From positions 124,001-188,000 of the forward strand of contig JAQGEQ010000272.1 of assembly GCA_034620365.1 (NCBI GenBank): a stretch of 64,000 bases of DNA, read 5' to 3'. Below are positions 1 to 64,000 of this stretch, one piece after another. Numbering within the stretch: position 1 is the stretch's first letter; every line of letters starts with the position of its first letter. The stretch is from Pegea sp. RAD2-039 (taxonomy: Eukaryota; Chordata; Thaliacea; Salpida; Salpidae). The notes below the pieces were generated by a model. It ran no database searches. It saw only the letters and a program-made list of their open reading frames with translations, and had not been told where the DNA came from. The position numbers were made by a program, and so were the translations under genes.

Positions 1-9
1 CCTCTCCAG

Positions 10-541
10 TAGATGAAATTCTAGAAATGAGAATTGAAGATGTTCCAATAGGATCAGAAGTTCCTACTCGATCCCTAGAGTCTTATAATGAAGATCACGT
101 GATGTAAATGATACTTGAATCTCACCAATCTTTGACAGTCAGCTTAAGTGAGTCACACATTGAAGGAAACTTGAGTGGAATCGTCAATTCTTCATTCCAA
201 ATTGGTGAGTTGCATTCTTGGACCACTTTGGTCTTTGTCTTTTTGCCTCCAAAGCTATTATGAAGATTATGATCAGTTTATTGCAAAAAGAATAAAATAA
301 AATTTACTTGAAACTGAGATATGGATCCACTAAGGAGCTACTTGTATCATCGGACTTTTTGAAAGCGATGAAATTCTTTACATTTGCAAAAGCAGAAGAA
401 TCCACTGAAACGGAATTTGTTAGAAACTTAGATTTTACTTTAAATCCATTTTACTTTGTGGAAAGTCTTCACCAGTATAAATTTTCAAGCAGAAGGTTGC
501 AGATCGTAGAGACGCTCCTGCGGGAGTTAGAAGATTTCTAA
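10..541 (+). CDS. 3' exons of an unidentified plus-strand gene (partial)
   Basis: Coding-like sequence without a recognised family. An open frame runs from about 10 to 103 and is acidic (it includes EMRIEDVP and LESYNEDH). It can splice at a GT donor at 104 to an acceptor near 142, keeping a frame that reads LSESHIEGNLSG up to a GTGAGT donor near 197. A further open frame at 308-541 ends with a plausible C-terminus (SSRRLQIVETLLRELEDF, then TAA); its apparent start at 308 is TTG, so it is an exon rather than a whole gene. I could not find a splice that joins the middle segment to the 308-541 frame with confidence. It could be the end of a gene starting before the window, or unrelated fragments. 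No domain is recognised. Confidence 0.3.
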
Positions 542-1037
542 AAGTGAAAAAATTGTATTCAATTTATTAATTCCTTGCAATTTTGATAATATTCGATTTT
601 GCTGCACACTAATTTTTGTTTTATAAAAATTAAAAATCAAGCTTTATGTTAAAGTGGATTGAAGATTGCTTATTAGGTAGAATCCAACAAATTCATGTTG
701 GATCTTCAACTACTCCTTGTCAAGTCATCATAAGGGGGCTCATCAAGGTATTTCAACATTAGACTTGTAGCAGTAGATGATGTCAGTGTGTTTGTATATG
801 CAAACTCTAAGCTATTATCTTGCAATCCTTCAAAACTTCAATCTACAAATTGTAGAAATCTGATCTATGAACTGGCAGCTCAGAATCCAGTCCACAAAGT
901 TTGAATTACAGAGTTAGAATATTTGTATTCTAATTGTATATCAAAAGTACTATAACTACTAAACCTTTTTTTTTAATATCATTTGTGTTAGCGAGAGATG
1001 CTTGTTGATTAAATAAATTAATTAGTTTAAAACTCAC
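542..1037. other. Gap between the plus-strand exons and ferlin; one short open stretch
   Basis: About 500 bases, AT-rich. The plus strand has a 56-codon open stretch at 734-904 (contains RLVAVDDVSVFVYANSKLL and ends PVHKV, stop) without a start or recognised family. At about 983-1015 the sequence resembles the 3' tail of the retrotransposon fragment near 13545-13615: a shared motif close to TTAGCGAGAGRTGCT, followed by AAATAAAT-type sequence. The stretch may be an old transposon relic. I looked on the minus strand for the next ferlin exon and did not find it. Confidence 0.35.
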
Positions 1038-4000
1038 CCTTCAACATCTTCACTATCATCATCACCTTTCTCATCCTTTGAAGAAGATTAAAAATAAAGC
1101 AAATATAAACGTTGAACAGACAACTTACTGGAGGTTGATCACCTGCTCCTAACACGCATATAGTGATCTTGAGGTATCCTTTTGGGGTATTAGTTGGATC
1201 ATCAGGCTCAGTTAGTAAAATCCACTTTCGCACATAAGCATGTCCTGTTGCAGTTTTAATTTTAATAAAAAATTGATTTTAGTGACTGATAAAGAACCTG
1301 GCTGGTCGTAAACACTGCCCACGTCCAATTTAAATGATCCAATCAACGCATCTGATCTCATTTTCTTAGAGTTGTTTACAGTAATTTCAAACATTACTTC
1401 ATACAAATCTTTAAGTGAGATAGCAGAGTATTGGAACATCATCATCTGTAATTAATTGATGATTTTGAGACTTTTAAGTCTTCAGCAAGAAGCTACAAAC
1501 CTCGTTAAACTCCGGAGAAGACCCTTTCCGGACACGGGTGGCTTTCGAAGTCCTTCCTCCTTTCACTTTTACTACTGGTTTGATATTTGATCCACTTAAT
1601 TGTCGACCACAAATAATTTTAACTCGAACTTGAAAGTCTTCTGGCTTCTCAGAAAGTGTTGAACGATCCGTCCTTAAACATAGGAAGTGTTATTCCTTAA
1701 TCGTTTACATCAACGATAAACGTGTAAGTGATAAATTTCATGAAATCATGAATGTTATGATTTTTCTAAATATTTTAGTCGTATTTCAGATTTTATAGCT
1801 AAAATTTAAAAGTGTAAAAAAAGAGAAAACTTTACAAATTGTTTCAGTTGTATTGAAGTTACTGATATTTTTTCTTAACTTTTAAAACTGACTTTTTGAT
1901 GATTATCAAAAGATGAATTTTAATTTTTATTGGAAACTCAATGACCACAAAAACAAAAAAATAATCTTTGATCAAATAAAAGTTCAAAATGTGACATTTG
2001 AGTGAAGATCAAGTTGAATCATAAAACTTAAAGTGGGAAGTATTTCCTACGGAAGTGTTCATCCCACTTGTAGAGATTACCGCCAAATTTTTGATTCAAA
2101 AATTTCATTCAAATGTTTTAATTAAAGTAAATATTTCTCATATTGATGAAATATTTCTCCCAAATAAGGATGATTTTGTGTCTCAGAGTGTATGTGCTTC
2201 AAACAAAAGATGTTTCAAACAGCTTACGTAGAAACCACAGAACTATTAGAGCCTTTAATTCTTCTGCTAAATCACAACAAATCAGTTTAGACTTCAAGTT
2301 GTAAAGAAAAATTAAAATATAAAAAGATAATATTATCAGCAAATCGATAGAAAACTTCATAAATGTTGTATTTGAAATAAAATCTTCCTGTTTCTCACTT
2401 GGTTGTCGGCTGTCCAGCACTTCCAGGGGTTCCATCAGTACCTGCTGATCCATCCCCAAATCCTTCATCATTCGTATTCCCTTCACCTCCTGCAGAATTG
2501 ATTCCTTGTGCAGAACCTTAAAGTTGTTTCTTTCGTTAATTTTTGCCTGTCTCTTTAATCAATTAGATCAAACAATATCAGATCAAACCTGCTTTATCTC
2601 CATCTTTTTTATCAGGATCTACAGATGCATTGACTTTGATGTCCTAAAAATGAGTTATTTGTAAGTTTAAATGAGTGTTAGCAACTTAATAATACTTTTA
2701 GTTGCAAAAAGGTAATTTGTTTAAACAAAAACCACACCTTAATAACTAACGTCTAATTCGGTGATGCAAAATTAAAAAAAAATTTACTAACAAGTTGTGA
2801 TAGTTTAAAGAGAGATAATAATTTCACCTTTTCATTTTTTTGAGTCAAAGTATTTATTGAGAACATCTCAGAGTCTTCTTAATGATTTAAATAAAAACAA
2901 AACTACTTAAATATTTTCTACGCATCAAAGCAAATATTTAAAAAAATTCAAATAAAATAAATTTTGAACTAAACTTTCATTAATAAGTAAGAAGGTTTTT
3001 TTTGCTAAATTTCCATAAAAGCTGAATTTATTAGTAATTTTTAGCTTTTGATAAAACGAATGTTAATAAAGTTCTTTGAAAATTACAAAAAAAGATCATT
3101 ATCTTGTGATGAATTTTACCACAAATATTTATTATAGCGTTGTTAATAAAGAGTTTTTAAAACTGATACTTCTACTGAAATAATCTGACAACTTGATAAG
3201 AACATTTAATAGAACTTTGCTATCACATTTCAACTTATTGATATTCTTATCCTCAAAAAAAAAAGAGTTAATAAGGAGATCTTCATCAGGAAGCCGCCTA
3301 CCTCTTTTTTAGACTTTAAGGGAACTTTTTTTTTACATTTATAAACTACTAAAATTACATCTTTTATTTGAAAAATTAAAAATCAAAAAGTATATTATTT
3401 AATTTTTAATCAAATTTCATTTCTAAATATATATTTTAATTTAATAAACCCTTCTGATTGTTATTTAAAACTTGCAATATACAAACTAACAAAAAATTTT
3501 TTTAATTGATTTCTGCTTTTGTCAATTTATCTCAAACTATTTGTGTAGATTGTAGACTAACGTTCTTCGTTTTTTACTCTCCAATTAAATTTTTTGATTG
3601 AGTTTTTGCATGTATTTGGTTTTAACCGTTTGTTTGTGATCTTGACAATGATTAGAACAATTAAAAAATCATTAATTTTGACTAAAATTACATTAAAGAT
3701 TTTGGTATGAAATTTTACTACAATATACAGTTTATAGTTGTTTTGTATTTTCTGCTTTTTTCAATGCAAACAATTGAAAGTTTTTGTCTGAATGTTTTTT
3801 CCTGTCAGTTTTAATAAGACAACAGGAAATTTATAAATCGAGAACTTGTTTAAAAGGCAAACAAATACAGCTTGTCACAAATCTGTTTCGAATTTCATTC
3901 CAAAAATGCCTTTTTGTGTGGCTAAAACAGTTTTAAAAACACAGAAACAAAAAGCTGACATAAAAAAAAAACTAAGGAATAACATTTGAAAAAATCGTTT

Positions 4001-5051
4001 AGAAGCTGGTTTAATTAGCATAATTAATTAGATTAATGAAATATATCAATTTGATCAAATGTTTTTTGTGATAAGTAATAAAAAAAGGGTTTTAGAAAAT
4101 CTTAGATTATGACAATAAAGTTGTTAAAGACTATTCATAAAATTAAACAAAACTTTAATTTCTTAGTAGAAACTATTCTTATCTACTAGAATTTCAGAAG
4201 CAATACTATTTTAATTACCAAATTTAGAATTAATCATAAAAGTAATTAGAATTATTTTGTTGTTACAGTTAAGCAAATAAAAGTTTGCTAAACTCAAAAC
4301 TAAATAAAAAGTTATCATTTTAACCAGAAGCATACAAACATGATTACTAAAAGTTGGTTTGTACAAACGATTGAAGATTACTTACCGGTAACTGCTTTCC
4401 TTTCCGACTAACTGGCATTACTTTTGCTGTTCTCAAAGCACTGTAGGTGCTAGAGGCAGATCCTACATATCTGTTTTTAAGAAATTCTATAAAAATATGA
4501 TACAGGAAATACTTTTAAAAGTAAACAATCTAACTTGCACGATTTTTGTAAGTCAAATATTTTAACTTGTAGCAAATTAAGGGAAACTTTATATGTTATA
4601 ATAACATTAAACATCCATTTTTAACCAAATATTTTATAATAAGCAAAATAACCAATATATTAAGTATTGATATTGTCTGAGTAGTTAATACAACAACTTT
4701 TTTAATTTTATTCATTAGAAATGTAATTTACGTAAATCTTTGAGTGATTAGTACTATTGTAACCAGCTCTATAAAACCAAAGTTCAAAACTAACTTATCT
4801 TTTCCAATTAGACTTGTATTGTCGAAGATATCAAATGTTATCGTATCATTTTGAGAAATTGGTTCATTTACTTTAAGTATTAAAATCTGAAATTTACGAC
4901 AAAGACTATTACATGCTTTTAAAGTCTTAGAGATTTGTTTTATATTCAAAAGATCATGTTTAGAATTTAGTTTAAATCTTAAGATCTTTTACCTCAGTAA
5001 ATTGAAAATTTGGGCCTTTAGTCGGGGCTGTTTTACTTTCCTTTTTTGCAT
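1038..5051 (-). CDS. Ferlin family protein, N-terminal part (C2A end, C2B, start of FerI)
   Basis: Ferlins are large multi-C2-domain, tail-anchored proteins acting in Ca2+-dependent membrane fusion and repair (dysferlin, myoferlin, otoferlin). Nine exons in order on the minus strand: 5051-4993, 4886-4795, 4470-4386, 2643-2589, 2516-2399, 1672-1501, 1445-1298, 1244-1129, 1075-1038. Phases match at every junction, giving about 294 residues. The first two exons look like the second half of a C2A domain (KESKTAPTKGPNFQFTE, then a strand reading ILILKVNEP). A Gly/Asp-rich linker follows. C2B is clear: SEKPEDFQVRVKIICGRQL, SNIKPVVKV and SSPEFNE match the dysferlin pattern. Then come RSDALIGSFKLDVG, VYDQPG, RKWILLTEPDDP and GYLKITICVLGAGDQPP, the diagnostic segment after C2B, and an acidic DEKGDDDSEDVEG. 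The start codon and beginning of C2A are not identified. C2C onward, FerA/FerB, DysF and the membrane anchor should lie below 1038 but are not visible there. The large intron 4386-2644 holds no gene. Confidence 0.85.
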
Positions 5052-8000
5052 CTGAAATGAAAATTATTTGATTACTAAGTAAAAAATAATTTTCAAGATG
5101 AAAAGTTTTACAGCAAAGAGAAACTCATCCACCTATGTTTGCTCCCTAAAAATATTGTCACCATGCTAGCTAAAGGTATGGCTAACAAACCACCCAGTAA
5201 AGTGACAATATCTTTTGTGAGTCAAATAATTGAATTAGAAAAATGTTTGAAGAAAAAGGTTTAATATTCAACTAAAAAGTGTGTCTTAAGTATAATTTAA
5301 ATTAGTGATTTTAATAATCAAAATTCTTAATTCTAAATCTACTAAGAAGATTTGAACTCTAAAATTTAATATTTTAAGATTGGCGGTGTAGTTGATGCTT
5401 ATAAAAAGAAACTTTCTCTTTACCAATACTTTTACAAAAGTAAACATTCAACACCAACTAAATATTTCAAAATGATTTAAACACAATCAAAAATACAAAC
5501 TTTTAAACTTCACTACGAAGTAGGGAGCTTTAAACTTTGCTTCTGCTGAAGTTTGAAGTGAAATTAATTTTACTTTCACTTCAGTCATTTTTTTTTATGT
5601 ACATTATAAAAAAATCTAAAAAAAATGTTGTTTTATAAACTATTTTACTTTACTTCGTTATTTCAAGCTTTCACTTGAAAAGTATCATAAAATCCTAACT
5701 TAAATATTTGATTTTACAGTTTTAAAATATTTATAAATAAGATTAAAAAAAAAAGAATTTGTTTTGAAATACTAATATATTTAGAAAAATATATTTTAAA
5801 TAACTTCGTTTAAGAATATATCGAGCTATCTACATTTTCTAATTATGGAAGAAATTAAATTAAGTAAAATATTTTCGTGTGAGGCTAGGTGGTAGATTTA
5901 AAGTAAGAAATATTTGTAACAACTTAGTGATTTAAAAACAAAATTATCCACAGACTTTCAAAAGTTCATTTTTAAACTAACATTGAGCTGTTAACTTAAT
6001 AGTTACATTTTTTCTCAAAAATCAAGTTTTCAAATAAAGCTGCTATTTACAAATAGACAATGTAAACTTTTCGGTGATTAATAATCAATCATATTAACTT
6101 GTCTTCTCAAAATCTTCTAAACATCTCAATTGTAATCAAGCATCAAAGTAAAAACATAATAACAAAGACTATCTAGAGTTGTTAATATTGTCAAAACATC
6201 ATCCTGTTAAATTCTGCAGTTATATATTTCACTTCCTTTTTCCGTGTGTTTTGTAGGTGGGAACTTTCTTTTCTTTTACTTTTATACATTTAATTTTCTC
6301 GTACAAAATTCACTAAGACTTCCATTGTTATTGTGAAAAGTAATTCTTAACTTTTTGTAGGACAATTTCTCTTCAAACTTGTTTTGTTCTTTTATAATTT
6401 TTCTACTAAATCCTAGTGTCTGTAATCAAAGAAACCTAATCAGCTGAACAAATATTTGAATATTTTCGTAAAATACATTTAAAAATTCAACTAAATCCAT
6501 AAACTTGTGAAATAAACTCTTTCAAACTGACTTTAGAGTTTATAAAACTAAAATATTTATTAATATTTTCATAAATATTTTTCTACAAAAATAAATTTCT
6601 AGTTTTAAACAAAAGTATATCTTTAACAACAGGATGTAGATATCTTTTTTATTTTCTTATATATTGCAAACTAAATGACTTATTTTGTAAATTTTATATG
6701 CGGTACTTATTGACCAGTGATTGGTTATCGTATTTATAATTATTTTTTTCATCTAATTTAAACAAAAAAAATGCTTTGAATTTTTTTCTTTTAGTGAATA
6801 AAATAAACTAAAAACTATTTTTTGTATCAATTCTGCTCAGGACTTTTACGTTTGAAGCAAGGTACATCGACTAATTAAAAAGATATAGGGCAATACAATT
6901 CTAATGATTTAAGTCCGGTGTTTTATTAGGTACTTTATCAACTGTTAAAAGTGGAATAGGGCAGAATGTTTAAATAAATTATAAGTTTATAATAAATTAT
7001 AAAAATAGTAAAGATATAATAAACTATTTAATAGTAAAATTTTTATAAATATACATAAAAAATCATCAAAATTTATAGAGAAACGATAAGTATATTTTGA
7101 CCAACTAATCTAAATGTAAATTATCTTATTTTGAAACATTTGACTTTAACTGTCAAGTTTCCATTTTAATAATAGTATCTAAATTTTGCCTATAAAGCAA
7201 ATAATTCTTTATTTTACTAAACGAATTGTAAAAAAGTACTTTTATCAATAATGAAACATTTTTACAACTCTATGATCTAAACTAATTTTTAAATTGTTGT
7301 TGAGTACTAACTATAATAGTCAATTTTGAATACTGAAAAGTAGTTGATGTCGAATCAACAGGTTTCATCATTGATTGTTCAATTCATTTAGGCAATCTTA
7401 TTGAATTAGTAAGAATAAAAAACGGAAAGTACCTTACGGCTATTGTTAAACTACCATTCTTAAGTTGAAATTGAAAAGTCAAACACAAATCAATATTTAG
7501 ACATTTTAAACAATGATTATGATTCAGATAGATAAAACTATAGTACTTATCTTAATATAAAAAAGCTTTTAATCAATCTATCAAACCATCAAGTTCTAAC
7601 TTTATATCTGTTTGAAAGTTGTAGAAAAATAATTCTAAAAATAAACACCCTACATGAACTAATGATTAGTAATAGTTTGAACTAATAACAGAGGCATAAA
7701 CAAACTGTAATAGGATTTGTAACCAACTCAGGAAGCTGCTAAAACAATTAGTCATTTCACAAAGACCATCTATGAACAGCTTCTAATTCTCATCATTAAA
7801 TAATTCAACTTATGATTTAAGTTTAAAAATCATACCTTATCTAAGATGTACTAAGTTGCCACATATAGTAGTAATGATATATATTTATACTATACACGGA
7901 AGAGGAAAACTGCTGTTATGATGAGTGCAATTATCACCCTACACCACTAGGTACATTTTTCGGCAATATTTTTTTGACTTATTTTTATTACTCGATAATT

Positions 8001-10246
8001 TTTTTAAAATCTGGCTACAAATTTGACTTTGATAATGGCTTTTCAGTAATTTTTATTCTGTACGAAAATTTCAATCAAACTATAAATGAATTAGAATTTA
8101 GCAATCTTAATAATATTTTTTACTTTTAATGTTATTGGGACTTAATACTGCTTTAAAAAAGATTACTAAGTGAATCAAAAACCAAGCAATAATTATCTAA
8201 ATTAATATAATTTGTTATTATTCATAAATATAAACTTTCTGATTCTGAAACAATAATTTTGGACAAAAGTTTAAAACAAAAGCAAGGTTTCTTTTTATAA
8301 AATCCAATTAATATTTTTAAGAGAATAAACACCATCGAATAGTGGATGTCTTGCTGCATCTGATAGAAACTGATGAGCCCTTAGCACCCTCAAATTCCAA
8401 GCTCAAAAACCGTTTGTAGAAACTCTTCTCAACTGAAGAGCCTTAGAGATCAAACTTATATTTCTATATATCGATTCGAACTAGAGAGTAATCAAAAAGT
8501 CAAAGTTTTTATCATATTCATGATTGTACCTTCCACCTAACAACTGAAAATTTGTATCATTATACTTGGATGTAATGGACATCTAAGATATACTAAACAA
8601 AAAATAAAAAAATGTTCTGCTATTTTTCAGAAGTAAAAGATTGATTTTATTATAGTTTTATATTTCTATTAGTAGATTATAATGCATTTTTCAAAACATT
8701 TTTTCAATCAGCTAATATTATGCAAGATGAACTATCAATCAGTAAACAATATTAAAACTACAGACTACTTTGTTTGTAACTTGTTTACAGTAACAGTTTT
8801 GACTAGTTTTTTAAACATTATTTGATAAAGAATATTTGTATTTTTCTAGAGATGCAACAGTTTTATATAGTTAAGCTTTGTGGTATCTTTATTTAAGTTA
8901 ACAGAAAACAGAGTTGAAATAACTAATTATTGAACTTTTCAATACTTTTCTGTTTTGTAAAGCAGTTTTGCCTTCAACAGGTTTATACTTGAGAGTTTTA
9001 TCTTAAAACAACCAAATATTTTCAAATGATAAAAATATATTTTTGAATTATAATCAACTAATTTATCACATAGCTCAACAAACAACATATAAATCAATTA
9101 TTAAAAAAAAAACTGAACTACTTGCTTACATGCTTTTAAATAAAAAATGTTAGAAATATTCATTTGACTATTGGAGTTTTCTTTAAATGGTGTATTGATA
9201 GAAGCATCACGAAATTTTTAGGTTTTATAACCAGATAATGTTGTCAAAAAAGTTTTATAATAACTTTGAATCTGGACTATTTCTAAATATCGAAAATGTT
9301 TGTAACTGAGTAAGTGATGAATAAAATTTCTAAATATCCAATTGTCCTCAAATGAACAAATAAAAAATTTCAAATTGTTTATATCAATTGATAAATGTTC
9401 TATTAAACACATGAAGTTCATCAACGTCTTCATCGAAGACATAAAACTATTACTTGGGCATTTTTTACAAAACTAATCTGCAAAATCGACTTCACTAGCT
9501 TACAAAACAATAATTAAAACAAATTTAGAAAATATTGAAAATGTTTTTAAGGGATTATTTTTTGAGGTTTTACAAACTCTTAAAACTGGTTTTAATATTT
9601 CAAAGAAATTTTAAGTTTTATTTTTCTAAATATAAAAAAAACTAAAAAACATCCACTGGACTTTACTACTTCAGGTTATATAAGAAATTTTTACTGAAAA
9701 AAATAGAACTAAAAAGGTTAAAACATATTTAGAATCTATTTGAAGTTTGTCTGATATTAAATATTTTCAAAACGTAAAAACAAAGGAAGTTTTAATGTAG
9801 TAAACGCACACCACGATAAATACATTCTCGTAGAAAGTTGTCGCATATTTAAGCAAATAACCAAGAAATGTGATCCCCAAAAAAATATGAAAAAGTATCC
9901 TTAAAAAAAATAAAACCAATTATCAAAGTAACAAGACATTATCCACATTTTTTTCTGGTAAGCTAGTAAGGCGATGAAATCAACCAACACAGTTTACAAG
10001 AATCACAATTTGTTTTCGAGTGTAATTGTGAAATAAAAACTGAACATTGAACAAAGCATTTGGAAATGATCACTAAAACCAGTTTGGAATTGATTTGCTG
10101 TTCCTACTACAGCCAAATATTAAAAGAAATACATCAGAAAAAGGTGATTACATGAAGACTATCAACTCGTAGACGTTTTGATGAAATAAATGAATCACAT
10201 AATATATCAAATAAATAGGAGAAAGAGGCGGCAACTTCAGTCTGTT
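5052..10246. other. Long AT-rich stretch with no gene recognised
   Basis: About 5.2 kb between the first ferlin exon found and the end of SPT2. It may contain the missing 5' exon(s) of ferlin and its promoter. Open frames here are short and of biased AT-rich composition. A less AT-rich patch at about 8330-8460 has a 24-codon plus-strand open stretch (contains LLHLIETDEPLAPSNSKL), but I cannot assign it. A minus-strand reading at 5220-5140 gives a hydrophobic run (IVTLLGGLLAIPLASMV), but it does not splice in frame to ferlin. Confidence 0.5.
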
Positions 10247-12261
10247 TCATCTTCGTTTTTTTGCTTTGACTTTTCTCTTTAACATTTCTTCTTCCTCTCT
10301 AGCGGCTTCAGCATCTTCTTTTTTGGCGATTCGAAGGCTGTTTTAAAGAATATTTGAATTTAAATACTATCTGTACATCTTTTTTTACAGATTCTACCTT
10401 CTTTTTTCTTCTTTGTCAATTTCTCTAAATCCTACATCCATTCTAGAAAGATCAAATTCACTTTCATGACCATAAGCAGTCCGGTCGTATCCGAACATCT
10501 GCGAGATCTGCTGCGAGGCATAGACATCTGTAGAAAAATATGAAAATAAAAAACATCTCAAGATGAATTGAAACAAACCCATTTCAGGTCCTTCATCATC
10601 TATAAACTCTGACATCTCTGGATCATATTCATCTTCACTATCATCAAAGACTCTTCTAGGTTTTCGAGAAATGGAATTAGGATTGAATCTACGACCCTGA
10701 GCCGAGGCTGCTCTCATCGCGCGTATATGACACTCTTCGCTCGCTGATAAACTCAATCGCGATGACTTAACATCTGCGCAAGTTTTGATGTAAGATTGGA
10801 ATGATGAAAGATGAAATTTACATTTACAGGATGGTTTAGGAAGAGTGTTCTTCACAGCTGGTTTCGATTTCAATCTGAAAAATAATCTTTAATCCTTTCT
10901 TCAATCTCTTATTAATTGTTTACTTTTCAGGAGGTTTATCATCACTTGGATCGACTTTTCGTTTTTGTAATTCAGCTTTTTTGTAGGGATTAAGTCGGAA
11001 GTCGGAAGTTTTCTTCACTTTTTTCTCTTTTGGTAACTTATTTGGATTTGATTGAGGAATTTGAGAATCGCAAAGATCGATTATTCCATCGTTACGTTTT
11101 ACTGGTTTCAGATTAATGTTAGTAGTTGGTTTGGATGGTTTCAGCTTTCGACTTTCCACTCTATCTTTAACTCTTCCACTTGTTGCATTTTCTTTTGACT
11201 TCGAGAACATTTTAGCCAACTTCCGAGCCTTAACTCTTCTTTCCTCATCACTATCATACTGAACAGATCTCTTTTTAGCAATTTTAAAAGATCCAAGCTT
11301 CAATTCTGAGTTTCGAAAACTTTCTGTGAATGAAACAGAGGCAATTATTTATGTAAAATCAAATAAACAAAATTAAAAAACTTTCATACCAGATTTTTTC
11401 AACTTGTCATTCTTTATTTCATAACCTAAACAATTAAACAAGTTTATTAACCAACTTTTAGATGAGAAAATCCACAAAACCCACCTGAAGCTCCGTTATT
11501 TTTCGCTTGCGCAAGTTTTAAGAGACTTTTGTAATCTAAGCTTTTAGGATTAATTGTTTTCTTCGGTATCTTTGGAATTCGTTTTTCTCTATCAGAGTTT
11601 TGTTCGGAGTGTTTTGTGTAAGAGTAGTGTTCATGTTTTTTATTCTAAAAACGAAACAGCAATCAGAAATTCTCGAGTTATGTTGAAAGCTTACCGAAGA
11701 ATTAAGACTCAGCATAAATGCCTGGTGGTTCCTATCTTGCTCTTTAGTTAATTTAGGTCCCTGAGGACAAAAATGCAAAGTAGGCAATTAAAATGTTTCA
11801 GTAAACTTTTATAACAAACTCACTTCATCACCAATATTTGATTTTTTTGATTTCGTTGATTTCATCTTCAACATTTTTTCGCGGGCAGCTTTCTGTTCAT
11901 AAGCTACAAAAAATTTGAAATATTTTATTTAAAAATGACAAAAGTTAGAGAAAGTTTTTGTTAAAAGTTATGAAATACAAAATATACTGCTCTTGTATAT
12001 CATATAATTTGTCGAACATCAGAATTACCTTTTCTTCTTTCTTCTTCCTCCTTTTTTAATTTTAATCTTCGAATAGCAGCTGGGTCAACCTTTTTATTAG
12101 AGCTGACAGACTTTGGTTTGCAGCTGGAGTTCTTTAAAAAAATGTATAATTGAAAGTAAATTGTAATTTAGAAAATCAGATTATTAAAATAGAAAAATAG
12201 AGATTACCTTGCTGGTGACATTTCTTTGTGCTTGAGTCAGTAACTCATTTATACTTAGCAT
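10247..12261 (-). CDS. SPTY2D1: SPT2 chromatin protein / histone H3-H4 chaperone, complete
   Basis: SPT2 binds H3-H4 through its conserved C-terminus and acts in transcription-coupled nucleosome recycling in the nucleus. Eleven exons on the minus strand: 12261-12208, 12131-12029, 11903-11824, 11760-11695, 11644-11485, 11425-11390, 11323-10924, 10874-10828, 10773-10579, 10527-10398, 10337-10247. They sum to 1362 nt, 453 aa, with consistent phases. The N-terminus MLSINELLTQAQR resembles the vertebrate start, followed by a Lys/Arg/Glu-rich region (AIRRLKLKKEEEERRKAYEQ). SLDYKSLLKLAQAKNNG corresponds to the family's conserved LLRLA motif. A basic, disordered middle follows. The C-terminal SPT2 domain is clear: FDDSEDEYDPEMSEFIDDEG, QQISQMFGYDR, then KEEKRSLRIAKKEDAEAAREE and a basic tail KAKKRR. 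Introns are short (about 50 nt). Two of them, 10774-10827 and 10528-10578, are multiples of three and stop-free. Start chosen because the ATG at 12261 opens the conserved N-terminus. Confidence 0.93.
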
Positions 12262-12539
12262 AATAATTTGCAATACTTTAACCTTAAAAGCCTAAGAGAT
12301 ATAAAATTAGAGCAAACAACACAAATATTGTTAGTTTCAACTTTAATAAAATATAAAAACTTGATAAATTTTAACTTAAAAAATTATTTTATAAGGTATG
12401 ATCCAAATTCACCTAATTCTTGTTACAAAAGTCAATAATTCTAAATAAATAAATTTATGAAAAGAATTTATAAATTTATCAAAATTATCCAAACCAAATA
12501 TTAGTATAAACAAACAATTTAATAGCGTTTTTATAACCG
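12262..12539. other. Upstream flank of SPT2; no feature seen
   Basis: About 280 bases of AT-rich sequence between the SPT2 start and the retrotransposon remnant. It presumably carries the SPT2 promoter. No defined motif is recognised. Confidence 0.4.
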
Positions 12540-13618
12540 ATGATGGCAATACACCTTCTTTCTCCTACTCCGACATTCTTACAAATGTCTCTGAGATGGT
12601 AGATCTTGACATAACGGTCAATACGGTATCTAAGGCTATTTCTTTTTTAAAATCATCAGTTTCCAACACCCCAGATCAGATCCCAGCTTTGTTTTTAAGA
12701 AAAACTACTTCATCTTTATCACTACCTTTATCGCTTTTCTTTAACATGACTCTGAGGCGAGGAAGAGTTCCACAAATTTGGAAGAAGGCTATTATTACTC
12801 CAATTCATAAAAAGGGTCCCAGAGAAATACTGCACTTTAGAAATACAAACCAGTTTCGCTGACTTCAGTTATCTATAGAACTCAAGAGCATATCATTCAC
12901 AGTCATATTATCAATCTTTTCAAACTGTACGTACGTCCAATTCTTGAATACAATGTCAGTGCATGGATGCCATATCAAGTTAGTGATATCAAAAAAATCG
13001 AATCTGTTCAGGCCACATTTACAAGATTAGTATGTAGGAAACTTAATATAAAAAATGATAGTTATAAACATCGTCTCAGTCTCTTCAATTTAGATACTTT
13101 GGAAATCCAACGGATTAAATACGACTTAACTCTTATTTTTAAAATTTTCCACAATTTAATTGACATTCAGTTTGATGATTTCTTTCCCATTAGTTCTTCC
13201 CTCAAATTATATCAGCTCAGACAACACCCATTACACCTTAATAAGCCTATATCACCTAGTACATTGGTCAGAGCATATTTTTTCTTATACCGTACAATTA
13301 ATACATGGAATCAGCTGCCATCAGACATTGCCATGTCAAAGTCACTCACATTGTTCAAGCAGAAGTTGAACCGTTATAATGTTGCCAACATTTTCATTTC
13401 TAAACTGTGATTTCTGTTTCTCTTTCTTATATTATTAACATTCCATGTAATTGTTCACTGTTATATGCTTTGAGTGATATCGAAATACCATGTGTTACAT
13501 CTTTTACTTTCTATATTTTTGACTAAATAGATGTTACTTGTGAGAATGTGTATTAGCGAGAGGTGCTCTTTTCAGGTACCCTCCTTCGCATTTATTGAAA
13601 TAAATAAATAAATAAAAA
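12540..13618 (+). mobile_element. Degraded non-LTR (LINE, CR1/jockey-like) retrotransposon, 5'-truncated, internally deleted
   Basis: Reading along the plus strand gives recognisable reverse transcriptase pieces: TVSKAISFLKSS and TPDQIPALFLRK, then WKKAIITPIHKKGP, the classic start of the RT domain. A frame change near 12845 is needed to continue into KPVSLTSVIYRT and HIIHSHIINLF. The sequence then jumps directly to YVRPILEYNVSAW, KKIESVQATFTR and RLSLFNLDTLEIQR, which is the post-catalytic end of such ORF2 proteins, and stops at 13410. The central palm, including the catalytic YxDD motif, is missing, so this copy is dead. A 3' UTR of about 190 bases follows and ends in an (AAATAA)n-like tail at 13598-13618, typical of this class. 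Target-site duplications were not identified. The exact clade is uncertain. Confidence 0.85.
13598..13618 (+). repeat. Short A/T simple-repeat tail of the retrotransposon
   Basis: Tandem AAAT-type units close the 3' end of the non-LTR fragment, as expected for elements ending in simple repeats rather than pure poly(A). Confidence 0.7.
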
Positions 13619-16330
13619 CTACATTTCATGAATTTTGTTAGAAATCAAAGTTATAATAAAATAAATAAAACAGAATTTAAAAATTCTAAATCATATTAGT
13701 TACATCCAAAATAAAACATATAACTAAAGAAGGAATTTATAAATTAACAAGTATTATACATGATATAAGTGAATTAATTTACTGAAATCCTTAAAAGATA
13801 CAACCAAGTAAAAATTTCAATAATAAGAAAACAAATAATTTTTGAATTGGTTATTTTTTTTCATTCAGATATCTAATAAACTAAGATGAAAGCTTAAAAG
13901 TGAGAAAAAAACAAACAACTGTTTTTTAAAGTTTTATAAAAACTAAATATGACTAAAATGTCAAAATAGTTAAAATATCAAAAAGTTTAATGATATTTTA
14001 AACACATAATGAGTATCTTAAATTTTATATAAAAATGTTTATAAGATAATGATTAAAATCAAACATAAACAGTTTAGTAAAAAATAGGAACCTTAAGAAA
14101 AATTAAAAAGATGATAACCTTGTTAAGATAAACATTAAAAAATCTAATCTTAAATATAAGATAAACGAATATGATAAATATAGATCTAAGAGCAAAGATG
14201 CTTATATGATACAAAGATATATAAATAAATATTCAATAAAAACAATTGATTGCTTATCTATTTACTTCTGCTAATAACTTTATATATTTATAATGTAATC
14301 TGATGTATAAAATATTTCTTGTCTCTTATCATCAAAAGATTATTTGATATCATAGAAATCTACCATCTTATAAACTCAATAACTTTTTAATTATAAATTT
14401 ATAAGCTAAGTTAAATTATTGTTTGATAATAATAAACATATTAAACTAAAACTTATTCAAGAATAACAACGGCCTATATCAGAAAAATTAAAACAAGCTA
14501 AAAAAGAAAAACATATTCAAAAAACCACTAGCAAAAAAAAAAAAAAAAATTGACATAACAATACAAATTTCCAAGTAACTTCTGAATATAAAGAAGGTAA
14601 TATTGACTAGCTCATGGTGAATTCCCTATTGTAAATTTAAAAATATTTGATTTCGCAAATCAATATCTTTTTTATAGTAGTATTAATAAATTAATTTCGC
14701 AAAAAAAGGCGCCAGAAAGTTATCTGAAATTAATAACAATATTTTTTTATTCTAAGACAGACTTATTTTGAGAAAGCTTAGTTAGTCAACACGACCATTT
14801 AAAAATATTCTAAGGCTTCTGTTATATTTGATACAAATTGAATTAAAAAGTATATTAATTATCTAAAAAAAACCATAGTTATAAAATTAAGACAAGTGCT
14901 ACAGCTTCAAAGCAGCTAGTTATGATTTAACTGGTTTAGGATGAAATTTATTACAAGAATCCACAATTTATATTTTTACACAGTACACGACTTTTCTATA
15001 AAAAAGTTCAATATGTAGTTGTGAATATCTAATTTCATTCTTCTGTAGATTTTTCAACATTTCGTTATTCTATAAAACATTTATCAAAAAAATCATTATC
15101 AATAAGTAACAATTAAACTGCAAATCAATTATCTTATAACTTAAGAACAAAGGAGTTTTGAAAGAACGATATCATAAAAAAATTATACTAGTAGAATTTG
15201 ATAGCCAAATTGAACGTAAAAATCGTATCCTAGAGTATCTAAAACAAACAGTTTTTCAAAAAGAATATAATTTTTTGAAAATTAGTGTCGTATTTTTTTA
15301 CAATAATCAATCAAGTATTTAAGGACTAAATAGCCGAAGCTAGTTCAAATTAAATTTATATACAGCATATATTTTGTTTTATTATTAGTTGTCTTACTTC
15401 ATTTTAACTTGTAAATCTCGTTTGTAGAGTATAAATAGCTTAATAAAGTTTGGGCTGCCAGTAAAACTAACGATTTTAATCTCTAAAAAACTTTCCTGAA
15501 GATCTTTTAAATAATGATGTTTCTCCATTATAGTATAATATAGAATATTTTTCCAAAAATTATTAACTTAGTTTGAATTACTGCAGTTTATTTAAATAGA
15601 TTAATCTATACTTAGTTAAAATAAGTTTTTATTTTTTACCATAGACGATTGTATAGCTTGTAAATATAGTAAGAACTCTAAAAAAAATGATTGGTAAATT
15701 ATTCTAAATAATTATTACTAGTATAGTTTACTAAGTTTATTAAATACCATTTTAGACCACAAATTTTCACGTGAAAGTCAGAGCAGGTTAACTCTAAATT
15801 TAATTTGAATGAACATGAATTGAATCTTATAATATTAATTTTTATTTTTTTGTTAGTTTTGGAAATACTTATTTACCATTGTATTTTATCCTATTTTTAC
15901 TATATGTTTTTAAAGTTTATGGTGTAAAAATATTGAATTTAAATAATTTATTTTGGTGTTTTTGTAATCTAACTAATATATTTTTCTAAATTTATTAAAT
16001 ACATTTTTTCACTAGAAAGATTAATTTCATTTTTATTCTCATTTAAAAAATATTTTAATAAAATTTTTAAATTATTTATAAGTTACTTAACTCAAAAAAT
16101 ATAAAAGTTATTTATACATTTTAATGATTTCATTAAATAAAGTTTCTTATTATTAATTGATTTTTGTTTTAAGTCTTGAAAGCATTAATAACATTTAATA
16201 AAACTGATTTCAGAATGATTTTGATGTTTTTTATTTATTTATTCAAAAAAAATAAACTTAAGCTATTAAATAATATATTTATTATGATTCTATTGAATAT
16301 ATTTTATATTACAATTTAGATTCTCCAAAA
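13619..16330. other. AT-rich intergenic stretch; no gene seen
   Basis: About 2.7 kb of very AT-rich sequence with homopolymer runs (for example around 14536-14550) and no open frame with protein-like composition. Immediately before TIMM22, at 16311-16320, is an acceptor-like ATTTAG about ten bases from the start codon. Confidence 0.55.
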
Positions 16331-16903
16331 ATGTCTTCACATGATAATAAAGATGAAATTATTGAAAAAAAGGATTATACTTTTAAACAATTATCATATG
16401 GAACAGTTTTAAAGTATATGATAGGCGAAGAAAAGATTCCCCGTGTCACTCCGTACCCTAGTTTTGACAAAATTCCAATCCCAGAACAAAGCATTTATGA
16501 GATTCGAATAGAACAAGCTCTAAATAACTGTGCATTTAAAGGAACAATTGGTCTCGTATCTGGAGGAGTATTAGGAGGTTTTATGGGGTTACTCACCTTA
16601 GGAGTTGAATCTCAAGCTACAACTGACCCTTCAAAGACTCCTACTATTCGAGGAACACTCCTTGAGATGAGGCAAAGAATGGGATCTTATGCAAAGAACT
16701 TTGCAACTATTGGATGTGTATTTTCTTTATCTGAATGCATAATTGAAACTCATAGAGGAAAATCAGACTGGAAAAATGGTGCCTTGAGTGGTTTTGTTAC
16801 TGGTGGTTTGATTGGTTTAAGAACTGGTTTAAAAGGAGGACTATTTGGTGGAGCAAGTTTTGCTGTGTTCTCAACTCTAATTGAGTTTTATATTATGGGA
16901 TGA
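16331..16903 (+). CDS. TIMM22: TIM22, mitochondrial inner membrane carrier translocase channel subunit
   Basis: TIM22 forms the channel of the TIM22 complex, which inserts multi-spanning carrier proteins into the mitochondrial inner membrane. Single uninterrupted frame of 190 aa, the usual length. The Tim17/Tim22/Tim23 family core is clear: NCAFKG near residue 66, a glycine-rich membrane segment (VSGGVLGGFMGLLTLG), MRQRMGSYAKNFATIG, SECIIETHRGKSDWKN, and glycine-rich GFVTGGLIGLRTGLKGG. Cys67 and Cys136 match the positions of the conserved disulphide of animal TIM22. The N-terminus is hydrophilic with FKQLSYGTVLKYMIGEE. No introns, unlike the neighbouring genes. A polyadenylation signal AATAAA lies at 16925-16930. 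RTEL1 starts 166 bp downstream on the same strand. Confidence 0.95.
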   Translation: MSSHDNKDEIIEKKDYTFKQLSYGTVLKYMIGEEKIPRVTPYPSFDKIPIPEQSIYEIRIEQALNNCAFKGTIGLVSGGVLGGFMGLLTLGVESQATTDPSKTPTIRGTLLEMRQRMGSYAKNFATIGCVFSLSECIIETHRGKSDWKNGALSGFVTGGLIGLRTGLKGGLFGGASFAVFSTLIEFYIMG

Positions 16904-16924
16904 TTTGTTGTTTTAAGATTTCTT

Positions 16925-16930
16925 AATAAA
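16925..16930 (+). terminator. Polyadenylation signal (AATAAA) of TIMM22
   Basis: Canonical AATAAA 22 bases after the TIMM22 stop and upstream of RTEL1. It implies a 3' end inside the 166-bp gap. In AT-rich DNA such hexamers also occur by chance, but the placement is right. Confidence 0.6.
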
Positions 16931-17069
16931 TGAATTAAACTTGTATTTCATTTTGATATTTTGTTGAATTCTATTATATATATGGAATTATTTTATTAAA
17001 CCTTAAAAATTACAGGTTGAATTTTTTATAAAAGTTTTTACCTCTTTTTATATAAACTATAAAATTAAG

Positions 17070-20000
17070 ATGCCAAATATTAGTATTAATGGAATTCAAG
17101 TAAACTTTCCTTTTAAACCATATCAAGTTCAAATTAACTATATGGAAAAAGTGATTGAAGCCTTACAAACCAGCCAAAATGCAGTACTTGAATCACCTAC
17201 CGGAACTGGTAAAACTTTAAGCCTTCTTTGTTCAGCTCTAGCATGGAGAGAGGACCAAATAAAAATGTTTCAAAACACCCAAGCTGTAAGAAATCTGAAA
17301 TTACTATCACCAATATTTTCTTTTTAATTTTAACTAATTTGTATAAACTTGATTTTATTAACTGCTTTTTATTTACAATAAATTTTTATCTTAGAATCTT
17401 GCTTTATGGAAAACTAGTCAATCTAATCAATCTTCTGAATGTACATATATCCCAAAAATTATTTATGCATCAAGAACTCATTCTCAGATTTCTCAAATTG
17501 TATCTGAACTGAAAAGAACAACTTATGGAAAAAAGTAATCAGGCAATTTTAATAAAAGAATATGTTAAATCTTGCATGAAAACTGTACTAGGAATTATTT
17601 TAATCTGAGCTAATTTCATTAAAAAAATGCTCATAAGTTTACTTCAAAAATAGAAGTTTTTGTTTTGATGTTTGAGTCATCTGAACTTCTATTACAAAGA
17701 TTATGATGAAAATTTTTGATTTTCAAACCTAATTTGTATTTTAGAGTTCATATTAGTGTTCTTGGTTCAAGGCAACAGCTATGTTTGCACCCTGGTGTTG
17801 CAAATCAAGAAAGCAATCAATTAATGGTACATATGTGCAGAACTAAAGTCAGTAAACACATATGTCACTTCTACAACAATGTGGAAAGTATGTTTTTGTT
17901 TCAAAATAATACTAAAAATTTATAAAAATTAAAAAGTTTTATTCCATTAATTCTGTTTCAGTTGTTGTTTATGAAAACTAATCATGTTAGTCTGTTTGTT
18001 TCTGTTTCAGTTTGTTAGATACTTTAATTAATTTATTTCTAGTTTTACTCATTAACTGAGTTTTAATTACCTGTATTCAGTAATTAAAGTTACAATTTTC
18101 TAATTAAAATACAATTAGGTTACTAATAAAGTTAATTAATGATGAAAGTCCAGCAAAATTAATGTAGCTGTCTTTAATTGAATCCAGTAAGAAATTAGAG
18201 TTGTTAAATTACGATGGTAGATAACTTTTGCACCTTTGAAACTCATTACTAGAAGCAGATTTTGTGCTGTGAGTTGACCCCTCTACAAACTCATAAATTG
18301 TCCTTTTAAAAAGTCATAGTATTGTGGTGATTTCAAATCGAAATGTTTTTATGAAGATTCATATTTTAATTTTAAACTAGTTATCTGAATGAAAAAGAAA
18401 ACAATCATTTGTAATCATAAGACACATTTTTGTAACTTTTTATTTTGCTGAAATTATCCTTATATTATATCATGATAAAATATTTATGAAATTTGTAACA
18501 GATGCCCAGAAAAATCAAGTATTTACTTCAAAAGTGATGGACATTGAAGATCTAGTGAAGGAAGGTAAAAAATGGAATGCATGTCCTTACTATTCTGTGA
18601 GAGAGATTTCAAAACAAAGTGACTGCGCTATTATCTTCACTCCTTACAACTATCTGTTTGACAAGAAGTCACGAAAAGCACAGAACTTGGAGATAGGTGG
18701 CAATGTGGTGATAATAGATGAAGCTCACAACCTGGTGAGTTGGTAGATACAGAAAACAGAAATGGGAAGAGAAAAGTTTTTGGGCAGGAAAAGCATTGTG
18801 AAGAAGCATCGTCGTTTGAATTGACGTCACTAGATGTCGCTAATTGCATCGAAGAAGTTGATGATATTCTTGTAGCTGCTAATACAATGAGTAACAGTGG
18901 GACTGTTGTTGAGGGACACGAAGAGGGCGCAACATCCGGTAACTGATCCTTCATCTTTATTCATCATTTTATCTTTTTGTTATTAGAACTTGCTCAGTTT
19001 AAACCAGATGAATTGGCGTTGATGAAGCGCTTGTTTTTGGTTCTTGAAGAAACTTTAGATGGAATTGAAGTCGATGAAAGTTCAAAAAGTGTTTCGAAAC
19101 CTGGCAGGTTAGTCACGTGATCGTATTAATCGAATTGTTGAATTCAAATTCTTCTTTTTTCAGTTTCATCTTCGACTTTTTTGCCAAAGTCAATTTAAAC
19201 TTTCAAACTTATTCAACTTTACTTGAACTACTCGACAAAATCATCTCATATCTCTCCACACGTAAGTCCGTCTCCTCAACACCACCTCTTAAAAACTCTT
19301 AAACTCCTCCACAGTTAGCAACCAGTTTCGGACACGTGGTGTTGCCCTCCAGAAGTTTTCTGACATCATCAAAATCATCTTCTCTCCTTTAAACGCGATC
19401 GATCCTTCTTCTAAATCAAGAACCGACGAGCTGGCAACTTTCTACCGGGTTTATGTCAGTGAAACCCCGCCAAAGAAGCCAGCAGCTACCGATGTATGGA
19501 AATCGGATGCAAAGATCAAAAACTGTAAGTGAACCACTAGATGTCAGTATAAGGACTTCTTTTGTTGAATAGTTCGCTCATTGAGTTACTGGTGTTTTAC
19601 ATCTGGGTATGCAATGAAAGAATTAGTAGAGCATGGGGTAAGAAATCTCATACTAACCAGCGGGACCCTCACACCGATGCAAACTTTCATCTCAGAACTT
19701 AGAATGTGAGTTCAATCTTTAACTGAATCATCAAATTGAACTCTCTACCTCTCAGACCTGTACCAATTACAATCTCAAATGATCACGTGATCGATAACCA
19801 TCAAGTTTTCATTGCTGCTCTACAAAAAGGCTCTCAAGGAGGTCGACTGATGCTGACTTACGCTACACGTGGTGATTTGCTGCTGGTCGAGGACATTGGT
19901 CGGTCTTTATGCATGATTGCACAAGCCACGCCGGGTGGTATGCTGGTCTTCTTCGCTTCCTACGCTGCAATGACAAGTTTTGTGACAAATTGGGAGGTTT

Positions 20001-23000
20001 GGATTATTTCGACGATTGTTTGTTGTTAATATGATTAAATGTAGGAGATTGGAATCATGAAAGAGCTGAATGGAATCAAACCAGTCACTGTGGAATCTAA
20101 TAAAAGAAGTGAAATGCATCTTACTATTGATACTTACTACTCGAATATCAGGACAAGAAAAAATGCAATTTTGTTTGCTGTTTGTCGCGGCAAGGTTATT
20201 CTTTGTTTACTTTTCCATCTCTTGATCCTTATCTCCTGATCCTCATCTCCTGATCTTCATCTCCTGATCTTCATCTCCTGATTTTCATCTCTTGATCCTC
20301 ATCTCTTGATCTTCATCTCCTGATCTTCATCTCCTTATCTTCATCTTTTGATCCTCATCTCCTGATCTTCATCTCCTTATCTTCATCTTTTGATCCTCAT
20401 CTCCTGATCTTCATCTCCTGATCTTCATCTTTTGATCTTCATCTCCTTATCTTCATCTCTTGATCTTCATTTCCTGATCTTCATCTCCTTATCTTCATCT
20501 TTTGATCTTCATCTCCTTATCTTCATCTTTTGATCTTCATTTCCTGATCTTCATCTCTCGATCTCCATCTCCTGATCTTCATCTCCTGATCTTCATCTCT
20601 TGATCTTCATCTCCTTATCTTCATCTCTTGATCTTCATTTCCTGATCTTCATCTCCTTATCTTCATCTCTTGATCTTCATCTCCTTATCTTCATCTCTTG
20701 ATCTCCATTTCCTGATCTTCATCTCCTTATCTTCATCTTTTGATCTTCATCTCCTTATCTTCATCTTTTGATCTTCATCTCTTCGATCTCCATCTCCTGA
20801 TCTTCATCTCCTTCTTCATCTCTTGATCTTCATCTCCTTATCTTCATCTCTTGATCTTCATCTCTTGATCTTCATGATCTTCATCTCCTTATCTTCATCT
20901 CTTGATCTTCATCTCCTTATCTTCATCTCTTGATCTCCATTTCCTGATCTTCATCTCCTTATCTTCATCTTTTGATCTTCATTTCCTGATCTTCATCTCT
21001 CGATCTCCATCTCCTGATCTTCATCTCTTGATCTTCATCTCCTGATCTTCATCTCTTGATCTTCATCTCCTGATCCTCATCTTTTGATCCTCATCTCTTG
21101 GTCTTTATCTCCTGATCTTCATCTCCTGATCTTCATCTCCAGATCTTCATTTATAAATCTTTATTTTCAGGTATCAGAGGGTCTCGACTTCGCGAACGAC
21201 AACGGGCGCGCGGTAGTAATTCTCGGAATTCCATTTCCTCCAATGTTAGATCCTCGTGTGAAGTTGAAGATGGCTCTTCTCGATGATCTTCGGAAAAAGA
21301 CACATTTCAAAGATGTCAGTATCTTCCAAGATCTTTCTTTACTCATCTTTCATTTTGTAGATGCTCACTGGCACTCAATGGTACTCACAACAAGCTTGCC
21401 GTGCTGTCAATCAAGCTATTGGGCGCGTCATTCGTCATCGCCATGACTACGGAGCGATCATTCTATTTGATGACAGATATGCAAAACGTCAACAGCAAGC
21501 AGAGGTCAGTTGGTTTGATTTCATCCGTTAGATGGCAGCAACAAGAAATGAATAAAAATGGTTTTTAAATTGATGACTAATGTTGTTTTTGCGGCAATTA
21601 GTAATCAAATATTTTCTTAATTTTAACTGTTTAACTTTACACCGTTTTTTTGTTACTCTGTTTTTGCATTTATCGTAATTTTTTATTGAATAATTAACTT
21701 GCTTCATGTGATGATGAACTAATTTCACAATCTGTTTGTATTTGTCAAAATTCTGTAATTATTTCATTTAATTTGTTCTTCCTCTAAATCAGTTCCTTAG
21801 ACATCTCATCTTCTGATTCATAACTTTTCTATTATTTGCGCAATTTCTTAAATTCAAATTATTTTGAAACATTTAAGAAATTTGTTTTTAATCTTTTTTT
21901 TTTTGTAAATATTTACAACTGAAACAAAATTCTTTAAAAATTCTCTAAATCTTTTATAATTATAATAAAATAAAATTTATAATTTTACCAAATAATTTTA
22001 AATCAATCTTTATTTTGCTCCAAATCATTTCAGAAGAACGCTTAAAGAAACTTTGATAAATATCGAATATATACAATTACTTGGACATATTTAAATCAAT
22101 TTTAAATATTTATATATATGAGTAGCTGTTTAAAGGTCTTCCTAAATAGTTATTACATCATTAAGATTCAAACTTGTAAACAAAAAGCTCGAACAACTCT
22201 TTACTGACTCCTAGTGGTTCGATTTGTTCGAGAGTTTTAACCAGTTTTTGTTAAGCTTCCTCATTGGATCAAGAACCAAGTGAACAACTTCGACGATTTC
22301 AGCAGAAGTCACAGAAGATTAAAGTCTTTTTTTTGCTCAGTTATTTCAAAAGATAGATTTCGCCTCAGGTTAGTTTGATTTATTATCAATTTTTGGGATT
22401 AAACAAAAAAAAAAAGAAATGAAAAAACAAACAAACTGCGCTTCACCAATATTTACCCAACTAACTTCAATCTTTAATTAATTGGGGCAAATCTCAACTA
22501 CAATTTCCACTCCACATTCCAGCACCCAACATCAAATCTCTTCTTACTTCGTGTCCCAGCAAGTCTCATACATCATTAAAATCCGATTAAACATCAAATT
22601 GCTTCACACATGACAAGATATTTGCTTCATCCTGTTGGTCTTGCTTCTAAAATTCCAATTGTAATCATCAGTTTTGTTGGAATTGAAAAAACATTTAGAA
22701 AGATTATTGTAGTTATTGAACCACTTTCCTATTTCATTTAAGTCACTTTAATCCAACTGTTGGCTTTGTTTTTTGTCGTGATGTTTTTTCACTGACAGTA
22801 AACCTGACTACTGGTTTTGTTGCCAAATAGAAAAAGTGTTTTCCATTTTTGCTTCAAATCTTCTTGCTGCATTTTAGCCTGCTGTTGCAGTTGTTGAAAT
22901 GAAAGCTGTTTGCTTGCAGATAATGTTATATAAATTGTTATCTGATTTTATTCATACTTGACTAACTTTTGGTTTCTTACTAGTTAAAAAGGAGTTTATG

Positions 23001-25574
23001 ATAATAACTTTCCTTTTTATAAATAGAAATATTGAAGTTGATAAATCCACGCCTGACTCACAAAATTCTATTTTTGGATTGGATAAATCAAACATCAATT
23101 CAAAGAAAAGAAATTGTTCACAGATGTTGAAAAATCGCCCCAAATTCAACGAAATCAGAGAACATCTAACCAGTATTAGTGGCAAGAGGTAGTCAAATAT
23201 TAATTTTATTTTCAACAAACAGTTTTCTAAAATTTTCCACTGAAAAAATCAAAAGAAACCCCAAAACAAATAGGTTATAAACGAAAGATTTGAACAAACT
23301 ACAAATGGTTTTATGTCATCATCTCTTTTTAAGGAATCTCTAATTTGATTTTGTTTAAATAAACACACAAGTGATCACTACATCCCTAATGAATTGCTCT
23401 ATTTAACAAGAAGGGTTGTTACCTAGTAATTAAAGAGATATCAAACAATGTATCCCATTTTAGCTTCTAACTTGTTTGATTCTTTTTAACTTTAATTTAA
23501 GACCTCATGACTTGTAGCTGGCTACTTATAGTAATTAACCTTTTTGCTCTTCATCATCAACTTCATCTATATACCTTAGTCGGAACACTTTATCGATTTT
23601 CTAAATATATAACTTTAATTTTTTCTGCTATATTTTATTTTTTGCGTTTAACTTGTGTTTGCTGTAATTGATCAAAAATCTTTTTGTTTAATTAGTTTAT
23701 TCAAAGGTTAACTGATTTAATTTTTAATTGAACGTTGTTTAACAACAGCAGCAACCAGTACATAATCGAACATTTTGTTATTGTTAATTTTGTTGTTTGT
23801 TCTTTCACATTAAATCTTAACAAGATACACACAAGTAAATATTTTGTTCAACTTTATTTAGGACATTCACCTGATATTATTTGCTTATTGTAGATTATAT
23901 TAAAATAAAACCGACTGATCTTGTTACAAGTTATGTAACAAGCAGAATAACAGTGTTAAATATGTTTGTTTGTTAATATTAACATCATTTCATGTTTGTT
24001 TATTTGTAACTTATGTAAAGTTGATATTTTTGCTTAGTGCTAATTGGATTTATTTTTATCATGTCTGCTTTTTCAGCTCTGATCTTTCCGTTTGCGATGT
24101 CATGTCAGACTTTGAATGTTGTAGGAAGTTATACGAAGAATCATCTGCTTCTAACAGTGTCATGTGAGATTCTAACTTCATATATCAAAATAAAAACATC
24201 ATTTTTTTTCAGTATCAAATCTCAAAGTTTTTTATCAGCTTTAAATGAGACTAACGGTGAAAAAGGTTTTGATGAAATTAACTTAAATGATTTGACTTCT
24301 GATAAACAGGTACTTTTTTTCATCATTTTCTATCATCTACATCTTTTATATACAGATTACAACCCCAACGCAACCACAAGTAGCTGTTTGTCGAAAAAAA
24401 ATCAAGCTCAAAGTAATTCGGGTAGATCTTCAAAACCTGCTGTTGCTAAAATGAATAATTTCTTCCAGAATCCAGGAACACCGAAAGATATATTCGCAAA
24501 TACTGAAAACAACTCACCAGTTAGTTTGTAGATCGATCATCAATTAGTCAACATTTTATATAGAATCTAACAAATGTTTTATTTACAATTTAATGTTATC
24601 ATCTGTTTCATTAATAACTAAAATAATTATAGAATAATTCTTATTGTTTTTAGTTAATTTTAAATCAGCTTATAGCGCTTGTGTTTTTAAATTAGACGTT
24701 TTTACTTTGTTTGCTATTTCACAAATTTTATGTATATTCTGATAATAATTAATCAAAGTATGTAGGCGTAATTACTAAGAAATCGGGTTGAAAATTTTGA
24801 TATTATTTGTTAACAGTTACCAGTCAATGCTGATGAAAAAAACAGTAATTTTGATGAAATGAAACTTTACAACGGGTCGGCTAAAGACTTTCTACAAGCT
24901 TTGAAAGATAATTTCACAAAACATCAATTTGATTGTATAAAAAAATCAACTTCTATTTTAAAAAAAGTCAGTTTCTACCAAAATTATTTCTTCATTTCTT
25001 ATCAACTAACTAACTGGTTAAAATTGTATTTAAGATTATAGTCTGATAAAAATAGGGCTTTAGGGTCTGTATTATATAGAGTTATGACAAGTAGACTGTT
25101 TTCTATTAACTAATCTAGTGATAAAAAGACAGAAAGAAAAACAAACAAGACTTGTATAAGTTTTTTTAACTATAGTCAATTAACATTTAAAGTTTAATTT
25201 AGTTGTTGCTGTTTTTAAAAAACTTGATAATAGAGTTGTACATTTTGTTTACACATCAGTCATTGGTTGGCTATTAACTTGGTTTAATTAACAATTTTCA
25301 AGTTGCCTTGTAACAAACGACTTTTCAACTGTTTCTTTAACTATTTGATAATTGACTCTTTTAAAATCTTACATTTTATTTTTAGACTGATGATGTAGCA
25401 CAGTTTGTAAGATCAATATCCGAATCTTTAAAAGACGACCAAAATAAAATCCCAGTTTTAAGGATGTATCTAAGATTCATGAAATCATCTCAAAAGTCTT
25501 ACTATCGTTCACTTTGTAACCTGGAGTTAGGATTTGATGTCTGGGAACATCATAAACGCATTTACAAGGAATAG
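17070..25574 (+). CDS. RTEL1: RTEL1, Fe-S DEAH-box DNA helicase (telomere length regulator)
   Basis: RTEL1 is an XPD-family 5'-3' helicase that unwinds T-loops, D-loops and G-quadruplexes. Exons: 17070-17285, 17395-17534, 17745-17887, 18502-18734, 18788-18938, 18987-19107, 19164-19261, 19315-19524, 19573-19705, 19756-19996, 20045-20194, 21171-21314, 21361-21504, 22256-22368, 23027-23188, 24077-24163, 24213-24309, 24356-24421, 24469-24519, 24817-24966, 25386-25574; 3039 nt, 1012 aa. Walker A SPTGTGKT at 42-49; four Fe-S cluster cysteines (in LCLHP, HMCRT, ICHFYNN, NACPYY); DEAH box near 239; [10 protein letters not shown] motif [17 protein letters not shown]; and motif [12 protein letters not shown] near 677. 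After LPHWIKN the middle is disordered, and CRKKIKLKV recalls the vertebrate linker. Residues 901-1012 form one harmonin-N-like domain ([31 protein letters not shown]). Vertebrate RTEL1 has two such domains, a PIP box and, in one isoform, a RING. Only one domain is seen here and no convincing PIP box. Exons 15-19 are supported mainly by phase. Confidence 0.95.
20215..21150 (+). repeat. 14-bp minisatellite in an RTEL1 intron (about 67 units)
   Basis: Almost the whole intron between RTEL1 exons 11 and 12 is an imperfect tandem array of a 14-base unit close to GATCTTCATCTCCT. Recurrent variants end in TTAT, TTTTG, TCTTG or TTCCTG. The plus strand is strongly pyrimidine-rich. The array has higher-order structure: a block beginning GATCTTCATTTCC and containing a rare TCTCGATCTCC variant occurs at 20532 and again at 20974, with the same preceding units, implying a segmental duplication of roughly 440 bp inside the array. 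The array stops just before the exon 12 acceptor at 21169-21170. Confidence 0.97.
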
Positions 25575-33629
<8,055 letters not shown>

Positions 33630-36600
33630 TAGTAATCTTTGTAGCACCCTTGAATTTGTTCGAATTTATTAATCTTTCTTGAAATTTTCCAGATATCTTT
33701 TAATTCATAAGGCCCCTCACTAAATACTACCACCCCACGTGATAATACGATAAAAACCACTGTGAACGAAAGCTCTGGACTTTCAATAGTATCTGTAACC
33801 TAACTATTTTCATTTACGACTTATGTCTTAAAAAATGACTTTTTTGTTCGTAATTATTTCTTGATTTACATTTTATTGCTTTTCATTTCTTCTATGATTT
33901 GATTATAAACTTCTTAAGCTCATTATCAGTGTTTCTCCTTGCATATTTTACTTACGTACTTTTTATTAAATTTGTTGTTCTTTTTCAAAGTAATAACTTG
34001 AAATCAATATGGTTTCTTTTATATCAAGTCCCAACTATCACAGTTCAACTGAGTAAGATTTTTCGGACCAGTTTTGCCCTGTTATGTTAGGCTGCCTAGG
34101 TCTAGCTGCCATACTTTGCAATTCAAATTTCAGAACAAACTTGATCATTTTTATTATAATATATCAACTTGTTTTGGAATTCTTAGTAGCAGTTTATGTT
34201 ATAAACCTTTTAAAAATTTTCTGTTACAAATTTTTAAATGTCATTAATGTACATTATTCAAAAAATAAATTTGACTCTAAAGATTTTTTGATTCAGTTAG
34301 TGAAATAGTAGAGAAAATATGTTTTAAAAAGCCAACCAACATTTATAACTCGTAATCATTATTTTAAATTGAATTTATTTATCAATGGTTTTTGATACTA
34401 AATTATTGGATAGATAGATTTTAAATTTTTACAAAATACTTTATTCATTGTTCGGTGCATGAATAAAATTTAATTGTTGAATAAGTCACTATTTCATTAA
34501 ATATTGATACAACTTTAATCAATTTGATAAAATTACTCAAAGTTTTTCGTCGTTATTTTTGTGGAATGAATTTTTTAAACTACATTTATAACTTATTTGT
34601 CTATTTTAAACATCTGGATATAAATAATGAATAAGTTAAAATGAGAAAGAATTTTTTAAAAGTAATTGCCATGTAATAAGTGACAATTTTATATTAATTC
34701 TTGTCAAATAAAATAGTTTTATTGAACTTTCCTATTTACCTTATTTTATGCTATAATAAAAAGACTCAGAAAACATTTTATAACATTATTAAACTACAAT
34801 CCTTTTTTACAAGTAAAAATTAAACAAGCAAATTTTACAACACCAAAAAAGTCATTTAGTGTATAAGTTAAACTACACTAATAGAATTTGTTTAGAGGCA
34901 TAAATATCTGCTTGATTAAAAATGACTAATTAGAAATTATTCAAAAAGTTTGTTCAACATTATCTGAAATTAATGACATTTAAAATCAATAAAACTTGTA
35001 ATGTACATACTAAAAAGAATAAAAGCAAACAGCTTTTTAACTCTAAGCAGTAAGTAAATACATTTGTTTGATTTCTTTAAATAGTTAGATATGGGTTATT
35101 CTAAGATATCCTTTTAAATTTGAAAATTTAGAGGAAAATTATGAGTTTCAGTTTTTTAAATAAGCTTGCGTCTTAAGCATCAAAAATATTTATTTTATAA
35201 ATAAATAGCAGCTTATGCAGCACAACTTAAAACAATTTAAAAAGAAACATTTTGTGATGTATTGCTAAGCTAAATGTTGAGTCACAGACACGTAAGTATA
35301 AGTTTTTTACTTGATGTTTACTTACCTAATGATAAAACATTACAGTAATAACTTAAAAATTATGAATATAATTTTAGAAATTCTAAACAGACATCAGCGA
35401 ATATTCTAATAGTGTTTGTGTACTAAGTTCTTCAAATTATAAAGTAAAGTAATTTCTTTTGTCAATGAAGAAAAGAAGTTAATTTCTCCATATTTTAATT
35501 TTTAATGTAACAGAATTACGTAGTAAATAGTAAGTTTAACTTTCATCTTTTCTATAAAGACATATCATGTTATAAGACAAACCATAAATGAGTTTTAGAA
35601 CAAGAGACAGATGTAAATAAAACTTACCCTTTTTAAATAGTTTAAGTAAATGATTTTAACTTTTATAACTACTTTGATGTAATTATTAGCGGTTACTATT
35701 GAATATATTTAAAATTTAATAACTGATATTCTTTAAAAAAAATTTTAAATCAATATTCTGCTGACTTTATTAAAAAATTCTTAAAAATTGTATAATTCTT
35801 TATTATAGTAAAATTTTAAGAGCTCTTAATGAAACTGTTCGAGTTAAATGTATATCTAAGAAGTTATTTTAAAAAAGTACAATTATTTTAAGCTTGTTAT
35901 AAAAGGTAATAAGATAATAATTTTATTATAAAACTTTATTTTATTTATTACCTTTTATATAAAAGGTATTCTCAATAATTATGTGTTGATCTAAAAAACT
36001 AGTTTTGTGATGTTAGCGTCGTTTATTCACATTTATTGTGAAACCCAAAAAAATTACCAGAAATTACTTGAATGAAGGTTCAACTTTTAAATCTTTTCGC
36101 TCAACAAAACGAGGTCACGAAAAACTTGTTCCATAAAAAAATATTTTTGATTATTTTCGATCGTACGCTTAGCTGTCGTAAGTGTTAAGAGACGCATGAC
36201 TGCGCACAGCGAGTCACCTGTCTTGGTAGAGGCAAGTTCTCACTTTTAAAAAGCACTTTTATCAAAACTGAATTTAATGTTTTGGAAACTGTAGCTCATA
36301 ATCTGCAAGAAACTGACCAGAGACCAGCATCACTATTAGTTCACTAATATGATGTGTTTTTGATGAAAATTTACTTTGATAAACATTTTTTGTATTTTAC
36401 AGATTTTTAAACTTTTAAAAAATTGATTTTTTTGAAAAATAGTTTTGACGACAAAAGTTTCAAACCTAATAACTTTTTTTAAAGCAATTGATAAAAACTC
36501 ATTTCACACATAGCTTCAAAAGCACAGTGGTTGTGTAAAAAAGAGTGAGGTAGACCTTTTTGATATGTCGGTGTTTTAATGGCTATAATGAAACAAATAA

Positions 36601-39600
36601 ATTGTAGTATCTAATTACAATTTCCTATCTTTAACATTTGGTTGTTGTATACATCCAGCTGTTAATGAATTTCATTTAAACCAATTTTAAATAACCGATG
36701 TTTGTTTTAACACAGTCTGAAATGGAAATGATTAACCATTAATAAAAAAAAAACTTTTGTAAGAAGTATTTTGTTATTACTTTTAAAAGTTTAAATATTT
36801 TTTCCAGGAAACTCCAGAATGAATCCTTTAAATTAAAATAAACATATAATAAAATTTCTTTATGTTTAATTTCAATTACATTGTTGTTTTATAGGTCTAA
36901 ACTATATAACAATTATATGCTAGATACTTTTGACAACCAATTTTTAGAATTTAGATTTGTAATGGTTATTTCTATTTATTCACGGCATTAAATTTATGCT
37001 TAAGTTTTTAAAGAATCATTTGTATCAGAAAACAATTTACTTAGTAAGCTATTTTTCAAACTTTGTGACTTTAAACTGAGTTATGTACTCTTGATATACA
37101 TTTATCTGATTTTATTGGAAAAACTTCTTAGACTGATAAAATATGAGAAAGTGAAATAATTAAAGAGATTACAAGAGAAAAAAAAAATCTTTGATTCTTG
37201 ATTCACTTTTACACAAACTTTTTTTCGAAACCTATCAAAATGTAATCTACTTTATAGAAAGTAAACAAATTATTACAGATAATTCTTTTAGTTCCTTTAG
37301 AATCGATAACTTAAGTTTTCCTACAGAATAAAAGATTAAAAGCAAGACTTTTATATCCTTTTAGTAGTCGATTGAATATGACCCTCAGGTAAGCTTTTAA
37401 GTAAATGAAAGTTTTAAAGTGAAGTTGAAGTCAAATAACAATTAAAGTTAAATGAAAAACAAGCAATCTTAGACCTTAGTTTATTCAGGCTTATAAATCT
37501 TCAGATAGCACAGATTTATGTAATTTATTTGAAGTGTACGAGATATAAATATAGCTTGTTACTGATGACCAATTACAGTAGCTTTGTTTAATGCTTGTCT
37601 TAACAGTGGTATTATATAATTATGGTCTATTACCATACGGCTTAATAATCTAATTCATATTAAAACTCTATGCTAGTTAAATGTCAGCTTAATAAATTTG
37701 CTGTATTTTGCAGAGCTTTTTTTATTTCTTACTTTTTCCAGATAGTGAAAATAAATGTTTGATAAAGTCATTTGTTTATTTGAACAAATAAACGATAACC
37801 TATTTAATTAGAACTTGTTATAGTTTTCAAGCTTACATCATCTGGTTATTTCTACTAATTAACAGTTCATCCTATTTTACAGCTCGTAACAATTGATCAA
37901 GCTAATCTCTAAGTTGAAATTCAAGTTTGAACCTCCGAGCAAGCAACAACTGTTTCGCAAAGATATTTTCAAGTTTGTGCATAAGAAGCTAAAACAGCTG
38001 ATCCTTCATTTAATCCCTTGTGATATAAATAAAATAGGTCAAAAAATAATACTACAAACATATACTTGCGTTTCCAACGACAATTTATTTATTTAATAGC
38101 AATATTGCTACTATTTGTAAAAATTGCACCAATCAAAGCTAAATATGTAAATTACATTTTAAACCATTTTAAATTTATATTATTAGTAACTTTCAAATTG
38201 TTTTAAGGGTTATTGATTTTACTTTACTCTATGTTTTTTGTTGATTTTTAAAATCTTGGAAAGTTTGATATTAACCTACAAGATAATTATTAAAAAGAGA
38301 TTGCAATCACGTTTTGATTAAATTTTATTTTCATAGTTTTGTTTACTAATTAACCGTAACAAGTTTGTCATCCAATGAAAATAGATAAAAGCTGTTTTGT
38401 TTTTAACAACTACTACAACATGAGTCGAAAAATTTAGATACTAAAGATTTTGATTCTTTTATAATGTGTTGAAATTAAAGATCAAGTTTATTGGAGATAG
38501 ACCAAAGAAGCATAAGCACTAAATGACTACTTTACTTTGAAGCTACTTAACCTTATGTTCATCTTTATTTATTGGATTACTGCCATGAATTAATGGAAAC
38601 AGAAACTTTATCATCTCTAAATAAAGCTGACATAGGTGTTCAAGTTCTTATAAGGATGTTTGATGTTGTATAGATAATTTACACAATGCATGGGATATTT
38701 ATTCAAATTTTCATTGATAAATAAAACTACAAGTAAGGTTACAAACTTTTAGGTTAAGTTAATCAAAACTAAGTTTGCTTATTAGACTAATCGCTTGCAA
38801 AATATATCAACTTTAGCAGTAAATGTACACACAAAATCCCTTGGGTAATTTGTTAATCAATTAAACGGAAAACTAATTTACTTTTTTCTTTAACTACTTA
38901 TTTACTTATGATATATATTCACAATGAAGAGATCTATTGACTATAATTATGTTTGACAATATGTAAACATTGAATGAAAGATTAGACTTAATGAAAAAAT
39001 TAATTAACAATTATTTTTCAAACTGATCAATTTAAAAGTAAAGTTAAGACTTAACAGATTTGTTAAGACTCTTATAAAGTTTTAATATCAACAATTGAAA
39101 TAAATTATTTGAGTTGTCTTGTAGATTTAAAAACTGAATAAGTTAAAATAAAAAAAATGATTTAACTGCAAAAGTTTTAAACCATAAATGTACTTAGTAG
39201 TTGTTATTTAATATTGGTTGCTCTACTTTGGGTCTACCAGTAAACTTTTTCTTTATTATAAATTTTCTTTTTGGTTTTAAACAAAATCGATAAACATTGC
39301 TTTAAATCTTCTATTTTGCTTATTTAAACTTTTTTTTTCAAAATTGCACACGACAGCTACTAGATAACTAAAAAGGAAGTAGAGTTATGTCTTCCAAACT
39401 GATACCAAATATTATTTAATACCAAGCTTTTCTTTTGTTTACTTTAAAGATGCCTTAAGCGAATTAAAACTAAATCCTCAAACATAACAACTTTATAGCA
39501 GTTTGAGGTATTTTAAACGTGTCTGTTTTGAAGATATCTTATTATTAACTTAAAATATTAAAACAACCCAAAAAATTAACAAGAAAAAATATGTTTCTTG

Positions 39601-42600
39601 TAAGAACTAAATAAAAATCGATTTTAATGTTAATCTTAGCGTTTTCTATTTCTGCTTTTATTTTATAAGACTAAATCCCAGTTTAAAACTAGCTTAAAAA
39701 GTTTATTTACAATTTCAATAAAAGTTTTTTTAATTTTAAATAGTTTGACTGCTAGAATTTAAAACTAAAAATTTGATGCTGAAGCAATTTTGAAAGATTT
39801 TTAATGATTTAATAAAAGTAAAGCAAGCATTATTTTTAAACAAAAAATATTTCAAACAATTAATAAATTATCTTACCGCTGAGGTTTTTTGGAAGCTAAC
39901 TAAAACTATTTGTTGGCAAAATAATTTCTGTTTAATTTCATGCTTAAAATACAAAACCTAAAATTCGCTGAAATCAGACAAAAAGATTTATTGTTAATTT
40001 TAGCAATGGAAAAGTTTGATGAAATAAAAACTAAGAATAAAAATCGATAACATTGAAGCTAGTAGCGTGATACTACAGCAAGTTGTTTTCTACAAAACTC
40101 AATTTATTTCTGATAATTTCATTTTTTCGTTCAAACTTTTGAAAATTATTAATGTAAAAATTCAGTTTGTTTGTAATTTATTACAGAAGTTTATAGAAAC
40201 ATTTTGAACTCATTGATTTATTTTAAATTGACTTTAAATCAAGCATTTTTATTGAATCAAAAGTTTAATATTTAATTTTCTAATTTTTCGTTTTTTATTA
40301 AAACTAAATGTCAATTTCATTTTTCAAACTTTAGTATTTAAAAAATCTCCAATCATTCCTAAGTTTACTACATGCTTGTTTTTTCTGTTTTTTAGAAGTT
40401 ACATGACTGCTTGATATAAATAAACAATAGTTTCTATCTATTTATAATATATATTTTATTAATAGTTTTTATTTATTAATAATATTTTATTAATTTTATT
40501 AATAATATATTTTTTAAAAAACTCCTTATATAGAATACTATTTAGGTTTACATAAGTATTTTAAACTAAATTCAGAAATATATTTATTTGTTGAGATTTT
40601 TCTATCTAAATCTTTTTCTTCTTACTGAAAAATGTTGTTTGCTGATTTTTGTTATTTCAAATTTTCTGAAAAATTTTTTAATGAGTTCCTCAAAAGTAAA
40701 AAAAAATTATAATTTTTGGTAAAATTTTTCCATGTTTTCAAGCTTTAAAAGACACTTGCTTGATTTGAGGAAAAATACTGAAATATTCAACAAGCCAATA
40801 CAATAAATGTATTTATTTAGATATAAGCTAATAAAAGGTAACTTATCTATTGTAAAAAAGTTAAGCTCATTCCAAATAAACTAATTATTGGAAGCCCAAT
40901 TTGCTCAGTATTTGAATCAAAACACAAAGTATTTTTCAAGCAGTAAATGCAAGCTCCTAATATTTTTACATTTTATAAAAACCTGTTCTGAAAAAACTGG
41001 CTTTGACTATTAGGTTAGTATTATTAAAAAGATAGGATAGAGCTTTTTGGCAAGCTAAAGTTAGCTGTAGATAAGATTTAAAGTGTTCTTAAGTCACATA
41101 CACATTGTCATACGCTTTGCTGCATATTTTTATAAAAAGATGTTTCTCGCACCCTGAATATTTTTCCTGACTAGAACTTTTGACCTTGGGGTTCTGCAGG
41201 TCAAAATCAATCGACCTAATTGGCTTTTTATAAAATATTTTTTCTCTATAAGTAATAGAATCAGCGTTTTTGGTATTAAAAATCAATAGTAGCACATTAA
41301 AAGAAGTGATCAATTGAATAAGATACAAATATTTGATGAAATATAATACTTGTTGAAACTAAATGATGAATTTAGAAAATACTGCTACTCGTCTGATAAG
41401 CTACCTCTAGGTAGCGCAAAAGAGGTATAACCTACGTAAAATGTTTGGTAAATATAAACTTAAAGATATTTTTATGATACAAACATAGTTAATGTAAATA
41501 TAGTTTAAATTTTTTAAAGTTTAGGCTTTATATCTTTGAAAAATTGACTCAAAAATGGTAATTACAAATAAATTAAATGCTACATTTCAAATCCAAATCT
41601 TTGTTCTTTTATTCGGGAATAAGAGTTCACAGCAGGTTACATTTATTTTGAAAAATTCATCCCCACATAATACTGATTACTTTATTTTCAAATACTTTCT
41701 TGTAAAAGTACGAAATGATTGAAAGAACGATAATTTTGTTCAAATAGCCGAATAATAAACCAAAAAATATAGTATTAATTTGTACGGATTAAAAGCTACA
41801 AAAGCTTCTTTTTATTTTTAATGAGTAAGCATAAAATATATTCTTCTATTTTCATGGATGCCTTGGTGTATATAGTTTCACATACCTTATCAATCATTGA
41901 TGTTAGTTAGTTCATTTTTTTAAAATAGATGATAAATTTTATGGATATTTTTGGTCATTCTGAAAAACAGCTGTTTTAGAAATTGTTGAATAAAATGGTT
42001 TGAAATTAGGTAAGCATAAGAACGAAGTAAATTATCAATCCAATATTTTTTAAACAAAAATACCGTTACTTGAATCATATAAGAATCATAAAGTACTTCT
42101 TAGGTTCATAAAGACAAACTTAAATAGTCTTTTAAAGATTCTTATAATAAAAATAATATTTAATTATTTATCTAGTTAAAAAATTCTAGTTCGCATAAAA
42201 TTAACAATCTAAGATGTTAAGAACGTTAATGGACTTATAAATTTTTGCAAAATAATTTAGATACCTTATTTCCAACTCTTATGCATTACTTTAAAATGTT
42301 ATATAAGACTGAATCCGAATCTTGTATTTTATTTCGATTACACAACGACCTGGGGCCTAGTGTCGTTTTCAGTAACATCTATAACTCCATTAAATAGATT
42401 AATAAGTATTAAGCTTGTAAAGTCATTTATTTATAGAAATTTAAAAGTAAAAAAAGTAAACTTAGTTCTTAATTAATTGTAAAGCTTTTAGTTACCAACA
42501 ATTGGCTCAACCTATCAACTTAATTTGTTTTTATTAAATGAACTCCTAAATGTATTTCTATTCCTTTTAAGCAAGGATATTTCATTATTTCACCTTTAAA

Positions 42601-43873
42601 AACCGTTTTGATTTTGTCTTAAAAACATTAAAACTTTTATCAGTAAATAATGAGTTTAAAGAATTGTTATCTTACGTTTAAATTAAAAAAAGTTGTTCAC
42701 AAATTAATTTAAATTATTCATTTATTCAGCTTTCAAGTTCATTAGGTACTAATTCACTTGCTGGAAAAACAATTATTTTTTTTTTTCAAAAAAAAAATGT
42801 ATAAAAATAGCATTTTATGTTCTTGTTTTATTGTACTTTTTTTGCATTATTAAAGATCAAAACTTTTTCTTGCTTTGTTTTGAATATGTTGAACTTTTAA
42901 AATAGTTTAAAAAATTAATTTCATTCATAATATTGGATAAAAAATTGGATAAAAAATTGAGATTGAGGCTGAACTGATGAAGAAATTTGTTTTTCATTTC
43001 ATGAGTCATTTTTTGCACAGTTCATTACATTTGAAAACTACAAAAACATTTTGCTACATCATAATAGTTTGTAGTGTTTAATTATTTAAAATGCCAAAAA
43101 TACTTCATAATAAATGTTATTTTCCATCTTTCATCAGATTAACTTCTTAAAATTATTGTTGAAATCAATGTTTAAGAAAAATTATTAAAGGCTGATTTGG
43201 AATTTTTAACTCGTTTGAGCTTCTACTGAAACCACCTTCAAGTATTAATACATAATCTTACGATTTAAAATAAAGATATACTCAAAAACTTCTATTACAC
43301 TAAAACTCAAATTTCATATTTAGAAAATCTGTTTATAGCAAACAATTTATTTCAATAAGTTAATTTTTTTCATAATAAAATCTGACATTATCCTTAAACA
43401 AATCATTTTTGATTTACACTACATTTAAAAATTCGAGTTTTTGTCAAGTTTTTCAAAAACAAGCATAATCTTGAAAAGTAATAATTAATTGAAACTTTTA
43501 TCTACTTATTAATTTTAATAACTTTTACAAAATCTGATTATACTTTATAATTTTTTTAATTAGTTAATTTGACCATTTACAGCTTAAGAACTAATAAAAT
43601 TTATATATCTGGAATAATCGAAAGCTAGTAATCGTTCAGCGAAACCTATTTTAATAATGGTCCGATAGTAAAATTAGTCTATACTTACAAATAATTTCTA
43701 CTGCTGTTTATGTTTTAAGCTTTTTTTAAACAAACCAACTTAATAGTAAGACTTTTATTCAAAATTATTTTAAAAATCTATGAATAAATTAATAAATGAT
43801 TTTAAGTCATTTAAAAAATAATTCACTTCCAAAGTTTAGAAATTTTTAAAACACTTAAACTGTTGAAAATATT
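33630..43873. other. Ten-kilobase AT-rich gene-free stretch
   Basis: Between ERR and the transporter cluster no coding exons are recognised. Several 60-80-codon open frames exist, but they lack protein-like composition or a start. The one on the minus strand at 41089-41328 has a hydrophobic N-terminus, but it begins with TTG. A less AT-rich island at about 36005-36240 with CG dinucleotides and a TGACT/AGTCA inverted pair stands out. AT simple repeats occur at 40440-40510. The rest looks like unconstrained intergenic DNA, but distal regulatory elements could be present. Confidence 0.55.
36005..36240. promoter_or_regulatory. Isolated GC-richer island in the gene-free region
   Basis: This patch has many CG dinucleotides (GTCGTTT, TCACGAAAA, TTCGATCGTACG, GACGCATGAC, GCGCACAGCGAG) in otherwise AT-rich sequence. 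TGACT and AGTCA flank GCGCACAGCG, which resembles an AP-1/NRF-type arrangement. There is no open frame. It could be a distal enhancer, a promoter of a noncoding RNA or an old insertion. Confidence 0.25.
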
Positions 43874-46775
43874 TCACAATCTTGTAGAATACTCTAAAAT
43901 ATCAAAAGGTGTTTGGTGGTTTCTTCCAATGACATAAACAAGTGAAAATCCAATAATATTCCACCCACACATCCCAACAAGCATATAACTCTAGAAAGAA
44001 GCATTTTAAAATATATTCAAAAATTAATTGCTTTTTTACACAGATTTCAATTTTTTTGTGATATCATGATGTAATCGTTGTTGTTTAAAACAACTTACCA
44101 AATCAAACGGATTTTGTTCAAAGATTAATCCAGCAACTGGAGGAACTGCCATACTTCCTAATCCATTACCCAATGTGAAGATGAAAACATAACTACTCGA
44201 TACGTTTGTAATTTGAGATACGAATGAGATTCCTATACAACAAATTGTTGTTCAGTTTGTTCAATTTTTAAAGTAAAAACAAACCAGCTGAATAGAGTGT
44301 GGCTTGACATAGACCAAAAAACAAAGAGACGAGCCATATTATTAAACTTACTTCTTCTCCTACGATAGAAAATATCACCTAAAAACAAACGAAAACTTTA
44401 AAATCAAAATTGACATAAATTGTAGTAGTAGAAACTTCATACTTTTTCAACAGCATCTGAATAACCTTAAAAATGTCGAAGGAATTTGAAATATATTAGC
44501 TACAAACCAAAGCAATAGTTATCCCAGTTAGATCGTAAATTATCATAGTTTTTGGTGAGAAATATTTGGTGATGAATATTCCACAACCTCTCCCTATAAC
44601 CAAACCGGTGAAATATAAAGTGTTTAGCCAAGCAGCATTTGCTATCTAAAGTTTAAAGAATTTTTTTAACTTTAATGTGTGAGTTTCTTTTTGAGATATT
44701 TTTCTTTTAATCTTAGATTGCTTAATATCAATTTAAAGTTAAATTTATGTGAAATATTTAGAATATAAAGCTAAGTTGTTAAATAATGGTTAGTTCTAAT
44801 GATCAGTTATTAATTAATTATTAACTAAATTGCTCACCGAAAAAGAAAGCCCCGAACATAAAGCTATTGAATAGATGTAGCTGTCATATATTCTTTGAAT
44901 TCCAGCAACTGCGGCATAATAAAATATAACTGCTAAGAAAAGAAGATAAACATCTTTAAGGGGTTCTTCTTTCAGGAAAAGTCTTTTTTTTTGTTCAAAT
45001 TTTTCTTCACTCGCAATTTTCTCTTCAACATTTAAAAGTGATAAAATCACAAGAACAGCTCCACAGGGTACCATGATGCACCCAGTGATGACATATGGCC
45101 AAATAACAGGGCTGTAAGCGCTGGAAGTTCCGTACAAGGAAGGATCTAGTGTTGAGTTGACGTTAGAACCTGGACAACTTGAATCATCAGTAGTTCCTTG
45201 TTCTGATTCAACCATTTCTAAAAACGGAGATGCTGAAAACAAACAATAAAATTACTAAAAGCTCTAGGAGAAATCTTGATCGGGTTTCATCTAAAATTTT
45301 CGTAATTATAGAATAAAGAAACTTTGAGAAAGTTTTGTTTAATTTAATTCATTTACACAAATTGCTTCCAAGGAAAAGCTCAAAGTAGAATTATGTGATT
45401 GATAAAACTTAAAATAAAAAAAGTGCTTATGCTCAAAGTCCTCTTGTAGTTTTTGCTCAAAATATGTTGATGCTGTTTCCAAATAACTAGTTTAGTTAAT
45501 TAGTTATAAAATGAATAATTGATTTAAGCATGATATTAAAAGTCTAATAAATTTCAAAACTTCAAACTTTTTCACTCAATGAAAGATTCTGTGAAAATCA
45601 GGCTGATCTGCTACAAACTTGTTGTTATGATGTCATTTTTATTTGGTTCAAAAGGTTTTCTAACAAGTTTTCTTATTGCATTCTCGTTCTAGTACAACAA
45701 GCTTATTGAAATTAACAAAATTTGTAAAATAAAAAAAGTCCAAGCTTGTTTGATAGTCAACAAAATTCACAGCATTTTATAACTTAAAAACATTCTTTGA
45801 GACTGTAAATCGTCGTAAACATCTTTATACTGAGCCTCAGAAAATTCTGATAATTGTGTTTTTTGAAACAACTTTACAATCAAAGGTCAGAATTACAAAT
45901 ATATAATTTTTTACCAACCTATTACAGGGGCAATAGCTGACCCAAGGCTTACAGCGAAATGATAGGCTTGCATAATAGAACGGGTCCCTTTTTCTCCCCA
46001 TGTTTTGAAAAACAAAGCAACAACACCTAAATACAAAAATCAGTAGATGTAAAATTATTTGAAAATTATTTTAGAGACCTGAATCTAAATAACCAGATGC
46101 AAAACCACCAACTGATACAGAAAATATCAAACCAATTAAATCAGTTATCCAAGGTGTTGCTATCATCAGAGCACCAGCTACAACGACAACAATTGCTGTG
46201 AACAAATAACAAAGTAAAGTTTTAGATCAACGTTTCAAAACAGATTTATTTGAAATTATGTTTCCCACCTATTGTTAGTAAAGGACGAAACCCTTTGATA
46301 GAATTCATTAATAAACTACATAAGCAAGCTCCTATTAATTGACCAGCTGCTCTTCCAGAAAATATGAAAGAAGCTGAAGCAACTGAAGAATGAGTGTTTT
46401 CAGCTAGAAATAAGAGAGTTGTTCCTGTCATTGATTGATACATTCCCTACAAATTAAAAGATTTAATAACTTTTTTATTTGTAGCGAAAATCGAAAATTT
46501 GTTCATAAAAACTGTTAAAATATGTTGTTATAATAAAAAGTCAGCTCCAAGAATAACTGAATCTTATTTTTGCGATTTTATTTCCCAAACTGAAATATTT
46601 TAAGTAAACTGAGAAAAGTTTGCAAGTAATCTTTTTGGTGAACATCCTTCAATTAATTTATGAAAATACTAAATGAGTCTGATTTAAAAATTAAACTTAC
46701 CAGTCCAAATCTTATTAAAAATATATTCAAAAAAAAGGCTATTGTCCATACTTTTCTCGATTCAAATAAACTCAT
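43874..46775 (-). CDS. MFS transporter, NaGLT1/MFSD4-like, copy A
   Basis: Major facilitator superfamily protein resembling the sodium-dependent glucose transporter 1/MFSD4 group; a polytopic membrane carrier, substrate unknown. Nine exons: 46775-46701, 46446-46269, 46195-46079, 46026-45919, 45232-44838, 44645-44508, 44378-44285, 44232-44099, 43990-43874; 1356 nt, 451 aa. Start MSLFESRKVWTIAFF leads straight into TM1. IFSGRAAGQLIGACL corresponds to the arginine-bearing loop of TM2/3. A segment GVVALFFKTWGEKG precedes the mid-protein TM6 ending PVIGASPFLEM. A polar loop with NST follows, then TM7. The second half has IGRGCGIFI (matching the NaGLT1 CRGLAIF motif), SAGISFVSQ, and IFTLGNGLGSMAVPPVAG, close to the vertebrate GASLGEMAIPAV. 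It shares all intron positions with copies B and C but is clearly more diverged. Head-to-tail with copy B. Confidence 0.88.
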
Positions 46776-48556
46776 TTAAACTTTTATTTTATTAACTTAC
46801 CTACACCTGTAAATAAAAGTTTAAAACCAAATTTATATTTAGTTAGTTTTCATTTTCATTCATCAGATAAATTTTTTGATTGCGAAAGCTTAATAATTAA
46901 CTTTATTCTATAAAAATATCAAATGAAAACCTAGATTTGTAATTTTTTGCAATGACTTCGTAGTATTGTTTACAGCTGCTGCATTCCAAAATCATTTATG
47001 AAGTCTTTTTATGAAAACAAGCTTTTAAATTGTAACAAAATTGTACTAACAGCAGTCAGTTACATAGTTTACAATTTTAAATAAAGATGTTTACAGTTGA
47101 AACTTATATTTTTTTTTTAAAGAAAAGCTTAATAAGACAAAATAATTTGAGCTGACAAGGAATCATCGATTCGAACTAATGTTTAAATGTAAATTTTGGA
47201 GAAAAAAATAACTAATTGTTTGTATTTAGTATCTCTATTAAAATTAACTTCTCTGTATGCTTAGAAATTCTTGATTTTGATCAATGATACCACCTAATGT
47301 AATTTGTTTCTTTACAAAATCAGTACCCGTAGAGTACCCTGATAAAAAATTGCATTTTCTTTGTGTTTGTGTTACATAAAGAGCATTACCCTTCAAAGAA
47401 ATTCCTTGATTAAACTCTAAAGTAGTTATTTTTGATCATTATGTGCTCTTTGTCAAACTCTTAATTTTATTAATATTTTGAAACGAAGATACCTTAAAAA
47501 AAAGAGATATATTTGTTTAATCATAAAAAAATAGATGGTTTTATCTTCAATATTTGTTTTTAAAGAAGCGTCTCGATATTAGATGAATATACATAAATAG
47601 ACAAAAATTACAATTAAGTAAGGTGATCAAATTACTTTTCTAAGCTGATATTTTTACAATAATTTCGAAATCTTAAAAATATTTAAAAGATATTTTTTGT
47701 TGAACACATAAAAAATACCTAAAAACTTAAATTTAAAACCAGTAATTAAGGCAATACTTAAACTTCAAAACATTTGACAACAAAAAGAACGAATCCAGTT
47801 TCTTACACATTACATTTTCATTGATCCTTACAATTATTTATTAAATTCAGGTAGAGTTAATAAAAAGCTTGATGAAAACTTCTTTCCTCACTTGAAGACT
47901 TTTATATTAAAAGTTTTGTAAAAAAGTAAATAAAGCTAAACTTATAAAAATTTTTGGAGAAACTTGGTATTGTTAAAACGTTGTTTAAAACAATTTGTAA
48001 ATAGCTGATAAAACTAATATGGTCAATAGGTAATTACAACTTTTTAGCAATCAATACAAGTATTGCTGCTTCTTATAATATATATATGTTTGTAATTTTA
48101 TTTATATGGTTCAATAAAACTTATAAAAATGTATTAGTAAAAAATGACAAGCTTATAAAATGTGTCTAATCTAATTTTGTAAAAAAGAAACTAACTTAAA
48201 GCTTGACTATCTGCTTATATTCAAAATAAGTTTTTCTTTTATCGGAGTTGAAAAAATTAGCAAAAGCAAAACATAAGATTCTCAAATCTTTGAAAGTGTC
48301 ATCTAGAAGTTAAAATGTCAGCTTCTATTATTCATTTAACAAATTTTGGAATAAATTATAACAAACAGGTTTCAACTTTTTTTGCGTGATTTAATCTCAT
48401 AATGTCACTAAAAATCTAATTACTACAACTTAAATAATAAATGTTCCGAAAATCATTGAAATAAATAATAACTTTATATTTGGTATAACTGATATAATCA
48501 TTTGAAACATAAATATATAAGTCAAAGCAAATAGAAAGAAGTTAATAGAAAGAAAT
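46776..48556. other. Spacer between MFS copies A and B; no gene seen
   Basis: About 1.8 kb, AT-rich. Just upstream of copy A a TTTACAG acceptor-like site and a GTAAGT donor-like site lie within 45 bases of the ATG, so a tiny 5' exon is conceivable. Otherwise nothing is recognised. Confidence 0.45.
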
Positions 48557-51500
48557 TTAAAGACGTTCCAAATAAACAGTACCAGAGGAAGTTATTCGCT
48601 TTTGAATATGTCTCTTTCCCATTAAAAGCATCCAAAAAACAATAGGAACGTTTATGAGAGCCATACCAAGTAGTAAGTGTACCTAAGATGAGTATTTTTA
48701 AATAAAAATTGTAGATAAAATAAATAAAAAACAGAAATTAAAAGGCAAAATTAAGAAGAAATTTTGTTGATTAAAATAGAATATAAAAATTAAAACTAAA
48801 TGAATTACTAAGTTATATAAATTATTTGTCAATAATTTATTTAAAAAGTATCTTATGCAATTCATAATTGACCATTAAAGTTTCAAAGTTTAATCTATAA
48901 GAAGCAAGTTCAAGCAACAGCAAACTTTTGGAAACCTACCACATTAAAAGGATTTTTTTCAAATATTTCACCAGCAATTGCAGGCAAAGCCATGCTTCCA
49001 ATAGTGTTTCCAATCGCAAAAATGAAAATATAAGTTGAAGAAACTTTTGTGACCGTTGAAGACCAAGAAATACCTATCATTTAATATTTAGAAAAAAAAA
49101 ACTTTCAACCTTTCTACATCGACACATAACTTACCACTTGGGTACAATGTTGCAACAAAAAAACCATGAAAAAATGAAATAAACCAAACAAGAAGTGGAA
49201 TATAACTTCCAAAGATTTCAAATATTATCTGAAACAAAAAACTTTAGAGCTAAACAAAACTGTTGCTGATTTACCATTGCAATGCAAGTGCCAACAAGAT
49301 CATATAAAATTAATAGAGTTGGCTGGAAGAATGTAGAGAAAAGTATACCAGCTAATCTTCCGATTAAGAATCCAATCCAAAATACAGTATTAAGCCAAGC
49401 TGCATCAGTTACCTAAATGAATAAAGTTGATTTTCTCATATTGTTTACTGAATACATCGTCTTCAACGAGCTGTTTGAATTTGAAAAAACTGAAGTAATT
49501 TCAACCAGAAGTGTTTACTAGACAGATTAAATATTTTCTTGTAGGCAATCAGCAAAACGTAATTTGATTTCAGCAAAAATAATTTGTTGTGTTTACTTTT
49601 CAGCAGTTAAAGTCGGTATCAAAAACCGGCTTTCACGGTTCACTTTGCTACAAACCACGGAATGTTTGTGAACAATGATTTAATCTTCACTAGATAGCAT
49701 CTTGTTGATCAACTACTTTAGTGTGCCAACTGTGTTGTTATTTTACAACGAATTACATAAAAATATTTTGGTTTATCTGATACATTTGCACTAAATACAA
49801 GTTTACAAAATGTATTAACTTACAGTAAACGCTAAGCTTGAACATAACGCTATTGAGTAGATATAACTTTGATATATTAATTCAAGTCCAACCACGAAGC
49901 AGTAATGACATATAATAGGTAGAAACAACCAAATAACATCTTTTAATGGTTCTTCAACTGCTTCTTTACTTGCTTCTTTATCTAACTTCTTTCTACATTT
50001 CAACTCAGCTTTTACAAGGGCTAAGTAAACCATGGCAGCCCCTGTTAGTATAGTAAAGCTTCCTGATATAACGTAAGTCCAGCCAACAGGGTTGAAGTTT
50101 TGTGTCATGTTTGTGTTGCTACTTTCAGTAACCATTAGATGAATTGTTGATAGTATTCCATCATTAGATTGACTTTGTGGACAAGTAGTTTCGGTAGTAG
50201 CATCTGCTTCAGCCATCTCCAAAAAAGGATTTGCTGTTGACAAAACAAATTACAACTTCCTTACAGAGTTTTTTCTTACTTTGCAAGTTAGTGTTATTAT
50301 TTTTGAAAAAAGTAATATTAAAAAAACCTAAGATATTTCATAGTCAGGCACACATTATTAGACTTATGTTTAGAAAAAATTAATAAATTAACCAAAACAT
50401 GAATTAAATCTACTTTATACCGAATATTGGAGCTAATACTGCTCCTATGCCAAATGCAAAATGGAAAGATTGTATATAAGGTCTTGACTCCTTTTCACCC
50501 CATAAGTTAAAATATAGGGCTTGCATTCCTGCCATAGAATGCTTAAATGAAATCTTATTTAAATTTTTAACATCTTAAATATGAGCTTACCTGCATCGAG
50601 ATAACCAAACAATAGCCCAGTTATCGAAGATATTACTACAAGGGCAGCTAGATTATGAATCCATGGAACAATTAACATAAGTATACCAGAAAGAACAACT
50701 CCAAGACCTAATGAAAAGTTTAAAGCTGAAATTTTAGTGTTTGCATAAAATTTTAATTAAACTTTTCTCATTTCAAACTTCAGAAAAAGCATCAACACAA
50801 TTCCAAAGCTAATGTCATTAAAGCTTCTAGGAGAGAACAGCGGTTTATTCTAACTACTGTTTGTTGTGTTTAACTTTGCTGCAGTTACAACAATCTACTA
50901 AGTTTTCCACGGTCACTTGTATATGTTAACTTTTCTACTTAAAAATTTACTAAAAGTCGTTGATGTTTATATCATATATTCTCTATTTAACTGTAAAATG
51001 TGAGATTGGATTTGGAGTTGTCATAACAAGATTAATAATATCAATCAAAAGAGAAATGAAAATTGACAGAAATACTTTTAGCTCGTAATAGCTTAATGTT
51101 ACAACAAGTAAATGGTCAGATGAAAAAGTCTTTTTTAATCTTACCAACACTTAGCAAAGGCTTATAGTTTTTATACAATCGAATGAGAGCTCCACATCCA
51201 ACAGACCCAATAAAAAAACCAGCAGCTCTGCCTGTGAAGATGTAGGACACAGATGAAACTGATGAGTTTACATTTTCAGCTAGATAGAGAAGCGTTGGTC
51301 CAGATAAAGAAGAAAATAGTCCCTGTCAATAATTCTCTCAATAAAATGTCAAGTTTGGAGAAAAAATTGAATTACCTGAATTAATCTAGCTATTAATTCT
51401 TAATATAACTTTTTAAAAGTTATAAATTTTATTAGCTTAAAAGCTTTATGAACTTTTTGCAAAATAAATTTAATTAATCAGCTTTGAAATACCAACTATT

Positions 51501-51670
51501 GAGCCGATTATTAATCCAGCTAACATTCAGAAAATTGTACACAAGTACCAACATTTTAATTGAAGTTATTCATAAAATATAATTGAATAACTCACCGATC
51601 CAACTTGAGTCAATGATACAACGATAACAATAGTTAAAGTCCAAATCTTTCTTGATTCCACTCTCCACAT
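48557..51670 (-). CDS. MFS transporter, NaGLT1/MFSD4-like, copy B
   Basis: Paralogue of copy A with identical exon architecture: 51670-51596, 51322-51145, 50707-50591, 50528-50421, 50233-49824, 49412-49275, 49228-49135, 49073-48940, 48682-48557; 1380 nt, 459 aa. Start MWRVESRKIWTLTIVIVVSL gives TM1. YIFTGRAAGFFIGSVGCG is the TM2/3 arginine loop. FGYLDAG precedes the MQALYFNLWGEKESRPY loop, followed by FHFAFGIGAVLAPIF. The mid-protein extracellular loop after ANPFLEM carries several Asn glycosylation sequons (NMT among them). The second half has GFLIGRLAGILFS, WSSTVTKVSSTY and FAIGNTIGSMALPAIAG. The C-terminus ends KRHIQKRITSSGTVYLERL. Nearly identical over most of its length, introns included, to inverted copy C at 60475-63426. 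Substrate is unknown; hexose is a family-based guess only. Confidence 0.9.
48905..51345 (-). repeat. Inverted repeat arm (partner of 60671-63085)
   Basis: Reverse-complement partner of the copy C arm. Intron sequences match closely, for example the intron between exons 2 and 3 (50708-51144) and most of the intron between exons 5 and 6 (49413-49823). Confidence 0.85.
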
Positions 51671-54600
51671 TTTGTGTCTTCATCTATTAATGAATTACCT
51701 TATTGAACATTTTTGTTTTTATTATAAATTATTAATTAATGATTTACTTTTAATTGAATGCTTAAATCGTTATTTTTTCTGATAAATCAGCTATTTATTT
51801 GTACTTCTGATAAGAGCTTTTGTCTTTAATCGCAGCAGGCTTACGAATCGCGTATCCATCATAAAAATGAGTGATTCGATTTCACTCTTTAAATTGTAAG
51901 ACTTTCAAAAATTATAGTCACTTAGAAAAGCTAGTTTGCTTTTAAAGCTATAAAAGAAATATTATAATTTAATTGTTTAAAAAGCCCAGAAAATATTTTA
52001 TTTCATGATTCAATGTTTGAGTTGAATTGTTTCTGATAATTCAGAATAGAATTTTAATAATATCATTAGTTATTTATGTAAATCAAATACACTACTTTTA
52101 TCACCAACTAAGGTATCTTTTAACAGTGCAAAGAAGATCTAAATGCTGCATCAGACAAATTCATTAGGATATTTTAAACAATCAAAAATACTCTAACCGA
52201 CAAAAAATGTGAAGATTATTTTTTGTATGCTTGAGTAATCTTTATTTCGGTTAGCATTAAACTTCAGACAAGCGAGATTCCCTTAAGTATGACTTGTTTA
52301 TGCTTCAGGTATCTTAAAAACATTCGAAGAGATTTTCAAAAACGAATAAAATCTATGAAAGCAAAGTTTTGTTTTTTCAACCCACTAGAAAAAACTTTCA
52401 ATGTCTTAAATAAATATTTCAAACGTTGTTTTTATCTGTAATATGCTAAATATAGTAATCAAGACATATGATTCTTTAAAAAGTATACTTTGACTTTTAT
52501 TGTACAATGATGTAATACAAAATGCTAAAAAGTTGAGATAAAATGTGTCAAAGTCTTACGCTTCTTAATACTTAATTTAAAAGTGTAGTTATTACAATAA
52601 TCAATTACAAATCTCTAAACTTATAAGATTTCTAACTATTACAGAAGAATGAAAAGTAACTAAATCACTATAAACAAGTAACAAGAGATGAAGTGTTTAA
52701 GGTTTGATTTTACATTTTAATATTTGTTGAAACTTATTGTTCTAAATAAAAGATTGAAGTTTAAAAAGCCTTGTAAAAATTGGAATTTTATTGGTTGATA
52801 TAAAATTGTTGAATAAAGCTTATATTTGAAAGGTTGTAGCTTGTTACATCAAACAAACTTGTACAAGAAACTAAAACTTCTTAGTCTTCAGGTAAACCTT
52901 AAACTTATTTTAAAGTTTAAAATGTTATTTTATTTCTGCAATATCATTGTTAGTTAGTTTGAAAATATTTTGAAATATTTGGTGGTTTGCTGTACAAAAA
53001 ATTTCAAAACAAGTATTTCAACTCACTAATACAAAAGTTTAGTCGAAAGATTAATATTATTTGAGAACTGGACACAAAAGACAGAATAAAAAGTTTGTTG
53101 ACTTTTTATATGCTGGTATTTCAGAGTCTTATTTACTAATATTTACCATTACTAAAAAGGTACTTTTCACAAAAGAATCGAATATATGTACCATTATTAA
53201 GTTGGTATTGTTCAAATAGTTAATTTTTCAGTAACTTTATCTAATGAGTTTTACGTTATATAGAAAATAACTACTAACTTTAAAATTGTAATAAAATCTC
53301 AAACAAAATCTGAAAAGTATTTAATTAATGATTTATTTTGTTTTTTTCAGGTTTATAATAGTTGGTCTGTAACATAACATTTGGTTTTGTTGCATTGTTC
53401 ATTTTAAAGAAATATTGCTGACGATAAAACTTCCTTTGTAATTTTCCTGTATTCTTTATATGAGATAACCAAATATATTAATTTATAGTTCCTCATAGAA
53501 ATTCTTGTTGACGTTTAGGGAGAGTCTATAAATACATAAAAAAGTACAGGGATAGGTTTCTATAAATGAATATTCGTATACTGTAAAATTTGCAAAATAT
53601 TTGTTCATATTCCTAGAAATTTAGTAAACAAACAACTTGAATAACATTTAAAATTCTGATAAAAAGACAAATGTTATATAAAATTAATTTAAATCTAAAT
53701 TTTATCAAGCATAATTGAAAAGTTTTAAAACTTATAGAACTTGAATGGTTTGTGTTTTTTAGGTTTAGTTAAAGTCGGTTTTATCGATGTCTTCTAACTT
53801 TATTTGTCTAAACCAAAAGCATTCACAAAAGCCCATTTAGAAAAACTTTTAAACTTCACAAAAGTAGATTTTATTATCAATTCTGATAGAGTTAAAAGAA
53901 GCAATTAACTAGAATTAAATTTTGTTGCATAATTGCTTAGTATCATTAAAATACGTTCAATAGAATTTCAACTTAATTTTTTTTAATTTAAAAAAGATCT
54001 AAAAACGTTAGTTTTCTTCAAATTTAAAAAATGAAAATTCTTTTTTACATTTCTGCCAAACTTTTTCATAGAAATGAATTAAAACATTTGTTAAGCATAA
54101 AAGAGCTTTCTAGTCTTTTGCAAAACGTAGATGAATAAGCCTTAAAAGGTTTGAGAATATTTTTAAACGTTTCTTTCAACCTTATAAATTAACCTAATAA
54201 TCTTAGCTTACCTAAAAGAAGATTCAGAAGAATTATTGTATTTTTTTGGTATCAAGTTATTATAAACTTTTGAAATAAAAATGTTACTTAATCATATAAA
54301 GATCGAAAAAAGTTTTAGCGATAACGTAATGACATCAGAAATTATAGCCTGAGGCATGTAGCAACTTTCAACAAACAATTTATGCTGAGAAATGATTTTT
54401 GAAAATTATATTTATAAAAATCATTCTATGAAAACCATGAATAATACTTAATGTTAATTTTATTATTTCTTCTGATTGCAAAAAATATTGTATTTTTCTT
54501 TAAATGAAACAACAAATATGTTTTAAAATCATAAAAATGTAATCATAAAAATACATTTGTTTGGAACTTACTGAATAATGTGACATATTTACTATTTTAT

Positions 54601-55345
54601 ACAATTTTGTATAATAATACTAAATGATAAAATAATAAATAATAAATTTTAAACCGTTTAGTAGTCAGAACAAAATGTTTTATTAATCAAAATAAGATTT
54701 AAAAAAGATTGTTAGTTAGTTCATTTAGTCAAGAAAATTATATTAAATGTTCTGAGCTTTATAGGAACATTAAAAATGTAATTTTTCTTCAGTATAAAAC
54801 TTTATAAAGTAAATAGTTGTTAGAAAAAATATTACATAGAATTAATTTCAATTAGCTGTTAGTCAGATAATTTAAACTAAAATGTTTGTTGCATTATTAA
54901 CACTTAAAGCCGATGATAAAAACTTATAATCATACAGTAACAATTTTAATGACGTGTTTTTAACCAGCTCCAGTGTTTGTTCAAATTTGTTCTTAAAAAA
55001 CTTTCATAAGAAAAATACTTTCAGACTTTTGCTTCATTTAAAATGAAATGTTGATGTATTAAAGTTAGCTTTAAAATTGTATTGAGAGCATTGTATCTAT
55101 TCTATAAAGTCAAGAATATAGAATAAGTAAAAAGAGAGAACAGTTAAAAACTGAAAAAAATACACCGCACAACATAATTCGAGAAAAAAAGGTTTCATTA
55201 CTTGGCTTTAGTTTATGATTATCTGCAGAATCATTCAAGAAGTTATATTACTAAGCTCAAATAAGAATTTATTTCAACTTCCTTCCTTACAAGTGTTTGT
55301 TTAGTTGATGTAAAGTTTTATATTTCAGTTTTAAAAGCTAAAAGC
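51671..55345. other. Divergent intergenic region between MFS copy B and SLC6
   Basis: About 3.7 kb, AT-rich, between two divergently transcribed genes, so it should hold both promoters. No open frame with convincing composition. A TATTTCAG acceptor-like site at 55321-55328 lies 18 bases before the SLC6 start codon, indicating a 5' UTR intron or a trans-splice site. Confidence 0.45.
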
Positions 55346-58300
55346 ATGGAAGGGCCACAAAAAGAGGTAAGACATCATTTAGTAGCATAAAAAGTAATTA
55401 GTTTGCTTAAACTTCATTATCTAGCTTTAATTTTTTCTGAGACTTAACTAAAATGTATATTTCAAATACCCTGCTTCTAGTTGATAACAAGTTTCAACAA
55501 CCTTTAGCTGAATCATTCAAACTTTTGTACAAAAATCTTTCAAGTTTTAGTTTGTCGGATAAATCTCATTTATTAGTTAGAAGCATTTTATTTTGCTGAA
55601 TTTTTCTAATTACTTTTAATTATAATTTAAAACAGAATAAAAAATTTTATATAAAACTAAGTTTGCACTAAGTAGTAAACTAACTTACAAACCTTTCTTA
55701 GATAAGAATATCAGTAAAGTTTTATTGATTAATAAGAAAGATTAAACTTACAAAACTAAGAAGACAAACACTTGAAAACCTTATAAGTTGTTTTAATTAT
55801 ATAAACTTGATTTCGTGTCTTATAATTTAAATGTTTTCTTTATTTTTTTCCAACTAAAAAATTCAGTTTTATTTGAAGTATGAATATTTGATAAAAATGA
55901 AGCTTGATAATTCTTTTTTAATTGAAATTATTTTATACTTTAAAAATTGAATTAGAAAAATAAGAGTAGAGCTCGCTATTTTTTAACTTTAAACTTAATT
56001 TTATTTTCTTACTTTTATTTTTATTTTTTTGTACTATAATTTTGCAGCAAAAGATGTAAGAAAATTAAAGAAACTCTTTTAGGTTAGATCGAAATCGTAA
56101 AGAAAATTGTTTAAGCTCAGAATTTTACTTCTATCTTTTCTCACAGACTTGATTATCTTGATTAATAAGCTTGTAACATAAACGCTGAACTCAATTATAA
56201 ATAAAAATGAAATGCGTCATCATACTATATGACTCATTAGAAACATTGAAATAAATCCAAATAAATCATTTTCAAAATTTTCGATTGTATGAAAAGTCAA
56301 GTTAAATAATTGTTTTCTATTTTCTTTTTTTGCAGGTTGAAAACGGTACAAGGGTTGAACATAATTCAGACGAAGCTTCAAAAGTTGCAGAAGGTGAAGA
56401 AAGAGAACAATGGGGAAGCCAAGTAGAATTTCTCTTGTCTTGTATTGGGTATTGTGTTGGTTTAGGAAATGTTTGGCGTTTTCCTTACCTAGCATATGAT
56501 AATGGAGGGGGTAGGTTCCTCGTAGATTGAAGATGTTTATTTTAATCACATTTATTAATCACAGGAGCCTTTCTCATTCCTTATCTAATTATGTTAGTCA
56601 TTTGTGGTATCCCATTGTTTTTCATGGAACTTTCATTTGGACAGTTTTGTGGACTTGGACCTGTAACGGCTTGGGGAGCAGTTCCTATTTTTAAAGGTCA
56701 GTATTATTCTTATTTTAGTTTTTTTGAAGTTATTAAAAACTCAGGTATTGGATTTGGAATGGTTGTAGTCTCTTTTCTTGTGTGTATATATTACAATATA
56801 ATCATTTCATGGGCATTATACTACCTTTTTGCATCCTTTCAATCTCGACTTCCATGGACACAGTGTGATCAATGGTGGAATAATCAATCCAGATGCGTAA
56901 GCTCTTTTCTCAGCTTCTAATACTTTATTAGAAGGTTTTTTTATAGGATTTGAACATCACAAGTACGGCAGAAGACTATTGGAAGTAAGAAATTAGAAGT
57001 TTTTTATCCTCAATAACAGTTCATTTGCAGCAATCGAGTTTTGAGAATTAACCAAAGTGACGGGTTGGGGGATCCTGGAAAAGTTCTTTGGGATCAGGCT
57101 CTTTGCTTATTGCTGTCTTGGATTATTGTCTTTTTGTGTTTAGCCAAAGGAGTTAAAGGAACTGGAAAAGTTCGTTTTTTAAGTTTATTTAGAGATTTTA
57201 CTAAAAACAAACAACATTTAGGTGGTTTACTTTACTGCAACTTTTCCTTACCTCATCCTGTTGATACTTTTAGTTCGTGGATGTACTTTAGATGGGGCCT
57301 TAGATGGGATTATATACTATGTACGGCCACAATGGCCAAAGCTCAAAGATCCAGCTGTGAGTCTACAGTTTTGTTTTTATTTTGTAACTTTCGATTATAT
57401 GTTGAATAGGTCTGGACTGCAGCTGCTACTCAGATATTCTACTCTCTCGGAGTGTCCTTTGGAGGTCTGCTTACATTTGCTTCTTACAACAAGTTTAAGA
57501 ACAACATTTATAGGTGATAAATTTCGATCTAAGATTTTTTTAATATTTCAAGCCTAAAAAGGCCAATAAAAATAATAATTTCAGAGATACATTGATTGTA
57601 TCTATTGGAAACTGTGCAACAAGTATCTTTGCCGGCTTTGTTATCTTCTCTATCATTGGACATATGGCTTACAAGCAAGATAAAAAGGTTGAAAAAGTTA
57701 TTGATTCAGGTAATCGTAGACACTCAAAATTTTATTAAATAAATTTCGGCTTTTTAAGGTCCTGGCCTGGCTTTTATAGCATACCCATCTGCAGTTGCTT
57801 TACTGCCAGCTCCTCAGCTGTGGTCGATTTTGTTCTTTTTCATGTTACTAACTCTTGGTCTAGATAGCCAGGTAATAAAATATCACAATTACTAATAAGG
57901 CTTAATTTTTTATTAAATTTCAGTTTGCTATGTTAGAAACAGTAGTTACTGGGCTTATGGATGAGTTTCCAAGATTCTTCAAAGGCAGAAAGATGTACCT
58001 AACTCTTGGAATCTCAATTATTTGCTTTTTGTTAGGACTTTTAATAGTAACAGAAGTAATTATCTTAATCATTATACTTTAGTAGATTATCTTTAACACT
58101 TTAAAATTGTTAGGGTGGTATGTATTGGTTCAACTTGTACAATAATTATTCAGCCTGGTATGGACTTCTTGTACTAGCATTATGCATGTGCCTCGCTATC
58201 AATATTGGTTATGGTGCGAAAAATAGTTTTTATGTTTAAGTTTTTATTATAGATTTAATGTATCTAAATAATTATTATACATAAATAAATGTAAACAATA

Positions 58301-59125
58301 AGTGAAAATATTAATGAAATATTTTATTTATTTGTTTATTTTATTCAACGTATGAATTTTGGTAAGATAATAAAACGTTTTAAGCATTTTATATCTCAAA
58401 TAAACTTTATCAAACTCAAATAGTTTTATAGTATTTAAACTTCAAGCTAACTTATTTGAAATTCAAAATGTCAAAATGTTTTGAAAAACTGCTCTAATGA
58501 TATTTCAAATCATATCAATCAGTTTTATTTTAGCTAACTTGTTAAATAACTTAATCTTTAACAGGATTCTTTTTTACCTACAAAGGACGATTTAATGATG
58601 ATATAAAAATGATGTTAGGCTTTAAACCTAATTGGTATTTCAAAATAACATGGAACTTTATAACACCAATAGCATTACTGGTTTGTTTCAAAAAACATTC
58701 ATCAACTTTTTCATACTTTTCTGCTTTTAGCTTTTGATTATATCATCCGGAATAACTTTTACTGAAACTGACTTTGGAGATAAATACTCAGGTTGGGGGA
58801 ATAAATTAGGATTATGTATGAGTGTTTCCTGTGCTGTGGTTGTCCCTCTCTACATGATTGGACTAGTCATAAAAACTGTTATGTCTGGAGGAAGTCTAAT
58901 TGAAGTAATTCATTTTAAACAAAATACTTTTATTCGTGTTAACTAATTTTGTTACAGTTATTCAAGCCAAACTCTAAATGGAGACCTTCAGATAAAACAA
59001 TTCCTTATGACAGACTTACCGGTGCTAAACAGGCGTCTCAGATGAATCCAACTTATGCATATTATAACAATCAAGGATTTAACTATACTAATGAAGAAGA
59101 TAAGAATATTAGCTCTGCTTTTTAA
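55346..59125 (+). CDS. SLC6 family Na+/Cl- dependent neurotransmitter/amino acid transporter
   Basis: LeuT-fold plasma-membrane symporter. Fifteen exons: 55346-55366, 56336-56510, 56565-56696, 56745-56896, 56947-56984, 57031-57169, 57222-57356, 57410-57513, 57585-57709, 57759-57871, 57924-58055, 58114-58213, 58565-58680, 58731-58904, 58958-59125; 1824 nt, 607 aa, usual length. [15 protein letters not shown] leads into TM1 [21 protein letters not shown] Gly in place of the monoamine Asp places it with the glycine/proline/GABA class. TM2 is [12 protein letters not shown]2 has a Cys pair (TQCDQWW, SRC) and sequons NQS, NIT, NQS. TM6 reads [19 protein letters not shown], and the Na2/Cl region LGLDSQFAMLET is intact. 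TM10-12 include NIGYGFFF. The tail contains [13 protein letters not shown] and ends SSAF. Intron 3 (56697-56744) is 48 nt and stop-free. Flanked by inverted MFS copies B and C. Substrate is not determined. Confidence 0.93.
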
Positions 59126-60474
59126 GGTTGATATCTTCAGTATTTATCGATTTGTTAAGTTTTGTTTGGTTGTTATAAAAACATTTTTTTAATTGTTTAC
59201 TTTTCAGATTAGTCTTTAATTTTTGTTTACATATGAAAACTAAGTTCTGTATAAAGCTTAAAAGTTATATAAATATAAATAAATATAAGACCTTTTCGAA
59301 CAATTGTTCTGAACTTTAGTTTCACTTGTAATGATGGAATGACTAATTTTTTTGAAACAAAATAAAACCAGCTTCAGCAAATTCTTTATTTCTATATTTG
59401 AAAATAATGTTTATCGGCAAATAGTATTAAGCTTTCCTGATAAAATCTAAAACTATTTTTCAAAAAAACGTTTCGGTTAGTTTGACAATCTATCACTTTA
59501 AACTTTTATGATATCTCTTCAAAGATTTTTTTTCACTTATGGTACACTTTTATAAACTAATTCTTAATTACTTCTTACTTTGCATAATAAATCTTACTCA
59601 GAACCTACAATTGCGTTTTTTATTTATTTTAAGTGAGACAATAAACCAAAAGTAAGTATTTATCAAAACAGAATTGTTTAGATTTTTATATAAACTATTA
59701 AAAAAGAATGAATTTTAATACTTAAAGACTTTCAAATATCAATATTACTGTTATAGGATTTTTCAATGATTAATAAACATTATTGTATGAAGATCAATTG
59801 AAAAATATTAGTAACCATTCAAGACAAACTGCATTTGTTAAAGTAGTACAACGCCCAACATTCATTTGAAAAAGATTTAATAAAAATCAAGCAAGCAATT
59901 AAAAAACAAGAGTTGATACTATAACCACAACATCGCTTATATATAATTTTTCAAGCAAGAAATTATGGCAAAAACTGTACCGTGGGCTGATACATCAAGA
60001 TATATCAAGATAATTGAGGTTAATGATCTGAAAAATAATTATAGTAAAGAATGCTTCAACTGTATGAGTCACAGCATGATTTACACCAAGTTACTAATGA
60101 TAAAACTAAAAGGGTAATCATAAAAAAAAGCAACAATAAAAATATTTTAAACTAAGAAGAAATACTTTGATTACATAAAACAAGCTTAAGACATTTAAAA
60201 ACTTAGTTTTTTTTATAAAAAAAACACATATTTTAGCGAATAAAATCTGTTATTCGCATTTTTATCTAGCTAGGCAAACTTAAAATGTAATTAAACTATA
60301 TTTATCATGTACACGTTAAATTATAATCAAATTAAAATCTCTACAGAATTTATTAATCATTCATATGCAGTGTTTTTCCGAAAGTTCAATGAATTGAAGC
60401 AATAAATGATCTGTAAATCATTAATCGATTTTAGTATTAAAAAAGATTATTTATCAAATTTTAGCATTCATATA
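59126..60474. other. Spacer between SLC6 and MFS copy C; no gene seen
   Basis: About 1.35 kb, AT-rich. An AATAAA-type signal near 59276 can serve SLC6. An AATTTTAG acceptor-like site lies about ten bases before the copy C start codon. Nothing else is recognised. Confidence 0.5.
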
Positions 60475-63426
60475 ATGAAGAAGATGAAATCAAATAGGAT
60501 TTGGACAGCGGTTATTGTCTCTGTTGTATCTCTGACGAGAATAGGATCGGTGAGATGATTGTATTTTAATGAGTCATTTAAAGAAAGCAAAATGAGAAGC
60601 TTCATTAATAGTTTTTAACCCAATTAATTAAGTTAGCTGATTTAGGAAATCAAACAAACAGATGATGATTTTTTATTGAGAGAATTATTGACAGGGACTA
60701 TTTTCCTCTTTATCTGGACCAACACTTCTCTATCTAGCTGAAAATGTAAACTCATCAGTTTCATCTGTGTCCTACATCTTCACAGGCAGAGCTGCTGGAT
60801 TTTTTATTGGGTCTGTTGGATGTGGAGCTCTCATTCGATTGTATAAAAACTATAAGCCTTTGCTAAGTGTTGGTAAGATTAAAAAAGACTTTTTCATCTG
60901 ACCATTTACTTGTTGCAGCATTAAACTATTACGAGCTAAAAGTATTTCTGTCAATTTTCATTTCTCTTTTGATTGATATTATTAATCTTGTTATGACAAC
61001 TCCAAATCCAATCTTACATTTTACAGTTAAATAGAGAATATATGATATAACCATCAACGACTTTTACTAAATTTTTAAGTGGAAACGTTAACATATACAA
61101 GTGACCGTGGAAAAATTAGTAGATTGTTGCAACTGCAGCAAAGTTAAACACAACAAACAGTAGTTAGAATAAACCGCTATTCTCTACTAGAAGCTTTAAT
61201 GACATTAGCTTTGGAATTGTGTTGATGCTTTTTCTGAAGTTTGAAATGAGAAAAGTTTAATTAAAATTTTATGCAAACACTAAAATTTCAGTTTTAAACT
61301 TTTCATTAGGTCTTGGAGTTGTTCTTTCTGGTATACTTATGTTAATTGTTCCATGGATTCATAATCTAGCTGCCCTTGTAGTAATATCTTCGATAACTGG
61401 GCTATTGTTTGGCTATCTCGATGCAGGTAAGCTCATATTTAAAATGTTAAAAATCTAAATAAGATTTCATTTAAGCATTCTATGACAGGAATTCAATCAT
61501 TATATTTAAGCTTATGGGGTGAAAAGGAGTCAAGACCTTATTTACAATCTTTCCATTTTGCATTTGCTATTGGAGCAGTTTTAGCTCCAATAATTGGTAT
61601 AGTAATTGTTCAATAAATGTTTTAAATAGCCTAATGGTTTAAACAAAAATACCGAAATATTTGATTTTTCTAATATTACTATTTTCAAAAATAATAACAC
61701 TAACTTGCAAAGTAAGAAAAAACTCTGTAAGGAAGTTGTAATTTGTTTTGTCAACAGCAAATCCTTTTTTGGAGATGGCTGAAGCAGATGCTACTACCGA
61801 AACTACTTGTCCACAAAGTCAATCTAATGATGGAATACTATCAACAACTCATCTAATGGTTACTGAAAGTAGTAACACAAACATGACACAAAACTTCAAC
61901 CCTGTTGGCTGGACTTACGTTATATCAGGAAGCTTTACTATACTAACAGGGGCTGCCATGGTTTACTTAGCTCTTGTAAAAGCTGAGTTGAAATGTAAAA
62001 AGAAGTTAGATAAAGAAGCAAGTAAAGAAGCAGTTGAAGAACCATTAAAAGATGTTATTTGGTTGTTTCTACCTATTATATTTTATTACTGCTTCGTGGT
62101 TGGACTTGAATTAATATATCAAAGTTATATCTACTCAATAGCGTTATGTTCAAGCTTAGCGTTTACTGTAAGTTAATACATTTTGTAAACTTGTATTTAG
62201 TGCAAATGTATCAGATAAACCAAAATATTTTAATGTAATTCGTTGTAAAATAACAACACAATTGGCACACTAAAGTAGTTGATCAACAAGATGCTATCTA
62301 GTGAAGATTAAATCATTGTTCACAAACATTCCGTGGTTTGTAGGAAAGTGAACCGTGAAAGCCGGTGTTTGATACCGACTTTAACTGCTGAAAAGTAAAC
62401 ACAACAAATTATTTTTGTTGAAATCAAATTACTTTTTGCTGATTGCCTACAAAAAAATATTTAATCTGTCTAATAAACACTTCTGGTTGAAATTACTTCA
62501 GTTTTTTCAAATTCAAACAGCTCGTTGAAGACGATGTATTCAGTAAACAATATGAGAAAATCAACTTTATTCATTTAGGTAACTGATGCAGCTTGGCTTA
62601 ATACTGTATTTTGGATTGGATTTTTAATCGGAAGATTAGCTGGTATACTTTTCTCTACATTCTTCCAGCCAACTCTATTAATTTTATATGATCTTGTTGG
62701 CACTTGCATTGCAATGGTAAATCAACAACAGTTTTGTTTAGCTCTAAAGTTTTTTGTTTCAGATAATATTTGAAATCTTTGGAAGTTATATTCCACTTCT
62801 TGTTTGGTTTATTTCATTTTTTCATGGTTTTTTTGTTGCAACATTGTACCCAAGTGGTAAGTTATGTGTCGATGTAGAAAGGTTGAAAGTTTTTTTTTCT
62901 AAATATTAAATGATAGGTATTTCTTGGTCTTCAACGGTTACAAAAGTTTCTTCAACTTATATTTTTGTTTTTGCGATTGGAAACACTATTGGAAGCATGG
63001 CTTTGCCTGCAATTGCTGGTGAAATATTTGAAAAAAATCCTTTTAATGTGGTAGGTTTCCAACAGTTTGCTGTTGCTTGAACTTGCTGTTTGTAAACTTA
63101 GCTTAAACTTAGTTTTTAAATTGTTATTTCCATCCAACATATTTCTTAAATGGTATTCAGTTTTTAAAGATAAACTATGTTTTAAATAAAACCATAAAAG
63201 TTTCTTGAAAATAGTAAATAGCTTTCAAAAATTCTTTACTGAAAACATAAATATTAGCTGTTTGATAATGCAAGCTAATAAAACTTATTTACTTTAATAG
63301 GTTCATTTGTTAGTTGGAATGGCTGTAATAAATATTCCTATTGTATTCTGGATGTTGGTAATAGGTAAAAGACACATTCAATTACGTGATACACCTTCGG
63401 ATTTAGTTTTTTTGGAACGTTTTTAA
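60475..63426 (+). CDS. MFS transporter, NaGLT1/MFSD4-like, copy C (inverted near-duplicate of copy B)
   Basis: Exons 60475-60549, 60695-60872, 61310-61426, 61489-61596, 61758-62167, 62579-62716, 62763-62856, 62917-63050, 63301-63426; 1380 nt, 459 aa. Every exon has the same length as in copy B. The first exon is diverged (MKKMKSNRIWTAVIVSVVSL against MWRVESRKIWTLTIVIVVSL), as is exon 4 (IQSLYLSLWG against MQALYFNLWG) and the last exon (RDTPSDLVFLERF at the C-terminus). Exons 2, 3, 5, 6, 7 and 8 and the introns between most of them are almost identical to copy B. In the 137-residue exon 5 only about four residues differ. Motifs are retained (TGRAAGFFIG, IGRLAGILFS, GNTIGSMALPAIAG), and no frameshift or stop is present, so the gene looks functional. 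Substrate unknown. Confidence 0.9.
60671..63085 (+). repeat. Inverted repeat arm (with 48905-51345 on the minus strand)
   Basis: From the TTTTATTGAGAGAATTATTG sequence before exon 2 to about 35 bases past exon 8, this segment matches the reverse complement of the copy B gene. Two diverged patches interrupt the match: exon 4 with the first part of intron 4, about 61489-61670, and everything outside the ends. The arms are about 2.4 kb and separated by about 9.3 kb that contain SLC6. Confidence 0.85.
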
Positions 63427-64000
63427 AGCTATATAACCTACTCGGTTATAATTACTAAAAACAACTTATAGGGTATTATGTATGAATTTTGTTCAATAGT
63501 ATTTCTAGAACAAAATGATTATTGTAAAAAAACGTTAAATCAAATGTTTGTTAGTTGCATGTTTAAGTTTCAAATAATAAAATTGTTTATTAGTTGTACT
63601 TTAGTTTAGGCTTTTGATTTATTACGAGCATAGATCAGGAGTGGTCTGAAGCTTATTCTTCTAAATTTCAAAAGTAAAACAAAACTTATAAGTTGAAATT
63701 AAAATGCAGTTTTATAATAGTTTTTCTCAAACGTGTTTTCTTGTGAGTAGCTTATAGAATACGTCATGAGCTTTTCGCATGATGTTTCTATAAGCAGGTC
63801 CGATTTTATTTGTTATTCTAATTTTTGTGATTTTTTTTATTTCATTCAATGCCTGACAAACTATTATAGCTCTTATAGAAGACGAACAAAACTAATGAAG
63901 ATTATCACAGTCTAATATAATTGTAGAAAGTTGGGAATTAAAGAAATTATTAGTTATTTGTTTGGAAAACTACTAAAATTTTTTAACCAATTATTTAAAA
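63427..64000. other. 3' flank of MFS copy C; nothing recognised
   Basis: AT-rich sequence after the last gene. AATAAA-like hexamers are present near 63574. No open frame of note up to the window end. Confidence 0.5.

Follow-up and report, generated by a model that had tools for sequence, protein, structure and literature searches.

Two inverted transporter paralogues of Pegea sp. RAD2-039, MFS copies B and C, form a mosaic of near-identical and strongly diverged blocks that departs far from chance, and the pair is older than its near-identity. Judging from the sequence of this one genome, ectopic gene conversion between the two old inverted copies is by far the best reading and very probably the correct one, while the mechanism of repair and how many events took place are what we infer from the pattern. 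The window analysed, meaning the whole stretch of 64,000 nucleotides, contains a further MFS copy (A) and an SLC6-type gene enclosed by the B and C arms (Table 1).

The transporter locus

Copies B and C agree in length at 9 of 9 exons, carry GT at every donor and AG at every acceptor, keep an open frame and encode products of 92% identity. The C product matched Pfam MFS_1 over residues 20-160 (E 3.4e-13, 49.7 bits, gathering threshold 33.4); Pfam was run on C, and B was assigned through its identity to C. A simple hydropathy scan returned 13 windows per protein in both (weakest 1.25), the MFS standard being 12 membrane-spanning segments. Both presumably resemble the MFSD4/NAGLT1-like subfamily and may be orthologues of MFSD4B/NAGLT1. 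Copy C had no match to PDB sequences at E≤0.01 and no NCBIfam model matched, while a four-copy profile, searched at E≤1, gave a single PDB match, to part of the length, with monocarboxylate transporter 1 (E 0.0037). For the SLC6-type gene, three of the four frames submitted matched Pfam SNF and one matched solved SLC6 transporters (phmmer). A search for cytochrome oxidase I returned no match.

Table 1 Features of the B/C locus (positions within the window)
Feature	Position	Strand	Description	Basis or mismatches/aligned columns
MFS copy A	43874..46775	minus	nine-exon layout as B/C, diverged	gene model
MFS copy B	48557..51670	minus	nine exons, 459 aa: 51670-51596, 51322-51145, 50707-50591, 50528-50421, 50233-49824, 49412-49275, 49228-49135, 49073-48940, 48682-48557	gene model
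SLC6-type (sodium:neurotransmitter symporter) gene	56306..59125	plus	between B and C arms; extent approximate (by-eye reading of sequence), start tentative	Pfam SNF PF00209
MFS copy C	60475..63426	plus	nine exons, lengths as in B; 459 aa	gene model and Pfam MFS_1 PF07690
Homogenised tract 1, B	50563..51346	minus	intron 1 (final 24 bases) through to late intron 3	18/784
Homogenised tract 1, C	60671..61454	plus	partner of B tract 1	
Diverged interior patch, B	50310..50562	minus	exon 4 with its intron flanks (final 34 bases of intron 3; early part of intron 4)	
Diverged interior patch, C	61455..61681	plus	partner of B patch	
Homogenised tract 2, B	48904..50309	minus	late intron 4 up to base 36 of intron 8	20/1405
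Homogenised tract 2, C	61682..63086	plus	partner of B tract 2	

A mosaic of near-identity and old divergence

Self-comparison of the window at E≤1e-10 yielded a single repeat pair, 48903-51346 against 63087-60671, inverted and 96.0% identical over 2446 columns, with 9.3 kb from tract edge to tract edge. Toward the SLC6-type gene, the search for a longer inverted repeat gave just one match, 70 bases long and 70% identical (E=0.005), which falls on exon 1. Block limits were drawn by eye once the alignment had been inspected, and figures are mismatches over aligned columns. The near-identity that the first-pass annotation had described in exons 2 to 3 and from late intron 4 to exon 8 was borne out at 97.7% in tract 1 (784 columns) and 98.6% in tract 2 (1405 columns, one gap column); both figures include introns, which are as similar as the exons. 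Outside the tracts we found 26/75 mismatches in exon 1 (35%), 51/121 plus 128 gap columns in the remainder of intron 1, 97/207 in the remainder of intron 8, 36/126 in exon 9 (29%) and 252/436 in the 3′ flank. The interior patch differs at 46/227 columns (20%) plus 26 gap columns. The earlier description of diverged ends and a diverged exon 4 with early intron 4 holds for the ends and the patch, but taken alone the complete exon 4 matches at 95/108 positions (12% mismatch).

The best low-mismatch segment scored 86.9 against a maximum of 12.1 over shuffles, none of 2000 reaching it, and the densest 230 columns of the homogenised span hold 46 of its 84 mismatches, where 5000 shuffles reach a maximum of 23. 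A two-state model improved on a single rate by 693 log units; the 4183 columns fitted include the poorly alignable flanks. Silent differences occupy about 28/46 sites in exons 1 and 9 and 9/250 in the tract exons (Fisher p=1.4e-19, odds ratio 41.7). Between B and C, dN/dS pairs are 0.36/0.93 in exon 1, 0.09/0.33 in exon 4 and 0.21/1.74 in exon 9; because dS is so high in exons 1 and 9, the split of B and C must predate their near-identity. In the comparison set beforehand as the refuting test, divergence was uneven along the alignment and at silent sites likewise, which rejects one duplication of uniform age, as the first-pass annotation had argued. Such a duplication with uneven constraint along the gene, the protein of exons 2-8 being held more strongly than exons 1 and 9, has a practically negligible probability, since the tract introns are as similar as the coding sequence and the contrast between blocks extends to silent sites. 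Two marks of ectopic gene conversion were found, namely a near-identical tract within older, diverged homologous sequence and homogenisation that reaches silent sites and introns, beyond constrained sites.

It is extremely unlikely that one arm is an assembly artefact, whether a haplotype duplicate, a chimera or a polishing overwrite. Both arms lie inside one 618,970-base contig, their flanks differ, as on the 3′ side, and first exons, last exons and patch all differ between them; nor should polishing be able to bring divergence at the level of exons 1 and 9 down to 2%.

Exon 4 and the interior patch

The two-state model assigned most of exon 4 to the low-mismatch state and limited its diverged call to B 50424-50324, where exon 4 ends and intron 4 begins. 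Silent divergence in exon 4 (6/22) lies above that of the tract exons (p=0.0004) and below that of exons 1 and 9 (p=0.019); the latter contrast, together with the model's call, argues against a plain unconverted remnant. Within the exon, 56 near-identical bases (B 50506-50451) contain one mismatch, so that the patch itself looks mosaic, and zero silent changes over 18 codons with 10.0 silent sites (P=6e-5 if the rate of exons 1 and 9 applied, for a stretch chosen post hoc). Exon 4 may thus carry a short third conversion tract. A third paralogue was considered as donor of the patch and set aside, genome searches with each patch returning only itself and its partner (76%) among the best candidates scored; a more distant donor would be possible.

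By hydropathy, exon 4 (residues 124-160) encodes the last part of TM4 together with the 4-5 loop and TM5. The TM5-TM6 loop is encoded in exon 5, within tract 2, and holds a single residue difference, I190T; of the three regions said earlier to be changed by the diverged patches, TM1 and the C-terminus stand and the loop before TM6 does not. Selection may hold exons 1, 4 and 9 (TM1, TM4-5, and TM12 with the tail) apart, purging conversions there and so complementing conversion. These exons contain 30 of the 35 residue differences (11, 7 and 12), and such selection was inferred by the authors for gibbon L/M opsins (PMC3213168). We nonetheless regard this as rather unlikely: dN/dS is below 1 in all three exons, a weak test in exons so short, and two adjacent tracts would leave such an island without selection. 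The patch also runs on into intron 4 and may therefore be a mere gap between tracts. The suggestion that functional differences may have been preserved is accordingly not supported, dN being lower than dS in each of the three exons and the patch extending into the intron.

Proposed history of the exchange

Copy A shares 54-58% nucleotide identity with B and C in exons 2-8. It matches each of them only in three exon pieces (69-78%), and conversion with A was discarded on that ground. A genome search with A DNA found only A itself; having missed these known B and C pieces, it excludes near copies only. Sites at which only B and C agree outnumber every other class in exon 1 (18), exon 4 (39) and exon 9 (38), which makes B and C sisters in the diverged blocks too. 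Of the 14 exonic tract differences, 5 are uninformative in A; at the others A sides 5 times with B and 4 times with C, a split that favours neither direction of conversion. At 5 of those 9 informative sites copy D (L017) has the state of A (2 B-like, 3 C-like), at 2 it contradicts A and at 2 it matches neither state. With the states so split, both copies seem to carry changes of their own, single-site polarity being weak with outgroups this distant.

We propose that B and C are old inverted paralogues whose ends had diverged to near silent saturation before exchange. One or a few ectopic conversion events would then have repaired a break in one arm on the other as template, copying exons and introns alike between late intron 1 and early intron 8, while both terminal exons (1 and 9) and the flanks stayed outside the block. 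Exon 4 and early intron 4 would lie between two tracts or have been spared inside one, and both copies would have gained substitutions afterwards. Conversion between the inverted copies, as originally suggested, accounts for the mosaic and is supported by the block contrast and the silent sites.

One slightly odd point against this proposal is that the outer tract borders sit in introns that are barely alignable beyond the tract. Pairing would have had no substrate past these borders, and the proposal requires either exchange before the introns had diverged or an end to copying that did not depend on homology. A variant, which we consider a real possibility though somewhat short of probable, is repeated and perhaps continuing conversion since duplication, in which the gene middles were kept from drifting far but the ends and the patch diverged beyond the reach of recombination. 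Borders in barely alignable introns are expected of such a shrinking homology zone, and tracts 1 and 2 are similarly diverged (2.3% vs 1.4%, p=0.17); against it, 38 substitutions remain across the two tracts, and one genome cannot reveal continued exchange. The earlier word "ongoing" is for this reason too strong: a single genome shows only past homogenisation, and the tracts now stand 1.4-2.3% apart.

The arms may besides have crossed over, flipping the SLC6-type gene and swapping the transporter first exons, with selection keeping TM1, TM4-5 and TM12 with the tail apart against repeated homogenisation; this we hold to be very unlikely. Sites at which A equals B or C number 13 and 7 in exon 1 and 9 and 18 in exon 9 (Fisher p=0.04, uncorrected), a faint hint of a swap in that copy A is nearer to B in exon 1 but nearer to C in exon 9. 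Neither exon was judged significant alone, and unequal rates would give an equal pattern.

Intron G+C is higher in the tracts than in the diverged introns (28.7% vs 19.8% in B, p=5e-5; 28.0% vs 22.8% in C, p=0.04), with copy A introns intermediate at 24.2%. GC-biased conversion is only a lead, since position is confounded and the B and C tracts are non-independent. At the 18 strong/weak differences of tract 2 the G/C state lies in B at 14 and in C at 4 (p=0.03, uncorrected); in tract 1 the division is 8 and 8.

Several known systems resemble this pair. Like the palindromic linked paralogues Amy-p and Amy-d of Drosophila, B and C are linked, inverted and very probably homogenised by ectopic conversion, with flanks evolving independently; concerted evolution of the Amy genes is described as restricted to coding sequence, whereas that of B and C takes in introns and omits exons 1 and 9 (PMC3924832). 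The mirror-image orientation is shared with Drosophila Hsp70 pairs, for which conversion is said to be favoured because crossovers yield harmful rearrangements (PMC3924832), but B and C enclose an SLC6-type gene and have an internal diverged patch. In gibbon L/M opsins conversion likewise homogenises introns next to more diverged exons (PMC3213168); those genes are arrayed, with mostly intronic tracts surveyed in 94 individuals, whereas in B and C whole exons are homogenised, in one genome. GOT1p1 and GOT1p2 of the copepod Tigriopus californicus form a comparable mosaic of high and low divergence under conversion, known from several populations rather than one genome (PMC3728101). A literature search made without the organism name returned, among the matches listed and judged by title and start of abstract, no description of the B/C pair.

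B and C thus appear to be a clear new instance of a well-known process, interlocus conversion, in a clean form that includes introns and joins inverted paralogues. Trees or dates drawn from exons 2-8 would place the duplication far too late, its old age being revealed by exons 1 and 9, and the interior island offers a small test case of whether diverged islands are selected or are mere gaps between tracts.

Mosaic divergence of two inverted transporter copies

The contig holding the window spans 618,970 bases of a 105.7 Mb genome in 387 contigs, and the window has a G+C content of 27.4 %. Self-comparison of the window (E ≤ 1e-10) identified a sole repeat pair, 48903-51346 against 63087-60671 in inverted orientation, while a genome search with the DNA of copy C, whose counts are lower bounds, gave matches at the B and C arms only among the matches listed. 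Copies B and C each comprise nine exons of identical lengths (75, 178, 117, 108, 410, 138, 94, 134 and 126 nucleotides) with open frames encoding 459 residues, the two products being 92 % identical and that of C matching the major facilitator superfamily (MFS). An SLC6-type gene, standing between the arms, and a nuclear-receptor-type domain are also present in the window and, together with the introns, point to an animal genome. Pfam was applied to 10 of 37 frames (≥ 80 amino acids, or chosen SLC6 frames), and three other neighbouring frames among those submitted gave no match.

Features of the window and divergence between copies B and C. Block borders were placed by eye; mismatches are per aligned column; silent differences per silent site are Nei-Gojobori counts.
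Feature	Position	Strand	Mismatches	Silent differences
SPT2 chromatin protein match (Pfam on frame)	10394-10888	-		
Tim17/22/23 family protein match (Pfam on frame)	16274-16903	+		
zf-C4 nuclear-receptor-type domain match (Pfam on frame)	29435-30319	+		
Copy A, same nine exons as B and C	43874-46775	-		
Copy B	48557-51670	-		
Copy C	60475-63426	+		
Exon 1			26/75	9.5/17.8
Remainder of intron 1			51/121	
Tract 1 (silent: exons 2-3)	B 51346-50563, C 60671-61454		18/784	4/79.3
Patch around exon 4 (silent: exon 4)	B 50562-50310, C 61455-61681		46/227 + 26 gap columns	6/22.3
Tract 2 (silent: exons 5-8)	B 50309-48904, C 61682-63086		20/1405	5/170.5
Remainder of intron 8			97/207	
Exon 9			36/126	18.8/27.8
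3' flank			252/436	

The patchy near-identity of B and C described in the first-pass annotation is confirmed by the mismatch counts of the blocks, by a two-state hidden Markov model and by shuffling. Across the B/C alignment (4183 columns, which take in poorly alignable flanks) the two-state model reached a log-likelihood of -1554 compared with -2247 for one rate, with outer borders at positions 51346 and 48904 of B and an interior diverged stretch at B 50424-50324. Over the 2945 columns of the genes, which carry 294 mismatches, the best low-mismatch segment was reached in 0 of 2000 shuffles. In the homogenised span, 46 of the 84 mismatches fell within the densest 230 columns, whereas none of 5000 shuffles placed more than 23 there. 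The two arms differ in their flanks, end exons and patch, which makes an assembly fault improbable.

Silent sites, the interior patch and base composition

Silent differences reach 28/46 in exons 1 and 9 compared with 9/250 in the tract exons (rounded counts, p = 1.4e-19), and tract introns match between the copies as closely as exons do. A single duplication with uneven constraint does not account for this pattern. Exon 4 is intermediate (95/108 identical), its silent divergence being distinct from that of the tract exons as well as that of exons 1 and 9 (p = 0.0004 and 0.019, respectively); the two-state model puts most of it in the low state, and the strong interior divergence is thus that of early intron 4.

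In a genome search that scores the best candidates, each patch matched nothing besides itself and, at 76 %, its partner, so that a third donor, still present and close, is unlikely. The patch is probably itself mosaic: 56 bases of exon 4 (B 50506-50451; 18 codons, 10.0 silent sites) carry one mismatch with C and zero silent changes (P = 6e-5 at the rate of exons 1 and 9, for a stretch picked post hoc). Divergence of tracts 1 and 2 (2.3 % and 1.4 %) is not significantly different (p = 0.17), and hence a single event that passed over the patch cannot be distinguished from two events close in age.

Tract introns have a G+C content of 28.0-28.7 % compared with 19.8-22.8 % in the diverged introns of the same genes, and introns of A have 24.2 %. 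GC-biased conversion would do this, with position as a confounding factor. The 18 differences between G/C and A/T in tract 2 have G/C in B at 14 and in C at 4 (p = 0.03, uncorrected), and those in tract 1 are even (8 and 8).

Related copies and protein differences

Copy A shares 54-58 % identity with B and C in exons 2-8, its matches being confined to exon pieces. Sites common to B and C alone number 18, 39 and 38 in exons 1, 4 and 9, exceeding those shared by A and B (13, 5 and 9) or A and C (7, 5 and 18); B and C are thus sister copies, and the split between them is old. At the 14 exonic differences within the tracts, A resembles B at 5 and C at 4, with 5 uninformative; at these 9 informative sites a fourth copy elsewhere in the genome (L017) agrees with A at 5 (two B-like, three C-like), disagrees at 2 and matches neither at 2. 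Both copies therefore seem to have changed after homogenisation. This fourth intron-bearing relative (L017 2986-7127; seven exons, modelled by eye) has introns 1-4 in the order and phase of A, B and C, one additional intron in the exon 5 region, and exons 6-9 fused. Unlike the nine-exon A, B and C, three related MFS genes elsewhere in the genome (L018, L019 and L020; G000 contigs C6, C3 and C293) each occupy one uninterrupted stop-to-stop frame (449, 450 and 496 residues), and may be old retrocopies.

Exons 1 (11), 4 (7) and 9 (12) hold 30 of the 35 residue differences between B and C and by hydropathy encode, respectively, the N-terminus with much of TM1, the end of TM4 through TM5, and TM12 with the tail. 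The loop before TM6, previously thought to be altered by the diverged patch, lies instead in exon 5, within tract 2, and has one difference. Nor is the suggestion supported that the diverged patches may preserve functional differences: exons 1, 4 and 9 all have a dN lower than their dS, a weak test given their shortness, and so nothing indicates selection for difference. Codons 268-269 in exon 5 of B (49824-50233), within the seventh hydrophobic segment, encode Cys-His in B only and Phe-Tyr in A and C.

Probable conversion between inverted arms

Gene conversion between the inverted copies, as first proposed, is the best explanation for the mosaic, the silent sites and the homogenised introns; the accompanying claim of ongoing exchange is not supported. 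One arm most likely suffered a break that was repaired using the other as template. The outer borders lie in introns barely alignable beyond the tracts, which is slightly unusual; either exchange dates from when these introns still matched, or copying ended without homology.

Mirror-image pairs such as Drosophila Amy and Hsp70, arranged as B and C are, have been argued to favour conversion over crossover (PMC3924832), gibbon opsins are reported to have homogenised introns next to more diverged exons (PMC3213168), and copepod GOT1 to have mosaic islands (PMC3728101). The B/C pair is a good example of an already known kind of process.
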